From positions 124,001 to 188,000 of the forward strand of contig NZ_JAUSUI010000007.1 in NCBI RefSeq assembly GCF_030813495.1: a stretch of DNA of 64,000 bases, in the 5' to 3' direction. Origin of the DNA: Ancylobacter polymorphus. Lineage in GTDB: Bacteria; Pseudomonadota; Alphaproteobacteria; Rhizobiales; Xanthobacteraceae. Below the pieces are notes generated by a model that saw only the letters and a list, made by a program, of their open reading frames with translations, was not told the origin of the DNA and searched no databases. Below, piece by piece: positions 1-64,000 of this stretch; the stretch's first letter is position 1, and every line of letters begins with the position of its first letter. The translations under genes and the position numbers were made by a program.

Positions 1-3
1 GCC

Positions 4-23
4 GCCGCCCGCCGGCGGGCGGC
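4..23. repeat. perfect 20-bp GC palindrome
   Basis: Two 10-base arms (GCCGCCCGCC and its complement) abut with no spacer. No stop codon is visible in the three plus frames here, so this may be the tail of a gene entering from the left or simply GC-rich intergenic DNA. No function is assigned. Confidence 0.4.
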
Positions 24-43
24 ATCGCCGAGGAGCCAGGCGA

Positions 44-75
44 AAAAGGCCGCACGGTTGCGCGCGCGGCCTTTT
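44..75. terminator. bidirectional intrinsic terminator
   Basis: A 10-bp perfect stem (AAAAGGCCGC / GCGGCCTTTT) encloses a 12-base GC-rich loop, with A-tract and T-tract forming the ends. It could end a gene entering from the left and mucR arriving from the right, although mucR stops about 105 bases away. Confidence 0.6.
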
Positions 76-180
76 CTCATTCGCTCTTACAACCTTGCGC
101 AAACCGCCAGCGGACCGTTGACGGTGCGTCTCAGGCCCACACTCGCCTGCCGGAGCGACAGGCTCCGGCGCGTGCGCGTC

Positions 181-645
181 TCAGGCCACCTTCTTGGCGC
201 GACCGCGCGGCTTGGCCGCCGGGGCCGGCGCAGGCTTCTTGCGCTGCTGGCCGAGGCCCATCTTCTTGGCCAGGTTCGAGCGCGCCTCGGCATAGCTGGG
301 GGCGACCATGGGATAGTCGTTCGGCAGGCCCCATTTGGCGCGGTATTCTTCCGGCGTCATGTTGTACTTCGTGCGCAGATGACGCTTCAGCGACTTGAAC
401 TTCAGCCCGTCTTCCAGGCAGATGATATATTCCGGCGTCACAGACTTCTTCACCGGCACCGCAGGCTTCAGCACCTCTTCGACGACAGCCGGAGCGGGAG
501 CGGAGAGGCGAAGCAGGGCGCCGTGGACCTTGGCGATCAGATCCGGAAGTTCGGCGGCGGGCACCGAGTTGTTGCCGACAAATGCCGCAACGACATCCGC
601 AGTGAGGCCGAGATAATCAGCCGACACGCTTTCCTGCTCAGACAT
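181..645 (-). CDS. mucR: MucR/Ros family transcriptional regulator
   Basis: A 154-residue DNA-binding regulator. Ros/MucR proteins are global regulators of exopolysaccharide, motility, cell cycle and virulence genes in Rhizobiales, usually binding AT-rich targets and repressing their own gene. The conserved block runs from about residue 70 to 125 (CLED at 76, LKRHL around 86-90, [13 protein letters not shown] at 96-108). The tail after 130 is basic and Ala/Pro/Lys-rich. The classical Cys-Cys-His-His zinc set is degenerate: Cys76, Asp79 and His89 are present, but the fourth position falls on Tyr94. A GGAGA site lies 7 bases before the ATG. The family call is firm; target genes cannot be read from the window. 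Confidence 0.93.
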
Positions 646-671
646 CTATTTTCTCCATTGAGACTGAGATG

Positions 672-699
672 GATTTAACATCAAACGGGCAAACGTCAA
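672..699 (-). promoter_or_regulatory. candidate mucR promoter
   Basis: On the minus strand TTGACG (694-699) and TAAATC (672-677) are separated by 16 bases and lie about 27 bases before the mucR ATG. It fits a sigma-70-type promoter for a gene with a short leader. It was found by eye only. Confidence 0.45.
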
Positions 700-919
700 T
701 AAGCATTTGACAAGCAAAGCGGCGTCCATGTGGCAGCTTTCTCCGCTCTAAATGGAAAATACCACGGCGAACGTTCTGTTCCGGAGGCTTCCACTGACTC
801 ACGGCTTCGGCGCGGTGGCTTCTGACCAAGTCGAACGAAGTGACGCGCCGGAAAAGGTTTTTCGCCCGCGCCGGCCACGCGCGCCGCCAAGACTAAAAGG
901 GTGCCCTTGTACTGCCGCA

Positions 920-936
920 ACGTCACGGGGTGACGT
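920..936. promoter_or_regulatory. candidate operator, inverted repeat ACGTCAC-N3-GTGACGT
   Basis: Perfect 7-bp arms flank GGG. It lies between the end of the TenA-like gene and the mucR promoter region, so it could be a regulator site or the loop of a hairpin downstream of the TenA-like gene. A related GTCAC/GTGAC repeat with a longer spacer lies at 44938-44953. Confidence 0.35.
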
Positions 937-1051
937 CAGCAATGACCGAATGTGGCTAAAAATAAACGGATCGACATGCGCAATTTCTTGATGAGGCCGG
1001 TCGCTAAGTACAATCTCTGAGCGGCCGGGGTGCAGCCCACACTTACTCGAA

Positions 1052-1696
1052 TCACTCATAGATGTGATCAAAGAAAGCCCGTTCCAGCGTCACCGCGCGG
1101 CGGAAAAAGGCGGCGGCATCGGCGCGCCCGGCGTCGTCGATGACCGCGCCAACCCGGTCGAGCTCGCCGCGCAGCCAGGTGACGAAGCCACGGAAGCCAT
1201 CATTATTGTGCAGGGTGATCCACTCCGCATGCACGAAGTCCGGTGGCAGTGCCTCTCCCGGGCGGTCGGCCCAGCTCAAATAGAGCCATTCGGCAACGGT
1301 GAGTACGGCGAGGCAGTTGGCATAGCCGCGGCTGGCGGCGGCATCCTTCATCAGGGTCTGGAAGCCGGCAGTGGGCGCGGTGAGCACGGGATGCGCCCGC
1401 TCCGCCTCCGGCACGCCGAGCGCGACGAAGGCGCGCTGGAAATAGGTGTTCTCGTCGCTGGTGATCATGGCCGCGAACTGGGCGAAGCGGATGCGCGAGT
1501 CGAAGCGATCGGCGGTGGCGATGGCCATGCCAAGCAGAGCGACGAAACCGTCGATGAACTGATAGTCCTGCGCGAGGTAGCGGCGCATGACATCGGGCGC
1601 AACGGTGCCGGCGAAGATCTCGCGGACGAAACGGTGCTCGACACAGGCCTGCCAGTCCTGTGCGTTCACCTGCCGAAGTTCATTGCTGAAGCTCAT
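1052..1696 (-). CDS. TenA-family protein (thiaminase II-like aminohydrolase)
   Basis: A 214-residue all-helical TenA/PqqC-superfamily protein, normal family length. TenA enzymes hydrolyse aminopyrimidine breakdown products of thiamine or thiamine itself in the cytoplasm. The N-terminal YLAQDYQF block and the C-terminal LERAFFDHIYE block, which carries the conserved acidic residue, are recognisable. The active-site cysteine of classical TenA, just before the WLYY segment, appears replaced: the sequence here reads VAEWLYLSW. That suggests a TenA_E-like or otherwise diverged member. No thiamine genes adjoin; the gene sits beside a purine catabolism cluster, so a role on another amino-heterocycle is possible. 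Exact reaction uncertain. Confidence 0.8.
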   Translation of the reverse strand: MSFSNELRQVNAQDWQACVEHRFVREIFAGTVAPDVMRRYLAQDYQFIDGFVALLGMAIATADRFDSRIRFAQFAAMITSDENTYFQRAFVALGVPEAERAHPVLTAPTAGFQTLMKDAAASRGYANCLAVLTVAEWLYLSWADRPGEALPPDFVHAEWITLHNNDGFRGFVTWLRGELDRVGAVIDDAGRADAAAFFRRAVTLERAFFDHIYE

Positions 1697-1849
1697 CGTT
1701 TCCTCTCCGCCGTGTGCCCGTCGTCGGGAGTTTATCTAGAGCCCTTTGCAGACAAGTGAAATCATGAACTCCAGAAGAGCGACGCTATCCTTAACGCGAG
1801 CCGGCCCGTCACGCCGGCAAGGTAATAAATCAGCCGCTGGCGGCGCCGC

Positions 1850-2659
1850 TCACATGCGGATCGACTGCCCGCCATCGACGACGAGCACATGCCCGTTGAC
1901 GAAGGAGGCCTCATTCGAAGCCAGGAACACCGCCGCGGCGCCGATTTCCGGCGGATGGCCCCAGCGGCCGATGGGCACGCGGGTGTCCACGAAGGCGGAA
2001 AAGGCGGCGTCGGCGACCAGGCCGGCATTGGTTTCGGTGGCGAACATGCCGGGCGCGATGGCGTTGCTGGTGATGCCGGCCCGGGCATAGTCCACCGCCA
2101 GCGCCCGCATCAGCCCGGAGAGCCCGGCCTTGGCGGCGGTGTAGACCGGGTCGTGCCGATTGGCGATGTGGGCGGCGATGGAGGTGACGGTGATCAGCCG
2201 GCCATGGCGGTGGGCCGCCATGTGCTCGGCCGCCTCGCGCGCCAACAGCATCGGGCCGACGAGGTCGGTGGCGATCAGCGCCTCGGCCTCTCCGGCGGTG
2301 AAGTCCTTCAGCGGCCGGCGGTCGCGAGCGCCGACATTGTTGACCAAAATGTCGAGCCGGCCGTGTTCCGCCGCGATGGCGGCGATGGCCGCGCGACCGG
2401 CAGCGGTGTCGGCGACATCGAACGGAGCGATGCCGACGGGACGGCCCGTGGCCGCCGCCAGCGCCGTCGCCGCCGCCTCCAGCCGCCCCATATGCCGGCC
2501 ATTGATGATGACCTGCGCGCCGGCGGCGGCGAGCGCCTTCGCCATTTCGAAGCCGAGCCCGCGCCCGGCTCCGGTCACCAGCGCGATCCGCCCATCGAGG
2601 CGGAAGGGGCGCGGCAGGGGGGCGGGTACAGAGGAGGCGGAAGGCGGTAAAATAGTCAT
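1850..2659 (-). CDS. SDR family oxidoreductase, gluconate 5-dehydrogenase-like
   Basis: A 269-residue classical short-chain dehydrogenase when started at the ATG at 2659; the longer open frame upstream is low-complexity and lacks family character. It shows the Rossmann motif TGAGRGLG (about residues 21-28), the NNVG structural motif, the catalytic YxxxK as YTAAK, and a C-terminal VVDGGQ block. Such proteins oxidise or reduce sugars, polyols or keto acids with NAD(P). It is divergent from the urate oxidase operon across a 202-base gap containing an inverted repeat, so it may be co-regulated with purine catabolism. Substrate unknown. Confidence 0.85.
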   Translation of the reverse strand: MTILPPSASSVPAPLPRPFRLDGRIALVTGAGRGLGFEMAKALAAAGAQVIINGRHMGRLEAAATALAAATGRPVGIAPFDVADTAAGRAAIAAIAAEHGRLDILVNNVGARDRRPLKDFTAGEAEALIATDLVGPMLLAREAAEHMAAHRHGRLITVTSIAAHIANRHDPVYTAAKAGLSGLMRALAVDYARAGITSNAIAPGMFATETNAGLVADAAFSAFVDTRVPIGRWGHPPEIGAAAVFLASNEASFVNGHVLVVDGGQSIRM

Positions 2660-2821
2660 GATGAACTCGGCGTGGGCAGGGGCGCGCAGTTTCGCCTGCC
2701 CGGCGGGCGGGCGCCACCCGCTTCCGCGGCATGTGCGCCGCTTGCGTTCGGTCCGGACGTTCCGGGTGACTTCCGCGCCGCGCGCCGCGGTGCCAGACTG
2801 GCATCGGTTTCGCATAAGTGA

Positions 2822-2834
2822 TCGTTCCGAACGA
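2822..2834. promoter_or_regulatory. candidate operator upstream of uricase operon
   Basis: TCGTTC-C-GAACGA is a perfect 6+1+6 inverted repeat located 28 bases before the uricase ATG, between divergent genes. Its size and position suit a MarR-, GntR- or LacI-type regulator site. No cognate regulator gene lies next to it, so the assignment is speculative. Confidence 0.4.
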
Positions 2835-2861
2835 CCGATCCGCAGCCGGGGGACAGTGCCG

Positions 2862-3701
2862 ATGCCGCTCATTTCCAACAGCTACGGCAAGGGCCGCGTG
2901 CGCATCATGCGCGTTGAGCGCGACAGCCCCCGCCATGAGGTGCGCGAGCTTTCCGTGCAGGCGATGCTGACCGGCGACTTCGCCGCCGCCTATACGCAGG
3001 GCGACAACCGGCAGGTCATCGCCACCGATTCGATCAAGAACATCATCAACATCGTTGCCCGCGACCATGTCGGGGCGGAGAACGAAGTGTTCGCCGGCGT
3101 GCTGGCGCAGTATTTCCTCGATCGCTACCCCCATGTCGCCGGCGTCGCCATCACTGCCCATGAGACGAAATGGCGGCGGATCGAGGTCGAGGGCGCCCCG
3201 CACGACCACGCCTTCGTGCTCGACGGCAATGGCCGGCCCGTCGTCCGGCTGGAGGCGACGCGCGAGGACAGCCGCCTCGCCTCCGGCGTCGAGGGCTTCA
3301 CCTTCCTCAAGACCACGCAGTCGGGCTGGGAGGATTACTGGTTCGACGAGGCGACGACGCTGAAGCCGACCGCCGACCGGCTGTTCGCCACCGCGATGGA
3401 GGCGCAGTGGCGCTGGAGCGGGGTGCCTGAGAGTTACGCCGCCGCCAATGCGGCGGTGCTCGACGCGGCGCTGAAAGTGTTCGCCACCACCTACAGCCCG
3501 GGTGTGCAGGCGACGCTGTACCAGATGGGCGAGGCGGTGCTGGCCGCCGTGCCCGAGGTGGCCGAGATCTCCATGGCCTGCCCGAACAAGCATTACCTCC
3601 CCATCGACCTCTCGCCCTTCGGCCGTGCCTTTGACGGGCAGGTCTTCACCCCGACCGACGAGCCGCACGGCCAGATCGTCTGCACCGTCGGGCGGGGCTG
3701 A
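2862..3701 (+). CDS. urate oxidase (factor-independent urate hydroxylase)
   Basis: A 279-residue cofactor-free uricase converting urate, O2 and water to 5-hydroxyisourate and H2O2. Features of the family's active site are visible: Lys10 in NSYGKG, Thr55 in VIATDSIKN, and a C-terminal His244 in CPNKHYLPIDL, matching the Lys/Thr/His set of uricases. Length agrees with bacterial uricases (about 280-330). The start at 2862 gives the conserved N-terminus; the open frame extends far upstream without homologous character. It is the first gene of a five-gene operon in which the last gene encodes the next two steps to allantoin. Confidence 0.93.
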   Translation: MPLISNSYGKGRVRIMRVERDSPRHEVRELSVQAMLTGDFAAAYTQGDNRQVIATDSIKNIINIVARDHVGAENEVFAGVLAQYFLDRYPHVAGVAITAHETKWRRIEVEGAPHDHAFVLDGNGRPVVRLEATREDSRLASGVEGFTFLKTTQSGWEDYWFDEATTLKPTADRLFATAMEAQWRWSGVPESYAAANAAVLDAALKVFATTYSPGVQATLYQMGEAVLAAVPEVAEISMACPNKHYLPIDLSPFGRAFDGQVFTPTDEPHGQIVCTVGRG

Positions 3702-3730
3702 GCAGCGGGAAGGGCGACGGGGATCGGCCG

Positions 3731-4564
3731 ATGGACCTCAACACGGTTTCCGAGGTGCTGCGTCCGCGCGCACGGGCGGAGCTTCCCGCCGCCGGTGCGG
3801 GCGACGCGGTGCTCGGCGGCGGCACCTGGCTGTTCTCCGAGCCGCAGCCTTCGGTACGGCGGCTGGTCGATCTCTCCGGCTTCGGGTGGGAGCCTGTCCG
3901 CGCCGGAGCGGGCGGGCTGAGCGTTGCCGCGACCTGCACCATTGCCGAACTCGCCGGCTTCGAGCCGCCGGTGGAGTGGCGGGCGGCCTTTCTCATCCGC
4001 GAATGCTGCCGCTCTTTCCTCGCCTCGTTCAAGATATGGAACATGGCGACGGTGGGCGGGAATATCTGCCTCGGCCTGCCGGCCGGGCCGATGATCTCCC
4101 TCGCCGTGGCGCTGGAAGGCGAGGGCGTGCTGTGGGGGCCGGACGGGGCCGAACGGCGGGTCCGCATCGCCGATCTCGTGCGCGGCCCGCGCGAGGTGGC
4201 GCTTGCGCCGGGGGAGGTGCTGCGCACGGTGGAGCTGCCGGCACGGGCGCTGCGCCGCCGCGCCGCCTTCCGTCGCGCCTCGCTGACCCCGCTCGGCCGC
4301 TCCGGCGTGCTGCTGATCGGCACGCGCGCGCCAGACGGCGCCTTCGCGCTCACGGTGACGGCCGCCACAAGGCGGCCGGTGGAAATCGCCTTTCCCGCTT
4401 TGCCGGGCCCGGCCGACCTCGCCGCGCGGCTCGCGGCGGCGATCCCGGAGACGCTCTATTATGACGACATGCACGGGCGGCCGCACTGGCGCCGCCACAT
4501 GACGCATCTTCTGGCGCAGGACATCCGCGACGAACTGAACGAACCGGGTGAGGGGCGCGCGTGA
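3731..4564 (+). CDS. FAD-binding subunit of molybdenum hydroxylase (xanthine dehydrogenase-like)
   Basis: A 277-residue CoxM/XdhB-FAD-type flavoprotein. The two FAD pyrophosphate-binding loops are visible as LGGGTWLFS (about residues 28-36) and [16 protein letters not shown] (about 103-118). It would carry electrons from the [2Fe-2S] clusters of the next gene product to NAD or another acceptor. It starts 29 bases after uricase and overlaps the next gene by four bases, so the two subunits are translationally coupled. Being a free subunit is notable, because in standard bacterial xanthine dehydrogenase the FAD domain is fused to the iron-sulphur domain. Confidence 0.88.
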
Positions 4565-7287
4565 GGCTCACCGTCAATGGCCGGTCCGTCGAGACCGAGG
4601 CCCGGCCGGGCCAGTGCCTGCGCACCCTGTTGCGCGAACTGGGCTGGTTCGGGGTGAAGAAGGGTTGCGATGCCGGCGATTGCGGTGCCTGCACGGTGCA
4701 TCTCGACGGCCGGCCGGTGCATAGCTGCGTCACTCCCGCGTTCCGCGCCGAGGGGCGGGCGGTCACCACCATTGAGGGGCTGGCGGACACGGCCGAGGGC
4801 GGCGGCCTGCACCCGATGCAGGAGGCGTTCCTTGCGGCGCAAGGCTTTCAGTGCGGCTTCTGCACCGCCGGCATGGTGATGACGTCAGCCGCGCTCGACC
4901 AGGGCCAGAGGGCGGATCTGCCGGACGCGCTCAAGGGCAATCTGTGCCGCTGCACCGGCTATGCCGCCATCGCCGATGCGGTGGCCGGGATCGCGACGGT
5001 GGAGGGCGATCCGACCGAGGCGCGCGTCGGCCGCAGCGTGGCGGCGCCGGCCGGGCCGGCGATCGTCACCGGCGCGGCGCGCTACACGATGGATGTGGCG
5101 CCGGAGGGCGACCTGGCGGGGCTTCTGCATATGAAGCTGCTGCGCTCGCCGCACCCGCACGCGCGCATCCGCGCCATCGACACGGCGGCGGCGCTGGCGC
5201 TGCCGGGGGTGGTGGCGGTGCTGACGCATGAGGACGCGCCTTCCCGCCTGTTCTCATCCGCCCGGCACCACCACGCCACCGACGATGCCGACGACACCCG
5301 CGTGCTCGACGATGTGGTGCGCCATATCGGCCAGCGCGTGGCCGCGGTGGTGGCGGTGAGCGAACAGGCGGCGGAGGCCGGTTGCGCAACGCTGTGCGTG
5401 GATTATGAGCCGCTGCCGGCGGTGTTCGACCCGGAGGAGGCGATGCGCCCCGGCGCGCCGCTGGTACATGGCGACAAGGGGCCGGACAGCCGCATCGCGG
5501 ACGCCTCCCGCAACATTGCCGCCGCGCTGGCAGGCGGGGTCGGGGATATCACCGCCGGCTTGGCTGCCGCCGATGTGATCCATGAGGCGACCTATGAGAG
5601 CCAGCGCGTCCAGCACGCGCATCTGGAAACCCATGGCTGCATTGGCTGGCGCGACGCGGATGGCCGGCTGGTGATCCGCAGCTCCACTCAGACGCCCTTC
5701 CTTACCCGCGACGCGCTGGCGGCGCTCTATGACCTGCCGCGCGAGAGCGTGCGCGTCTTCGCCGCGCGGGTGGGTGGCGGCTTTGGCGGCAAGCAGGAAA
5801 TGCTCACCGAGGACATCGTGGCGCTGGCGGTGCTGAAGACCGGGCGGCCGGTGAAGCTGGAATATACCCGCGCCGAGCAGTTCGCCGCCTCCACCAGCCG
5901 CCACCCGATGAAGGTGACGGTGACGCTCGGCGCGACGCGGGAGGGGCGGCTCACCGCCTTGTCGATGCGGATGCTGCTGAACACCGGCGCTTATGGCAAC
6001 CATGCGGCGGGCGTGTTGTTTCACGGCTCGGGCGAGAGCGTCGCGCTGTATAATTGCCCGAACAAGCGGGTGGAGGGTTGGTCGGTCTACACAAATTCCC
6101 TGCCCAGCGGCGCCTTTCGCGGCTATGGGCTGAGCCAGACCATCTTCGCGGTGGAATCGGCCATGGACGAGCTGGCGCATAAGCTTGGCATGGACCCCAT
6201 GACGCTGCGGCGGCTGAACATGGTGCGGCCGGGCGATGCGATGGTCTCCTCCGGTCCGCCGCACCACGATGTCGAGATGGGCAGCTACGGGCTCGACCAG
6301 TGCCTAGACCGGGTGGAGGCGGAACTGGCCAAGCCCTTGCCGGCGCGGCTGGGTCCGGACTGGCACGTTGGGCGCGGCGTCGCGGCGGCAATGATCGACA
6401 CCATTCCCCCGCGCGGCCATGTCGCGCAGACCCGGCTGACGCTGACCACCGACGGAACCTACGAACTGCGCATCGGCACGGCGGAGTTCGGCAACGGCAC
6501 CACCACCGTGCATGTGCAGATCGCCGCCACGCTGCTCGGCGCGCGGCCGGAGCAGATAAGCGTGCGCCAGTCCGACACCGCCCATGTCGACCACGACACC
6601 GGCGCCTATGGCTCGACCGGCACGGTGGTGGCCGGCAGCGCGACGCAGGCGGCGGCGGAAAGGCTGGCGGAAACGATCCGCGCGGCGGCCGCCGCCCGGC
6701 TGGGCGTGCCGGCCGAGGCTTGCCGGATCGAGGGCGAGGCGGTGGTGGCGGGGGAGAGGCGCATTGCCCTCGCCGCGCTGGCGCCGTTGGAGGCGGTGGG
6801 CGATGCGGGCGGTAGCCCGCGCTCGGTGGCGTTCAATGTGCAGGGTTTCGAGGTCGCGGTGCATGGGCGCAGCGGCGAAATCCGTATCCTGCGCTCCGTC
6901 CATGCGGCGGATGCCGGCACGGTGGTCAACCCCATGCAGTGCCGGGGCCAGGTGGAGGGTGGCGTCGCCCAGGCGATCGGCGCCGCGCTCTATGAACGGC
7001 TGATGATGGATGAGGTGGGCGCGGTGACCAATGCCAGCTTTCGCGGCTACCATATACCGGCCTTTGCCGATGTGCCGCGCACGCAGGTGTTCTTCGCCGA
7101 GACGTTTGATTCCATCGGCCCGCTGGGAGCGAAATCGATGAGCGAGAGCCCGTTCAATCCGGTGGCGGCGGCGCTCGCCAATGCGATCTTCGACGCCACC
7201 GGCGTGCGGCTGCGCGCCACGCCTTTCGTGGCCGATGAACTCTATGCGCTTCTGCCCGCCCAGGCGGCGAAGGAGGCCGCGTCATGA
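4561..7287 (+). CDS. fused [2Fe-2S]/molybdopterin subunit, xanthine dehydrogenase-like
   Basis: 908 residues from a GTG overlapping the previous stop. Residues 1-150 hold two [2Fe-2S] clusters: the plant-type set Cys36, Cys41, Cys44, Cys56, then CGFC and CRCTGY. The remainder is the molybdenum-binding domain pair, with [18 protein letters not shown] (the Arg aligns with the purine-binding Arg of xanthine dehydrogenases) and MSESPFNP (its Glu aligns with the catalytic Glu). The reaction is probably hypoxanthine/xanthine to urate, judging from flanking guanine deaminase and uricase. The layout matches FAD-less aldehyde oxidoreductases of about 907 residues, but a separate FAD gene precedes it. 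No XdhC-type maturation gene lies in the window. Confidence 0.88.
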
Positions 7288-8648
7288 GCGGGAGCCTTCA
7301 ATCGCGGGTGCTGCGCGGGCCGGCGGCCACGCTGGCGGGCAATCCGTTCGAGCAGCCCTCGCGCGGCTGCCTCATCACCCATGATGACGCGCTCATCATC
7401 ATCGAGGACGGGCGGATCGCCGCCTTCGGCCCCTATGCGGAGCTCAACGACACGCTGCCTGAGGGCGTCGCGGTGGAGCATTATCCCGGCCATCTTCTCG
7501 TGCCCGGTTTCATCGACGCGCATGTGCATTATCCGCAGATGCAGGTGATCGGCGCCTTCGGCACGCAATTGCTGGAATGGCTGGAGACCTACACCTTTCC
7601 CGCCGAGATGAGTTTTGCCGATGCCGGCCATGCCGGGCGGGTGGCGCATCTGTTCCTGCGCGAATTGCTGCGCGCCGGCACCACCACGGCGATGGTGTAT
7701 TGCACCATGCATCCGCAATCGGTGGACGCTTTCTTCACCGAGGCGGCACGGTTCGATGCGCGGATGATAGCCGGCAAAGTACTGATGGACCGACACGCGC
7801 CGGCGGGCCTGCTCGACACGGCCCAGCGCGGCTATGATGAAAGCCTCGCGCTGATCGAGCGCTGGCATGGGCGGGGCCGGGCGCTCTACTGCGTCACGCC
7901 GCGCTTCGCGCCGACCTCGACCGACGCCCAGCTCGACGCCGCCGGGGCACTGCTCAAGACACGGGACGGCCTCTTCCTGCAGACGCATCTGTGCGAGAAC
8001 CTGGCCGAAATCGAATGGGTGCGCGACCTCTTCCCCGCCCGCGCCTCCTATCTCGATGTCTATGCCCATGCCGGGCTGGTGGGCCCGCGCTCCATGTTCG
8101 GCCATGGCATCCATCTGCATGAAGGGGATTTCTGCACCTGCCACCAGGCGGGGGCGGCGCTGGCGCATTGCCCGACCTCCAACCTCTTTCTCGGCAGCGG
8201 CCTTTTCCGGCTGTTCGAGGCGGTGGACCCGCGCCGGCCGGTGAAAGTGGCGCTGGGCACCGATGTCGGCGGGGGCACGTCGCTGTCGCAGCTGCAGACG
8301 CTGAACGAGGCCTACAAGGTGGCGGCCATGGTCGGTCACAAGCTTGACGCGGTGCAGGGCTTTTATCTCGCCACTCTGGGCGGGGCGCGGGCGCTGGGGC
8401 TCGAGGATCGCATCGGCCGGCTGGCGCCGGGAATGGAGGCCGATATCTGCGTGCTCGACCCGAAGGCGACCCCGTTGATGGCGTTCCGCGCCGGCTATTG
8501 CGCCTCGATGGAGGAATTGCTGTTTCTCCTGATGACCTTGGGCGACGACCGGGCGGTGCGCGCCACCTATGTCGCCGGCCGCCCCGTCTATGACCGCGAC
8601 CGGTCGGGCGATCCGTTCCGGCCCGCGCATGGTGAGGAACAACCGTGA
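7284..8648 (+). CDS. guaD: guanine deaminase
   Basis: A 454-residue amidohydrolase that deaminates guanine to xanthine and ammonia. Zinc ligands are recognisable as His80 and His82 in DAHVHYPQ (the Tyr-Pro-Gln extension is typical of guanine deaminases), HLCEN, HGIHL and the Asp in GTDVGGG. The length fits the family. It overlaps the preceding gene by ATGA and the next by GTGA, placing it inside the coupled operon, where it feeds xanthine to the molybdenum enzyme. Confidence 0.93.
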
Positions 8649-9532
8649 CGCATCCCGTCTCCCTCGACACGCTCAACACGCTCGACCGCGAAGGTTTCAT
8701 CGCCGCGCTGGACGGCATTTTCGAGCACGCGCCCTGGGTGGCGGAGGCTGCCTTCGCCCATGCGCCCTTCGCCACCGTCTCGGCACTGCACGAGGCGCTG
8801 ATGGCTTGCGTGTGGGCGCGGCCGGAGGCGGAGCGTATCGCCTTCGTCGCGGCGCATCCCGACCTCGCCGGCAAGGCGGCGCGGGCCGGCGACATCGCCC
8901 CCGCCTCAGTGTCGGAACAGGCGGGGCTGGGGCTCGACCGGCTGTCGGATGCCGAGTTCGCCCGCTTCGAGCGGCTCAACGCCGCCTATCGCGCCCGCTT
9001 CGGCTTTCCCTTCGTCATCTGCGTGCGGCGGCAGACCCGCGACGCGCTGCTCGACGCCTTCGAGGCGCGCCTCTTGCACAAGCGTGACGAGGAACTTGCC
9101 GCCGCCTTGGTCGAAATCGGCCACATCACCGCGCTGCGGCTGGTGGAGCGGGTGACGGGCCCCGGCCTGCCGAACGTGCATGGCCGGCTGTCCACCCATG
9201 TGCTCGACACCCATAGAGGCGGGCCGGCGCAGGGCGTGCGGGTGGAGCTCTACGAGGTGGGGGCGAGCGCGCGGGCGCTTCTCACCGAGGCGGTGACCAA
9301 TGCGGACGGGCGCACCGACGCGCCGCTGATCTCCGGCGCGCCGCTGCGGGCGGGCCGCTATGAGCTGCTGTTTCATGTCGGCGCCTATTTCGCGGCGCGC
9401 GGGCTCGATGTGCCCGGCCCGGCCTTCCTCGACACGGTGCCGCTCCGCTTCGGCATCGCCGAGCCGGAGGGGCACTATCATGTGCCGCTGGTGGTGACGC
9501 CGTGGAGCTATTCCACCTATCGCGGCAGTTGA
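8645..9532 (+). CDS. bifunctional OHCU decarboxylase / 5-hydroxyisourate hydrolase
   Basis: 295 residues starting at a GTG. The N-terminal part (about 1-170) is a UraD-type OHCU decarboxylase with the catalytic HPDLAG and a GFPFV segment. The C-terminal part (about 178-295) is a transthyretin-related hydrolase with LSTHVLDTH at its start and the terminal YRGS signature. Together they convert 5-hydroxyisourate through OHCU to S-allantoin. The order mirrors plant allantoin synthase, and similar fusions are known in bacteria. It closes the operon and overlaps guanine deaminase by four bases. No allantoinase gene is in the window. Confidence 0.93.
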
Positions 9533-9552
9533 GGGGCGGGCCAGAGCCCGCT

Positions 9553-10095
9553 TCAATCGTCGGTGGGGCCGGAGAGGGTGTGGTAGCGGCGGCTGTAATA
9601 GATGAGGCTCTCATTCGAGCCGCCCTCGGCGACGCCGACCACCTCGCAGAACAGCACGTCATGGGTGCCGACCTCCACGGTGCGAACGATGCGGCAGTCG
9701 AAGGCAACGACCGCGCCGTCCAGCATCGGCGCGCCGGTGACGGCCGGCCGCCAGTTGCCGCTGGCGAAGCGCTCCTCCGGCGGGGTGCGGCCGCCGAACA
9801 GATTGGACAGCGGCTCGTGCCCGGCCGCCAGCGTGTTGATGCAGACGACGCCATTGGCATGGACGGGAGCGGCGGCGGAGGAACCCTTGTTGAGGCACAC
9901 CAACAGGGTCGGCGGGCTGTCGGTGACCGAGCACACCGCCGAGGCGGTGAAGCCGTGGCGCCCACCCGGTCCATCTGTCGTGACGATATTCACCGCCGCG
10001 CCGAGGCGGGCCATGGCGTTGCGGAAGCCCTGCCGGGTTACCGGCGGCGGGCCATTATCGGGAGCGCCGTCGAGCGGCGAGCACGGGGGGGACAT
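9553..10095 (-). CDS. flavin reductase family protein (RutF/NtaB-like)
   Basis: A 180-residue flavin reductase that would supply reduced FMN to the two-component monooxygenase encoded just upstream. The family core includes GFTASAVCSVTDSPPTLLVCLN (split here as GFTASAVCSV and PPTLLVCLN), the N of CINTLAAGHE, and HDVLFCEV. The ATG at 10095 is chosen because it has a strong AGGAAGGAG site and gives family length; the long upstream extension is out-of-family. It is the last gene of the minus-strand transporter/monooxygenase cluster and ends 20 bases from the convergent purine operon. Confidence 0.87.
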   Translation of the reverse strand: MSPPCSPLDGAPDNGPPPVTRQGFRNAMARLGAAVNIVTTDGPGGRHGFTASAVCSVTDSPPTLLVCLNKGSSAAAPVHANGVVCINTLAAGHEPLSNLFGGRTPPEERFASGNWRPAVTGAPMLDGAVVAFDCRIVRTVEVGTHDVLFCEVVGVAEGGSNESLIYYSRRYHTLSGPTDD

Positions 10096-10169
10096 GCCCT
10101 TCTCCTTCCTGCCGGACCAGCGCCGGCGCCGGCGGGCGCGGGGAATCCGCGCCCGATGGTTCGCGCGGG

Positions 10170-11483
10170 TCAGAACTCGCGCAGATTGTCGCGCAGCAGC
10201 TGGTGCTTGTATTCGGTGCGTACGAGGCCGCGCGCCTGCAGCTCCGGCACCAGCCCGTCGCAGATCTCGGCGATGTAGCGGCGGGAGACGCGCAGCACCG
10301 GGGTGGTGATGAGGAAGCCGTCGCCGCCCACTTCCGCCATCGCCTCGCCCATCTTGTCGGCGACCTGCGCCGGGGTGCCGATCAGTTCCATGGAGGAGAC
10401 GAGGCCGCCGCCGCCCGAGGCCGCGAGCTCGCGCAGCGTCTTGCCCGAGCCCCATTGCTGGAACTTGTCGAGCGTGCCGGATTCGCCGTTGGTGACGAGC
10501 TTTTCCGGCAGCGGCTTGTCGAGGTCGTATTTGGAAAAGTCGATCTCGGTGATGGCGGAGATCGAGATCAGCACGTCGGTGACGAAATTGTCCGACATGG
10601 TGACGTTCTCATAGCGGGCGCGCGCCTCCGCTTCGGTCTCGCCGAGGCTGGGGCAGATGCAGAAGAAGACCTTGATGTCGTCCGGGTTGCGGCCGATGGC
10701 TTCAGCGCGGGCGCGGATGTCGGCGCGGAACGCCTTCATTCCCTCGACCCCATTGGCGACCGAGACGATGGCGTCGGCATAGCGGGCGGCGAAATCCCGC
10801 CCGCGCGGGGAGGCGCCGGCCTGCAGATAGACCGGGCGGCGCTGCGGCGAGGGCACGGTGTTGAGCGGGCCGCGCACCTGGTAATATTTGCCCTTGTGGT
10901 CGATGGTGTGGACCTTGGAGCCATCGGCATAAATGCCGTTCTTGCGGTCGAGCACCACGGCGTCCGGCTCCCAGCTGTTGAACAGCTTGTCGCAGACTTC
11001 CATGTATTCCTCGGCCATGGCGTAGCGGTCCTCGCGCGGAGGCAGCTTGTCCATGCCGAAATTCTTCGCCATGAGGTCCTCGGCCGAGGTGACGACGTTC
11101 CAGCCGAAGCGGCCCTTGGTGAGGCTGTCGATGGTGGAAGACAGCCGCGCCAGCATGAAGGGCGGGTAGGCCATGGTGGACATGGTGGCGACGACGCCGA
11201 GATGCTGGGTCGCCATGCCCATGGCCACCGCCAGCGGGGCGGGGTCGGCCTTCGGCACCATCATGGCGTGCTTGAGCGAGAGGTCGCGCGATCCGCCATA
11301 GGTCTCCGGCACCATCAGCTTGTCCTCGATCATGATCAGATCGAAGCAGGCGCGCTCCATCGCCTGGGCCATCTCGATATAGAAACGGCCATCCCACGGG
11401 TTGCCGCCCTGGCCGAAGGGTTCGCGCCATTCGTCGGGCGTGAAGTTCATGAACCAGGCGAGGTGGAAGCGCTTGTCGGCCAT
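10170..11483 (-). CDS. FMN-dependent monooxygenase, NtaA/SnaA/DszA family
   Basis: A 437-residue luciferase-like (group C) flavin monooxygenase. Length and motifs (NPWDGRFYIEMAQAMERACFD near the N-terminus, GRFGWNVVTSAE, YLQAGASPRGRDFAA) place it with nitrilotriacetate monooxygenase and related enzymes rather than with shorter RutA. Such enzymes use reduced FMN from a partner reductase, here the next gene, to oxidise C-N, C-S or heterocyclic substrates. It follows an ABC importer in the same direction with a 4-base gap, so the imported compound is probably its substrate. The substrate cannot be read from sequence. Confidence 0.88.
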   Translation of the reverse strand: MADKRFHLAWFMNFTPDEWREPFGQGGNPWDGRFYIEMAQAMERACFDLIMIEDKLMVPETYGGSRDLSLKHAMMVPKADPAPLAVAMGMATQHLGVVATMSTMAYPPFMLARLSSTIDSLTKGRFGWNVVTSAEDLMAKNFGMDKLPPREDRYAMAEEYMEVCDKLFNSWEPDAVVLDRKNGIYADGSKVHTIDHKGKYYQVRGPLNTVPSPQRRPVYLQAGASPRGRDFAARYADAIVSVANGVEGMKAFRADIRARAEAIGRNPDDIKVFFCICPSLGETEAEARARYENVTMSDNFVTDVLISISAITEIDFSKYDLDKPLPEKLVTNGESGTLDKFQQWGSGKTLRELAASGGGGLVSSMELIGTPAQVADKMGEAMAEVGGDGFLITTPVLRVSRRYIAEICDGLVPELQARGLVRTEYKHQLLRDNLREF

Positions 11484-11487
11484 TGTG

Positions 11488-12336
11488 TCAGTCCTTCACT
11501 AAAGCGGTCTCGAATGCCGGGACGGTCGGGTCATCCCCGGTGGCGGGCGCGGCGGCGAGGAGGGCGAGGCGCACACGCGCGCGCTCCGCCTCGAACAGGC
11601 GGGATTCGCGCACGCTGCGGCACTTGGCTTCGAAATCGGAGACGATGCTGGCGCCGAAGCGCTCCGGCGCCTGCGGGTCGTTGCGCCGCTTGTCGACGGC
11701 GATGACGCGGGTGCCGAGCAGGAAGGCTTCGGGAAGATCATGCGTGACCATGACGATGGTCATGCGGTTCTCTTCCCAGAGTTCGCCCACCAGCTCGTGC
11801 ATGGATTTGCGGGTGCCGGGATCGAGCGCGCCGAAGGGCTCGTCGAGCAGCAGCACCTTCGGCTTCATGATCAGCGCCTGCGCCAAAGCGAGACGCTGCT
11901 GCATGCCGCCCGATAGCTGGGCGGGGTATTTGTGCGCGTGCTCGCCGAGCCCGACGCGGGTGAGCAGCGCCATCGCCTTTTCTTCCAGCGCCTTGCGGCG
12001 GGCGCCGAAGAAGCGGCCGAGGATCGGTGCGCCGGCCCATTGCGGGCCCATCATCACATTGCCCAGCACGGTGCGGTGCGGGAACACCGAATAGCGCTGG
12101 AACACCACGCCGCGATCGGCGGTCGGCTCGCTGGCGATGGGTTCGCCGTCGATCAGGATGCGCCCGCGCGTCGGCTGTTCCTGTGAGAGCAGCATGCGCA
12201 GCAGCGTGGTCTTGCCGACGCCGGACGGGCCGATGATGACGAGGAATTCATGGTCGTCGAGCGACAGGTTGACCTGTTCGAGCACGACCCGCTCGTCATA
12301 TTCCTTCCAGACGTTCTCGAAGGTGATGGTGGTCAT
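11488..12336 (-). CDS. ABC transporter ATP-binding protein (guanidine/urea-carboxylase-associated type)
   Basis: A 282-residue import ATPase of the nitrate/sulfonate/taurine superfamily. Walker A GPSGVGKTT lies at 36-44, the signature is LSGGMQQRLALAQAL, and Walker B is VLLLDEPFGALDPG. The stretch GVVFQRYSVFPH and the C-terminal extension after TRVIAVDK resemble ATPases annotated as urea-carboxylase-related, now tied to guanidine uptake. The gene abuts the permease stop directly and is followed by the monooxygenase. No urea or guanidine carboxylase is nearby, so this is likely a diverged paralogue with another nitrogenous substrate. Confidence 0.85.
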   Translation of the reverse strand: MTTITFENVWKEYDERVVLEQVNLSLDDHEFLVIIGPSGVGKTTLLRMLLSQEQPTRGRILIDGEPIASEPTADRGVVFQRYSVFPHRTVLGNVMMGPQWAGAPILGRFFGARRKALEEKAMALLTRVGLGEHAHKYPAQLSGGMQQRLALAQALIMKPKVLLLDEPFGALDPGTRKSMHELVGELWEENRMTIVMVTHDLPEAFLLGTRVIAVDKRRNDPQAPERFGASIVSDFEAKCRSVRESRLFEAERARVRLALLAAAPATGDDPTVPAFETALVKD

Positions 12337-13155
12337 TCAGGCCGCCTTTATCTGGTCCCAGGGATAGGCGGCGACGGCGAGGCGGCGCAGCGCGTAATCC
12401 ATGAGGAAGGCGAGGAGGGTGATCCAGATGACGTAGGGAAGGATCACATCCATGGCGAGGTAGCGCCGCACCAGGAAGATGCGGTAGCCGAGGCCGCCCT
12501 CGGAGGTGATGGCTTCCGCCGCGATGACGAACAGCCAGGCGGCGCCGAGGGAGAGCCGCACCGAGTCGATGAGGCGCGGCATCACCTGCGGCAGCACCAC
12601 GCCGGAGATCATCTGCCAGGTCGAGGCGCCGAGCGTCTGCGCCTTTATGATCTGTTCGGTCGGCAGGGCGGAGACCCGCAGCATCACGTCGCGGATGATG
12701 AAGGGGGCGATGCCGAAGACGATCAGCACGATCTTCGAGGCTTCGCCAAGGCCGAACAGGATGAACAGGATGGGCAGCACCGCCAGCGGCGGGATGAGCG
12801 AGAAGGCGGCGAAGAACGGCTCGAAAGTGGCGCGCAGATAGGGCACGAAGCCGACGATGATGCCGAGCACCAGGCCGAGCACGGCGGAAATGCCGAGGCC
12901 GAGGAAAAGGCGCTGCAGGCTGAGCCAGGTGTCCCACCACAGGAGATACTGGTTCGTCGCCTTGTCCACCGTGGTCGCCATGCGCACCATGGTGTTCCAG
13001 AAGCTGGCGAAGCTCGGCATCAGCTTGTCGGCCGGCTCCACCGCGAGGCGGGCATTCGAGCCCAGCATATAGATCGCCAGCACCACGACGAAGGGCAGGA
13101 TGGCGAGGATGAGCCGGACGCCGGGCCGGGGGGCGTAGTTGATGATGCGGCGCAT
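12337..13155 (-). CDS. ABC transporter permease
   Basis: A 272-residue inner-membrane permease with about six helices and a binding-protein-dependent transport motif near the cytoplasmic EAA loop (residues around IKAQTLGASTWQMISGVVLPQ). The start at 13155 is preferred because it follows GAAAGG and precedes the basic MRRIINY leader; further in-frame starts upstream would run into repeat DNA. The gene ends exactly where the ATPase ATG begins. The substrate-binding protein lies upstream, separated by a 430-base repeat-filled gap. Confidence 0.85.
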   Translation of the reverse strand: MRRIINYAPRPGVRLILAILPFVVVLAIYMLGSNARLAVEPADKLMPSFASFWNTMVRMATTVDKATNQYLLWWDTWLSLQRLFLGLGISAVLGLVLGIIVGFVPYLRATFEPFFAAFSLIPPLAVLPILFILFGLGEASKIVLIVFGIAPFIIRDVMLRVSALPTEQIIKAQTLGASTWQMISGVVLPQVMPRLIDSVRLSLGAAWLFVIAAEAITSEGGLGYRIFLVRRYLAMDVILPYVIWITLLAFLMDYALRRLAVAAYPWDQIKAA

Positions 13156-13584
13156 GCAGGGCCTTTCGGTTGCAATCGTCATCCCCGGGCTGAACCGCGT
13201 CCCGCGATGACCGTCATCCTGACGGGCCCGCGCGGATGCCGGCCTCGGTGGATGTTCAGGCACGTGAGAACCCAGCCTTTGAGGCTTGCTTCGCCCGTGC
13301 CTCGGAATGACCGCGCGTCGGGACAGTCTCTAAGGCGTTGCCGGCGTGTCCCCGGGCGCGCGGATCGGTGCCGCGGGTCCGGGGACGGGGATAGGGCACC
13401 AAGGGCCGTGTCCCCGGCGGAAGGTCTTCCTGAGGCGCCCATCCGCAGGGCGGGGCCCGAAGGAATGGTGGTGATGGCGCTGATGGAGCCCATCCTTCGA
13501 GGCTCGCGGCGCTCGCACCTCAGGATGACGGTGCTTTGAACGGTCTCTCAGGCGTCGCCGGGAGCTTGCGCAGAAGCCTGCCGC
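13156..13584. repeat. 429-base intergenic block of REP-like palindromes inside the transporter operon
   Basis: The gap between the binding-protein gene and the permease gene holds several imperfect palindromes: GTCATC...GATGAC at 13178-13211; a 16-bp stem with two mismatches (GTCCCCGG...CCGGGGAC) at 13348-13386; and CATCCTTCGAGG...CCTCAGGATG at 13491-13527. The last is of a type I recognise from many Rhizobiales genomes. No gene is supported here. Repeats after a binding-protein gene often allow it to be expressed more than the downstream membrane genes. Confidence 0.7.
13491..13527. repeat. Rhizobiales-type intergenic palindrome (CATCCT...AGGATG)
   Basis: A 37-base imperfect hairpin, CATCCTTCGAGG to CCTCAGGATG, reads on the other strand as the familiar CATCCTGAGG...CCTCGAAGGATG element. 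It lies immediately downstream of the substrate-binding protein gene end in the direction of transcription. Confidence 0.7.
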
Positions 13585-14664
13585 TCACAGCTTCCCGTCG
13601 GCCGCGTCCTTGGTGAAGCTGGCATTGACCCGCATCTTGATGTTGGCCTTGTCACCCAGGACGGTGCCGTCGGCGACTTCGATGCCGATGGAATCGACGC
13701 TGGTGGCGCCCTGGCCGAACAGGCCCTGCTGGAAGCAGAAAGTGCGGATATTGTCCCAGATCTTGGCGTTGTCGGGCGAGAGCAGGAAGCTGGCGGCCTC
13801 CTGGGGAGTGTAGAAGAAATGGGTGGTGTCGAGCTGGGCCTGCAGGCCGCCGGCATCCGTGCCCATGGCGCTGGTCATCACCGCGCGCATTTCCTCGCCT
13901 GCCGCGCCGCCGGCCTTGAGGATGCCGAGCGCCTCGTACCAAGCGCCGACCACCGCCTTGGCGAAGTCCGGATTGTCCTTGAGCGTGGCGGTGTTGCCGA
14001 TGAACACATCCATGATCTCGCCGGGGATCTTGGACGAGTCGAACAGGTTGGTGGTGCCGGAGACCTTGAGCATATCCTCGGTGAGCGGCTTCCACGACAC
14101 CGCGTGCTTCATGTCGGCCTGCGAGATGAAGGCGGCGGAGATTTCCGAATCCGAGATGTTCACCGTCTTGGTGGCGGTGGGATCGTCGATGCCGGCGAGC
14201 TGAAGGCCGCGGTTGAGCAGATAGTGCGAGACGCTGTACTGCAGCAGGTACACGTCCTGCCCGGCCAGTTCCTTCACGTTCTTCGCGGTCTTGGAAAGAA
14301 CGATGTCGTTGCCGTTGGAATAGTCGGTGATCAGCAGGATGGAGGTGTCGACGCCGCCGGCCGCCGGCATGGTGAGGCCGTCCATCGAAGCCACGCCCAC
14401 CGCGTCGATCTCGCCGGCAATGAACTGGTTGATCGAACCGACATAATCGTTGGCCTGGATGATCTCGACATCGATGCCGTATTTGTCGGCCCATTTCTTC
14501 ATGATGCCGGAAGACTTCATGTAAGCGAAGGGCATGAACCCGATATAGACGGTGTAGGCGACCTTGAAACTCTTCTTCGGGGCGGCATGCGCCGCAGGCG
14601 CCCCCGCAAGGGCTGCGGCGGCGAGGCTGGCGAAGACGGCTGCAGCCCTGATTATGCGCTTCAT
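13585..14664 (-). CDS. ABC transporter substrate-binding protein, NMT1/ThiY-like (guanidine-uptake type)
   Basis: A 359-residue periplasmic binding protein with a signal peptide (basic MKRIIRA, hydrophobic core, cleavage near AHAAPKK about residue 28). The mature N-terminus FKVAYTVYIGFMPFAY, KKWADKYGI, and the later MDGLTMPAAGGVD and SNGNDIVL resemble binding proteins annotated in urea carboxylase regions that were later linked to guanidine uptake. It heads the minus-strand operon (SBP, permease, ATPase, monooxygenase, flavin reductase) and is divergent from a TetR gene. The upstream 136 bases show no ykkC riboswitch that I can recognise. Confidence 0.87.
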   Translation of the reverse strand: MKRIIRAAAVFASLAAAALAGAPAAHAAPKKSFKVAYTVYIGFMPFAYMKSSGIMKKWADKYGIDVEIIQANDYVGSINQFIAGEIDAVGVASMDGLTMPAAGGVDTSILLITDYSNGNDIVLSKTAKNVKELAGQDVYLLQYSVSHYLLNRGLQLAGIDDPTATKTVNISDSEISAAFISQADMKHAVSWKPLTEDMLKVSGTTNLFDSSKIPGEIMDVFIGNTATLKDNPDFAKAVVGAWYEALGILKAGGAAGEEMRAVMTSAMGTDAGGLQAQLDTTHFFYTPQEAASFLLSPDNAKIWDNIRTFCFQQGLFGQGATSVDSIGIEVADGTVLGDKANIKMRVNASFTKDAADGKL

Positions 14665-14702
14665 GAGGGGTGGCTCCGGTCGCTGAAATGGCTGGACCGG
14701 GT

Positions 14703-14722
14703 TATTAAACGGTGACTTAATA
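14703..14722. promoter_or_regulatory. candidate TetR operator
   Basis: TATTAA-N8-TTAATA is a perfect 6-bp inverted repeat in the divergent promoter region between the substrate-binding protein gene and the tetR gene. It is AT-rich in a GC-rich setting, which fits both a promoter and a TetR site controlling both directions. Confidence 0.5.
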
Positions 14723-14732
14723 TGACGTGCAA

Positions 14733-14747
14733 GCCCAACAAATGGGC
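14733..14747. promoter_or_regulatory. second small inverted repeat in divergent promoter
   Basis: GCCC-AACAAAT-GGGC, with outer CGT and ACG at 14726-14728 and 14748-14750, lies next to the AT-rich candidate operator. It may be a second regulator half-site pair or chance. Confidence 0.3.
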
Positions 14748-14800
14748 ACGCTTAGCATATGAGCAAGGCAGAAAATTCCGTACAAATACGGAGGAATCGC

Positions 14801-15424
14801 ATGACCGCACGCAGCGCGCGCAAGCGCCTTCAGCCCGCCGAGCGGCGGGTTCTGATCCTGGAAGAAGCGTTGCGGCTGTTCGCGTCGCGCCATTTCTCCG
14901 TCGTCACGGTGCGCGACATCGCGCTGGTCTGCGACATCAATGTCGGGCTGCTCTACCACTATTTCGAGAACAAGGACGATCTGGTGCGCCGCGCGCTTGG
15001 GCACGCCATCGAGCAGCTCGTGGCCGGCTATGAGGAGCGGCGCGCCGCCGGGGCGGAACCACTGGCGGAAATCCTCGCCTGGCTCGACATCCATATGGAA
15101 CTGGCGCCGACCCTCGCCCTGATGGTCAAGTTGATGAGCGACTATGCCTCCTCCGGCCTGCGCGATGCGGAACTCGACGTGCTGATTGCCGGCTTCTACG
15201 GCCGCGAGCAGCAACTGCTGGAGGGCGCGCTGGCGCGCGGGGTGGCGAGCGGCGCCTTTGCCCCGGTCGACATCGCCCGCACCGCCCGGCGGATCGGGCT
15301 GATGCTCGACGGCATCTTCCACGCCTCCGCCAGCCGCGGCGATGACCGTATCGTCGCCGACATCGCCGATCTCGCCGATTTCGTGCGCGAATTGCTGGCG
15401 GTGCGCAGCGTGTCGGGGGGCTGA
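14801..15424 (+). CDS. TetR/AcrR family transcriptional regulator
   Basis: A 207-residue TetR-type repressor. The helix-turn-helix spans about residues 35-57 (VTVRDIALVCDINVGLLYHYFENKDDL). The remaining residues form the variable ligand-binding helical domain. The ATG at 14801 is chosen over an upstream start because GGAGG sits 6 bases before it. Divergent position suggests control of the substrate-binding protein/monooxygenase operon, and perhaps of the IorAB-like genes downstream. The ligand is unknown. Confidence 0.88.
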   Translation: MTARSARKRLQPAERRVLILEEALRLFASRHFSVVTVRDIALVCDINVGLLYHYFENKDDLVRRALGHAIEQLVAGYEERRAAGAEPLAEILAWLDIHMELAPTLALMVKLMSDYASSGLRDAELDVLIAGFYGREQQLLEGALARGVASGAFAPVDIARTARRIGLMLDGIFHASASRGDDRIVADIADLADFVRELLAVRSVSGG

Positions 15425-15577
15425 GCGGCCCTCCCTTCACGTAAGGGTGATTAGATGACGCTCATCATGAAGCGGTAGCCTCCCGCCGGGAGCGCAGACA
15501 CCCCGTCCAGCCGTTGCTGTTGCGGTGGACAGGGTGCCGTTGCGCGTCCTCATCCCCGGGAAGGAGAGGGCGTTCTG

Positions 15578-16033
15578 ATGAAATTCACACTCAATGGTCG
15601 CGAGCAGGCGCTGGAGGCTGACGGCGATATGCCGCTGCTCTGGGCGATCCGCGACCTGGCCGGGCTGACCGGCACCAAGTTCGGCTGCGGCGCCGCCCTG
15701 TGCGGCGCCTGCACCGTGCATGTGGATGGAGCGCCGGTGCGTTCCTGCCAGACCTCCCTGTCCGATGTCGAGGGCAAGAGCGTCACCACCATCGAGGGCG
15801 TCGCCGCCAGCAAGGTGGGCGCGGCGGTGGTTGACGCCTGGCGCAAGCTCGACGTGGTGCAGTGCGGCTATTGCCAGTCCGGGCAGATCATGTCGGCGGT
15901 CGGCCTGCTGAGCGAAAACCGCGCGCCGACCGACGCCGACATCGACGCCGCCATGGACGGCAATGTCTGCCGCTGCGCCACTTATCAGCGCATCCGCGCC
16001 GCCATCCACGAAGCCGCCTCCAACCTCGGGTGA
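15578..16033 (+). CDS. (2Fe-2S)-binding subunit, IorA/CoxS-like
   Basis: A 151-residue small subunit of a molybdenum hydroxylase. The plant-type cluster ligands are Cys37, Cys42, Cys45 and Cys57, and the second cluster uses CGYC and CRC near residues 97 and 130. It relays electrons from the molybdenum subunit encoded next. The gene starts 153 bases after tetR, following GGAGA-like sequence, and ends five bases before the large-subunit ATG. Two-subunit enzymes of this kind (isoquinoline 1-oxidoreductase, membrane aldehyde dehydrogenases) have no FAD subunit, and none is found here. Confidence 0.92.
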
Positions 16034-16038
16034 TCGCC

Positions 16039-18258
16039 ATGCACCTCCTCACACCCGACCAGTACCGGCAGATGCTCGCGGGCATGGGCGCCCCGGGGGC
16101 GGCTACGCGCCGCAGCTTCCTCAAGGGGCTCGCCGCCGCCGGCGGCGCGCTCGTCATCGGCGTGCATCTCGGCCCGCGCCTCGCGCAGGCGGAGGAAGCC
16201 GCTGCCGCCCCGCCTGCTCCGCCGATGCCCAATGCCTTTGTGCGCATCGCGCCCGACAACACGGTGACGGTGCTCATCAAGCATGTCGACATGGGGCAGG
16301 GAGTCACCACCGGCCTGCCAACCATCGTGGCGGAAGAGCTTGGTGCCGACTGGAGCCAGATGCGCACCGCCTTTGCCCCGGCCGATGCCAGACTCTACAA
16401 CAACCTCGCCTTCGGACCGGTCCAGGGCACGGGCGGCTCCACCTCCATCGCCAATAGCTGGGAGCAGCTGCGCCGGGCCGGCGCGGCGGCGCGCGCCATG
16501 CTGGTCGAGGCGGCTGCCAGGCAGTGGGGCGTGCCGGCCGACAGCATCACAGTCGAGAAGGGGGTGCTGAAAAGCGGCACGCATTCCGGCAGCTTTGGCG
16601 ACTTCGCGGAAGCCGCCGCCCGGCTGCCGGTGCCGGCCGATGTCAAGCTGAAAGACCCCAGGGATTTCACGCTGATCGGCACGAAGCTGCCCCGGCTTGA
16701 TTCCGCCACCAAAACCGACGGCAGCGCGACCTATGCGCTGGACATGCGCCGGCCGGGCATGCTCACCGCCGTGGTCCGCCGGCCGGACCGCTTCGGCGCG
16801 ACGGTAAAGAGCTTCGACGCCACCGCCGCGACGAAAGTGCCGGGTGTGGTCGAGGTGGTGGCAGTGCCTTCCGGCATCGCGGTGCTCGCGACCAACACCT
16901 GGGCGGCGATCCAGGGCCGCGACGCGCTCGCCGGCCTTGTCTGGGACGAGGCCAAGGCCGAGATGCGCGGCTCCGCCGAGCTTTTCGACGAATACGCCAA
17001 GCTGGCGAAGACGCCGGGCCTCCCCGCCGCCCGCCGGGGCGACGCGGCCAAGGGGCTGGAGAAGGCCTCGAAGATCATCGAGGCCGAGTTCAGCTTCCCC
17101 TATCTCGCCCATGCGCCGATGGAGCCGCTGAACTGCGTGATCGAGAAGACCGGCGAGGGCGTCACCATCTGGACCGGTTCGCAGTTCCAGACCATCGAGC
17201 AGGCGGTCACCGCCGGCATTCTCGGTGTGAAGCCCGAGCAGGTGAAGATCGAGTCGCTCTATGCCGGCGGCTCCTTCGGCCGCCGCGCCAACCCGCCGGC
17301 GGATTATGTCGCGGAAGCCGCCACCATCCTCAAGGCGATCGACGGGCGCGCGCCGGTCCATCTCGTCTGGACCCGCGAGGACGACATCAAGGGCGGCTAT
17401 TACCGGCCCATGTTCTACCACTCGGTGCGCGCCGGCCTGACGGCGGACGGCAAGATTGCCGGCTGGGACCAGCGCATCGTCGGCCAGTCCTTCATCGTCG
17501 GCACCCCGTTCGAGGCCTTCATCATCAAGGAGGGCGTCGACGGCACATCGGTGGAGGGGGCCTCCGATACCAATTACGCCATCAACGATTTCCGGGTCGA
17601 CCTGCACACGGCCAAGGTGGGCGTGCCCACGCTATGGTGGCGCTCGGTCGGTCACACCCACACCGCCCATGTGGTGGAGGTGATGATCGACGAGCTCGCC
17701 CATGCGGCGGGGCGTGATCCGGTCGCGTTCCGGCTGGAACTGCTGCAGGACAAGCCGCGCCACGCCGCCGTGCTGAAGCTGCTGGCGGAGAAGGCGGAAT
17801 GGGGCGGGAAGCCCGGCGCCGGCAAGGGGCGCGGCGTGGCGCTGCATGAGAGCTTCAACACCGTGGTCGGCAGCGTCATCGACGTGTCGGTGGTCGAGGG
17901 GCGGATCAAGGTCGAGCGCGTCGTCTGCGCGGTGGATTGCGGCATCGCCATCAATCCGGACGTGATCGCGGCGCAGATCGAGGGGGGCGTCGGCTTCGGC
18001 CTCGGCGCGGCACTGCATGACGAGATCACGCTGGACGGCGGCGTGGTCGAGCAGGCCAATTTCGACACCTATGTGCCGCTGCGCATGTCGGAAATGCCCA
18101 AGGTCGAGGTGCATATCCTCCCCTCGGCCAATCCGCCGACGGGAATCGGCGAGCCGGGGGTGCCGGGGGTGGCGCCCGCCCTCTCCAACGCCATCTTCGC
18201 CGCCACCGGCCAGAGGCTGCGCTCGCTCCCCTTCCGCTTGGAGGACTTCAAGGTCTGA
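16039..18258 (+). CDS. molybdopterin-binding large subunit, IorB-like, with Tat signal
   Basis: A 739-residue molybdenum-binding subunit of the isoquinoline 1-oxidoreductase/aldehyde oxidase type. Residues about 24-50 form a twin-arginine signal (TRRSFLKG followed by an Ala/Gly-rich helix), implying folded export with the cofactor. Molybdenum-domain motifs include GGSFGRRA, a duplicated core, and [16 protein letters not shown] with the catalytic Glu near the C-terminus. Such enzymes oxidise N-heterocycles or aldehydes and pass electrons toward cytochromes. Substrate unknown; the neighbourhood suggests a nitrogen heterocycle or an aldehyde. Confidence 0.88.
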
Positions 18259-18289
18259 CGGCGCGTCCGGCGCAACGCTCCGTAAAATG

Positions 18290-18317
18290 AAAAGGCCGGT
18301 CGCGAGACCGGCCTTTT
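18290..18317. terminator. bidirectional terminator between iorB-like gene and gabD
   Basis: A perfect 12-bp stem (AAAAGGCCGGTC / GACCGGCCTTTT) with GCGA loop sits between two convergent genes, serving both. Confidence 0.9.
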
Positions 18318-18339
18318 GCCTCACGCGTATTTTGCCGGC

Positions 18340-19785
18340 TTACAGGCCGCCAATGCACACATATTTCACATCGAGATATTCCTCGATGCCGTATTTCGAA
18401 CCTTCGCGGCCGACGCCGGATTCCTTCACCCCGCCGAAGGGCGCGACTTCCGTGGTGATGACGCCGGCATTGATGCCGACCTGGCCGTAGCGCAGATTTT
18501 CCGAGACGCGGAAGGCACGGGCGAGATCGCGCGTGTAGAAATAGCAGGCAAGGCCGAACTCGGTGTCGTTGGCGAGGCGCACCGCTTCTTCCTCGGTCTC
18601 GAAGCGGAACACCGGGGCGACCGGGCCGAAGATTTCCTCGCGGGCGAAATTCATCTCCGCCGTCGCATCGGCGATGACGGTGGGCTGGAAGAACTGGCCG
18701 CCGAGCGCATGCCGCCCGCCGCCGGTGACGACCTTGCCGCCCTTGGCGAGCGCGTCGGCGACGAAGCTCTCGGTCTTGGCCACCGCCTTGTCGTCGATCA
18801 GCGGGCCCTGAACGACGCCTTCCTCGAGGCCGGAGCCGACCTTCAGCTTGGCCGAGGCGGCGGCGAGCTTTTCCACGAACGCGTCATAGATCCCGGCCTG
18901 GGCATAGAAACGATTGGCGCAGACGCAGGTCTGGCCGGAGTTGCGGTATTTGGAGGCGATGGCGCCTTCCACCGCCTTGTCGAGATCGGCGTCGTCAAAA
19001 ATGACGAAGGGCGCGTTGCCACCGAGTTCCATCGACACGCGCTTCACCGTGTCGGCGGCCTGCTTCATCAAGAGCTTGCCGATGGGGGTGGAGCCGGTGA
19101 AGGTGATCTTGCGCACGATCGGGTTCGTGGTCATCTCGCCGCCAATGGCCGAGGCCGAGCCGGTGAGGATGTTGACCACGCCCTTGGGATAGCCGGCCTG
19201 TTCGCACAGCACGCCCCAGGCGAGGCCGGAATAGGGGGTCTGGGTCGCCGGCTTCATCACCGAGGTGCAGCCGGTGGCGAGCGCCGGGCCGATCTTGCGC
19301 GCCGCCATGGAGGAGGGGAAGTTCCACGGCGTGATGGCGGCGACCACGCCGACAGGCTGCTTGGTCGCGAGGATGCGCCGCTCAGCCCAGGGCGAGGGAA
19401 TCACGTCGCCATAGACGCGGCGGGCTTCTTCCGAAAACCACAGCACATAGGCGGCGCTGGCGCCGACCTCGCCCATGGATTCGGTGAGCGGCTTGCCCTG
19501 CTCGATGGTCAGCAGCTCGGCGAGTGCGCGCTGATTGTCCATGATGGCGGTGTAGAGGCGGCGCAGCAGTTTGGCGCGTTCATCCGCCGTGGTGCGCGAG
19601 AAGCTCTCGAAGGCACGCTCGGCGGCGGCGATGGCGCGGCGGGTCTCATCCGTGCCGGCATTGGGCACGGTGCCGATCACTTCGCCCGTGGCCGGGTTGG
19701 TGACCTCGATCGTGCCGCCGCTGTCGGCGCCGACCCACTGCCCGTCGATGAGATTCGCGTCGCGCTTGAAATCCGCCCAGTTCAT
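18340..19785 (-). CDS. gabD: NAD(P)-dependent succinate-semialdehyde dehydrogenase
   Basis: A 481-residue aldehyde dehydrogenase of the GabD group, converting succinate semialdehyde to succinate in GABA breakdown. Active-site features are ITPWNFPSSM (Asn), MELGGNAPF (Glu) and NSGQTCVCANR (nucleophilic Cys followed by the second Cys typical of GabD). Length and the C-terminal PFGGVKESGVGREGSKYGIEEYLDVKY, in short pieces, fit the subfamily. It stands alone, convergent with the IorB-like gene. No GABA aminotransferase is adjacent, so the aldehyde source is elsewhere. Confidence 0.92.
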   Translation of the reverse strand: MNWADFKRDANLIDGQWVGADSGGTIEVTNPATGEVIGTVPNAGTDETRRAIAAAERAFESFSRTTADERAKLLRRLYTAIMDNQRALAELLTIEQGKPLTESMGEVGASAAYVLWFSEEARRVYGDVIPSPWAERRILATKQPVGVVAAITPWNFPSSMAARKIGPALATGCTSVMKPATQTPYSGLAWGVLCEQAGYPKGVVNILTGSASAIGGEMTTNPIVRKITFTGSTPIGKLLMKQAADTVKRVSMELGGNAPFVIFDDADLDKAVEGAIASKYRNSGQTCVCANRFYAQAGIYDAFVEKLAAASAKLKVGSGLEEGVVQGPLIDDKAVAKTESFVADALAKGGKVVTGGGRHALGGQFFQPTVIADATAEMNFAREEIFGPVAPVFRFETEEEAVRLANDTEFGLACYFYTRDLARAFRVSENLRYGQVGINAGVITTEVAPFGGVKESGVGREGSKYGIEEYLDVKYVCIGGL

Positions 19786-19964
19786 GGGTTCCGCCTCTCC
19801 GTCAGGGGGAGGCTGGAGAACCCGTCAGGCGGTACGCCCTGACCGGCTCAGCCTCCCGGGGCGCGGCTCTTCTGGCCGGCGCCGGCCAAGGCTATGTAGC
19901 GCCCGGCCGGCATGGCGACAATCACTCGCTGGTCACATCCGTTGTGAAGGCGTGGGGCAAGGCC

Positions 19965-20324
19965 TCAGCCCGGCCGCATGTCGACCAGCGGGGTGAAGCC
20001 GCCAAAGATCATGCGGGCGCCATCGAAGGGCATGTCGGTGAATTCCTTGAGGCGCGGGTCGTCCATGAACGCCTTCATGCCGGCGTCGCGCGCCTCGCGC
20101 GAGGGCCATTCGATCCAGGAAAACACCACGGCTTCCTCGGCCGTCGCCTGCACCGCCCGATGGAAATCGGTCAGCTTGCCGTGCGGCACGTCGTCTTCCC
20201 AGGTCTCCATCAGTCGCAGGGCGCCGTGATCGAAGAAGATCGGCGCCGTCTTCTCCGCCATGGTGCGGTAGGCCTCCTTGTTGGCTGTCGGCACGGCGAT
20301 GACGAAACCGTCGACATAGCTCAT
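19965..20324 (-). CDS. DUF1428 family protein (YbaA-like)
   Basis: A 119-residue cytoplasmic protein of the DUF1428/YbaA family, a ferredoxin-like alpha/beta-barrel dimer of unknown role. The typical N-terminus YVDGFVIAVP, the WEDDVPHGK block and the C-terminal MIFGGFTPLVD are present. It precedes gabD in the same direction across 179 bases. Nothing in the sequence shows a function. Confidence 0.85.
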   Translation of the reverse strand: MSYVDGFVIAVPTANKEAYRTMAEKTAPIFFDHGALRLMETWEDDVPHGKLTDFHRAVQATAEEAVVFSWIEWPSREARDAGMKAFMDDPRLKEFTDMPFDGARMIFGGFTPLVDMRPG

Positions 20325-20410
20325 GGCGTCCTCCTTCCTTACCGAGTTGGGCGGGATAGTAGGGCCATTCCCCAGGGCGAGAGCGGTAGGCCGGGCGGGA
20401 GGCCCAACGA

Positions 20411-20438
20411 AAAAGCCCCGGCACGGGCCGGGGCTTTT
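20411..20438. terminator. bidirectional intrinsic terminator
   Basis: A perfect 12-bp stem (AAAAGCCCCGGC / GCCGGGGCTTTT) with ACGG loop lies just downstream of the Bax-inhibitor gene (minus strand), which is its most likely user. Confidence 0.88.
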
Positions 20439-20463
20439 CCTCTGCTTGATGTCGTCAGAGCGC

Positions 20464-21243
20464 TCAGTTGTTCCGGTTGCCGAACAGCTGCAGCAGCATG
20501 ATGAACATGTTGATGAAGTCGAGATAGAGCGTCAGCGCGCCCATGATCGCCTTGCGGCCGGCCACCACGTCGTCGTCGCCGGCGAAGTACATCTCCTTGA
20601 TGCGCTGGGTGTCGTAGGCGGTGAGGCCCGCGAACACCAGCACGCCCACCACCGAGATGATGAACTGCAGCATCGAGGAGACGAGGAAGATGTTCACCAC
20701 CATGGCGACCAGAATGCCGATCAGGCCCATGACGAGGAACGAGCCGAGGCCCGACAGGCTGCGCGAGGTGGTGTAGCCGTAGAGGCTGAGGCCACCGAAC
20801 GCCGCCGCAGTGATGAAGAACACCCGGACGATGCTCTCATGCGTGTAGACCAGGAAGATGCTGGCCAGCGACACGCCGACGAGCGCGGCATAGACCCAGA
20901 AGATGGTCTGCGCGGTGGCAACGCTCAGCCGGTCGACCCGGAAGCTGAGGAACAGCACGGCGGCCAGCGGGGCAAACATCACGACATAGCGCAGCGGGCT
21001 GCCGAACAGGGTCGCGCCGAACTCGGTGAGGTAGATGCCGGCGAACTGGTAGGGCGTCGCCACGTCAGAGACGGCGAGCATATAGATACCGAGCGCCGCC
21101 GCGCCCGTGATGGCGAGGCCGAGCGTCATGTAGTTGTAGACGCGCAGCATATAGGCGCGCAGGCCCTGGTCGATCTCGGCCTGCGTCCGGGCCGCCGTCG
21201 CCCCGAAGCGCGGCACGGAGACGTTGCGGTTAAAGTCGGACAT
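20464..21243 (-). CDS. Bax inhibitor-1/YccA family membrane protein
   Basis: A 259-residue inner-membrane protein with about seven helices after a polar N-terminus of some 30 residues. The family's last-helix region, including FAGLTAYDTQRIK and ALTLYLDFINMFIMLLQL, is clear. Bacterial members relate to YccA/YbhL, which interact with FtsH or act as pH-sensitive calcium leaks; the role here is not known. It is a single-gene unit ending at the terminator at 20411-20438. Confidence 0.92.
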   Translation of the reverse strand: MSDFNRNVSVPRFGATAARTQAEIDQGLRAYMLRVYNYMTLGLAITGAAALGIYMLAVSDVATPYQFAGIYLTEFGATLFGSPLRYVVMFAPLAAVLFLSFRVDRLSVATAQTIFWVYAALVGVSLASIFLVYTHESIVRVFFITAAAFGGLSLYGYTTSRSLSGLGSFLVMGLIGILVAMVVNIFLVSSMLQFIISVVGVLVFAGLTAYDTQRIKEMYFAGDDDVVAGRKAIMGALTLYLDFINMFIMLLQLFGNRNN

Positions 21244-21413
21244 GGTCGGATCCTCTCCCGATAATCCCGTGGCCCACCGATCCCGGCGACATGCCGGGAA
21301 GCGTGGGAATTCACCGTGAATATGAGGGTGCGCCCTTCCTGCCGCAAGTGAAGTTTGCGACAGGTTTGACGCTACGGCACGGGGCGCGCGGCCCCGGCCT
21401 GGTGCCCGGCGCG

Positions 21414-24017
21414 CTACAGATTGCGCAGGATGCGCGCCGGTTTCTGCCCCAGCGCCCGCCAGGTGCCGATGAGGCCGAAGCCGACGGTGAGCACCAGCGC
21501 CACCGCGACGGCGCCGAGCGCCGCGCCGGTGGACCAGGCAAAGTCCAGCTTCATCACATAGACCACCACCACATAGGCCGCCGCCGTGCCGGCGCCGACC
21601 GCCACCACTGATGTGACGAGGCCGAGCGCGGCATATTCGAGCCCATAGGCGGCGACGAGCCGCGCCCTTGTGGCGCCGAGCGTCTTCAGGATCACCGCGT
21701 CATACACCCGGTGGTGCTGGCCAGCCGCCAGCGCGCCGGCAAGCACCAGCACGCTGGAAAGCAAGGTGACGAGGCTGGCGCCGCGTATGGCGATCAGCAG
21801 ATTGCCGACGATCTCGCCGATCTGGGTCAGCGCTTCCTTCACCCGCACGGCGGTGACGGCGGGGAAATCCGCCGCCACGGCGCGGCCGAGGCTGCGTTCG
21901 GTGGCGAGATCGCCGCCTTCCGGCAGAGTCAGCGTCGCCAGCGAGGTGTGCGGCGCGCCGGCGAAGGTGTTGGGCGAGAACACCATGACGAAGTTGATGG
22001 CGAGCCGCTCCCACTCCACATCGCGCAGATTGGCGATGGTGGCGGTGATGGAACGGCCGAGCACGTTCACTGTCACCTCGTCGCCGATCTTGAGGCCGAA
22101 GGCGTCGGCGATCTCGCGCTCGAAGGAGACCAGCGGCGGCCCGGCATAATCGGCCGGCCACCACTCCCCACCGGCAAGAACCGAGCCTTCCGGCAGCGTC
22201 TGTGCATAGGTGATGCCGCGGTCGGAGGACAGCACCCAGGCAAATTCCGGCGGCGGGTCAAGGCTTTCCGCCGCCCGCCCGCCCAAAGTGAGGATGCGGC
22301 CGCGCAGCATCGGCACCACCTCCACCTCGCCCTCCGGCGCCTTCTGCTTGAGGAAGCGGGTGAAGGCCTCGGTCTCTGTGTTCTGGATGTCGAGAAAGAA
22401 GAAGCTCGGTGCTTCCGTCGGCAGGCGCGAGGTGAGCTCGCGCGTCAGGCTGCGGTCGATCAGCGCCAGCGTCACCAGCAGCGTGAGGCCGAGGCCGAGC
22501 GAAAGCACGATGGTGGGGGTGAGCGCCGCCGGGCGGTGGATATTGGCGAGGGCGAGCCGCAGTGCCGTGGAGCGCGGGCGCGGCAGCCGGCGGGCGATGG
22601 CCATGATGCCGGCGCCGACCAGCCGCAGCACCACGAGCACGCTTGCCGCCGCTGCTAGATAGATCATCGCGATGTTGCGCTGTTCCGAGGCGTAGACGGC
22701 GAGTGCCGCCAGCGCCAGCACGGCGAGCGAGGTGAGGGCGATGTAGACGAGGCGCGGCCGGCGGCGGCCACCTTCCACATGCTCGCGGAACAGCGCCGAA
22801 ACCGGCACGTCATGGGCGAGGCCCAGCGGCCAGAGCGCGAAGGCCAGGGCGATGAGCGCACCATAGGCCAGCGCCAGCAGAATCGCGCCCGGCTGCAGGC
22901 TCGGCTCGATGGCCACCGGCAGCAGGTGGCCGACGGCGGCATTGGCGAGGAAGGGCAGGGACGAGCCCACCGCGATGCCGATGCCGATGCCGATGGCCGC
23001 GATAAGCCCGACTTCCGCTAGGTAGATCGCAAACACCGTCCGCCCCGGCGCGCCGAGGCTCTTGAAAGTGGCGATGACGCCGCGTTTGGCGTCGAGATGG
23101 CTCTTCACCGCATTGGCAACGCCGACGCCGCCGACGAGGAGGGCGGTGAGGCCGACCAGGGTGAGATATTCGGTGAAGCGGCGGACATTATTCTCCAGCC
23201 GGGGAGCGGCGGCGTCGCGGGTGCGCGCCTCGAAGCCGGCCTCCGGCGCGCCCTTCTGTACCTCGTCGACAAAGGCGGAGAGTTCGGCGGGCCGGTCCAT
23301 CCGCACGCGGTAATGCCAGCGTACCAGGCTGCCGGGCTGCAGCAGATCGCTGGCGCGCAGCGCGTCGATCCCGATTAGCACGCGCGGGCCGAAGCCGATG
23401 CCGGTGGAGAGCAGGTCCGGCTCGCGCTCCAAGGTGCCGCGCAGGATGAGCGTCGCGGCGCCGAGCTGGAAGCGATCGCCAATCTTCAGCTGCAGCCGGT
23501 CGGCGAGGGCGGGGTCGACCAGCGCGCCATAGGCGTCGCCGTCACGGGCCAGTGCCGCGGCGAGCGGCTGCTGCGGCACGATGTCGAGCGTGCCGACCAT
23601 GGGGTAGACGCCGTCCACCGCCTTCACCTCCGCCAGCGTGGCGTCGAGCGCCTCGCCGCTGCCGGCACGCGCCATGGCGCGCAGGGTGGCGACGGTGGAG
23701 ACACGCCCGCCCGCCTCAATGAGCCGGTATTCCTCCGGGCTCGCCTCGCGCTGCACGAGGGTAAAGGCGGCATCGCCGCCGAGCAGCGTCGTGCCCTCGC
23801 GCGCCAGACCGTCGGTCAGCGCCCGCGAGAAGGCGCCGACACCGGCAATGGCGGCGACACCGAGCGCGAGGCAGGCGAGGAAGACGGCGAAACCGCGCAG
23901 GCCGCCGCGCAATTCCCGAAGGGCGAAGCGCAGCGGCAGGGTACGGCGGCTCGGCGCGCGCGTCGGCACGGCATGGCCGGCGGCAGCCGCCGGTGTCGAA
24001 ATCTGGTCGGTGCTCAT
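21414..24017 (-). CDS. ybbP: ABC transporter permease, YbbP/FtsX type
   Basis: An 867-residue permease with an N-terminal transmembrane helix, large periplasmic regions and two FtsX-type four-helix units (about residues 270-420 and 730-860). It pairs with the YbbA ATPase, whose stop overlaps its ATG. YbbA-YbbP complexes belong to the type VII (MacB/Lol-like) mechanotransmission ABC class and are genetically linked to tesA, as here. The exact cargo is not established; export or extraction of envelope lipids or hydrophobic compounds is the usual suggestion. Confidence 0.9.
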
Positions 24018-24733
24018 GCCGGGATTCCGGCGCCGGCCAAGGCGTCCGCCGTCTCGACGGCACCGGAGCGCAGCCGCACCATGCGGTCGCAGCGGCGGGC
24101 CAGCGTCGGGTCATGGGTGACGATGACGAGAGTGGCGCCACGCCGCGTCTGCGCCTCGAACAGAAGGTCCATGATCTGCTTGCCGGTCGCCTCGTCGAGA
24201 TTGCCGGTCGGCTCGTCGGCGACGAGGATGCGCGGTTCCGGCGCCAGGGCGCGGGCCACCGCCACGCGCTGCTGCTCGCCGCCGGAGAGCTGGGAAGGGT
24301 AGTGATCGAGCCGGTGGCCGAGGCCGACGGCGGTGAGTTCGGCGGCGGCGCGGGCGAAGGCGTCGGCTCGGCCGGCCAGTTCCAGCGGCACGGCCACGTT
24401 TTCCAGCGCGGTCATGGTCGGGATGAGGTGGAAGGCCTGAAAGACGATGCCGACATGCCGGCCGCGAAACCGCGCCAGCGCGTCCTCGTCGAGTCCGGTG
24501 AGTTCCTGTCCCGCCACCTCGACCCGGCCGGAATCCGCCCGCTCCAAGCCGGCCAGCACCATGAGCAGGCTCGACTTGCCCGAGCCGGACGACCCGACGA
24601 GGCCGACCGCCTCGCCCTGGCGAATGGCGAGCGAAACGCCCTTGAGGATATGCACGCGCGCCGCGCCGCTGCCGAGGGAGAGTTCGACGCCATCGAGGCG
24701 GATGGCGGTGGCCTTTGTCGTGTCAGAAGGCAT
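24014..24733 (-). CDS. ybbA: ABC transporter ATP-binding protein, YbbA/LolD type
   Basis: A 239-residue ATPase with Walker [10 protein letters not shown] at about 47-55, signature LSGGEQQRV, Walker [13 protein letters not shown] and a downstream H-loop THD. The start at 24733 gives family length; an in-frame upstream ATG would overlap the divergent esterase gene. It overlaps ybbP by ATGA. Divergent to the TesA-like gene, an arrangement also seen in enterobacteria. Confidence 0.92.
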
Positions 24734-24838
24734 GGGGCTCTTTTCGCGTCTGTTGCGGGCCGGCTGGGGCTTGTCCTCTGGAGGCCGGCATCCCGTGCAC
24801 CATATGTTGCGCTGCACCGCTTCCGAAAGGGTAGGCTC

Positions 24839-25513
24839 TTGTCACGATTGCTCCATCGGCTCTTTGCGTTCTGCGGCCTTGTGCTGCTTGGCGCGACGAC
24901 CACCGCCACTGCCACCACCGCCGAACCCGTGCGCCTGGTGGCGTTTGGCGACAGCCTCACCGCCGGCTACGGCCTCGCCGCCAGCCAGGCCTTTCCGGTA
25001 CGGCTGCAGGAGGCGCTGCGGGCCAAGGGACACGAGGTTGTGATCGCGAATGCCGGCGTCTCCGGCGACACCACCAGCGCCGGCCTCGCCCGGCTGGACT
25101 GGTCGATCCCCGAGGGGACGGACGGCGTGATCCTTGAACTCGGCGCCAATGACGCGCTGCGCGGCCTCGATCCGGCGATCCCCGAGCGGTCGCTCGACGC
25201 CATTCTGGCGCGGCTGAAGGCGCGTGGCATTCCGGTGCTGATGGCCGGCATGCGCGCGCCGCCCAATCTCGGCAGTGCCTATCAGGCGCGTTTCGATGGC
25301 ATCTATGAAAAGCTGGCGCGGAAATACAATGTGCCGCTCTACCCGTTCTTTCTCGATGGCGTGGCCGGTACCCCCGCACTGAACCTGCCCGATGGCGTGC
25401 ATCCCACGGCGGCGGGGGTGGACATCATCGTCGCGCGCATGCTGCCGGTGGTGGAGGCGTTTCTGGCGACGCTGAAACCCCGGGCCCCTGCCGGCACTGC
25501 GACTCCTGACTGA
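24839..25513 (+). CDS. tesA: TesA-like SGNH arylesterase/lysophospholipase
   Basis: A 224-residue GDSL/SGNH hydrolase acting on acyl esters or thioesters in the periplasm. The blocks are GDSLTAGYG (nucleophile Ser), a Gly in GVSGDTT, Asn in GAND, and the Asp/His pair in DGVHPTAAG. A signal peptide occupies about residues 1-30. No ATG fits; a TTG at 24839 after GAAAGGG gives the best start and a full signal sequence. It is divergent from ybbA-ybbP, a conserved association. Confidence 0.87.
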   Translation: MSRLLHRLFAFCGLVLLGATTTATATTAEPVRLVAFGDSLTAGYGLAASQAFPVRLQEALRAKGHEVVIANAGVSGDTTSAGLARLDWSIPEGTDGVILELGANDALRGLDPAIPERSLDAILARLKARGIPVLMAGMRAPPNLGSAYQARFDGIYEKLARKYNVPLYPFFLDGVAGTPALNLPDGVHPTAAGVDIIVARMLPVVEAFLATLKPRAPAGTATPD

Positions 25514-25647
25514 CGTACCTCCGCTACCCCTGCGGCTGATGGCAGGATTGTGACGTTGTGTGTCCTGTGGGTTCTCGACGGGGGCGGCGGGGCGGGCTAA
25601 CACCCGGTCCGGGGCGTATCGTGCGTAGTCAGCCTGTGCGGGGGCAC

Positions 25648-27708
25648 ATGAAGTACCGAAGTGAGATCGACGGCCTTCGGGCCGTCGCCGTCGTTCCTGT
25701 GATCCTGTTCCATGCCGGATTTGGAGCTTTCTCCGGGGGTTATGTCGGGGTCGACGTCTTCTTCGTCATCAGCGGCTATCTGATTACGATCATCCTGCTC
25801 AACGAGATTGAGGCTGGGACGTTTTCCATCGCGCGTTTCTATGAGCGGCGGGCGCGGCGCATCGTGCCGGCGCTCAGCGTGGTAATGCTGGCCTGCCTGC
25901 CCTTCGCCTGGCTGTGGATGATCCCCGAGCAGCTGAAAGAGTTCGGCCAGAGCCTCACCGCCGTGGTGTTATCCGTCTCCAACTTCCTGTTCTGGAAACA
26001 GGAGACAAGCTATTTCGCTGCCGCCGCCGAACTCAAGCCGCTGCTCCACACCTGGAGCCTGGCGGTGGAGGAGCAATATTACCTGTTCGCACCGCTGACC
26101 TTGGTGCTGCTGTGGCGGTTCGGCCGGCGCCGGCTGTTCTGGATCGTGGTCGCGGCGGCGGTGCTGGGTCTGCTCGCCACCGAGTGGGGCTGGCGCTACG
26201 CGCCGCGCGCCAATTTCTATCTGTCACAGTTCCGTATATGGGAGCTTCAGGTCGGATCGATCTGCGGCTTTCTCGCGACGAGTCACCCGCCAGGCGGCAA
26301 AAATCTGCCGCGCGCCAGCAATGGGCTGAGTGCGCTGGGGCTGGGAATGATCCTGTTCGCCATTTTCGCCTTTGACAAAAACACGCCGTTCCCGAGCCTC
26401 TATACGCTGGTGCCGGTGGGCGGGACGGCGCTGGTGGTGCTGTTCGCGCACAAGGGCACGGTGGTGGCGCGGGTGCTGTCGGCCCGGGTGCTGGTGGGCA
26501 TCGGGTTGATCAGCTACAGCGCCTATCTCTGGCACCAGCCGCTTTTCGCCTTCGCCCGCATCCGCTCGCTGGTGGAGCCTGAGCCGGCGCTGATGATGGC
26601 GCTGGCGGTGCTCTCGATGGGTCTTGCCTATCTCAGCTGGCGCTTTGTCGAGCAGCCCTTCCGCCGCCGTCCCGTGCCGCTGCTGCCGTCCCGTCGCGCT
26701 GTTTTCACGGCGACCGTGCTGGTCGGGGTCGTGTTCGCGACCATTGGGCTTTATGCCAACCTTTCCGGTGGCGTTCCTAGCCGGCTCGACCGCGTTGCGC
26801 CTGGCAGCTATGCCGAAACGCTTCTGGCTTCGCTCCGCCGCCCTTCGGCCAAACTCGACTGCGCCCCGGTGCCGCCGGGCGAAAACCGGGCGCCCCTTTG
26901 CGCGGCGTTCACGCCTGAGAATCCGAAGCTGCGCATTCTGCTAATCGGCGACAGCCATGCCGGTTCGATCCTGCGGGCCTTCGCCGGGGTCGGTCGCGAC
27001 AATGCGGTCTACCAGATGGCACTACCGGGCTGCCCGCCGATCAACCGCACCGCCCTGCACCGGGGCGCCTTTGATATGAGAGAATGCCAGCAGGCCACGC
27101 GCGATCAGTTGCAGGCGGTGCGCGAGGGCGGTTTTGACGTGGTGGTGCTGGCCGCACGATGGTCACTCTATGCCGGTCGTGAGGATCGCCGCTTCTTCGC
27201 GCTTGGCCCTGAAGGTGACCCGAGCTCCCCTTCGCTCGAGACGTCGCGCGCCACCTTCTCCAGCCATCTCGCGGCGACGGTGCAGGATTATCGCGCTCTC
27301 GGCGCCGCTGTGGTGCTGATCGACCAGGTGCCGGAACATCCGGTGATGCCGCGCAAGGTGATCGAGCAGGCCGTCTTGCTCGGCCTCGACCATGGCAGCG
27401 GTCCGGCGCAGTTCGAGCAGGCGGTGGAGGAGAGTTCCACCACCTTGGAGGCTAATGGCAAGGTGCAGGGCTTCGCCGAGGCGGAGTTGGACAAGCTGCG
27501 CGGGGAGAAGGTGTGGGTTCTCTCCTTTGACGAACTGTTCGCCCATGGCGGGCGCTATCTCTGGGGCGATCGCAACGGGGCCTACTATATCGACGGCGAC
27601 CACCTCTCCCCCTATGGCGCGGCGCTGATTGAGCCCGCGATGACGGCGGCGTTCACCAAGATCGCGGAGGAGCTGAAGGCCGGCGGGAGCGCGCCGCCGC
27701 CGCCCTGA
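25648..27708 (+). CDS. OafA/YrhL-type membrane O-acyltransferase with C-terminal SGNH domain
   Basis: 686 residues. The N-terminal acyltransferase-3 domain (about 1-370, ten or so helices) has the typical start YRSEIDGLRAVAVVPVILFHAG, with the conserved Arg and His, and GVDVFFVISGYLI. The periplasmic C-terminal domain (about 420-680) carries an SGNH fold with LIGDSHAGS and the DGDHLSPYGA Asp/His pair. Such proteins acetylate or acylate surface polysaccharide, LPS or other glycans. It follows the TesA-like gene by 134 bases. The glycan is unknown; no polysaccharide cluster adjoins. Confidence 0.92.
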   Translation: MKYRSEIDGLRAVAVVPVILFHAGFGAFSGGYVGVDVFFVISGYLITIILLNEIEAGTFSIARFYERRARRIVPALSVVMLACLPFAWLWMIPEQLKEFGQSLTAVVLSVSNFLFWKQETSYFAAAAELKPLLHTWSLAVEEQYYLFAPLTLVLLWRFGRRRLFWIVVAAAVLGLLATEWGWRYAPRANFYLSQFRIWELQVGSICGFLATSHPPGGKNLPRASNGLSALGLGMILFAIFAFDKNTPFPSLYTLVPVGGTALVVLFAHKGTVVARVLSARVLVGIGLISYSAYLWHQPLFAFARIRSLVEPEPALMMALAVLSMGLAYLSWRFVEQPFRRRPVPLLPSRRAVFTATVLVGVVFATIGLYANLSGGVPSRLDRVAPGSYAETLLASLRRPSAKLDCAPVPPGENRAPLCAAFTPENPKLRILLIGDSHAGSILRAFAGVGRDNAVYQMALPGCPPINRTALHRGAFDMRECQQATRDQLQAVREGGFDVVVLAARWSLYAGREDRRFFALGPEGDPSSPSLETSRATFSSHLAATVQDYRALGAAVVLIDQVPEHPVMPRKVIEQAVLLGLDHGSGPAQFEQAVEESSTTLEANGKVQGFAEAELDKLRGEKVWVLSFDELFAHGGRYLWGDRNGAYYIDGDHLSPYGAALIEPAMTAAFTKIAEELKAGGSAPPPP

Positions 27709-27824
27709 CAGCCGTGGCGTGAGGGGACCGAAGGCGAGCAGGATGGCGGCCGCGCGCTTGCCGGCCGGCCGGGGGCTACCTATCTTGTCCGCACATTCCC
27801 CCGTCTTTGCGAAAAGCTCCCCAC

Positions 27825-28871
27825 ATGCACTATCGCCCGCTCGGCCGCACCGGCCTCGAGGTCTCCACGATCTGTCTCGGCACCATGACCTATGGCGAAC
27901 AGAACACAGAGGCCGAAGGCCACGCGCAGATGGACTACGCGCTCGACCACGGCATCAATTTCTTCGACACCGCCGAGCTTTATTCGATTCCGCCCAAGCC
28001 CGAGACGCAGGGCTCGACCGAGCGCATCATCGGCAGCTGGTTCAAGGCGCGCGGCAACCGCGACAAGGTGATCCTCGCCACCAAGGTGTGCGGCCTCTCG
28101 CAGATGGACTGGTTCCGCGACGACGGCCTGCCGGCACGCCCCACGCGCGGCCAGATTCGCGAGGCGGTGGAAAAGAGCCTCGCGCGGCTGCAGACCGACT
28201 ATATCGACCTTTATCAGCTGCACTGGCCGGGCCGGCCGGTGGCGCTGTTCGGCGCCAATCCGACCCGCTGGGAGAGTGCGCCCGGCCCGGAGACCCCCAT
28301 CGCCGAGACGCTCGATGCCTTCGCCGAACTGGTGAAGGAGGGCAAGATCCGCCATTTCGGGCTCTCCAATGAGAGCGCCTGGGGCACGATGAGATTCCTC
28401 GCCGAGGCGGAGCGGACCGGCGCACCGCGCGTCGCCTCGCTGCAGAACGCCTATAATCTCCTGAACCGCACCTATGAGACCGCGCTTGCCGAAGTGAGTC
28501 TGCGCGAGGATGTGGCGCTTCTCGCCTATTCCCCGCTCGGCCAGGGCTATCTCACCGGCAAGTATCAGAAGGGCGCGCTCCCCGAGGGTTCTCGCACCGC
28601 GCTGTTCCAGCGCGCGACACGTTACCAGGTGCCGGGGGCGGAGGAGGCGATCGACGACTATCTCGCCATCGCCCGCGAGGCCGGGCTCGATCCCTCGCAG
28701 ATGGCGATCGCCTTCTGCCTGACGCGGGATTTCATGACCTCTGTCATCATCGGCGCGACGACGATGGAGCAGCTCGTCACCGATATCGGCGCGGTCGATG
28801 TGACACTGACGCCGGAGGTGCTGGCGCGCATCGATGCGGTGCACCAGCTTCGCGGCAATCCCTGCCCCTGA
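27825..28871 (+). CDS. NADP(H)-dependent aldo/keto reductase, Tas-like
   Basis: A 348-residue TIM-barrel reductase of the Tas/AKR11-13 type. Visible are MHYRPLGRTGLEVS at the start, the catalytic FFDTAELYS (Asp, Tyr), the Lys in ILATKV, and LYQLHWP (His). The start at 27825 gives the family N-terminus. Reduces aldehydes or ketones with NADPH; physiological substrate unknown. Convergent with yciB across 30 bases that hold a hairpin. Confidence 0.9.
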   Translation: MHYRPLGRTGLEVSTICLGTMTYGEQNTEAEGHAQMDYALDHGINFFDTAELYSIPPKPETQGSTERIIGSWFKARGNRDKVILATKVCGLSQMDWFRDDGLPARPTRGQIREAVEKSLARLQTDYIDLYQLHWPGRPVALFGANPTRWESAPGPETPIAETLDAFAELVKEGKIRHFGLSNESAWGTMRFLAEAERTGAPRVASLQNAYNLLNRTYETALAEVSLREDVALLAYSPLGQGYLTGKYQKGALPEGSRTALFQRATRYQVPGAEEAIDDYLAIAREAGLDPSQMAIAFCLTRDFMTSVIIGATTMEQLVTDIGAVDVTLTPEVLARIDAVHQLRGNPCP

Positions 28872-28880
28872 GCGGGCGCG

Positions 28881-28902
28881 GGCGGCGGGACAACCCGCCG
28901 CC
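28881..28902. terminator. hairpin between convergent genes
   Basis: GGCGGCGGG-ACAA-CCCGCCGCC is a perfect 9-bp stem without a T tract, lying between the stops of the aldo/keto reductase and yciB. It is probably a weak or factor-assisted terminator for either side. Confidence 0.5.
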
Positions 28903-29504
28903 TATTCTTCGCCCTTGCTCTCGGGCGGAGCGTGGCGGGTCATCAGCGGCACCTGCGCCATGGCGAAGACGAGGGTGATGGGCAGATAGCCGAAGGTCTT
29001 GAACGCCACCCAGGTGTCGGTGGAGACGCTGCGCCAGACGATTTCGTTCAGCACCGCCATGACGAGGAAGAACGCCCCCCAGCGTATGGTCAGTTCGCGC
29101 CAGCCCTGGTCGGTGAGCACGAAGACATCGCCCAGCACATAGGGCAGCAGCGGCTTGCGCAGCCAAAGCCCGCCGAGCAAAGCGACGCCGAACAGCGCGT
29201 TCACCAGCGTCGGCTTCATCTTGATGAAATGGTCGTCCTGCAGCACCAAGGTGAGGGTGCCGAACACCAGCACCACGCCGGCCGAGACCAGCGGCATGAC
29301 CGCGATCTTGCGGGCGATGATCCACATGACAGCCAGAGCGGCGAAGGTGGCGACCATGAAGGCGCCGGTGGCGACATAAATGCCGCCCCTCCCATTGGCG
29401 ATGAAGAACACCACCAGCGGGCCCATTTCCAGCGCGAATTTCAGCAGCGGGTGCATGGTGCGCAGGCGGGTGCCGGTGGCGGGGCCGGACGGTGCATCGC
29501 TCAT
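28902..29504 (-). CDS. yciB: septation protein A (YciB/IspZ)
   Basis: A 200-residue inner-membrane protein of the YciB/IspA intracellular septation family with about five or six helices, including LLKFALEMGPLVVFFIANG near the N-terminus and LTLVLQDDHFIKMKPTLVNALFG in the middle (in pieces). Involved in cell envelope and septation in other bacteria, mechanism unclear. It follows ftsY by three bases, as in many alphaproteobacteria. Confidence 0.92.
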   Translation of the reverse strand: MSDAPSGPATGTRLRTMHPLLKFALEMGPLVVFFIANGRGGIYVATGAFMVATFAALAVMWIIARKIAVMPLVSAGVVLVFGTLTLVLQDDHFIKMKPTLVNALFGVALLGGLWLRKPLLPYVLGDVFVLTDQGWRELTIRWGAFFLVMAVLNEIVWRSVSTDTWVAFKTFGYLPITLVFAMAQVPLMTRHAPPESKGEE

Positions 29505-29507
29505 GGG

Positions 29508-30461
29508 TCAGTCCTCCAGTCCGACGATGGCGCGGGCGAAATCGCGCGCCGCGAAGGGTTGCAGGTCGTCAATACCCTCGCCGACGCCGATGAGATGGAT
29601 CGGCAGGCCGTGCTTGGCGGCGATGGCGACCAGGATGCCGCCGCGCGCCGTGCCGTCCAGCTTGGTCATGACGAGGCCGGTGACGCCCGCCACCCGCTTG
29701 AACGCGTCCACCTGCTGCAGGGCGTTCTGGCCCACCGTGGCATCGAGCGTCAGCACCACGGCATGGGGCGCGGTAGGGTCCTGCTTCTTGATCACGCGGA
29801 CGATCTTTTCCAGCTCGGCCATCAGCTCGACGCGGTTTTGCAGCCGGCCGGCCGTGTCGATGATGAGCACGTCGGCGCCCTCCGCGCGGGCCTGCTGCAG
29901 CCCGTCAAAGGCGACGCCGGCGGCGTCGGCACCGGGGGCGCGGGAAACGAGGCTGGCGCCGGTGCGCTCCGCCCAGACCTTCAACTGCTCGATGGCCGCC
30001 GCGCGAAACGTGTCGCCGGCGGCGAGCACCACCTTCTTGCCCTGCGCCTTCAGGGTGGAGGCGAGCTTGCCGATGGTCGTGGTCTTGCCCGAGCCGTTGA
30101 CGCCGACCATCAGCAGGATGAACGGCTTGGTCTCGCCGGCGAAGGCGAGCGGCTGCGCCACCGGCTTTAGCACCGCCTCGATCTCGGCAGCGACGAGGGC
30201 GCGCACCTCCGCCGGCTCGATGGTCTTGTCGTAGCGGCCCTTACCGACAGCGGCGGCGATGCGGGCGGCGGTTTCCATGCCGAGATCGGCGCGGATCAGC
30301 ACGTCCTCCAGATCCTCCAGCGTATCGGCATCGAGCTTGCGCTTGGTGAACAGGTCGGTGATGCCGGTGGACAGACCGGTGGCGGTCCGGGTCAGCCCCT
30401 GGGTCAGGCGCTTCCAGAATCCGGGGCGGGCCTTCGTCGTCTCGTCATTCATGTCGGTCAT
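29508..30461 (-). CDS. ftsY: signal recognition particle receptor FtsY
   Basis: A 317-residue SRP-GTPase that docks ribosome-SRP complexes at the membrane for co-translational insertion. G-domain motifs are GVNGSGKTTT (G1), DTAGR (G3) and TKLDGTARGG (G4). The acidic N-terminal A domain seen in enterobacteria is nearly absent, common in alphaproteobacteria. The start ATG overlaps the mtaB stop (ATGA), so it is coupled to the dapF-mtaB-ftsY-yciB chain. Confidence 0.96.
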   Translation of the reverse strand: MTDMNDETTKARPGFWKRLTQGLTRTATGLSTGITDLFTKRKLDADTLEDLEDVLIRADLGMETAARIAAAVGKGRYDKTIEPAEVRALVAAEIEAVLKPVAQPLAFAGETKPFILLMVGVNGSGKTTTIGKLASTLKAQGKKVVLAAGDTFRAAAIEQLKVWAERTGASLVSRAPGADAAGVAFDGLQQARAEGADVLIIDTAGRLQNRVELMAELEKIVRVIKKQDPTAPHAVVLTLDATVGQNALQQVDAFKRVAGVTGLVMTKLDGTARGGILVAIAAKHGLPIHLIGVGEGIDDLQPFAARDFARAIVGLED

Positions 30462-31759
30462 GCCGCGATCAGCCGAACGCCGTCATGGCCGGCGATGCGG
30501 ATATGGGTCAGCGTTCCGGGCGCCAGCGCCGAGGCCAGGCGCACCGGGGTGAAGCTCTTGGTGCGTGCGAGGCCGCCGCGCTCGGCCAGCACTTCGCGCC
30601 GCGCTCCGACCTCGGCGGCGAGGTGGCGCAGCAGCGCATGCGCCCCCTTTTCCCGCAGGCGGCGGGCGCGCTCCTTCACGAGGGCGGGGTCCACCGCCGG
30701 CATGCGCGCCGCCGGGGTGCCGGGGCGCGGGGAGAAGGGGAAGACGTGCAGATGCGTCAGCCCGCAGGCGTCCACCAGATCGAGCGAGGCACGGAAGGCC
30801 GTCTCCGATTCCGTGGGGAAGCCGGCGATGAGATCGGCGCCGAACACCACATCCGGCCGCGCCTGGCGCAGGGCGCGGCAGAAGCCGATGGCGTCCTGGC
30901 GCGAATGCCGGCGCTTCATCCGCTTGAGGATCAGATCGTCGCCCGCCTGCAGCGAGAGGTGGAGATGCGGCATCAGCCGCTCTTCTTCCGCCAGCGCGCG
31001 CCTTAGCTCGTCGTCGACCTCCACTGAATCGAGCGAGGAGAGTCGCAGCCGGGGCAGTTCCGGCACATGGCGCAGCAAGGTGCGCACCAGCGTGCCGAGC
31101 CGTGGCGCGCCGGGAAGGCCGGCGCCGTAGGAGGTGAGGTCGACCCCGGTGAGCACGATTTCGCGCGTGCCCTGTTCCACCAGCTCGCGCACCCGCGCGA
31201 CGACCGCGCCCATCGGCACGGAGCGGGAATTGCCCCGCCCATAGGGGATGACGCAGAAGGTGCAGCGATGGTCGCAGCCATCCTGCACCTGCACGAAGGC
31301 GCGTGTGTGTCCCTCGATCGTGTCGGCCGGCCCGTCCAGCAGATGCGGCGCGGTCTCGCGTACCGCCATGATGTCGCCGACGACGATCTTCGCCTCGCTG
31401 CCGAGGCCGAAATCGAGCGCGGCGCGGGTGGCCTGCCACGCCTCCGGCGCGGTCTTCTCGGCATTGCCGAGCACGCGGTCGACTTCTCCCATCGCCGCGA
31501 AGCGGGCGGGCTCGGTCTGCGCGGCGCAGCCGGTGACGATGATGCGGCGGGTGGGCGCCTCGCGCTTGAGCCGGCGGATGGTCTGGCGCGCCTGCTTCAC
31601 CGCCTCGGCGGTGACGGCACAGGTATTGACGATCACCGCGTTCTCCAGTCCCGCCGCGCCTGCCATCGCCTTTGCGCTGGCGGAATCGAGCGCGTTCAGT
31701 CGGCAGCCGAAACTGACGACCTCAACGGGGGACGCAGGGGCCGGGGCGGCGAGGGGCAT
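30458..31759 (-). CDS. mtaB: tRNA t6A37 methylthiotransferase MtaB
   Basis: A 433-residue radical-SAM methylthiotransferase converting t6A37 to ms2t6A37 in tRNA. The N-terminal UPF0004 domain contributes three cluster cysteines (FGCRLN, NTCAV, TGCAAQ), the radical-SAM core has CDHRCTFC, and a TRAM-like domain closes the protein. The start at 31759 is chosen because it gives the conserved N-terminus and leaves two bases after dapF; the open frame runs on upstream antiparallel to nothing useful. Confidence 0.94.
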   Translation of the reverse strand: MPLAAPAPASPVEVVSFGCRLNALDSASAKAMAGAAGLENAVIVNTCAVTAEAVKQARQTIRRLKREAPTRRIIVTGCAAQTEPARFAAMGEVDRVLGNAEKTAPEAWQATRAALDFGLGSEAKIVVGDIMAVRETAPHLLDGPADTIEGHTRAFVQVQDGCDHRCTFCVIPYGRGNSRSVPMGAVVARVRELVEQGTREIVLTGVDLTSYGAGLPGAPRLGTLVRTLLRHVPELPRLRLSSLDSVEVDDELRRALAEEERLMPHLHLSLQAGDDLILKRMKRRHSRQDAIGFCRALRQARPDVVFGADLIAGFPTESETAFRASLDLVDACGLTHLHVFPFSPRPGTPAARMPAVDPALVKERARRLREKGAHALLRHLAAEVGARREVLAERGGLARTKSFTPVRLASALAPGTLTHIRIAGHDGVRLIAA

Positions 31760-31761
31760 CG

Positions 31762-32661
31762 TCACGCGGTGGCTTCGCCGGACGCAGCGGCAGGGCGCTC
31801 GGCTTCGCCGAGCATGACGGCGGTGAGCCGGCCGCCGAACTCGAATTCGGCAGGGCCGGTCATCAACATATGGTCGTCGCTCTCGCGCCAGTCGATGACC
31901 AGATCGCCGCCGGGCAGGCTGATGGTGACGCGCCGGCCGGTGAGGCCGAGGCGCGCCGCGCAGACGGCGGTGGCGCAGGCGGCGGTGCCGCAGGCACGGG
32001 TGAGGCCGACGCCACGCTCCCACACCTTCAGCACGATGTGGTCGGGCGAGACCACCTGCGCGGCGGAGATGTTGGCCCGCTCCGGGAAGATCGGATGGTG
32101 TTCCAGCTCCGGCCCCAGAAGGGCGAGGTCGATGGCGTCGATGTCCTCCACCCAGAAAATGGCGTGCGGGTTGCCGACATTGACCACCGCCGGCGCGCGC
32201 AGCACCGGCGCCTCCGCCGGGCCGGCCTGCAATTCGATGGCGCGGGTATCGCTGACCGGGCCGGCGAGCGGGATGTCGTGCCAGCCGAAACGCGGCACGC
32301 CCATATCGACGGTGATGCCCTCGGGGGCGAGGGTGCATTCCAGCGGGCCGGCGACGCTCTCGAACAGCATATGCTGCGCGCCGGTGCGGCCGGATTCATA
32401 AAGCGCGATGCAGCGTGTGCCGTTGCCGCAGGCACCGGACTCGGAGCCGTCGGAATTGATGATGCGCACGAAAGCGCGCGTGCCCTCGGTCTGTGGCGGA
32501 TAGAGCGCCATGATCTGATCGAAGGGCAGCACCTCCCGCCGGGCGAGGGCGCGCGCCTCTTCCGGCGGCACGTCGAGCGGGGCGTCGCGCAGATCGAGCA
32601 CGACGATCTCGTTGCCGAGGCCGTTCATCTTGACGAAGGGTCGGTTTTCCAGCGCGGCCAT
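31762..32661 (-). CDS. dapF: diaminopimelate epimerase
   Basis: A 299-residue enzyme interconverting LL- and meso-diaminopimelate for lysine and peptidoglycan. The two catalytic cysteines sit in ACGNGTRC and ACGTAACA, and the start [10 protein letters not shown] is typical. It is first in the dapF-mtaB-ftsY-yciB chain, a gene order common in Rhizobiales. Confidence 0.96.
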
Positions 32662-32917
32662 GAACCCGGTTTCGCGGCAGCGGCGGACGGGCCGCCGGTG
32701 GGTTGACGAGGATGCGGTCCTTATATGGTGAAGCGCCGAGGCTTGGCCAGACTTATCGCCGGCCGGCCCGTCTGGGCGCGAGTGTCGCGGCGCGGCGACA
32801 GGGGCCGGCGAAGCGGCGCGGTGGGCCGCGCGGGCCGTCGCGGGCGCGCCTGCGTAATGCTAGGAGTCGCGTTCATGTCTTGTTTCCGGCGCCGCGCCCC
32901 TTTCCGGTGAATCGACC

Positions 32918-33670
32918 ATGATGGTGAACGTCTCCGCCCGCCCGCTGCCGCGCCGGCTTCTCCTCGTGCTGGCGCTGCTGGCCGTGCCGGCGCTGCCCGC
33001 CACGCTGCGGGCGCAAGACGTCGCTCCGCCCGCCGCCGCCCCGCCCGCCGCCGCTCCGCCCGCCGCCGCCGCGCCCGCGAACCCCGCGCCTGCCGGCCCT
33101 GATGCGCCGCCGCTTGACGATGACGACATGATCGCCCCGCCGATGATCGACCCGCGCGCGGTGGAAACGCAGAATGTCGCTCCCGCGCCGGACCCGCTGA
33201 AGCGGCCCGACGGGTTCGGCGAGGAATCGGTGATGAAGCCGGTGCCGGTGCTGATGAAGCCCGGCCATGCGAACTGGGACGACGCCTTCAAGACCATCGT
33301 GGCGGCGCTGAAGGAGATCGACGCCGAGATGGCGCGGCTGAAGCTGAAGCCCAACGGCGCCTCCTTCATCATCTACACCGCGACGGACGATCTCGGCTTC
33401 GATTTCGAGGCGGCGGTACCGTTCGAGGGCGCGACGGCGGACAAGCCGCAGAACGGCATGATGTTTTCCGCTTCGCCCGCCGGCCGGGCGCTGCGCTTCA
33501 CCCATCGTGGGCCCTATGATTCCATGGACCCGACCTATGAGCAGATCGCCAACCTGCTCGACGCCAAGGATCTGGAAGCCCAGGACCTCTATGTCGAGGA
33601 ATACCGCTCCGACCCACGCACCACGCCGGAGGACGACCTCGTTATCGACATCTGGGTGCCGCTGAAGTGA
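32918..33670 (+). CDS. exported GyrI-like small-molecule-binding domain protein
   Basis: A 250-residue protein with a signal peptide (about 1-32), an Ala/Pro linker (about 34-65, encoded by a triplicated 15-base repeat) and a GyrI/AraC-effector-binding-like domain (about 110-249, with ALRFTHRGPYDSMDPTYEQI, DLYVEEYRSDP and the terminal DIWVPL). GyrI-like domains bind small molecules and are usually cytoplasmic, so the periplasmic form is noteworthy though recurrent in alphaproteobacteria. Divergent from dapF; ligand unknown. Confidence 0.8.
   Translation: MMVNVSARPLPRRLLLVLALLAVPALPATLRAQDVAPPAAAPPAAAPPAAAAPANPAPAGPDAPPLDDDDMIAPPMIDPRAVETQNVAPAPDPLKRPDGFGEESVMKPVPVLMKPGHANWDDAFKTIVAALKEIDAEMARLKLKPNGASFIIYTATDDLGFDFEAAVPFEGATADKPQNGMMFSASPAGRALRFTHRGPYDSMDPTYEQIANLLDAKDLEAQDLYVEEYRSDPRTTPEDDLVIDIWVPLK
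33023..33067 (+). repeat. three tandem 15-base repeats in Ala/Pro linker
   Basis: Three near-identical copies of GCTCCGCCCGCCGCC (middle copy with one change) encode APPAA units between the signal peptide and the GyrI-like domain. Copy number may vary between strains without frame change. Confidence 0.8.
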
Positions 33671-33678
33671 TTATCGGC

Positions 33679-33699
33679 GGCACCCCCCGCACGGGTGCC
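33679..33699. terminator. hairpin downstream of GyrI-like gene
   Basis: GGCACCC-N7-GGGTGCC is a 7-bp perfect stem starting nine bases after the stop codon; no T tract follows. Possible weak terminator. Confidence 0.4.
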
Positions 33700-33772
33700 T
33701 GGCGCCCCGCCCATTCGCCTCCCCCGCCGCTCTGTGCTATGAGGCGCGCAAACGGACATCTTCGATAGCGAC

Positions 33773-35020
33773 ATGAACCTCATCGATACCACAGCGGCCT
33801 CCGCCGCCGGGGCGCGTCTCCCCGTCGAGGGCGCGCCCGCCGAAATGCCTCGGGCGGATGCGAAGCGCTCCCTTGCCGGGCTCGACCGCGCCGGGCTGGC
33901 CGAGGCGCTGGCCGAGATCGGTCTGCCTGAGCGCGAGCGCCGCATGCGCGTCGCCCAGCTCTGGCACTGGATCTATCTGCGCGGGGCGTTGTCCTTCGAC
34001 GAGATGACCAATGTCGGCAAGGGGCTGCGCGAGAAGCTCAGTGCCGCCTTCTCGCTGGATCGTCCCGAGGTGGTGGTGGAGCAGGTGTCGAATGACGGCA
34101 CCCGCAAATGGCTGCTGCGCCTGCCGCCCGACATTGCCGGCGACAAGCCGCACGATGTCGAGATGGTCTACATCCCCGAGAGCGACCGCGGCACGCTGTG
34201 CGTCTCCTCCCAGGTCGGCTGCACGCTCAACTGCTCCTTCTGCCACACCGGCACCCAGCGCCTGGTGCGCAACCTCACGGCGGCCGAAATCGTGGCGCAG
34301 GTGATGGTGGCGCGGGACCGGCTCGGCGACTCTCCCGGCCGCGAGCGGGCGACGGGTCCCGGCCTTCCCACCGAAGGCGACCGGCTGGTGACCAATATCG
34401 TGTTCATGGGCATGGGCGAGCCGCTCTACGCCTATGATTCCGTCGCCAAGGCGATCGAGGTGCTGGCCGATGGCGAAGGCCTCGGCATCGGCAAGAGGCG
34501 CATCACCGTGTCCACCTCCGGCGTGGTGCCGGAGATCGAGAAGCTTGGCCGCGAGGTCGGGCCGATGCTCGCCATCTCGCTGCACGCGGTGCGCGACGAA
34601 CTGCGCGACGTGCTGGTGCCGATCAACAAGAAATACCCGCTGAAGGATCTGCTGGAGGCGTGCCGCACCTATCCGGCCGCGTCCAACGCCAAACGCATCA
34701 CGTTCGAATATGTGATGCTCAAGGGGGTGAACGACAGCCCGGCCGACGCCAAGGCGCTGGTGCGGCTTCTGGCCGGCATTCCCGCCAAGATCAACCTGAT
34801 CCCCTTCAACCCCTGGCCGGGCACGAAATATGAATGCTCGGACTGGGAGACGATCGAGCAGTTCTCCGACATCGTCTTTCGCGCCGGCTATTCCAGCCCG
34901 GTGCGCACGCCGCGCGGGCGCGACATCCTCGCCGCCTGCGGCCAGCTGAAAAGCGAGACGGAGAAGCTCTCCGCCCGCGAGCGCCTCGCCCTGCGGGCGA
35001 TGGCCGCGGCGGCGGAATAG
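33773..35020 (+). CDS. rlmN: dual-specificity RNA methyltransferase RlmN
   Basis: A 415-residue radical-SAM enzyme adding C2-methyl to A2503 of 23S rRNA and A37 of some tRNAs. The cluster motif [15 protein letters not shown], and the C-terminal catalytic cysteine in ILAACGQL are present. The N-terminus is about 30 residues longer than in E. coli, with an Ala-rich leader. A small membrane protein gene follows 11 bases later. Confidence 0.95.
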
Positions 35021-35031
35021 GGGCGCGCGAC

Positions 35032-35535
35032 ATGGACAATCTGCTGCGGCTGCTGCTGCGTCTCCTCATCGTGCCGCTCGGCGGCGTGGCGGGAATGATC
35101 GCCGCGCTGGCCATTATCCTTGTCGGCTACTGGCAGCTGGGGGACCTGATCTCCGGCGTTACCGAGATCGAGGCGGTGGCGCTGGCGGATGCGCTGACCA
35201 CAGCGGCCTTCGCGATGATGGCCATCGTCGTTCTGATGGGCGGTATCGCGCTGATCGGCGTACTCTTCGCCGAGGCATTCGCGGTGCGCTCCTGGGTGTT
35301 CCATGTCGCCAATGGCGCGGTCTCGGCCATGATCGCGGCACAGATTTTCCCGCCCTATCCGGATGCACCCGTGCCGTTCAACGGCATGCTCTACATTCTC
35401 GGCGCCGGCCTCGCCGGGGGGCTGGTCTATTGGGCGGTGGCGGGATGGAGCGCCGGTTTCTGGAAGCCGCTGGGGCCCGCAGGGCCCGCCGCGCCGCTGC
35501 CGCCGGCCCAGCCCGCTCCCCCCACGGCGCCCTGA
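35032..35535 (+). CDS. hypothetical membrane protein, four predicted helices
   Basis: A 167-residue protein with hydrophobic segments near residues 8-30, 55-85, 95-115 and 118-140, then a Pro/Ala-rich tail. I do not recognise a named family. It lies between rlmN and argG in the same direction, 11 bases after rlmN, so it may be co-transcribed with it. No catalytic motif is visible. Confidence 0.7.
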   Translation: MDNLLRLLLRLLIVPLGGVAGMIAALAIILVGYWQLGDLISGVTEIEAVALADALTTAAFAMMAIVVLMGGIALIGVLFAEAFAVRSWVFHVANGAVSAMIAAQIFPPYPDAPVPFNGMLYILGAGLAGGLVYWAVAGWSAGFWKPLGPAGPAAPLPPAQPAPPTAP

Positions 35536-35622
35536 GCACTGCTGCAACGCTTGCACCGGCGCGCGCCATGCCTATAGTCCGCGCGCCCTTCCGGGCTCGG
35601 CTCCTTTCCTGCGGAACGTGAT

Positions 35623-36852
<1,230 letters not shown>

Positions 36853-36868
36853 GGCGCCCTCGCACCTG

Positions 36869-36951
36869 CCTCATCCCCGGGCTTGACCCGGGGACCCAGA
36901 GTTTGCGGCGCGCGCTGTCGCTGGGTGCCCGGGTCAAGCCCGGGCATGAGG
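36869..36951. repeat. REP-like palindrome downstream of argG
   Basis: Two 31-base arms, CCTCATCCCCGGGCTTGACC... and its complement, differ at only two paired positions and flank a 21-base loop. This is a Rhizobiales-type repeat of the CCCGGGCTTGACCCGGG kind. It lies between the convergent argG and SDR genes, where it could form a strong mRNA 3' hairpin. Confidence 0.88.
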
Positions 36952-36969
36952 GGTTGTGGGAAGACGTCC

Positions 36970-37722
36970 TCAGATCGCCTGACCGCCCGACACCTCGATG
37001 CGCTGGGCGGTGACCCAGCGATTGTCGGGCGACAAGAGGCTCGCCACCATCGGGCCGATATCGTCCGGCACGCCGACGCGGCCGAGCGCGGTGATGCCCG
37101 CAAGCTGCTTGTTGATCTCCGCATTGTCGCGCACCGCGCCACCGCCGAAATCGGTCTCGATCGCTCCCGGCGCCACCGTGTTGACGGCAATGCCGCGCGG
37201 GCCGAGTTCCTTCGCCATGTAGCGCGTCAGCACCTCCACCGCGCCCTTCATCGCCGCATAGGCGGCATAGCCGGGATAGGCGAAGCGGGTGAGGCCGGAG
37301 GAGAAATTGACGATGCGCCCGCCATCAGTGATCAGCGGCAGCAGCGTCTGGGTGAGGAAGAACACGCCCTTGAAATGGACATCGACCAGCCGGTCGAACT
37401 GCGCCTCACTGGTGTCGGCGATGGGCGCGTAATCGCCATGGCCGGCATTGTTGACGAGGTGGTCGAAGCTCTCGCGGCCCCAGACTTCGGAAAGGGCGGC
37501 GCGCAGCTTCTCCGCGAAGGCGGGGAAGTCGGCGATCGTGCCGGTGTCGAGCTGCAGCGCCACAGCCTTGCGGCCCAGCGCCTCGATCTCGGCCACAACG
37601 GCCTGCGCGTCTTCGGCGCGGCTGTGATAGGTCAAGACGACATCGCCGCCCCGACGAGCGACGCTGAGGGCGGTGTTGCGGCCAAGCCCGCGGCTGCCGC
37701 CGGTGATGAGGGTAATGGTCAT
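36970..37722 (-). CDS. SDR family NAD(P)-dependent oxidoreductase
   Basis: A 250-residue classical SDR: TGGSRGLGRN at residues about 7-16, NNAGHGDY, a YAAMK catalytic YxxxK and the C-terminal IEVSGGQ. Start at 37722 gives normal family length; an upstream open frame overlaps the divergent AraC gene. It is divergent from that regulator across 131 bases and is probably its target. Substrate unknown. Confidence 0.9.
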   Translation of the reverse strand: MTITLITGGSRGLGRNTALSVARRGGDVVLTYHSRAEDAQAVVAEIEALGRKAVALQLDTGTIADFPAFAEKLRAALSEVWGRESFDHLVNNAGHGDYAPIADTSEAQFDRLVDVHFKGVFFLTQTLLPLITDGGRIVNFSSGLTRFAYPGYAAYAAMKGAVEVLTRYMAKELGPRGIAVNTVAPGAIETDFGGGAVRDNAEINKQLAGITALGRVGVPDDIGPMVASLLSPDNRWVTAQRIEVSGGQAI

Positions 37723-37853
37723 GGGTCCGTCTCCTGTTGCGGTGAGACAGATATGACGCGCGGCGCGCGGCCGTGGTTGCCGGATCGGCGGAGCCTCTTG
37801 CCTATTTCTCCGAAGGTGCTTTCCTTTCTCGGCCGCCGGGCTAGCATGCCGGC

Positions 37854-38741
37854 ATGACAACCCTGCTCGACATCATGGACCGCCACGGCCGGCTTCACGC
37901 CGATGCCAACGGCATCGCCACGACGCCGATCCCTGGCGTCATGTTTTTCCGCGTCACCTCCCCGTCGGGCGTCAGCCACGCCATCGCCCGGCCGCTGGTC
38001 TGCCTGGTCGTGCAGGGCGCCAAGCAGGTGACGATGGGCGGGCGCGATTTTCCGCTCCGCGCCGGCGAGTCGCTGCTGATCACCGCCGATGTGCCGATCG
38101 TCAGCCAGATCACCAGGGCAAGCCACGCCGCGCCCTATGTCTCCCTGGTGCTGGAACTCGACCTGGCCATCGTCGCCGAACTGGCGCGGGAAATGGAGCC
38201 GGCCCTGGCCGGTGCGGCGGACCCTGTGCGGGTCGACCCGACCGATGGCGAGGTGGCGGGCGCGGCGCTGCGGCTGCTGCACTTGCTCGATCGTCCCGGC
38301 GCGCTGCCGGTACTGCAGGCGGCACTGATCCGCGAAATGCACTACTGGCTGCTGGCCGGGCGGCACGGCGCCGCCATTCGCCGGCTCGGCTGGCCGGATA
38401 GTCACGCCCAGCGCATCGGCCGAGCCGTGGCGCTGCTGCGTGCGGAGTTCGCCAAGCCCTTGCCGGTGAACCGCCTCGCGGAGGTGGCGGGAATGAGCGT
38501 GTCCACCTTCCACCAGCATTTCCGCGCCGTCACCTCGCTATCCCCGCTGCAGTTTCAGAAGCAGCTGCGGCTGATCGAGGCGCGGCGGCTGATGGCGGCG
38601 GAAGGGGTGTCCGCGAGCCTGGCGGCCTTTGCGGTGGGCTATGAAAGCGTGCCGCAATTCACCCGCGAATATGGGCGCCTGTTCGGCGCGCCGCCGGTGC
38701 GGGACGTGAAGGCGGCACGGGAGCAGATGCGCGCCGCCTGA
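37854..38741 (+). CDS. AraC family transcriptional regulator
   Basis: A 295-residue regulator with an N-terminal AraC_N effector domain (about 1-185; VCLVVQGAKQVTMGG, ESLLITADVP) and a C-terminal double helix-turn-helix (about 195-290; LAEVAGMSVSTFHQHFRAVT and AFAVGYESVPQFTREYGRLFG). Members of this type often sit beside and activate a divergent oxidoreductase, as with the SDR here. Confidence 0.92.
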   Translation: MTTLLDIMDRHGRLHADANGIATTPIPGVMFFRVTSPSGVSHAIARPLVCLVVQGAKQVTMGGRDFPLRAGESLLITADVPIVSQITRASHAAPYVSLVLELDLAIVAELAREMEPALAGAADPVRVDPTDGEVAGAALRLLHLLDRPGALPVLQAALIREMHYWLLAGRHGAAIRRLGWPDSHAQRIGRAVALLRAEFAKPLPVNRLAEVAGMSVSTFHQHFRAVTSLSPLQFQKQLRLIEARRLMAAEGVSASLAAFAVGYESVPQFTREYGRLFGAPPVRDVKAAREQMRAA

Positions 38742-38759
38742 GGATCGCGAGGCGCGGCT

Positions 38760-39257
38760 TCAGTCCAGCGGCACCTTGCGGTTCTCGCCGAGATCAGTGG
38801 TCGAGCCGGAGAGACGCGCCGCCATCATCTTGAACATCACGCCGATGGAATTGGACGGGCCGTCCCAATATTCCGCCTGGTCGGGAATGAAGCGCAAAAC
38901 GCAGATATTCGGGTCGGTCTTGCCCTGCGGCCAGAACGCTTTGTTCATGTCGCTCCAGAGTTCGTCGATCTTGGCGCGGTCGTTGGAGACTTCGGCCTGG
39001 CCGGAGACCGAGAGGTAGTTGTTGTCGCCCGGCTTGGCGAAGGTGAGCGCGGCCTGCGGGTCCCGCTCCAACTCGTCATCCTTGTGACCGCGGCGGTCCG
39101 AAAGGAACCAGACGCAGCCTTCCTCGCGCGAGGGATGGGCGTCCATCGGCCGGGCGCGCAGCGTCTCGCCCTCGCGGGTGACGAGCATGCAGATGCGGAT
39201 GTCCTCCATCATCTCCCAGACGCGGTCGATGGCTTCGGCGGTGGTCTTGTCGTCCAT
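38760..39257 (-). CDS. pyridoxamine 5'-phosphate oxidase-fold protein (general stress protein 26-like)
   Basis: A 165-residue split-barrel flavin-binding protein. The blocks ICMLVTREGETLRARPM, VWFLSDRRGHK and CVLRFIPDQAEYWDGPS are typical of the PPOX-like general stress subgroup, which binds FMN or F420-like cofactors. True pyridoxamine oxidase activity is unlikely. Convergent with the AraC gene and divergent from the M50 protease gene. Confidence 0.88.
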   Translation of the reverse strand: MDDKTTAEAIDRVWEMMEDIRICMLVTREGETLRARPMDAHPSREEGCVWFLSDRRGHKDDELERDPQAALTFAKPGDNNYLSVSGQAEVSNDRAKIDELWSDMNKAFWPQGKTDPNICVLRFIPDQAEYWDGPSNSIGVMFKMMAARLSGSTTDLGENRKVPLD

Positions 39258-39407
39258 GGAAAAGCCTCCTCGGGTTCGAGGGGAGAACCCGGAGGCGCAG
39301 CGCTGGTTCCTCGCTTCGTGCGGCGATCGGCCCGCGGCATCCGTGCTGTTCCGCTGTCATGTGGCAGCGCTCTCGCTATGCTAGCGAGCCCACGTAAGGA
39401 GACGCTC

Positions 39408-40535
39408 ATGGCCTGGTCGCTCACCGTCGGATATGTCTATGGTACCGCGGTCCGCATTCACGTGACCTTTCTGCTCTTTCTCGCCTGGATCTGGGTCGCC
39501 TATTACCAGAGGGGCGGGGCGGGCGCGGCGTGGGACGGCGTCGCCTTCGTGGCGTTGCTTTTCCTTTGCGTGCTGCTGCACGAGTTCGGCCATATCTTCG
39601 CGGCGCGGCGCTACGGGGTGAAGACGCCGGAGGTCACGCTCTGGCCGTTCGGCGGCATCGCCCGGCTGGAGCGGATCCCGGAAAAGCCCTCGGAAGAGCT
39701 GGTGGTGGCGCTGGCCGGACCGGCGGTGAATGTGGTCATCGCCGCCGTGCTGCTGCTCTTGCTCGGCGGCAATGTCGGGATGGAGCACATTGAGAGCATC
39801 GAAAACCCGCAGGTGAGCTTGCTCGCCAAGCTCGCCGCCGCCAACATCTTTCTCGTGGTGTTCAATCTCATTCCCGCCTTTCCCATGGATGGCGGGCGGG
39901 TGCTGCGCGCGTTGCTGGCAATGCGTATGAGCCATGCGCAGGCGACGCAGACGGCGGCCTCCATCGGGCAGGGCCTGGCCATCGGCCTCGGCGTGCTTGG
40001 CATTTTCGGCAACCCGATGCTGATCATCATCGCCGTCTTCGTCTTCCTTGCCGCGTCCGGCGAGGCCGGGCAGGTGCAGATGAAGCAGGTGGCGCAGGGC
40101 CTGCTGGTGGAAGACGCGATGATCACCCAGTTCGAGACGCTGGGCCCGACGGCGAGCGTCGGCGATGCGGCGGAAGCGCTGATCCGCACCACCCAGAAGG
40201 AGTTTCCCATTGTCGACGGCGCGGTGCATCTGCGCGGCGTGCTCACCCGCGACGCCATGATCCGCGCGCTGCAGGCGCAGGGGCCCGGCGCGTCGGTGCT
40301 GGAAGCGATGGCGGAGGTGCCGACGGTCGGCACCCGCACCCCGCTCGACCGCGCGCTGGCGCTCATCACCCAGCGCGGCGCCCCCGTCGTCGGCGTGGTG
40401 GATTCCGGCGGCAGGCTGGTGGGCCTGCTCTCGCCGGAGAATGTCGGCGAGATGATGATGCTGCGCGCCGCCCAGCCGGACGCCCGCTTCGGGCCCTGGG
40501 CGAAGCGCAGCCCGCCCGCGCGGCCGGTCGCCTGA
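39408..40535 (+). CDS. site-2 protease (M50) with CBS domains
   Basis: A 375-residue membrane metalloprotease. The zinc motif HEFGH is at residues 58-62 inside a helix, and the second ligand motif NLIPAFPMDGGRVLR follows near 155. Residues about 230-355 form a CBS-domain pair that may bind adenosyl ligands. Proteases of this group cleave transmembrane substrates such as anti-sigma factors; the substrate here is unknown. The start is set by TAAGGAGA before the ATG at 39408; an upstream extension overlaps the PPOX gene. Confidence 0.92.
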   Translation: MAWSLTVGYVYGTAVRIHVTFLLFLAWIWVAYYQRGGAGAAWDGVAFVALLFLCVLLHEFGHIFAARRYGVKTPEVTLWPFGGIARLERIPEKPSEELVVALAGPAVNVVIAAVLLLLLGGNVGMEHIESIENPQVSLLAKLAAANIFLVVFNLIPAFPMDGGRVLRALLAMRMSHAQATQTAASIGQGLAIGLGVLGIFGNPMLIIIAVFVFLAASGEAGQVQMKQVAQGLLVEDAMITQFETLGPTASVGDAAEALIRTTQKEFPIVDGAVHLRGVLTRDAMIRALQAQGPGASVLEAMAEVPTVGTRTPLDRALALITQRGAPVVGVVDSGGRLVGLLSPENVGEMMMLRAAQPDARFGPWAKRSPPARPVA

Positions 40536-40550
40536 CGGGAGCCGGTCCGC

Positions 40551-40853
<303 letters not shown>

Positions 40854-41021
40854 TCAAGGTGGGGCCAAAGCGGGTGGGTTCAAGGGTTTGAGGTGGCCGC
40901 GCGCGTCGACCACCCGGCGCGGAACCTTGCGCAGGCCCGCGCGTTGTCGGCAACGTCGCGCCTCGTTCCCGCGCGCGCGGGCGCGGCGGCCTCCGACCCT
41001 CTGCGCGCGAGGAGTAGGTTC

Positions 41022-41255
41022 ATGACTCTCGATCACGAGCCCGTCCGGCTGCAATACTGGCCGCCCTCCCACACCGTGGATGCCCCTGACAAATGGCCCG
41101 ATTCCTACGAATTCGGCTCGGTGGAAGATGCGGTCGCCTTCGCCATGACCCAGTCGCCTTCCCATCGCGAGGTGGCGTGGCTGCGCACGGCCGAGGGCGA
41201 AATCCTCAAGCCCGCGCAGATTCGCCGGCTGTGGGAATTGCGGCGCGACCATTGA
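41022..41255 (+). CDS. small conserved hypothetical protein
   Basis: A 77-residue soluble protein without signal or helix. It begins MTLDHEPVRLQYWPPS and contains SVEDAVAFAMTQ and LKPAQIRRLWE. A GAGGAG site precedes the ATG by six bases, and codon use fits neighbours. I do not recognise a family. It precedes typA by 127 bases in the same direction; the terminator-like hairpin before typA could be its own. Confidence 0.7.
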   Translation: MTLDHEPVRLQYWPPSHTVDAPDKWPDSYEFGSVEDAVAFAMTQSPSHREVAWLRTAEGEILKPAQIRRLWELRRDH

Positions 41256-41297
41256 CCGCTTTTTCGCCCGCGAAGGCGTGGCGCGCCGCTTCCGTCG

Positions 41298-41325
41298 TTG
41301 ATCTCGCGGGCTTTGTGAGTATAGT
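41298..41325 (+). promoter_or_regulatory. candidate promoter for typA
   Basis: TTGATC and TATAGT are separated by 16 bases, about 60 bases before the typA ATG. Transcription from here would pass straight into the hairpin at 41342-41366. Confidence 0.45.
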
Positions 41326-41341
41326 GCGCCGCAAAATTCAC

Positions 41342-41371
41342 GCGGGTCCGAAGACTTCGGGCCCGCTTTTT
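41342..41371 (+). terminator. terminator-like hairpin in the typA leader
   Basis: GCGGGTCCGAA-GAC-TTCGGGCCCGC forms an 11-bp stem with one G-U pair followed directly by five T. It ends only 11 bases before the typA ATG. It may terminate the upstream small gene or act as an attenuator for typA; no space remains for another promoter after it. Confidence 0.7.
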
Positions 41372-41382
41372 GGTGTTTTCAT

Positions 41383-43212
<1,830 letters not shown>

Positions 43213-43235
43213 CGCCTGCCTTGGCAACCGATCAA

Positions 43236-43268
43236 GGGCCTGTCCGCTTGCGCGGGCAGGCCCTTTTT
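43236..43268 (+). terminator. intrinsic terminator of typA
   Basis: GGGCCTGTCCGC-TTGC-GCGGGCAGGCCC is a 12-bp stem with one mispaired or G-U position followed by five T, 24 bases after the typA stop. Confidence 0.9.
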
Positions 43269-43372
43269 CATGGGGTCGAAGCGTGACCCTGGCGCCACGG
43301 TGCGGTGGAACGATCGCCCCGACGCTGCGGAAAGCCCTTGATCCTGCGAAGCGCATTTGCTCCCATCAGCTC

Positions 43373-43882
43373 ATGAGCACGCTTCTCGTCGAGACACGCC
43401 GGGCGCGCCTGGCCGATGCAGGCGACATTGCCGATATCCATGATGCGGCATGGCGAGTGGCCTATCGCGGCCTCATCCCCGGTGCCGAGCTGGAGAAGAT
43501 GATCCAGCGCCGGGGCCCCGCCTGGTGGCACACCGCGCTGAAGCGCGGCTCGCGCGTCATTGTCCTCACCTTTGGCGACGCGGTGGCCGGCTATGCCAAT
43601 GTCGGGCGCAACCGTGCGCGCGGGCTGCCCTTCGAGGGCGAAATCTACGAGCTTTATCTGCGGCCGGAATATCAGGGGCTCGGCTTCGGTCGCCGCCTGT
43701 TCGAGGACGCGCGCAAGGAACTCGTCAGCGCCGGCTTTGACGGGCTGGCGGTGTGGGCGCTGGCGGCCAACGATCCGGCCGTGAGCTTCTACCGCGCCAT
43801 GGGCGGGATGGGCGTCGCGCGTTCCACCGAGAGCTTCGGCGGCCGCGCACTGGAGAAGCTGGCCTTCGGCTGGAACGCCTGA
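43373..43882 (+). CDS. GNAT family N-acetyltransferase
   Basis: A 169-residue GNAT acetyltransferase. The acetyl-CoA pyrophosphate-binding motif A is YLRPEYQGLGFGRRLFE (Q-x-x-G-x-G form), with ANDPAVSFYRAMGG as motif B. Acceptor (protein, amine or antibiotic) cannot be told. The ATG at 43373 is used because the longer frame overlaps the typA terminator. Confidence 0.88.
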   Translation: MSTLLVETRRARLADAGDIADIHDAAWRVAYRGLIPGAELEKMIQRRGPAWWHTALKRGSRVIVLTFGDAVAGYANVGRNRARGLPFEGEIYELYLRPEYQGLGFGRRLFEDARKELVSAGFDGLAVWALAANDPAVSFYRAMGGMGVARSTESFGGRALEKLAFGWNA

Positions 43883-43907
43883 CGCCTCCTAGCGACGCTG
43901 GACCCGC

Positions 43908-44243
43908 TCAATCGGCAGCGGAGGCAATGCTTGCCAGCCGGGCGGCGATTTCCTGCCCGTTGCCGATGAGCCTAAAGCTCTTGGTCCGGCCGGTCGCTCC
44001 CGCCAGCAGTTCCACCCGCGAGGGCGCGAGACCGGTCGCCTTGGCCAGCAGTTTCGCCAGCGCGGCATTGGCCTTGCCGTCCTCGGCGGCGACACTGACA
44101 CGCGCTTTCAGCGCGCGCCGCCCGTCGCCGAGTTCGACGATGCCGTCAATCGCATCGCGCCCGCCGCGCGGGGTGGCGCGCACCGTCACCGTCACGCCTT
44201 CGGCCGTCAGCGTCCAGGGCGGCGCCGGAAGGGGCGCGCTCAC
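43908..44243 (-). CDS. DUF167 family protein (YggU-like)
   Basis: A 111-residue small alpha/beta protein of the DUF167/YggU family, with the conserved VTVRATPRGGRDAIDG, ALKARVSVAAEDGKANAALAKLLAK region, in short pieces, and LLAGATGRTKSFRL. It starts at a GTG that overlaps the YggT stop, a pairing conserved across proteobacteria. Function unknown. Confidence 0.9.
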   Translation of the reverse strand: MSAPLPAPPWTLTAEGVTVTVRATPRGGRDAIDGIVELGDGRRALKARVSVAAEDGKANAALAKLLAKATGLAPSRVELLAGATGRTKSFRLIGNGQEIAARLASIASAAD

Positions 44244-44524
44244 GAGCCGGCGACGAGCTCGAACACCAGGTTGCGGATGAAATAGAGCAGGATGATCAGG
44301 ATCACCGGCGAGACGTCGATGCCGCCGAGATTGGGTAGCACACGCCGTAGCGGCGCCAGCACCGGCTCGGTCACCCGCCAGAGGAATTCGCCGATGCTGC
44401 GGACGATGGGGTTGTGCGCGTTGACCACGTTGAACACCACCAGCCAGGACAGGATGGCCGAGGCGATCAGGATCCAGACATAAAGCGTGATCAGCGTGTC
44501 GAACAGCCAGAGAATCGAATACAT
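44240..44524 (-). CDS. YggT family membrane protein
   Basis: A 94-residue two-helix inner-membrane protein with the YggT signature VVNAHNPIVRSIGEFLWRVTEPVLAPLRR (in short pieces) between helices at about 5-30 and 68-88. Linked to osmotic or division-associated envelope functions in other bacteria. Coupled by overlap to DUF167. Confidence 0.92.
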   Translation of the reverse strand: MYSILWLFDTLITLYVWILIASAILSWLVVFNVVNAHNPIVRSIGEFLWRVTEPVLAPLRRVLPNLGGIDVSPVILIILLYFIRNLVFELVAGS

Positions 44525-44714
44525 CGGCAGCCTCGGAGCAGGGGCGGGAGCACGGCGCGGACGTGTCTCGTCACGCGGGAGATTGGGTCTGCGACCGGGT
44601 TTTCCACCGGACCGGACCCGACCCCGAAGCGCCGTCCGCCACGATGCTTAATGCTGCCGCCGCATTGCGGCAACCCTGATTCACAGCCCCGCGCATCAAC
44701 CGTGCCGAGCCGCC

Positions 44715-44743
44715 TTGACACAGCCCCGGCGGCGAACGTACAA
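44715..44743 (+). promoter_or_regulatory. candidate promoter of tRNA-Ala
   Basis: A consensus TTGACA (44715-44720) lies 17 bases before GTACAA (44738-44743), and the tRNA begins 17 bases further on. Confidence 0.6.
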
Positions 44744-44760
44744 GGCGCGGCCTGAGGCTT

Positions 44761-44836
44761 GGGGCCGTAGCTCAGTTGGGAGAGCGCTGCAATCGCACTG
44801 CAGAGGTCAGGGGTTCAAATCCCCTCGGCTCCACCA
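44761..44836 (+). tRNA. tRNA-Ala (anticodon CGC)
   Basis: 76 bases including encoded CCA. The acceptor stem GGGGCCG/CGGCTCC contains the G3-U70 wobble pair that identifies alanine tRNAs. The anticodon arm CTGCA-ATCGCAC-TGCAG gives CGC, reading GCG. The T arm AGGGGTTCAAATCCCCT is canonical. It is a single gene with no integrase or direct repeat nearby. Confidence 0.97.
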
Positions 44837-44937
44837 GGCTTCCGGGCATTTCGGCGCTGATCTAAGCGCCCTCCGATTTCCCTCCGACAACATTACCCTC
44901 GACGTCGGCCTGCGCCGAGCCGCTGTCTCGCCGCAGG

Positions 44938-44953
44938 GTCACGCAGCCGTGAC
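44938..44953. promoter_or_regulatory. inverted repeat GTCACG-N4-CGTGAC
   Basis: Perfect 6-bp arms about 90 bases before the start of the unrecognised membrane protein gene at 45043. Possible operator; its GTCAC/GTGAC core resembles that at 920-936 but the spacing differs. Confidence 0.35.
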
Positions 44954-45042
44954 GCGAGCTCCGCCGGCGACGTGCCTTTACGTCACATTGCGGGCGTAAA
45001 GCCCGGCAAAATAAGCCAAGTTTCTCCACGAAGGTCCCCTGC

Positions 45043-46314
45043 ATGGTATCGGCTCTGCGCGAAGGCGTGTCCGGGCTCGACGTGACCATGCGCCTCACGC
45101 TCGCCGTGCTGGCGCTGGCCTCGGGCGTCTATACCTATCTCGGCGTGCGCGAACTGCTCGACGGCCCGCCCGTCATGACCGTTTTCGCGGCGATCATTTA
45201 TTCGAGCGCGGTCTCTGTCGCGATCTACGCCTTCTGGTCGTTCCTGCTGCGCTTCCTGCCGCATGTGCGCGATGTGGCGAGCCGGCTCTGGCTGACGGCG
45301 GCGATGCTGCTCGGCTCGCTGATGATTATCGCCATGTCGTCCTGGCTGAACGCGGCAGCGCTCGCCGGAGCGGCGGCGATCGAGCAGCACCTCGCGGTAA
45401 CGGTGCAGAATTACACGCGCGACCTCGACACGGCGCATAACCGGGCGCTGGGCGCGCAAAGCCTGCTGCCCGACATTCAATTGGCCTCGACCCGTTTCGC
45501 CCGGCTCGCCGAAGCTGAGCGCGGCGGCGCGCTGACCGGCACGGGCGGCTCCGGCACGGTCGTGCAGCTGCTGAGCCAGATGTCGAGCCAGCTCGACGAT
45601 CTCGCGCGCGAAGTGGCGGCGAGCGGAGAGCGGGCCAAGGCGTTCTATGCCGAGGGCAGCGCGCAGATCGCCCGCATGCGCGAATTCGTTTCCGGCCAGG
45701 GCGACATCAAGGCCCGCTCGGATGCCTTCGGCGCCGAGGCGCTGGCGCTGATCGGCACCATTGCCGCGCTGGAACAGACTTCGATGGCGCCGGCGGTGCG
45801 ACGGGCAGCGGACGATCTCGTCACCGGCTTCATTGCCCCGGCCGCCGATGGCCGCACCGCCGATCTCGCCGGGCGGCAGAGCGCCGTCGTCGGCAGTGTC
45901 GAGAAGGCGGTACAGGCACAGGCCAGCGCGCTCTCTCAGGCAGCCGACAAGATCATCGGCGCCGGCGCGGTGGAGCCGGCGCGTTTCCAGCCGCTCTCCA
46001 CTGCCGAGGCCGTGGTGCGCTATGCCGGCGATTTTCTGCCGAGCTGGGCCGGGGCGATTTCCATCGACCTGCTTCCGGCGGTGCTGGTGCTTATCCTGTG
46101 CGTCGTCCACGCCGCGATCCGGCGCGAAGAGCAGCCGGCCGAGGCGGAGACGATGTCGGCGGCGCAGCTCATCGCCGCGCTGCGGCTGGCCCGTCAGGTG
46201 GGCGAGGAGCGGCGAACGGTCGAGGAGGATGAGAGTTTCGAAGCGGTCATGGCCGAGATGTCGCCGGCCGCCACGGTGACCACCCTACCTGCTGGCCGGG
46301 CCAAGAAGGACTGA
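45043..46314 (+). CDS. unrecognised membrane protein with long helical domain
   Basis: 423 residues. Three hydrophobic helices near the N-terminus (about 16-36, 44-70, 82-108) are followed by a long Ala/Glu/Gln-rich, probably helical, domain (about 110-335), a fourth helix (about 342-365) and a charged cytoplasmic tail. The layout recalls sensory or scaffold proteins, but no HAMP, kinase or GGDEF domain is seen. It starts 8 bases after AAGG. The next gene begins three bases after its stop and encodes a ClpP-like protein, so the two probably act together. Function unknown. Confidence 0.75.
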   Translation: MVSALREGVSGLDVTMRLTLAVLALASGVYTYLGVRELLDGPPVMTVFAAIIYSSAVSVAIYAFWSFLLRFLPHVRDVASRLWLTAAMLLGSLMIIAMSSWLNAAALAGAAAIEQHLAVTVQNYTRDLDTAHNRALGAQSLLPDIQLASTRFARLAEAERGGALTGTGGSGTVVQLLSQMSSQLDDLAREVAASGERAKAFYAEGSAQIARMREFVSGQGDIKARSDAFGAEALALIGTIAALEQTSMAPAVRRAADDLVTGFIAPAADGRTADLAGRQSAVVGSVEKAVQAQASALSQAADKIIGAGAVEPARFQPLSTAEAVVRYAGDFLPSWAGAISIDLLPAVLVLILCVVHAAIRREEQPAEAETMSAAQLIAALRLARQVGEERRTVEEDESFEAVMAEMSPAATVTTLPAGRAKKD

Positions 46315-46317
46315 GCC

Positions 46318-47133
46318 GTGGACGCCGCCGCCCCGCCATCCTCTTCTCCTCCGCTGGCCCGGTGGCGCCGCGCCCTCGGCGAACGGCCGGACGAGACACT
46401 GCTGCGGGTGATCTTCCGCGGCCTGATCGTGCTGTCGGTGGTCGCGGTGGCGTGGGATGTTTATGAGCGCGAACAGGCGTCGCCCGCCCTCCCGGGCGCG
46501 AACCCTTCCGCCCCGGCCGAGGCGCCAGCGGTGCCTTATCTCCCTTCAACCCGGCCGGACCGGGCGGCGCCGGAGAAGGACCGTCGCGGCCGCGCGCCCG
46601 ATTCCGCACTGCGCCAGCCGATGAGCCTCGAATTGCTGGCCGGTGGCCGGCTGGAAGCGCGCGGTACCATCACGCCCGGCACGGCCGAGCGATTGACGGC
46701 CGAACTCGACAAGCGTGGTTCCTATGTGAAGACCGTCGTGCTGAACTCTCCCGGCGGGGCGGTGTCCGATGCCTTGGCCATGGGGCGGGCGATTCGTGCG
46801 CGCGGGCTCGACACCCGTGTCGAGGGAAAGGGCCTGTGCGCCTCGTCCTGCCCGCTTATCTTCGCGGCAGGGGTGGCACGAACGGCCGAGCCCGGCGCGG
46901 CGATCGGCGTGCATCAGGTCTTCGCGGCGCAGCCGCCGGGTATGCCACGCCTCGACGGCGCCGAAGGCATGGCGCAGGCGCAGCGCGTTTCCGCCGAGGC
47001 GCAGCGCCATCTCGTCGAGATGGGAGTCGATCCGAGGGTGTGGATCAATGCCATGGAGACCCCGCCGCAGGAGATGTTCTATTTCACCGCGCCGGAGTTG
47101 CGGGAGCTGAAGCTGGTGACATCACGGTCGTGA
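46318..47133 (+). CDS. membrane-anchored periplasmic ClpP/crotonase-fold protein
   Basis: 271 residues from a GTG. A single helix (about 28-47) anchors it, followed by a Pro/Ala linker and a ClpP/SppA-like domain (about 105-265). Compared with ClpP, VVLNSPGGAVSDALAMGRAIR matches the oxyanion region, Ser176 in CASSCPLIFAAG aligns with the nucleophile and His199 in IGVHQVF with the catalytic His. The two nearby cysteines (Cys174, Cys178) could form a disulphide. Similar periplasmic proteins are found in alphaproteobacteria without known substrate. Coupled to the preceding gene. Confidence 0.8.
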   Translation: MDAAAPPSSSPPLARWRRALGERPDETLLRVIFRGLIVLSVVAVAWDVYEREQASPALPGANPSAPAEAPAVPYLPSTRPDRAAPEKDRRGRAPDSALRQPMSLELLAGGRLEARGTITPGTAERLTAELDKRGSYVKTVVLNSPGGAVSDALAMGRAIRARGLDTRVEGKGLCASSCPLIFAAGVARTAEPGAAIGVHQVFAAQPPGMPRLDGAEGMAQAQRVSAEAQRHLVEMGVDPRVWINAMETPPQEMFYFTAPELRELKLVTSRS

Positions 47134-47278
47134 CGGCAAGAGGTCGCAGCCTGGTGAAAAATCCGCCCAAGCGCGGTCATTTTTGCAATTCATCAATGGC
47201 TTGCCCGCATTGATGCGCGTCATCCCAAAGCGGGCTGGCGCGCCTATATCAAGCGCCTCTCTGACTGGACGTGCCGCC

Positions 47279-47395
47279 ATGAGCGCTCTCGGCTTTCTCC
47301 CCGTTCCCTTCGCCTCGGCCCTGTTCCTCGTGGGCTTCGCCGTCTCCATGATGATCGCCTTCAACGTGCTGGGCGAGCGCGGCGGTAAGTCGTGA
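47279..47395 (+). CDS. possible 38-residue single-helix membrane protein
   Basis: A short frame MSALGFLPVPFASALF... with one hydrophobic helix (about 10-29) and a basic end. It lies in an otherwise empty 375-base gap between the ClpP-like gene and lemA. No strong ribosome site precedes the ATG; a longer version would need a TTG at 47183. Its codon use fits the genome. Could be a real small protein or chance. Confidence 0.4.
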   Translation: MSALGFLPVPFASALFLVGFAVSMMIAFNVLGERGGKS

Positions 47396-47508
47396 CGCGC
47401 TCGCGCCGTGCCGGGCGGGCCCGGCCGCGCGGGAATGGGTGAACTGTCACCCGCTCCGCTCTATAATCGGTGAGCCGCTGCGGCGGCTGCGCTGGGAAAG
47501 GGCCCGTC

Positions 47509-48129
47509 ATGCTGAATCTGTCCCGCCTGTCCGAGCTCTCCCGCCGCCTTCTCGGGCCGCTGCTGCTGGTCATGCTGGCGACCGGCCTCGCCGGCTGCGG
47601 TGTGAACAACATTCCCACCAATGAGGAGAAGGCGAAGGCGGCGTGGAGCGACGTGCTGAACCAGTATCAGCGCCGCGCCGAGCTGATCCCTAACCTCGTC
47701 GAGACGGTGAAGGGCTATGCCCAGCACGAGAACGAGGTCCTCACCCAGGTGACACAGGCGCGGGCGCAGGCGACCTCGATCAAGGTGGACGCTTCCACCA
47801 TTACCGATCCCGAACAGTTCAAGCAGTTCCAGCAGGCGCAGGCGCAGCTTTCCGGCGCGCTCGGCCGGCTGATCGCGGTGTCCGAGGCCTATCCCGACCT
47901 GAAGGCAAACCAGAATTTCCTCGCCCTGCAGGCGCAGATCGAAGGCACGGAGAACCGTATCGCCGTGGCGCGGCGCGATTACATCGAGGCGGTGCGCGTC
48001 TATAATACCGAGTTGCGCACCTTCCCCGGCGTTCTGTGGGCGAGCACGCTCTACCGCAGCAGCAAGCCGATGGAGACCTTCACCATCTCGGAGGAGCAGA
48101 TGAAAGCGCCTCAGGTGAAGTTCAACTGA
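47509..48129 (+). CDS. lemA: LemA family lipoprotein
   Basis: A 206-residue LemA protein. After a hydrophobic signal the lipobox LAGC places a lipidated Cys at residue 30. The LemA core includes WSDVLNQYQRRAELIPNLVETVKGYA, YPDLKANQNFLALQ and ENRIAVARRDY, in pieces. LemA proteins are envelope helical bundles often encoded with TPM-domain proteins, as here, and are thought to act in envelope maintenance. Start at 47509 follows GGGAAAGGG. Confidence 0.92.
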   Translation: MLNLSRLSELSRRLLGPLLLVMLATGLAGCGVNNIPTNEEKAKAAWSDVLNQYQRRAELIPNLVETVKGYAQHENEVLTQVTQARAQATSIKVDASTITDPEQFKQFQQAQAQLSGALGRLIAVSEAYPDLKANQNFLALQAQIEGTENRIAVARRDYIEAVRVYNTELRTFPGVLWASTLYRSSKPMETFTISEEQMKAPQVKFN

Positions 48130-48131
48130 CC

Positions 48132-48959
48132 ATGCGGACCCTCCCGTCTTCGCCTCTGCGGCGTGCCGCCGCGCTCTGGCTGCTGGCGGGGCTGGTGTTT
48201 GCCGGCCTCGCTCTCGGCATGGGCGGGGCGCGGGCGGAACTGACTTTTCCCGCGCTCTCCGGCCGCGTCGTCGATGCCGCGCAGGTGCTGCCCCCTGACG
48301 CCCGTGCGGCGCTGGAGGCGAAGCTCGCTGCGCAGGAAGCGCGCAGCACCGACCAGTTCGTCGTCGCCACCGTGCCCTCGCTTGAGGGCACTTCGGTCGA
48401 GGATTACGCGAACCGGCTGTTCCGCTTCTGGAAGCTCGGCCAGGCCGACAAGAACAATGGCGTGCTGCTGCTGGTCGCGCCCAATGAGCGGCGGGTGCGC
48501 ATCGAGACCGGCTATGGGCTGGAAGGCGTGCTGCCCGATGCGGTGGCGAGCACCATCATCCAGACCGCGATTCTCCCCGATTTCCGGGCCGGCAATGTCG
48601 CTGCTGGCATCGAGAAGGGCGCGGACGCGGTCATCGAGGTGCTCAATCTCGACCCTGAAGAGGCGAAGGCAAGGGCGCGCACCGCCGCCGAGCCGGAGAT
48701 GAGCGCGGAGGACTGGGCGCATCTCGTCTTCATCGTGCTGATGATCGCCTTCTGGGCCTATGTGTTCTACCGCCAGGCGAAGTCCGGCCATCTGCGCACG
48801 CGCGGACGGCGCGGCGCGGGCGCGCTCACCGGCGGCGCCGCCGGCTGGGACTGGTCGCGCCGCAGCGGCGGTGGCGGCTGGTCCGGGGGCAGTGGTGGAG
48901 GCGGATTTTCAGGTGGAGGAGGCTCCTCCGGTGGCGGCGGCGCTTCGGGGAGCTGGTGA
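48132..48959 (+). CDS. TPM-domain protein with Gly-rich tail (YgcG-like)
   Basis: A 275-residue exported protein: signal peptide (about 1-35), TPM/phosphatase-like domain (about 40-170; VVDAAQVLPPDARAALEAKL, NNGVLLLVAPNERRVRIETGYGLEG), a helix (about 195-215), and a Gly/Ser-rich tail to the end. It starts two bases after the lemA stop. Together with LemA it probably forms an envelope complex; Gly-rich tails of this family have been linked to partner contacts, not proven here. Confidence 0.9.
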   Translation: MRTLPSSPLRRAAALWLLAGLVFAGLALGMGGARAELTFPALSGRVVDAAQVLPPDARAALEAKLAAQEARSTDQFVVATVPSLEGTSVEDYANRLFRFWKLGQADKNNGVLLLVAPNERRVRIETGYGLEGVLPDAVASTIIQTAILPDFRAGNVAAGIEKGADAVIEVLNLDPEEAKARARTAAEPEMSAEDWAHLVFIVLMIAFWAYVFYRQAKSGHLRTRGRRGAGALTGGAAGWDWSRRSGGGGWSGGSGGGGFSGGGGSSGGGGASGSW

Positions 48960-49579
48960 TGGCGGCGGGGTTGAGCGAAGCCGAACACGCGCGGGTCGCC
49001 GCCGCCATAGCCGCCGCAGAGGCGACGACGGCCGGCGAGATTCGCGTTCTCGTTCTCACCCGGCCGCTGGTGAGTCACGGCTTTTACGGTTTGATGTGGG
49101 CGGCGCTGCTGGCACTGGTGCTGCCCTGGCCGCTCGCGCTGCTGACCGCGCTCGACACGCCGATGCTGCTCTCGCTGCAGACCTGCGCCTTCATCCTCGC
49201 CGGTGCGGTGCTGATCTTCTCCCCGATCGGTGCCTTCACCGTGCCGCGCTTCGCCCGCGAAGAAGCGGGCCGGGCGGCAGCCATCGACCACTTCCTTACA
49301 CTCGGCGTGCATCAGACGCGCGGGCGCACCGGGGTGCTGATCCTGGTGGCGCCGGGTGACCATCTGGTTGAGGTCGTGGCCGATGAGGCGATCCATGGCC
49401 AGGTGGGACATGACGCCTGGGAGGGCGTGTGCGCCGCCGTGCTGTCCGGCGCCCGCGAGGGGCGGCTTGCCGATGGACTGGCCGACGGCGTGACGGCGGC
49501 GGGGCACATCCTCGCCCGGCATGTGCCGCCGGTTCCCGGCGACGCAAACGAACTGCCGGACCGCATGATCGTGCTTTGA
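48959..49579 (+). CDS. second TPM-domain membrane protein
   Basis: A 206-residue relative of the preceding TPM protein without signal sequence or Gly-rich tail. Two helices (about 43-60 and 70-95) interrupt the domain after a short N-terminal part, and GVLILVAPGDHLVEVVADEAIH is the TPM core. Its ATG overlaps the previous stop in TGATG; a GTG three bases earlier is an alternative. The lemA-TPM-TPM order is widespread in proteobacteria. Confidence 0.88.
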   Translation: MAAGLSEAEHARVAAAIAAAEATTAGEIRVLVLTRPLVSHGFYGLMWAALLALVLPWPLALLTALDTPMLLSLQTCAFILAGAVLIFSPIGAFTVPRFAREEAGRAAAIDHFLTLGVHQTRGRTGVLILVAPGDHLVEVVADEAIHGQVGHDAWEGVCAAVLSGAREGRLADGLADGVTAAGHILARHVPPVPGDANELPDRMIVL

Positions 49580-49599
49580 GTGCCGCGTGCGGAGGCGGC

Positions 49600-50688
49600 T
49601 CAGTCCTGCGCCGCGCCGATGGTGTCCGCCATATGTGCACCACGCAGGCCGAGCGGCAGAGGCGGGCCGGTCGTGGTGTCGCGGGCGGTCTGGTGCTCGA
49701 TCTCGGCGTTCAGCTCTGCCCCCAGAAGCAGCACCGACATGGACAGCCAGATCCACACCATGAAGCCGATCACCGCTCCCAGCGAGCCATAGGTCTGCTC
49801 GTAGGAGGCGTAGCGGCTGACATACCAAGAGAAGCCGGCGGAGGTGGCGAGCCACAGCACGGCGGAAACCGCGCTGCCGAGGCTGACCCATTTCCATTGC
49901 GGGCGTTCGCGCGAAGGGCCGAAGCGGTAGACGATGGTGATGAGCAGCGCGACGATCACCGCCAGGGCCGGCCAGCGCAGTAGCGTGATCAGCCGTTCCG
50001 TGCCGGGCGGAAGGTGCAGCAAGTTGAGCAGCAGCGGCAACACCACGACAGCCGCCAGGGCGACCACGGCGAACAGCACGGCGCCGATGGTGAAGGTGAG
50101 TGTGACCAGGGTGAGGCGGAAAAACGAGCGCCGCTCCTCCTCCTCATAGACGAGGTTCAGCGCTTCGATCATCGCCTTGGTCGCGGCATTGGCGCTCCAC
50201 AGCGCCACGCCGAGGCTAATCAGGAAGCGCCAGCCGAGGCTCGCGGTCTCCGTCGCGGTCAACCTCAGGATCTGGTCGCGCATCACCTCGATCGCGCCGG
50301 ACGGCAGCAACCAGGCGGTCGCTTCGAGCTGGCCCTGGATGGTCGACGGATTGAGGAACAGCCCATAGAGCGAGATGATGGCGGCAAGCGCCGGGAAGGT
50401 GGCGAGAAGCGCGTAAAAGGTGACGCCGGCGGCAAGGCTCAGCACCCGGTTGGCGAAAAAGGCTTTGCCCGTGCGCAGCACGATGTCGCGCCAGCCTTTC
50501 GCTGGGATCTCAGTGGGGCGGGTGGCGGCGCGCCCACGGCCGGCTTCCGCCCAAGAAGCGGGTGAAATGGTGTCGGAGCCCGCGCGTCCGCCTGGACGAA
50601 AAGCCATTGCGACGATGGCGCCGATCGCCGCGCCGCTGAGGGCCGCGCTCCACAGCGCGCGTTTGTCCCGATTGTGCACGCCGCTCAT
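49600..50688 (-). CDS. YihY/BrkB family inner-membrane protein
   Basis: A 362-residue member of the YihY (formerly RNase BN) family with about six helices (from about 90 to 320). AAGVTFYALLATFPALAA and YGSLGAVIGFMVWIWLS are hallmark segments. Residues 1-70 add a helix and a polar linker. These proteins are not ribonucleases; transport or envelope roles are suspected. Convergent with the TPM gene, 20 bases apart. Confidence 0.92.
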   Translation of the reverse strand: MSGVHNRDKRALWSAALSGAAIGAIVAMAFRPGGRAGSDTISPASWAEAGRGRAATRPTEIPAKGWRDIVLRTGKAFFANRVLSLAAGVTFYALLATFPALAAIISLYGLFLNPSTIQGQLEATAWLLPSGAIEVMRDQILRLTATETASLGWRFLISLGVALWSANAATKAMIEALNLVYEEEERRSFFRLTLVTLTFTIGAVLFAVVALAAVVVLPLLLNLLHLPPGTERLITLLRWPALAVIVALLITIVYRFGPSRERPQWKWVSLGSAVSAVLWLATSAGFSWYVSRYASYEQTYGSLGAVIGFMVWIWLSMSVLLLGAELNAEIEHQTARDTTTGPPLPLGLRGAHMADTIGAAQD

Positions 50689-50778
50689 CCCCCCCTGTTC
50701 TGCCGGCGGTGACTCGTGGTCGCCGTATCCGCGTATGGGTCGGGGTGAGAACGCGGCCGGGGGGATGCCGTTCCCGGC

Positions 50779-52101
50779 TCAGCCGGTGACGAGATCGCCC
50801 CGGCCGATGCCGACATAGGTGAAGCCGCGGCTGATGAGGTCTTCAGGCGGGTAGATGTTGCGCAGATCGACCACGATGGGGCTACGCAGCTGCGCCTTCA
50901 GCCGGTCGAGATCGAGCGCGCGGAAGGCGTCCCATTCGGTGACGATGACGAGGGCGTCGGCGCCCTCGGCGCATTCATAGGCGCCGGAGGCGTAATGGAT
51001 ACCCTCGGGCAGGACCTTGCGCGCCTCTTCCATGCCGACCGGGTCATAGGCGCGGATCTTCACGCCCCGGTCAATGAGCGACTGCACGATGTTGATCGCC
51101 GGGCTGTCGCGCATGTCGTCGGTGTTCGGCTTGAAGGTAAGGCCGAGCACGGCGACGGTGGCGCCGCGCGGCGGCACGCTGAGCGCTTCCAGCACCCGGC
51201 GGCCCATCGCCGCCTTGCGGGTCTCGTTCAGCGTGGTGACGGTTTCGATGAGGCGCAGCGGCGTGCCCGCTTCCTGCGCCGTACGAGCGAGCGCCAGCGT
51301 GTCCTTTGGGAAGCAGGAGCCGCCATAGCCGGGGCCGGCATGCAGGAATTTCGGCCCGATGCGCCGGTCGAGCCCGATGCCGCGCGCCACTTCCTGCACG
51401 TCGCCACCGACCTTTTCACACAGATCCGCCATCTCGTTGATGAAAGTGATCTTCATCGCGAGGAAGGCGTTGCTGGCGTATTTGATCAGTTCGGCATTGG
51501 CCCGCTCGGTGAAGAGCAGCGGCGCCGCGTTCAGCGACAGCGGGCGGTAGAGCGCGGCCATCACCTCGCGCGCCCGCGGATCGTCCGTACCGACGACGAT
51601 GCGGTCCGGCCGCTTGAAGTCCTCGATCGCCGCGCCTTCGCGCAGGAATTCCGGGTTGGAGACGACGGCGATGTCCGCCTCCGGTACGTCCTCGCGGATG
51701 ATCGCTTCAAGATCGGCGCCGGTGCCCACCGGCACGGTCGATTTCGTGACGACGACGGTGAAGCCCTTGGCCGCCCGGGCGATTTCGCGGGCGGCGGCGT
51801 GGACATAGGACAGGTCGGCATGGCCGTCGCCACGGCGCGAGGGCGTGCCCACGGCGATGAACACCACGTCGGCGTGGGCCACGGCGGCAGGCAGATCGGT
51901 GGTGAAGTGCAGCCGGCCGCCGGCGACGTTGCGGGCGACGAGATCGTCGAGGCCGGGCTCGAAGATCGGCATGATGCCGGCCTTCAGCCGCTCGATCTTG
52001 GCAATGTCGGTGTCGACGCAGGTGACATCGTGGCCGAAGTCGGAGAAGCAGGTGCCAGAGACCAGGCCGACATAACCTGTGCCGATCATCGCGACGCGCA
52101 T
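50779..52101 (-). CDS. UDP-glucose 6-dehydrogenase
   Basis: A 440-residue NAD-dependent enzyme forming UDP-glucuronate for polysaccharide or lipid decoration. The N-terminal Rossmann motif is MIGTGYVGLVSG, and the catalytic cysteine lies in GPGYGGSCFPKDT. The ATG at 52101 gives the family N-terminus; a TTG four codons upstream is less likely. Stands alone, without polysaccharide genes beside it. Confidence 0.95.
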   Translation of the reverse strand: MRVAMIGTGYVGLVSGTCFSDFGHDVTCVDTDIAKIERLKAGIMPIFEPGLDDLVARNVAGGRLHFTTDLPAAVAHADVVFIAVGTPSRRGDGHADLSYVHAAAREIARAAKGFTVVVTKSTVPVGTGADLEAIIREDVPEADIAVVSNPEFLREGAAIEDFKRPDRIVVGTDDPRAREVMAALYRPLSLNAAPLLFTERANAELIKYASNAFLAMKITFINEMADLCEKVGGDVQEVARGIGLDRRIGPKFLHAGPGYGGSCFPKDTLALARTAQEAGTPLRLIETVTTLNETRKAAMGRRVLEALSVPPRGATVAVLGLTFKPNTDDMRDSPAINIVQSLIDRGVKIRAYDPVGMEEARKVLPEGIHYASGAYECAEGADALVIVTEWDAFRALDLDRLKAQLRSPIVVDLRNIYPPEDLISRGFTYVGIGRGDLVTG

Positions 52102-52405
52102 ATGTGCTCTCAATCCGTTTGACGGTGGAGGCCCCTGCCGCCGTCAGAAGCCTTCTTCACCTTTAGCCAATCATGCCAGGCACTTCGAGAGTCGTTGCGG
52201 CGGTTGGTCAGGGGACGGGAGAATGCCAGCCCTGTGCGTCGTCTACACGACAGGAGCAGCGCCGTGTCGACGTCTTGCGATGCACCTCTGCAGGCGCTTG
52301 TCAGCATCCGTCAGACGTGATGTTCCGTCCCATTTGCGCCGGCAGGGGGAGCGGCTAGTAATATCCGGCCGCTCGCCCAGCGGCTGCCAGCATGAGTGAC
52401 GCGCC
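52102..52405. other. 304-base intergenic region, divergent promoters
   Basis: Separates the minus-strand UDP-glucose dehydrogenase gene from the plus-strand DsbB gene. It must carry both promoters. No clear repeat, RNA structure or supported gene was found; short open frames here lack coding character. Confidence 0.6.
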
Positions 52406-53005
52406 ATGACCGCCCCGTCTCCCGCCCCGTCTCCCGCCCCGTCTACGGCCACCGCCCCGTCCGCCGACGCCCGCCGCGCGGTGCGCAACCGGCAGGTCAC
52501 CGCCGGACTGGTGGTCGCCGTGATTGGCGCCGGAGCGCTTGGAGGTGCCTGGTATTTTCAGCTCGTGGTCGGGCTGGCGCCCTGTCCGCTCTGCCTCGAA
52601 CAGCGCATTCCCTACTATATCGGTGTGCCGGTGGCGCTCATCGGCGCGCTGTGCGGGGGGCTCGGCAAGGAGGGGCTGGCGCGGGTGGCGCTGGCGCTTG
52701 CCGGCATGCTGATGGCGCTCGGCGCGTTTCTCGCCGTCTACCATGCCGGGGTGGAATGGGGCCTGTGGGCCGGTCCGGAAACCTGTTCGGGTGCCGGCCC
52801 GGCGGTGGGGGGCGGCAACCTGCTCGGCCAGCTGCAGACGGCGCGGGTGGTGCGCTGCGACGAGGCGCCCTGGCGCCTGCTGGGCCTTTCCCTCGCCGGC
52901 TATAATGCCTTCATCGCCGCGTCGCTGCTGGTGGTGGCGATGTGGGGCGCGACGGCCAAGGCCCGAGCCGTCGAGGCTCACGGGTCCAGTTCGGTGTCCC
53001 AGTAG
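52406..53005 (+). CDS. dsbB: disulfide bond formation protein B
   Basis: A 199-residue inner-membrane quinone reductase that reoxidises DsbA. Four helices follow a polar N-terminus; the first periplasmic loop has CPLC (about residue 60), and the second has the Cys pair in PETCSG and VVRCDEAPW. The first 25 residues are a Pro/Ala/Ser run encoded by three 12-base repeats and may not be needed; an internal GTG in RAVRNRQ is an alternative start. Its 3' end overlaps the convergent HNH gene by 28 bases. Confidence 0.9.
   Translation: MTAPSPAPSPAPSTATAPSADARRAVRNRQVTAGLVVAVIGAGALGGAWYFQLVVGLAPCPLCLEQRIPYYIGVPVALIGALCGGLGKEGLARVALALAGMLMALGAFLAVYHAGVEWGLWAGPETCSGAGPAVGGGNLLGQLQTARVVRCDEAPWRLLGLSLAGYNAFIAASLLVVAMWGATAKARAVEAHGSSSVSQ
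52411..52446 (+). repeat. three tandem 12-base repeats at dsbB start
   Basis: CGCCCCGTCTCC is repeated three times (last copy with one change), encoding the PAPS-type N-terminal run. Copy number changes would keep the frame. Confidence 0.85.
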
Positions 53006-53535
53006 AGATAGTCCATCCAGCTGTCGTGCAGGTAGTTCGGCGGAAAGTGGCGGCCGTTCTGGTGCAGGTCGAACACGCTCGGCTGATAGGGTTTCTGGCG
53101 CGGCACCATATGGGCGGCCTCCGGCATCAGGCTCCCCTTGCGCAGATTGCAGGGCGAGCAGGCGGCGACGACATTCTCCCAGGTGGTCTGGCCACCGCGT
53201 GAGCGCGGAATGACGTGATCGAACGTCAGGTCTTCGCGGGAATCGCAGTACTGGCAGGTGAAGCGGTCGCGCAGGAAGACGTTGAAACGGGTGAAGGCCG
53301 GTTGACGCGACGGGCGGATGAAGGTCTTGAGCGAGACGACGCTCGGCAGCCGCATCTGGAAGGTCGCGCTGGAGACCTGCCGCTCGTAATATTCGACGAT
53401 GTTCACCCGATCGAGAAACACCGCCTTGATGGCGTCCTGCCACGCCCAGACCGAGAGAGGGTAATAGCTCAGAGGCCGGTAATCGGCATTGAGCACGAGG
53501 GCAGGCCAGGCACCCGGAGACAAAGTCGCCGTCAA
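52978..53535 (-). CDS. HNH endonuclease
   Basis: A 185-residue HNH nuclease. The domain spans about 85-135: RFTCQYCDS and CSPCNLRKG give the structural zinc cysteines and DLTFDHVIPRSRGG the catalytic His region. The N-terminal part (VLNADYRPLSYYPLS) is typical of a widely conserved stand-alone HNH family whose target is unknown. No ATG fits; a TTG at 53535 follows AGGGAG by six bases. Overlaps dsbB tail to tail by 28 bases. Confidence 0.9.
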   Translation of the reverse strand: MTATLSPGAWPALVLNADYRPLSYYPLSVWAWQDAIKAVFLDRVNIVEYYERQVSSATFQMRLPSVVSLKTFIRPSRQPAFTRFNVFLRDRFTCQYCDSREDLTFDHVIPRSRGGQTTWENVVAACSPCNLRKGSLMPEAAHMVPRQKPYQPSVFDLHQNGRHFPPNYLHDSWMDYLYWDTELDP

Positions 53536-53664
53536 CGCTCGCTCCCTGTCAGGAACGTCCGCACGGTCGCTCGAGTCGGCGCCGCGTGACGCACGGCAAT
53601 AGTCTATAGGGAGCGTGTCAGTCTTGTGAAGCGCCGGCTGGCAATTGGCCGCGTCGGCCCGGCT

Positions 53665-54324
53665 TCAGGCCAGCACCTCGGTAAGGAAGGTGCCGGCCAG
53701 CGACAGGCCGGTGCCGTCAATGCCGTGGGCGAGGCCATTGGACAGGTGCGCGCGCACCGCGACGCCCTGCTGCTGCAGGCTTTCCACCGCGCGCGGCAGC
53801 GCCATGGGCGGGATGACCTGATCGAGGTCGCCATGGATGAGCAGCACGGGCGGGCGGGCGGTGATCTCCTCCGCGAAGGCCGCCGTCGCGCCCTCGGGCG
53901 GGAGGACATGGATGCCGGAGAAGCCGACAATGCCGGCGGGCGCGACCTTGCGGCGCAGGCCCACATGCAGCGCCATCATCGTGCCCTGGCTGAAGCCGAC
54001 CAGCGCGAGGCGTGAGCCGGGCAGGTTCAGCCGCGCCAGCTCGGCGTCGAGAAAGCCGTCGAGCGCGCGCTGCGCGCTCTGCACCCCGGCCCAGCGTTCG
54101 CGGTCGTTGCGTTCGGTGTAGCCGAACCATTGCCGGCCGACCGGGGCGATGGCCAGCGGTTCCGGGGCATGGGGCGAGACGAAGGCGGTGTTGGGGAGCA
54201 GCGGCGCCCAATAGTCGCCGAGGTCGATCAGGTCGCGCCCGTCGGCGCCATAGCCGTGCAGCAGCACGACCAGCGAGGTAGCCGGTTCGCCGGAGCGGGG
54301 CGATAGGCGGGGACCATCAAGCAT
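53665..54324 (-). CDS. alpha/beta hydrolase, carboxylesterase/phospholipase type
   Basis: A 219-residue serine hydrolase of the YpfH/carboxylesterase-2 family. The oxyanion start is VVLLHGYGADGRDL, the nucleophile elbow GFSQGTMMAL, and the Asp/His pair are in IHGDLDQVIP and SNGLAHGID. Acts on short acyl esters or phospholipids; real substrate unknown. The ATG at 54324 overlaps the M23 gene stop in TGATG, so the two are coupled. Confidence 0.9.
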   Translation of the reverse strand: MLDGPRLSPRSGEPATSLVVLLHGYGADGRDLIDLGDYWAPLLPNTAFVSPHAPEPLAIAPVGRQWFGYTERNDRERWAGVQSAQRALDGFLDAELARLNLPGSRLALVGFSQGTMMALHVGLRRKVAPAGIVGFSGIHVLPPEGATAAFAEEITARPPVLLIHGDLDQVIPPMALPRAVESLQQQGVAVRAHLSNGLAHGIDGTGLSLAGTFLTEVLA

Positions 54325-56288
54325 CAATTGGTCTCGGCGTCGCCGGCGTTGCTGGAGGCCACGCGCGGCGCGCTGCTGTGGTTGAGCAGGGCGTCGATAT
54401 TGGCACGCTCCTTCTCGAAGCTGGCGAGAATGCGCCCGTCCAGCGCCCGCCCGCGCGGCAGGCGGATGCGCATCGGATCGACGAAGCGGCCGTTCACCAG
54501 CACTTCGTAATGCAGGTGCGCGCCGGTGGAGAGGCCGGTGGAGCCGATATAGCCGATGAGTTGGCCCTGGCGCACCCGCACCCCTTCGCGGATGCCCTTG
54601 GCGAAACCGGACTGGTGGGAATAGGTGGTGACATAGCCATTGGCGTGCTGGATCTCGATGCGGCGGCCATAGCCGGAGGTCCAGGCCGCCTTCTTGATCA
54701 CGCCATTGCCGGCGGCGTAGATCGGCGTGCCGGTGCGGTCGGACCAGTCGACGCCCGAATGCAGGCGGCTATAGCCCAGAATCGGGTGGCGGCGCATGCC
54801 AAAGCCCGACCGCAGCTGGCCACCGGAGAGCGGCTTGCGCACCAGGAACTTCTTCGCGCTCTTGCCCGCGTCGTCATAGAAATCGACCAGCCCGTCATCG
54901 GGGGTCTGGTAGCGGTAATAGCGTCGTTCCTCGCCGCCGACGGTGAGGCCGGCATAGAGCACGCCGCCGGCGCCGCCCGCCTCGTCGGGCTCATAGAGCA
55001 CTTCGAGCGAATCGCCGGCGCGCACGCGGCGCTGGAAATCCACGTCGAAGGAATAGACGCGGATCATGCTCTCGATCACCGGGCGCGGCACCTCGTGGCG
55101 CAGCGCGGTCTCCCAGATGCTGTCATAAAGGGTGATGCGCCCGCCGCCGCTGTCCTCGTCGCCATCGTCCGGGCCGAGATCGGCGAGCTGGGTGTCGCTC
55201 GCCTCCTGAACGGGGAGGAAAGTGCCGCTGTCGGACAGCGCCACCGTGCCCTGATGGCCGCTCTCGCCGAACACCGCCACGCGCAGCGGCATCGCCCCTT
55301 CGGTGGCGTTGTCGAGCAGCACCTTGAGCCGCAGGCCCGGGGTGAGCTTGCCGGAAAGTTCGCGCGTGCCGAAGGCCCGCGCCGCGCCATTGGCCGCGAC
55401 ATCGGGCACGCCGAGGTCGATGAGGATGGAGGCGACGGTGTCCCCCGCCTTGGCCACGACGGTACGTTCGGACCAGTCATTGCCGCCGGAGGCATCCTCG
55501 GCCGACTTGTCGACCGCCGACATGTTTTCGGGCTGTTGCAGTGCGTTCAGCGGATCGGCGGCGCCGGACGGTGCATAGGCCATCATGCCGAGGCCCGGGA
55601 AAGCCGGTGCGCGAGCATCGGCGGTGGGCACGCTGAATTCGGCGGTCTCGCGCACCTTCATCAGCACATCTTCCATCGGCAGTTCGGCGGCGAAGCGGGT
55701 GCTGGGCGGAAGTGTGGCGATGTCGCGCAGAACGATGGTGAGGTCGCCGGTGGGTTCGGCCTGCACCGCATCGGTGTCGTCATTGGTCGATTCGGCGATC
55801 AGCTTGGCCGGGTTGAAACGCGGCACGTCAACCGAGGCGGAGGTGACGGACTGGGCCAGATTGGTCGCCACCTTGGTGACGGCGCGCACCTTGATGACCT
55901 CGCGGTCGCCGTCCTTGACGGTGGTGGACAGGCGCAGCGTCTGCTTGGCGCTGAAGCTCTCGGAGAGGATCGACATGCGGTCGCCCTTGCGGGCGACGTT
56001 TGAGGGGCGCTCGCCCGCCGCCAGCGTGCCGCGCAACGCCGAGCGCACCGTCTCCGGCGACTGGGCGAAGCGGTATTCGCCATCAAGCGCGGCATAGACC
56101 GCGCCGCCCATCAGCGCCGCACCGCAAATGCCGGTGAGCAGCGTCGCCATCAGCCAGCGGATGGAGATGCGGCGGCGGTTGATCGGCTCTTCGGCATCGC
56201 CGTCGACGCCGAGCGGCGGCTCGTCGCCGAGATCGAGCGCCGTGAGGTTCCCACGCCTCGCGCCTGCCAGTCCGCGCCTCGTCTCCAA
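54324..56288 (-). CDS. M23 family metallopeptidase (peptidoglycan endopeptidase)
   Basis: A 654-residue envelope protein. After a cytoplasmic leader a helix (about 46-68) anchors it; a LysM/OapA-like region lies near 275-330 (VVAKAGDTVASILIDLG). The C-terminal LytM domain (about 500-625) keeps the zinc ligands HSGVDW (His, Asp) and HLHYEVLVNG. It likely cleaves peptidoglycan cross-links or regulates amidases in growth and division. The start at a TTG preceded by GGGGAA is uncertain; a Met at about residue 47 would sit inside the helix. Confidence 0.9.
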   Translation of the reverse strand: METRRGLAGARRGNLTALDLGDEPPLGVDGDAEEPINRRRISIRWLMATLLTGICGAALMGGAVYAALDGEYRFAQSPETVRSALRGTLAAGERPSNVARKGDRMSILSESFSAKQTLRLSTTVKDGDREVIKVRAVTKVATNLAQSVTSASVDVPRFNPAKLIAESTNDDTDAVQAEPTGDLTIVLRDIATLPPSTRFAAELPMEDVLMKVRETAEFSVPTADARAPAFPGLGMMAYAPSGAADPLNALQQPENMSAVDKSAEDASGGNDWSERTVVAKAGDTVASILIDLGVPDVAANGAARAFGTRELSGKLTPGLRLKVLLDNATEGAMPLRVAVFGESGHQGTVALSDSGTFLPVQEASDTQLADLGPDDGDEDSGGGRITLYDSIWETALRHEVPRPVIESMIRVYSFDVDFQRRVRAGDSLEVLYEPDEAGGAGGVLYAGLTVGGEERRYYRYQTPDDGLVDFYDDAGKSAKKFLVRKPLSGGQLRSGFGMRRHPILGYSRLHSGVDWSDRTGTPIYAAGNGVIKKAAWTSGYGRRIEIQHANGYVTTYSHQSGFAKGIREGVRVRQGQLIGYIGSTGLSTGAHLHYEVLVNGRFVDPMRIRLPRGRALDGRILASFEKERANIDALLNHSSAPRVASSNAGDAETN

Positions 56289-56605
56289 CAGGCTTCCCCG
56301 CCTTCCCTCGTGGTGCGCCGCGCGGTCGAAAACCGGGGTGCGCTCATATGTTTACAACGGCGCCCGGCGGCGCTCGCTTCGTGGGCCCGGCGCCCGCCGG
56401 GCGCTGGCTCTGTGATCCGGCCCGGCAAGCGGTCGCTTGCGCAAGGACACGTCGAGAGGTTTTAAGATACCCCCGCGATAGATGGAGGGACGATGCCGCC
56501 CATGATCGCGCCCGTCAACCCGGCCCGTCATCGATTCGACGCGGGCGCCGAGCGGCGAAGTCCCGATCTAAAGCGGGGCCTCGCGGCAAAAGGATGGCGG
56601 GAGCG
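56289..56605. other. 317-base intergenic region
   Basis: Lies between the M23 gene start and the 3' end of the esterase gene, both minus strand. It should contain the M23 promoter. A perfect 18-base inverted repeat GCCCGGCG-CC-CGCCGGGC lies at 56385-56402. A plus-strand 73-codon frame from 56493, although preceded by GGAGGG, runs antisense into the esterase gene and is not accepted. Confidence 0.55.
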
Positions 56606-57946
56606 CTATTGGGCGCTTGCGGCCCGGGCGCGCAGCGGCGAGGGCGGCGGCAGCGGCACCTGTGCGAGGCGGGTCGCGGCGGCCGGCGTAGCTGCCTGTC
56701 CCGCGCCGGCCTGAACGAATCCACCTTGCCCGAAGCCTGCCTGCAAAGGCAGAGGGGCGCCGGGCGCAAGCGGCCTGTTGAGCCCGGGGGTGGCCCCCGT
56801 CGCGGCGAAAGCGGCGGGGGCGGGCGTGCCGGCGTCAGGCGTCTCGGCTTCCGGCACGATACCCTGCCAGGCGCTGGCGATCGTCGTCGGCTCGCGCAGG
56901 ATCGGCCGGGCAGCGGTGGCCGTCCGTGCGGGGGCTGCGGCACGGGTGTTGGAGGTGACGGCCGCTGGCGCTGCGGCGGCGGGCGCGGCTGCCGCGATTT
57001 CGGCCGCCGGGGCGCCGCCGAAACGCTTGAAGAAGCTCCAGATCTCTTCCGGCGCGTCGAGCCCGCTGCGGCGCGGCCCGAGCAGCACGGAGGCGAACGC
57101 GTCCACCGCATCGGTCGACTGCGCGGGCGGCTGATGGCCGCCGGCGATCTCGTAATAGGCGACGGCGGCGCCGGGGGCGCAATTGTTCCAGCGGGTAATG
57201 CGGGCCTGCGGGACGCTGGAGATGTCCGGCGCGGCGCAGCCGTCGAGCTGCGCGAACAGGGCGGCGGTGGCGTCCGCCGACATCAGCCGGGCGCCGGGGG
57301 TGGGACGGCCGAACATCGGCACGATGGGATCATAAGTGCCGTTCATCAAGAGGATCGGCACGGGCTTCGACGGACGGCAGCTCTCGGTATAGCCGACCGG
57401 CACCGTCATCATCATCGTCGCATAGGCCTGGAAGCGGTCGGCATAGTTGCAGGCGACATAGGCGGTGAGAAAGCCGCCATTGGAAAAGCCCATGAGATAG
57501 GCGCGCGAGGGATCGGCGATGCCCTCAGCGACCAGCGTGTCCAGCACGTCGAGCACGAAGCGGCCATCGTCGCGCTTGTGCAGCAGCGGAATAAAGCCGG
57601 CGATCGAACTGCGGCCGTCGTTCCAGAGGAGGTTCATGCCTTTGGGGTAGGCGACAACGAATCCCTCGCGGTCGGCGATGGCGTCGAGATCGAGATAGCG
57701 CTGCATCATTCCGGCCGGCTGCAGCGCGCCGTGAAGCGCGATCACCAGGGGCAGCGGGCCGGGACCGGCGTTCGCCGGACGGTGCAGGATGAATTCGCGG
57801 GAGAGGCCGCCGGAAACCAGACTGCGCACCGAATCCTGCGGCGCGTCTTGCGCCTGGGCCTCGGCCGGCGAGGAAGCGAACCCGCCAAGGGCGAGGAACA
57901 TCGCCAGGGCTGCGCCCAGCAGGCATCTGGGTTTCGCAAAAAGCAT
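56606..57946 (-). CDS. PHB depolymerase-family esterase (LpqC-like)
   Basis: A 446-residue exported alpha/beta hydrolase. A signal peptide covers about 1-30. The oxyanion motif is LVIALHGAL, the nucleophile elbow is GFSNGGFLTAYVA, and YEIAGGHQPP carries the catalytic His. The catalytic domain ends near residue 310; the last 130 residues are Ala/Pro-rich and low-complexity. Such enzymes hydrolyse polyhydroxybutyrate, feruloyl or acetyl-xylan esters; choice cannot be made from sequence. Confidence 0.88.
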   Translation of the reverse strand: MLFAKPRCLLGAALAMFLALGGFASSPAEAQAQDAPQDSVRSLVSGGLSREFILHRPANAGPGPLPLVIALHGALQPAGMMQRYLDLDAIADREGFVVAYPKGMNLLWNDGRSSIAGFIPLLHKRDDGRFVLDVLDTLVAEGIADPSRAYLMGFSNGGFLTAYVACNYADRFQAYATMMMTVPVGYTESCRPSKPVPILLMNGTYDPIVPMFGRPTPGARLMSADATAALFAQLDGCAAPDISSVPQARITRWNNCAPGAAVAYYEIAGGHQPPAQSTDAVDAFASVLLGPRRSGLDAPEEIWSFFKRFGGAPAAEIAAAAPAAAAPAAVTSNTRAAAPARTATAARPILREPTTIASAWQGIVPEAETPDAGTPAPAAFAATGATPGLNRPLAPGAPLPLQAGFGQGGFVQAGAGQAATPAAATRLAQVPLPPPSPLRARAASAQ

Positions 57947-58251
57947 GGACGGCGCGACCTCGAATGGGCGGGTTCCGCAGGACCCTTACTGACGGCGGAT
58001 TTCCGTCAATTAAAAGGCAAAGATGGTTAACAGCCCGTCAGCGGCAGCTTTCGTGGAGCTTTCCTCCGCCCGCCGCGTTGGCGAAAAGGGGGGTGCGCGA
58101 GCCGGCGCGGTTGCGCTAGGGTGCGCGTGCTGCAGCGCAACCCGAAAGAGGGCGCGCGGAGGAGCGATAGGATTTGCCTTTGGAATGATTGCGAACTGCA
58201 ATCGTTTCCGCTACGCACACTTCATCTTCCTGAGTGATCTGGGACACCGAC
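57947..58251. other. 305-base regulatory region upstream of sdhCDAB
   Basis: Separates the minus-strand esterase from the succinate dehydrogenase operon and must hold both promoters. A perfect inverted repeat sits at 58187-58203, about 50 bases before sdhC. No gene is supported here. Confidence 0.6.
58187..58203. promoter_or_regulatory. candidate operator of sdhCDAB (Fur-family-like)
   Basis: GATTGC-GAACT-GCAATC is a perfect 6+5+6 inverted repeat; with outer AA/TT it extends imperfectly to 58184-58206. It resembles TTGCGA-type sites of alphaproteobacterial Fur proteins, and sdh genes are iron-responsive in this class. The regulator identity is inference. Confidence 0.5.
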
Positions 58252-58644
58252 ATGGCAGGAGCGGCCGAGCGGCCCCTTTCCCCACATCTGCAAATTTACC
58301 GCCCGATGCTGACGATGATGATGTCCATCGTGCATCGCATCACCGGCGTCGCGTTGTATTTCGGTACGGCGCTGCTGGTGATCTGGCTGCTGGCTGCCGC
58401 CAGCTCCGGCCAGGCCTTCAGCACCGTGAACGGGCTTTACGGCAGCTGGCTGGGGCTTCTGGTGCTGGTGGGCTACAGCTGGGCGCTGATTCATCATGCG
58501 CTGGGCGGCATTCGTCACTTTATCTGGGACACGGGTGCGGGCTTCGGCCCCGGGCCGCGCGAATTGTTCGCCAAGCTCACCATCGGCGGCTCGGTCGCGC
58601 TGACCGTCGTCATGTGGGTGGTCATCTGGCTGGTGAAGGGCTGA
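58252..58644 (+). CDS. sdhC: succinate dehydrogenase cytochrome b556 subunit
   Basis: A 130-residue three-helix membrane anchor binding haem b and ubiquinone. RPLSPHLQIYRP at the N-terminus, SIVHRITG with the quinone-site Ser/Arg, and HHALGGIRHFIWD with the haem-ligand His are typical. ATG at 58252 matches the family start. Followed by sdhD after two bases. Confidence 0.95.
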   Translation: MAGAAERPLSPHLQIYRPMLTMMMSIVHRITGVALYFGTALLVIWLLAAASSGQAFSTVNGLYGSWLGLLVLVGYSWALIHHALGGIRHFIWDTGAGFGPGPRELFAKLTIGGSVALTVVMWVVIWLVKG

Positions 58645-58646
58645 TC

Positions 58647-59045
58647 ATGAGCGTTTCCCCGGGTTCCTCCATGCGCACGCCGCGCCGGCGGGTCGCCGGC
58701 CTCGGCTCCGCGCGCTCCGGCACCGGCCATTTCTGGCTGCAGCGGCTCACCGCGATCGGCAATCTTCTGCTGATCCTGATCGCCCTGCCCATCGTAATAG
58801 CGGCAGCGGGTCAGGAGCAGGCGCAGGTGGTGGCCATCATCGGCCATCCGCTCGTCGCCATCGTGCTGCTGCTGCTGCTGTTCTCGATCTGCTTCCACAT
58901 GCGCATCGGCATGCAGGTAGTGATCGAGGACTATGTCCACACGGAGGGGCTGAAGGTGCTCGCGCTGATCGCCAACACCTTTTTCACCATCGCGGTCGGC
59001 AGCGCCGGTGCGTTCGCCGTCCTCAAGATCAGTTTCGGAGGCTGA
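58647..59045 (+). CDS. sdhD: succinate dehydrogenase hydrophobic anchor subunit
   Basis: A 132-residue second anchor with three helices. [15 protein letters not shown] and the haem-proximal [15 protein letters not shown] are recognisable alphaproteobacterial SdhD motifs. It lies between sdhC and sdhA with gaps of two and four bases, so the four genes are one operon. Confidence 0.94.
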
Positions 59046-59049
59046 GACC

Positions 59050-60891
59050 ATGGCCGGGACCTCATCCGCCAATGGCGCCGCCAACGGGGCCTCGCCGCTC
59101 GGGGCGGCCTATCCCATCACCGACCACACCTATGACGTTGTCGTGGTGGGCGCCGGCGGCGCGGGGCTGCGCGCCGTGGTCGGCTGTTCCGAGGCGGGGC
59201 TTCGCACCGCTTGCGTGACCAAGGTGTTCCCGACGCGCTCGCACACGGTGGCGGCGCAGGGCGGCATCGCCGCCTCGCTCGGCAATATGGGCACCGATGA
59301 CTGGCGCTATCACATGTACGACACCGTGAAGGGGTCGGACTGGCTGGGCGACCAGGACGCCATTGAGTATCTCGTGCGCCACGCCCCCGCCGCCGTCTAT
59401 GAGCTGGAGCATTGGGGCGTGCCGTTCTCGCGCACGGAGGAAGGCCGCATCTACCAGCGCCCCTTCGGCGGCATGACGGTGGACTATGGCAAGAGCCCGG
59501 CGCAGCGCACCTGCGCCGCCGCCGACCGCACCGGCCACGCCATTCTGCACACGCTGTACGGCGCGGCGCTAAAGCACTCGGCCGAGTTCTTCATCGAGTA
59601 TTTCGCCCTCGACCTGATCATGGACGAGGAGGGGCGCTGCCGCGGCCTCATCGCGCTGAAGATGGACGATGGCACGATCCACCGCTTCCGCGCGCAGACG
59701 GTGATCCTCGCCACCGGCGGCTATGGCCGCGCCTATTTCTCCGCCACCTCTGCCCATACCTGCACCGGCGACGGCAATGCCATGGTGCTGCGCGCCGGCC
59801 TGCCGCTGCAGGATATGGAGTTCGTGCAGTTCCACCCGACCGGCATTTACGGCTCGGGCTGCCTGATCACCGAGGGCGCGCGCGGCGAGGGCGGCTACCT
59901 CACCAATGCGGAGGGCGAGCGCTTCATGGAGCGCTATGCCCCCTCGGCCAAGGACCTTGCCTCGCGCGACGTGGTCTCCCGCTCCATGACGATGGAAATC
60001 CGCGAGGGGCGCGGCGTCGGCAAGAACAAGGACCACATCTACCTGCACCTCGACCATCTCGACCCGGCGATCCTGCATGAGCGCCTGCCGGGCATTTCCG
60101 AGAGCGCCAAGATCTTCGCCGGCGTCGACGTGACCAAGGAGCCGATCCCGGTGCTGCCGACCGTGCATTACAACATGGGTGGCATCCCCACGAACTTCCA
60201 CGGCGAGGTCGTCACCAAGAAGCACGGCAATCCGGACCATGTGGTGCCCGGGCTGATGGCGGTGGGCGAATGCGCCTGCGTCTCCATCCACGGCGCCAAC
60301 CGTCTCGGCTCCAACTCGCTGACCGACCTCGTGGTGTTCGGCCGCGCGGCGGCGCTGCGCTGCGCCGAACTGCTGACGCCGGGCGACAAGCAGCGCGAAC
60401 TGCCTTCCGGCTCCGCCGATCTCGCTCTGGCGCGCCTCGACCATTTCCGCAACGCGCAGGGTGGTACGCCGACCGCCGAACTGCGTCTGTCGATGCAGAA
60501 GGTGATGCAGAACAATTGCGCGGTCTACCGCACCGGCGAGGTGCTGGAGGAAGGGCGCAAGCTGATCGCTGGCGTGTTCGCCGGCTCCAGCGACATCCGC
60601 GTCACCGACCGCTCGCTGATCTGGAATTCCGATCTCATCGAGACGCTGGAATATGACAACCTGATCGCGCAGGCGAGCGTGACCATGGAAAGCGCCGCCG
60701 CCCGCACCGAGAGCCGCGGCGCCCATGCGCGCGAGGATTTTCCCGAGCGCGACGACGCCCATTGGATGAAGCACACGCTGGCCTTCATGGACTTCGAGAC
60801 GCAGTCCGTGCGCCTCGACGACCGGCCGGTGCACACTTACACGCTGTCGAACGACATCCAGTACATCGAGCCGCGCAAGCGGGTGTATTGA
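59050..60891 (+). CDS. sdhA: succinate dehydrogenase flavoprotein subunit
   Basis: A 613-residue catalytic subunit oxidising succinate to fumarate. The FAD-binding [12 protein letters not shown] is near residue 30, the covalent-FAD His is in [11 protein letters not shown], and HPTGIYGSG plus the late [10 protein letters not shown] motif are present. The ATG at 59050 follows sdhD by four bases. Standard length. Confidence 0.97.
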
Positions 60892-60912
60892 GCCGGGGAA
60901 CGATCGCTCGCC

Positions 60913-61695
60913 ATGGTCCAGCTCACGCTTCCGAAGAACTCGCAGCTTGTCGAAGGCAAGGTGTGGCCCAAGCCCGCCGGCGCCAACCGGCTGACCGAGT
61001 ACAAGATCTACCGCTGGAACCCGGATGACGGGAAGAATCCGAGCGTCGACACCTATTATGTCGACCGCGACGATTGCGGGCCGATGGTGCTCGACGGGCT
61101 GATCTGGATCAAGAACAAGGTCGACCCGACGCTCACCTTCCGCCGCTCCTGCCGCGAGGGTATTTGCGGCTCGTGCTCGATGAACATCGACGGCACCAAC
61201 ACGCTCGCCTGCCTGAAGAGCATGGACGACGTGGACGCCTCCGCGGTGAAAATCTATCCGCTGCCGCACATGCCCGTGGTGAAGGACCTGGTGCCAGACC
61301 TCACCCAGTTCTACGCCCAGCACGCCTCGGTCGAGCCCTGGCTGCACACCGAGACGCCGGCGCCGGAAAAGGAATGGCGCCAGGGGCGGGGCGACCGCGA
61401 GAAGCTGGACGGGCTGTATGAGTGCATTCTCTGCGCCTGCTGCTCCACCTCCTGCCCGAGCTATTGGTGGAATGGCGACCGCTATCTCGGCCCCGCCGCC
61501 CTGCTGCAGGCCTATCGCTGGCTGATCGATTCGCGCGACGAGGCCACCGGCGAACGGCTGGACGACCTGGAAGACCCGTTCCGGCTCTATCGCTGCCACA
61601 CCATCATGAATTGCGCCAAGGCCTGCCCGAAGGGGCTGAACCCGGCCAAGGCCATCGCCGAAATCAAGAAGATGATGGTGGCGCGGCAGTTCTGA
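60913..61695 (+). CDS. sdhB: succinate dehydrogenase iron-sulfur subunit
   Basis: A 260-residue electron-transfer subunit. [2Fe-2S] ligands are in CREGICGSC and the Cys of NTLAC; [4Fe-4S] and [3Fe-4S] ligands are in [11 protein letters not shown] and [17 protein letters not shown]. It completes the operon 21 bases after sdhA. Confidence 0.97.
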
Positions 61696-61765
61696 GCTTA
61701 ACCCCAACGGGCGAAGCCTCTATCCTGAGCCTCCGGGGCGCGCCGCCGCGCCGGGGGAGGAACCC

Positions 61766-62380
61766 ATGGATGCCTCGACGCTGCTCGCCTTCGCCGCGGC
61801 CTTCTTCGTTTTTGCCGCGAGTCCCGGCCCGGACAACATGACCATTGTTGCGCGCACGCTCGCGCATGGTGCGCCCTCCGGGCTTGCCTATGGTGCTGGC
61901 ACGGTCGCAGGGGTGCTCATCTTTCTCGGCCTCGCCGCCTGCGGCCTCTCTCTGCTGGCGCAGGAAATGGGCTGGCTGATGACGGTGCTGCGCTATGCCG
62001 GTGCCGCCTGGCTGGTCTGGATGGGCGTGCGGCTATGGACCGCCCCGCCGGTGGTGCCCGATTTGGCGCCCATGGCGGCGCGGCGCGGGCCGCTGCCGGA
62101 CTTTGCCACCGGCGTCGCGCTCAATCTCGGCAACCCGAAGATGCCGCTCTTTTATGTAGCGTTGCTGCCGAATGTGGTGGGCCCCTCCCTTACGCTCGGA
62201 CAGCTGGCGAGCCTGTCTGCCGTCATTCTTGCCGTAGAGGCGCTGGTGATCGGCGGCCATGTGCTGTTGGCGGGTCGTGCGCGCCGGCTCCTGCGGACGC
62301 CCAAGGTGGTGCGCCGGGTCAATCGCACCGCCGGCGGCGTGATGGTGGGTGCTGGTGTCGCGGTGGTGGCGGTCCGCTGA
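61766..62380 (+). CDS. LysE/RhtB family translocator
   Basis: A 204-residue inner-membrane exporter with about six helices. The hallmark SPGPDNMTIVARTLAHG lies near residues 19-35, and LNLGNPKMPLFYVALLP is the central block. It probably exports an amino acid or related metabolite. It is followed after four bases by gluQ, so the two may be co-transcribed. Confidence 0.92.
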   Translation: MDASTLLAFAAAFFVFAASPGPDNMTIVARTLAHGAPSGLAYGAGTVAGVLIFLGLAACGLSLLAQEMGWLMTVLRYAGAAWLVWMGVRLWTAPPVVPDLAPMAARRGPLPDFATGVALNLGNPKMPLFYVALLPNVVGPSLTLGQLASLSAVILAVEALVIGGHVLLAGRARRLLRTPKVVRRVNRTAGGVMVGAGVAVVAVR

Positions 62381-62384
62381 CGCC

Positions 62385-63251
62385 GTGACCCGCCCCGTCT
62401 TCCGCTTCGCGCCGAGCCCGAATGGGCCATTGCATCTCGGCCATGCGCGCTCCGCGCTGATCAATGGCGCGCTGGCGCGGGCCAGCGGGGGCCGGCTGCT
62501 GCTGCGGATTGAGGATATCGACGCCACCCGCTGCCGGCCCGCGTTCGAGGCCGGCATCTATGAAGACCTCGCCTGGCTCGGGCTGGACTGGGAGCGGCCG
62601 GTGCGCCGACAATCCCAGCACTTCGCCGACTATCGGTCCGCACTGGCCCGGCTGGAAGCGCTGGACCTGATCTATCCCAGCTTCGAGACCCGTGGCGATA
62701 TCCGCCGCGCTGTGGCCGAGCGGTCGGGTTGGCCGAGCGACCCGGATGGGGCGCCGCTGTTCCCGTTCCCCCGCGCGGCGATGAGTGCGGCGGAGCGCGC
62801 CCGGCGCGTGGCGGCGGGCGAGCCCTATGCGCTGCGCCTCGATATGGCGCGGGCTCAAGCGCTTGCGGTGGCGCGGGCGGGCCCCCTCGCCTGGCGAGAG
62901 GTGGATGCGGCGGGAGAAGGGACGAATATTGCCGCCGATCCGCTGGCCTGGGGCGATGTCATCCTGGCCCGCAAGGAGGTGCCGACCGCCTATCACCTCG
63001 CCGTGGTGGTGGACGATGCCCTGCAAGGTGTGACCCATGTGGTGCGCGGAGCGGACCTGAAGGCGGCGACCTCGGTGCATCGGGTCTTGCAGGTGCTGCT
63101 GGGCCTGCCGGCGCCGCTCTATACCCATCATGCGCTGCTGCTGGATGCGGAAGGGCGCAAGCTCTCCAAATCCATTGGCTCGCAGAGTCTGGCCTCCTTG
63201 CGTGCCGAGGGCGTGACGCCCGACGAGGTGCGGCGGCTCGCTGGCCTGTAG
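62385..63251 (+). CDS. gluQ: glutamyl-Q tRNA(Asp) synthetase
   Basis: A 288-residue truncated glutamyl-tRNA synthetase homologue that glutamylates queuosine in tRNA-Asp. The HIGH-like HLGHARSALIN is near residue 18, and KLSKS (KMSKS variant) is near 262; the anticodon-binding domain is missing, as in the family. The zinc cysteines of the E. coli enzyme are absent (YPSFETRGD stands in their place). The GTG at 62385 gives the family N-terminus. Confidence 0.93.
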   Translation: MTRPVFRFAPSPNGPLHLGHARSALINGALARASGGRLLLRIEDIDATRCRPAFEAGIYEDLAWLGLDWERPVRRQSQHFADYRSALARLEALDLIYPSFETRGDIRRAVAERSGWPSDPDGAPLFPFPRAAMSAAERARRVAAGEPYALRLDMARAQALAVARAGPLAWREVDAAGEGTNIAADPLAWGDVILARKEVPTAYHLAVVVDDALQGVTHVVRGADLKAATSVHRVLQVLLGLPAPLYTHHALLLDAEGRKLSKSIGSQSLASLRAEGVTPDEVRRLAGL

Positions 63252-63315
63252 CCGCCTTGCTCCCCGCCCCGGTTCGGCGCTACCGAGGGGGGACTCCCGC
63301 CACCGAGACGCCCTT

Positions 63316-64000
63316 ATGATTCCCTGGACCTTGCTCGATACCGCCCAAGTGCCCGATGGCGGCGAGCTGCGCCTCAAGCGGCGGGGCGATGAGTTCTCCA
63401 TCATGGCCGGCGCCACGGAGCTGATGAACAGCCGCCTCAGCGGCTCGGAACAGGCGCTGGCCACGCTTGTCTGCGGTCGCCTTGGGGTGCGGCCGGGAAT
63501 GTCGCTGCTGATCGGCGGGCTCGGCATGGGCTTCACCCTGCGTGCGGCGCTGGGGGAGGTGGGGCCCGAGGCCAGGCTCGTCGTGGCCGAGCTGGTGCCG
63601 GCGGTGATCGACTGGGCGCGCGGACCGATGGCGCCGCTGTTCGGCGACAGCCTCAACGATCCGCGCGTCACCCTCCAGGAGGGCGATGTCGCCCGGCTCA
63701 TCGGCGCGGGGCGGGCCGCCTATGACGCCATCCTGCTCGATGTCGACAATGGGCCGGGCGGGCTGACGCGGGCGGCCAATGACGGGCTCTACAGCCCCGC
63801 CGGCCTCGGCGCGGCATGGGCGGCACTGCGGCCGGGCGGGGTGCTGGCGGTGTGGTCTTCGGCGCCGGACAGCGGCTTCACCGGGCGCCTGCGCCGGGCG
63901 GGTTTTGCGGTGGAGGAGGCGCGGGTGCGCGCCCATGGCAAGAGCGGCGCGCGCCATGTCATCTGGATGGCGGAGAAGCCCGCCAAGCGTCCGCCCCCCG
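63316..64000 (+). CDS. spermidine synthase-like methyltransferase-fold protein, 3'-truncated by window
   Basis: 228 codons are visible and no stop is reached, so the gene continues beyond the window. It starts MIPWTLLDTAQVPDGGE. The SAM/decarboxy-SAM-binding fold is seen in LLIGGLGMGFTLRAAL, VVAELVPAVIDWARG and YDAILLDVDNGPGG. Such stand-alone spermidine-synthase-like proteins are common and often do not make spermidine. It lies 64 bases after gluQ in the same direction. Confidence 0.82.
   Translation, partial: MIPWTLLDTAQVPDGGELRLKRRGDEFSIMAGATELMNSRLSGSEQALATLVCGRLGVRPGMSLLIGGLGMGFTLRAALGEVGPEARLVVAELVPAVIDWARGPMAPLFGDSLNDPRVTLQEGDVARLIGAGRAAYDAILLDVDNGPGGLTRAANDGLYSPAGLGAAWAALRPGGVLAVWSSAPDSGFTGRLRRAGFAVEEARVRAHGKSGARHVIWMAEKPAKRPPP

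Follow-up and report, generated by a model that had tools for sequence, protein, structure and literature searches.

Which compound is taken up and oxidized by an operon joining an ABC importer to a flavin monooxygenase is the question raised by this locus of Ancylobacter polymorphus. The window, i.e. the whole stretch of DNA analysed here, comprises 64,000 nt. With about even confidence, we hypothesize that the operon brings a substituted guanidine into the cell and N-dealkylates it oxidatively, by which guanidine would be freed as a nitrogen source.

Organization of the operon

On the reverse strand, a gene for a periplasmic binding protein of the TIGR03427 family (ABC_peri_uca; 13585..14664; about 404 bits against a cut-off of 333.9) is followed by genes for a TauC/SsuC-like ABC importer permease (12337..13155; PF00528, 75.2 bits), a TauB/SsuB/NrtD-like importer ATPase (11488..12336; PF00005, 117.5 bits), a presumably FMNH2-dependent monooxygenase belonging to the bacterial luciferase-like NtaA/DmoA family (10170..11483; TIGR03860, 431.2 bits against a cut-off of 279.7), and a RutF/HpaC-like NADH:FMN flavin reductase (9553..10095; PF01613, 144.6 bits), the presumed supplier of reduced FMN to the monooxygenase. 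A regulator of the TetR family (14759..15424; PF00440, 48.7 bits) is encoded divergently on the forward strand. The preliminary description had seen importer, NtaA-type monooxygenase and reductase in one run beside a divergent TetR gene, and had called the importer guanidine-type; the profile scores confirm these frames and families.

The permease, ATPase and monooxygenase genes are spaced by 0-4 bp, and the reductase gene follows after 74 bp. Between the genes of the binding protein and the permease lie 429 bp, with repeat copies inside this gap. A start of the permease at 13263, giving a longer form, appears unlikely since the median of its homologues is 272 amino acids.

The nearest solved relatives of the monooxygenase are DmoA, DszA and LadA (268-276 bits, DmoA being the best at 276). 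Its TIGR03860 score and its flavin reductase partner are features shared with NtaA/NtaB and DmoA; on the other hand, kinship to solved members of the family is moderate (276 bits for DmoA, 209 bits for the deposited nitrilotriacetate monooxygenase 3sdo) and the neighbouring genes differ. The predicted structure has a mean pLDDT of 87.4. NtaA and DmoA cleave C-N and C-S bonds, and in this family the carbon next to nitrogen or sulfur is usually oxidized, followed by loss of an aldehyde.

Conservation of gene order and of a palindrome

Among 58 loci whose monooxygenase reaches at least 70% identity, the TetR gene is the divergent neighbour in 52, all three importer genes stand beside the monooxygenase in 40, and the flavin reductase gene adjoins in 37. 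The complete set of six genes is present in 33 of the 58 loci, hence the gene order is conserved far beyond chance. Recurrence of this order in other genomes, on which the preliminary description had made its reading depend, is thus widespread. An importer of another, unrelated kind (SBPb) is found in 9 loci, which form the Acidocella group, and neither importer type is located beside the monooxygenase in 9 of the 58 loci; both counts speak against the proposed function.

The region between the TetR and binding-protein genes contains a conserved palindrome TATTAA-N8-TTAATA (14703..14722), a presumed TetR operator governing both directions. Fifty-one of 53 TetR intergenic regions match TATTAAACNNNNGTTTAATA at 16 or more of 20 positions, as do 0.64% of 2650 shuffles. 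In an exact-match scan of the 4.71-Mb genome this palindrome is a single site, with no second exact copy indicating a wider regulon.

The binding protein and its relatives

In a tree of the TIGR03427 family, 44 monooxygenase-linked binding proteins form a single clade (SH-aLRT 100, stem 1.02), which adjoins the binding proteins from guanidine operons. The preliminary description would have given way to a grouping with an unrelated characterised binder; the tree places the protein with the guanidine operons instead. According to the alignment, the monooxygenase-linked proteins retain D73, D95, D114, D120, E216 and D219, and 14 conserved positions differ, including W37Y, W43F and E76G. This residue comparison omits L154, a long branch with guanidine genes not in view; L179, which is truncated, was dropped, and plasmid rows were left out of both structure alignments. 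The conserved acidic residues fit a cation as ligand. The AlphaFold model (mean pLDDT 86.0) has SsuA and TauA as fold neighbours, and its secondary structure suggests that the conserved changes fall in pocket loops. The sole solved sequence matched is the taurine-binding TauA (E 6.2e-5).

In guanidine carboxylase operons, a TIGR03427 binding protein likewise occurs with a permease and ATPase of the same type. However, the window has no carboxylase, deiminase or riboswitch, and its binding protein belongs to the separate clade with the three substitutions named above. Carboxylase, UAAP1/2 and allophanate hydrolase are not among the six genes, and they are present near the monooxygenase in loci L048, L051 and L052. 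The link of TIGR03427 to urea/guanidine carboxylase does not hold for this organism: the operon contains none, and a profile search of the whole genome returned no urea carboxylase over cut-off.

Guanidine degradation genes

An Rfam search of the window detected no guanidine riboswitch, its one match being a tRNA. The earlier remark that neither a carboxylase nor a ykkC-like RNA is seen is correct for the window but misleading for the genome and for relatives. On a contig other than that of the window, a guanidine-I riboswitch (83 bits) precedes a guanidinase orthologue, whose product scores 548 bits to 7esr/7oi1, which we take to be the Synechocystis guanidinase GdmH.

In the Acidocella group, a guanidine/urea carboxylase gene lies within 10 kb of the monooxygenase gene in 5 of 9 loci, with a riboswitch as well in 2. 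At L048 and L052, the genes UAAP1-UAAP2-carboxylase-allophanate hydrolase stand behind a guanidine-I riboswitch and converge with the monooxygenase-importer genes. L051 has on one strand the order UAAP1-UAAP2-carboxylase-allophanate hydrolase-monooxygenase-binding protein-permease-ATPase; ahead of this operon no riboswitch was found, even at a lax threshold. Because UAAP1/UAAP2 and the guanidine-I riboswitch are present in the Acidocella group, a plain urea carboxylase was dropped as a reading of the gene in this group. Such guanidine-carboxylase neighbours predict guanidine as the product of the monooxygenase, although a single change on the tree suffices to account for the carboxylase linkage, which counts against the guanidine reading.

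A guanidine-I riboswitch over cut-off is found in 43 of 50 genomes carrying the monooxygenase. In the order sample (n = 297) it occurs in 15 of 19 genomes with the monooxygenase and in 39 of 278 without; this association is confounded by kinship, as relatives without the monooxygenase also carry the riboswitch. Four of the 50 genomes (those of L025, L026, L028 and L049) show neither a riboswitch over cut-off nor GdmH nor carboxylase, with a GdmH search set that held no positive genome; that of L049 has a weak UAAP-like match (81.5 bits). These genomes count against the guanidine reading. The carboxylase occurs in one of five Streptomyces/Kutzneria genomes, and GdmH is absent from all three that were searched, again in a set holding no positive genome.

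Among the substrates named in the preliminary description, alkylated guanidine thus gained independent support from neighbouring genes and riboswitches; for a pyrimidine or N-heterocycle, the one pointer is a RutF-like reductase just below the cut-off of that model.

Alternative explanations

The importer might carry guanidine itself for GdmH, the monooxygenase being separate or accessory, e.g. demethylating contaminating methylguanidine. The binding protein of the window is the one TIGR03427 protein over cut-off in a profile search of the genome, and no importer was recognized among the four GdmH neighbours scanned; as the only importer of this family in Ancylobacter, it may simply serve the guanidinase. 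However, the two kinds of binding protein, riboswitch-linked and monooxygenase-linked, coexist in 11 genomes, and they are set apart by conserved changes that the model places in pocket loops. Furthermore, the operon is preceded by a TetR palindrome, not by a riboswitch, and the monooxygenase retains importer neighbours of two unrelated kinds. We regard import of guanidine itself as unlikely.

A second alternative is a pathway for creatinine or cyclic guanidines, with creatininase, two SDR dehydrogenases and a guanidinopropionase-like ureohydrolase as its chief enzymes, in which oxidation of a ring or side-chain carbon by the monooxygenase would lead via a guanidino acid to urea instead of free guanidine. 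Creatininase homologues occur within 10 kb of the monooxygenase in 9 of 81 loci, requiring 4 changes on the tree. The order is monooxygenase-creatininase-SDR1-SDR2 in Salipiger and ureohydrolase-creatininase-SDR2-SDR1-TetR in A. crimeensis; L045, L052 and Streptomyces/Kutzneria loci have creatininase neighbours likewise. A biosynthetic role is suggested for the creatininase-monooxygenase pair of Streptomyces L060 and Kutzneria L064, as it adjoins condensation and AMP-binding genes. The A. polymorphus genome itself contains, on another contig, the cluster SDR1-SDR2-creatininase-ureohydrolase-ureohydrolase. Its first ureohydrolase scores 414 bits to 3-guanidinopropionase and 84-92 bits to metformin hydrolase subunits, hence a reading of the tandem as dimethylguanidine hydrolase is unsupported. 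Creatininase and SDR neighbours are unexplained by plain N-dealkylation, and their recurrence may point to a different pathway. On the other hand, 72 of the 81 loci, some of them incomplete, have no creatininase within 10 kb, including 17 of 18 loci of the Ancylobacter group. In the Salipiger homologue, Asn replaces the His of the NGHYEN motif, a metal ligand in the solved creatininase, and guanidine-carboxylase neighbours predict guanidine as the product. A creatinine pathway of this kind therefore appears rather improbable.

Acquisition of sulfonates or other organosulfur compounds is suggested by a gene make-up like that of ssu (binding protein, permease, ATPase, flavin monooxygenase and reductase), by the similarity in fold between the binding protein and SsuA or TauA, and by DmoA as best solved relative of the monooxygenase. 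Importer type and two-component monooxygenase are alike in ssu/tau operons; membership in these systems was nevertheless rejected, as scores fall far below the family models for SsuA (53.7 vs 163.5), TauA (25.7 vs 490) and SsuD (50.1 vs 518.2). The acidic residues conserved in the binding protein fit a cation, and relatives repeatedly have guanidine genes nearby. This function is highly unlikely.

A purine- or pyrimidine-derived substrate seems hardly probable: uricase, xanthine dehydrogenase, guanine deaminase and OHCU decarboxylase/HIUase genes lie left of the operon at 2160-9532, but of 18 other Ancylobacter-group loci (L005-L021, L046) purine genes adjoin in 6, with one further case, L021, at a distance of about 7 kb, outside this group there is no OHCU decarboxylase match and one weak guanine deaminase match (24%, L066), so a purine-linked function was rejected as adjacency confined to part of that group, and, although flavin monooxygenase, RutF-like reductase and TetR-family regulator resemble the Rut pathway, membership therein was rejected on model scores (RutA 72.2 vs 498.3 bits, RutR 25.9 vs 368, RutF 248.3, just under 254.75). 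The palindrome presumably also differs from the site of RutR.

Proposed function and implications

The earlier reading of import followed by oxygenation is supported; we infer the substrate class, the reaction with the bond cut, guanidine as the product, and ligand-dependent regulation. According to the N-dealkylation model, a small N-substituted guanidine would be taken up by the importer of the operon and oxidized by the two-component FMN monooxygenase to free guanidine and formaldehyde, glyoxylate or another carbonyl compound. Creatine, creatinine-derived compounds and methylguanidine are leading candidate substrates. The freed guanidine would pass to GdmH in Ancylobacter, and in relatives to the pathway of guanidine carboxylase, carboxyguanidine deiminase and allophanate hydrolase. 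TetR would repress the operon via the one local palindrome, to be released by substrate or product.

A comparable oxidative upper step is known from Vreelandella, where the 2-oxoglutarate/Fe dioxygenase and lyase MgdH/MgdL demethylate methylguanidine, encoded by a riboswitch-led operon (PMC12508155). Both systems would join such a step to the guanidine-carboxylase pathway and an ABC importer, with guanidine as the product. In contrast, the operon described here combines a flavin monooxygenase and reductase, of unrelated protein families and presumptive activity, with a TetR gene; neither dioxygenase nor lyase genes are among its six. Among the listed hits of a literature search, judged by titles and abstract openings and with most subscription journals outside it, none linked a flavin monooxygenase to guanidine metabolism.

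We tentatively propose, at somewhat below even confidence, a flavin-dependent, guanidine-releasing N-dealkylase with a TetR-controlled importer which, together with its recurrent creatininase partners, possibly forms a route from creatinine or creatine to guanidine in soil and marine bacteria. Production of guanidine is not yet known from such a class of enzyme. If linked to guanidine degradation, a conserved unit of importer and monooxygenase would account for a source of guanidine, checkable with two purified proteins, and would provide a candidate importer with a ligand other than guanidine.

Gene content and recurrence of the operon

The genes for the binding protein, permease, ATPase, NtaA/DmoA-type monooxygenase and flavin reductase follow one another in that order on the reverse strand (14664 down to 9553), and a divergent TetR gene starts at 14759 on the forward strand, in agreement with the preliminary description. 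An Rfam search found no riboswitch in the window. The nearest relatives of the monooxygenase (91–97% identical) belong to named Ancylobacter species, which places the host in the Ancylobacter group of the Xanthobacteraceae. In this genome (G000) the window occupies 124001–188000 of contig 7 (C7). In the 429-bp gap between the binding-protein and permease genes (13156–13584), a repeat of the GTCATCCTGAGG type occurs three times (0–3 mismatches), and a 24-nt inverted pair is also present. A purine catabolism run (2160–9532, forward strand; uricase, the FAD part of xanthine dehydrogenase, a fused Fe-S/molybdenum xanthine dehydrogenase, guanine deaminase, and OHCU decarboxylase fused to HIUase) borders the operon in some loci of the Ancylobacter group but not in others. 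A two-gene molybdenum hydroxylase, presumably isoquinoline-oxidoreductase-like, and an aldehyde dehydrogenase (15578–19785) share synteny with the operon across several Ancylobacter loci.

Scanning of the genome collection yielded at least 78 monooxygenase loci which, together with three plasmid loci, make 81 among the matches listed. The monooxygenase is at least 70% identical in 58 of these; the divergent TetR gene is present in 52, the three importer genes in 40, the reductase in 37 and all six genes in 33 (lower bounds, some loci lying near contig ends). The gene order described as one system thus recurs in other genomes. A different, unrelated importer (SBPb) stands directly downstream in nine other loci of the 58, and neither importer in nine. 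At the thresholds used, TetR, importer and reductase were found in none of the 19 listed loci at 55–70% and none of the four below 55%; two further loci, L143 (62%) and L132 (57%), carry related importer genes. Hosts include Ancylobacter, Rhizobium, Peteryoungia, Hansschlegelia, Methylopila, Chelatococcus and Salipiger. The monooxygenase is uncommon: in a sample of 297 genomes from the order, 19 carry it (E ≤ 1e-150), the present one counted.

Contig 4 of the same genome encodes a second monooxygenase paralogue (L129, G000:C4:59584-60894; 63% identical) with a LysR-like gene. In L131 and L133–L136, whose genomes fall into two families (f11 and f18), paralogues of 57–61% identity stand in tandem, accompanied by a LysR-like gene and two matches to flavin reductase.

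Kinship of the binding protein

The binding protein passes the TIGR03427 cut-off and is the only protein of its genome to do so. In a tree of 77 binding proteins, built by a quick method without bootstrap and with long branches flagged, the 44 monooxygenase-linked binders form a single clade (SH-aLRT 100; stem length 1.02 changes per column) attached among the guanidine-operon binders. With support of 87–94 for the nesting branches, this clade would be nested among those binders or, possibly, sister to them; either placement groups the protein with guanidine-operon binders, the kinship suspected in the preliminary description. The 23 guanidine-operon sequences comprise 13 from behind guanidine-I riboswitches and ten from plasmid loci, eight of which have an annotated urea carboxylase and urea-amidolyase-associated protein and six a guanidine-I riboswitch; one plasmid locus (L154) has neither these annotations nor the riboswitch. 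The binder of L143, beside a 62% paralogous monooxygenase, is placed among the guanidine binders, a second pairing of monooxygenase and binder. Its genome (G111) also holds L145, whose binder is identical to that of L035 (Hansschlegelia quercus).

Comparison of the 44 sequences with 22 guanidine-operon sequences (L154 dropped; conservation 90% and 85%) displays common residues, among them N72, D73, Y74, D95, D114, D120, W191, E216 and D219, and 14 positions that set the groups apart, including W37Y, W43F and E76G. In the AlphaFold model (mean pLDDT 86.0) the first strand ends at residue 37, the loop that follows contains residue 43, and residue 76 belongs to the opening turn of the helix that follows the second strand. 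Fold matches are SsuA/TauA-type binders, which hold their ligand around the end of the first strand, its loop and the start of the second-strand helix; by this analogy, the three residues would be at the ligand site. The exchange of two tryptophans for smaller aromatic residues and the loss of a carboxylate suggest that the ligand is bulkier, a substituted guanidine. The occurrence of both a riboswitch-linked and a monooxygenase-linked binder in 11 genomes (those of L024, L029, L030, L033, L034, L036, L037, L040, L042, L043 and L044) argues for different ligands of the two.

A conserved palindrome beside the TetR gene

The palindrome TATTAA-N8-TTAATA lies at 14703–14722, between the TetR and binding-protein genes. 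At least 16 of 20 positions match TATTAAACNNNNGTTTAATA in 51 of 53 TetR regions (window counted, many from close relatives), Parvibaculum, Hansschlegelia, Methylopila and Acidocella-group loci included, and 14 in the other two (L025 and L028); of 2650 shuffled regions, 0.64% reached 16. A single exact copy of the palindrome is present in the 4.71-Mb genome, which, together with the conservation of the sequence, supports a local regulator acting through one site. TetR would presumably bind the palindrome and be released by a ligand.

Guanidine-degradation genes near the monooxygenase and in its hosts

Nine Acidocella-group loci encode a 71–76% identical monooxygenase beside the unrelated importer, and five of them have a guanidine/urea carboxylase within 10 kb. 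UAAP1, UAAP2 (urea-amidolyase-associated proteins), carboxylase and allophanate hydrolase form a run behind a guanidine-I riboswitch in L048 (91.6 bits) and L052 (89.7 bits; gathering threshold 63 for both), and in each the run faces the monooxygenase operon in convergent orientation. In L051 the same four genes share the strand of the monooxygenase and importer genes, and this run has no recognisable guanidine riboswitch. In L045 and L047 the carboxylase is at the contig end, with no riboswitch in view there. Carboxylase linkage needs one change on the monooxygenase tree, though three arrangements occur.

No carboxylase over the cut-off was found in the whole Ancylobacter genome. In the same genome a guanidine-I riboswitch (83 bits) precedes the gene of a protein that scores 548 bits against 7esr/7oi1; that solved protein, entered in its deposition as 'probable agmatinase 2', we take to be the Synechocystis guanidinase GdmH. 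A riboswitch over the cut-off is present in 43 of 50 genomes with the monooxygenase. By a hand tally of 30 riboswitch loci, the gene that follows encodes a GdmH orthologue in 12 and a guanidine-type binding protein in 13; UAAP genes follow in four, and one locus is incomplete. Three of the seven riboswitch-free genomes (L045, L047, L051) have a carboxylase; those of L025, L026, L028 and L049 yielded neither carboxylase (E ≤ 1e-300) nor GdmH (E ≤ 1e-60, a search without positive genome). The carboxylase is also present with L022, L027, L054 and L074, outside the 50-genome set. In the order sample 54 of 297 genomes have the riboswitch over the cut-off, 15/19 with the monooxygenase and 39/278 without (Fisher 2.9e-9, no kinship correction); family f35 has it both with and without the monooxygenase. 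Of the substrates considered in the preliminary description, an alkylated guanidine gains from the binder kinship and these carboxylase and riboswitch findings, at the level of inference.

In the Hansschlegelia plantiphila genome of L039 (G329), a 35% identical NtaA-family match (L180) and a run of UAAP genes with a guanidine-I riboswitch point away from each other. Genes near a riboswitch-led guanidinase in L165 (10793–17690) include those for GTP cyclohydrolase II, a DUF1688 protein and a His-rich protein of 171 aa without Pfam match, and one that by eye is uracil phosphoribosyltransferase-like.

Creatininase neighbours

Nine of the 81 loci among the matches listed have a homologue of creatininase within 10 kb (four changes on the tree). 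In Salipiger the homologue (230 bits to a solved creatininase; TIGR04448 314 against 235) and two SDR genes come immediately after the monooxygenase, and in it Asn replaces the His of the solved protein's NGHYEN motif. In A. crimeensis it sits next to TetR in a cluster that also contains the two SDR genes and a ureohydrolase; L045 and L052 have a homologue nearby. In five Streptomyces/Kutzneria loci, with a carboxylase in one of the five genomes, it is directly upstream of the monooxygenase; the Kutzneria protein, at 201 bits, falls short of the 235 bits that TIGR04448 requires. In L060 (Streptomyces) and L064 (Kutzneria) the pair is followed by condensation, AMP-binding and chorismate-enzyme-like genes (the first two domain-scanned in L060 and matched by homology in L064, the last named by eye), and may belong to biosynthesis.

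Contig 4 of the Ancylobacter genome (436–441 kb; L097 8012–13306) carries SDR1, SDR2, creatininase and two ureohydrolases, from which a LysR-like gene diverges. The first ureohydrolase has 3-guanidinopropionase as its closest match (414 bits). This operon is possibly an undescribed guanidino pathway. At about 36 kb of the contig (L098 9142–9954), a second creatininase over the cut-off (372 bits) stands beside two genes that, judged by eye, resemble IclR and TRZ/ATZ amidohydrolase genes.

Creatininases and ureohydrolases of this kind act on guanidino compounds, so these neighbours support a guanidino substrate class. Both enzymes would be superfluous for plain N-dealkylation, however, and may point to a creatinine-type substrate.

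A possible mechanism

The monooxygenase family of NtaA, EmoA, DmoA and DszA oxidizes and cleaves beside N or S. Such chemistry, applied to a substituted guanidine, would oxidize it beside N to a hemiaminal, which would fall apart into guanidine and a carbonyl product. We give this N-dealkylation roughly even chances; the more modest claim of a guanidino compound as substrate appears fairly probable. MgdH/MgdL of Vreelandella releases guanidine from a substituted guanidine (PMC12508155), the job predicted here for the operon, with other proteins. The protein families are known; the literature searched, including related papers (PMC12186494, PMC11399263, PMC11018352), showed no report of their combination. 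The proposed function of the operon is testable.
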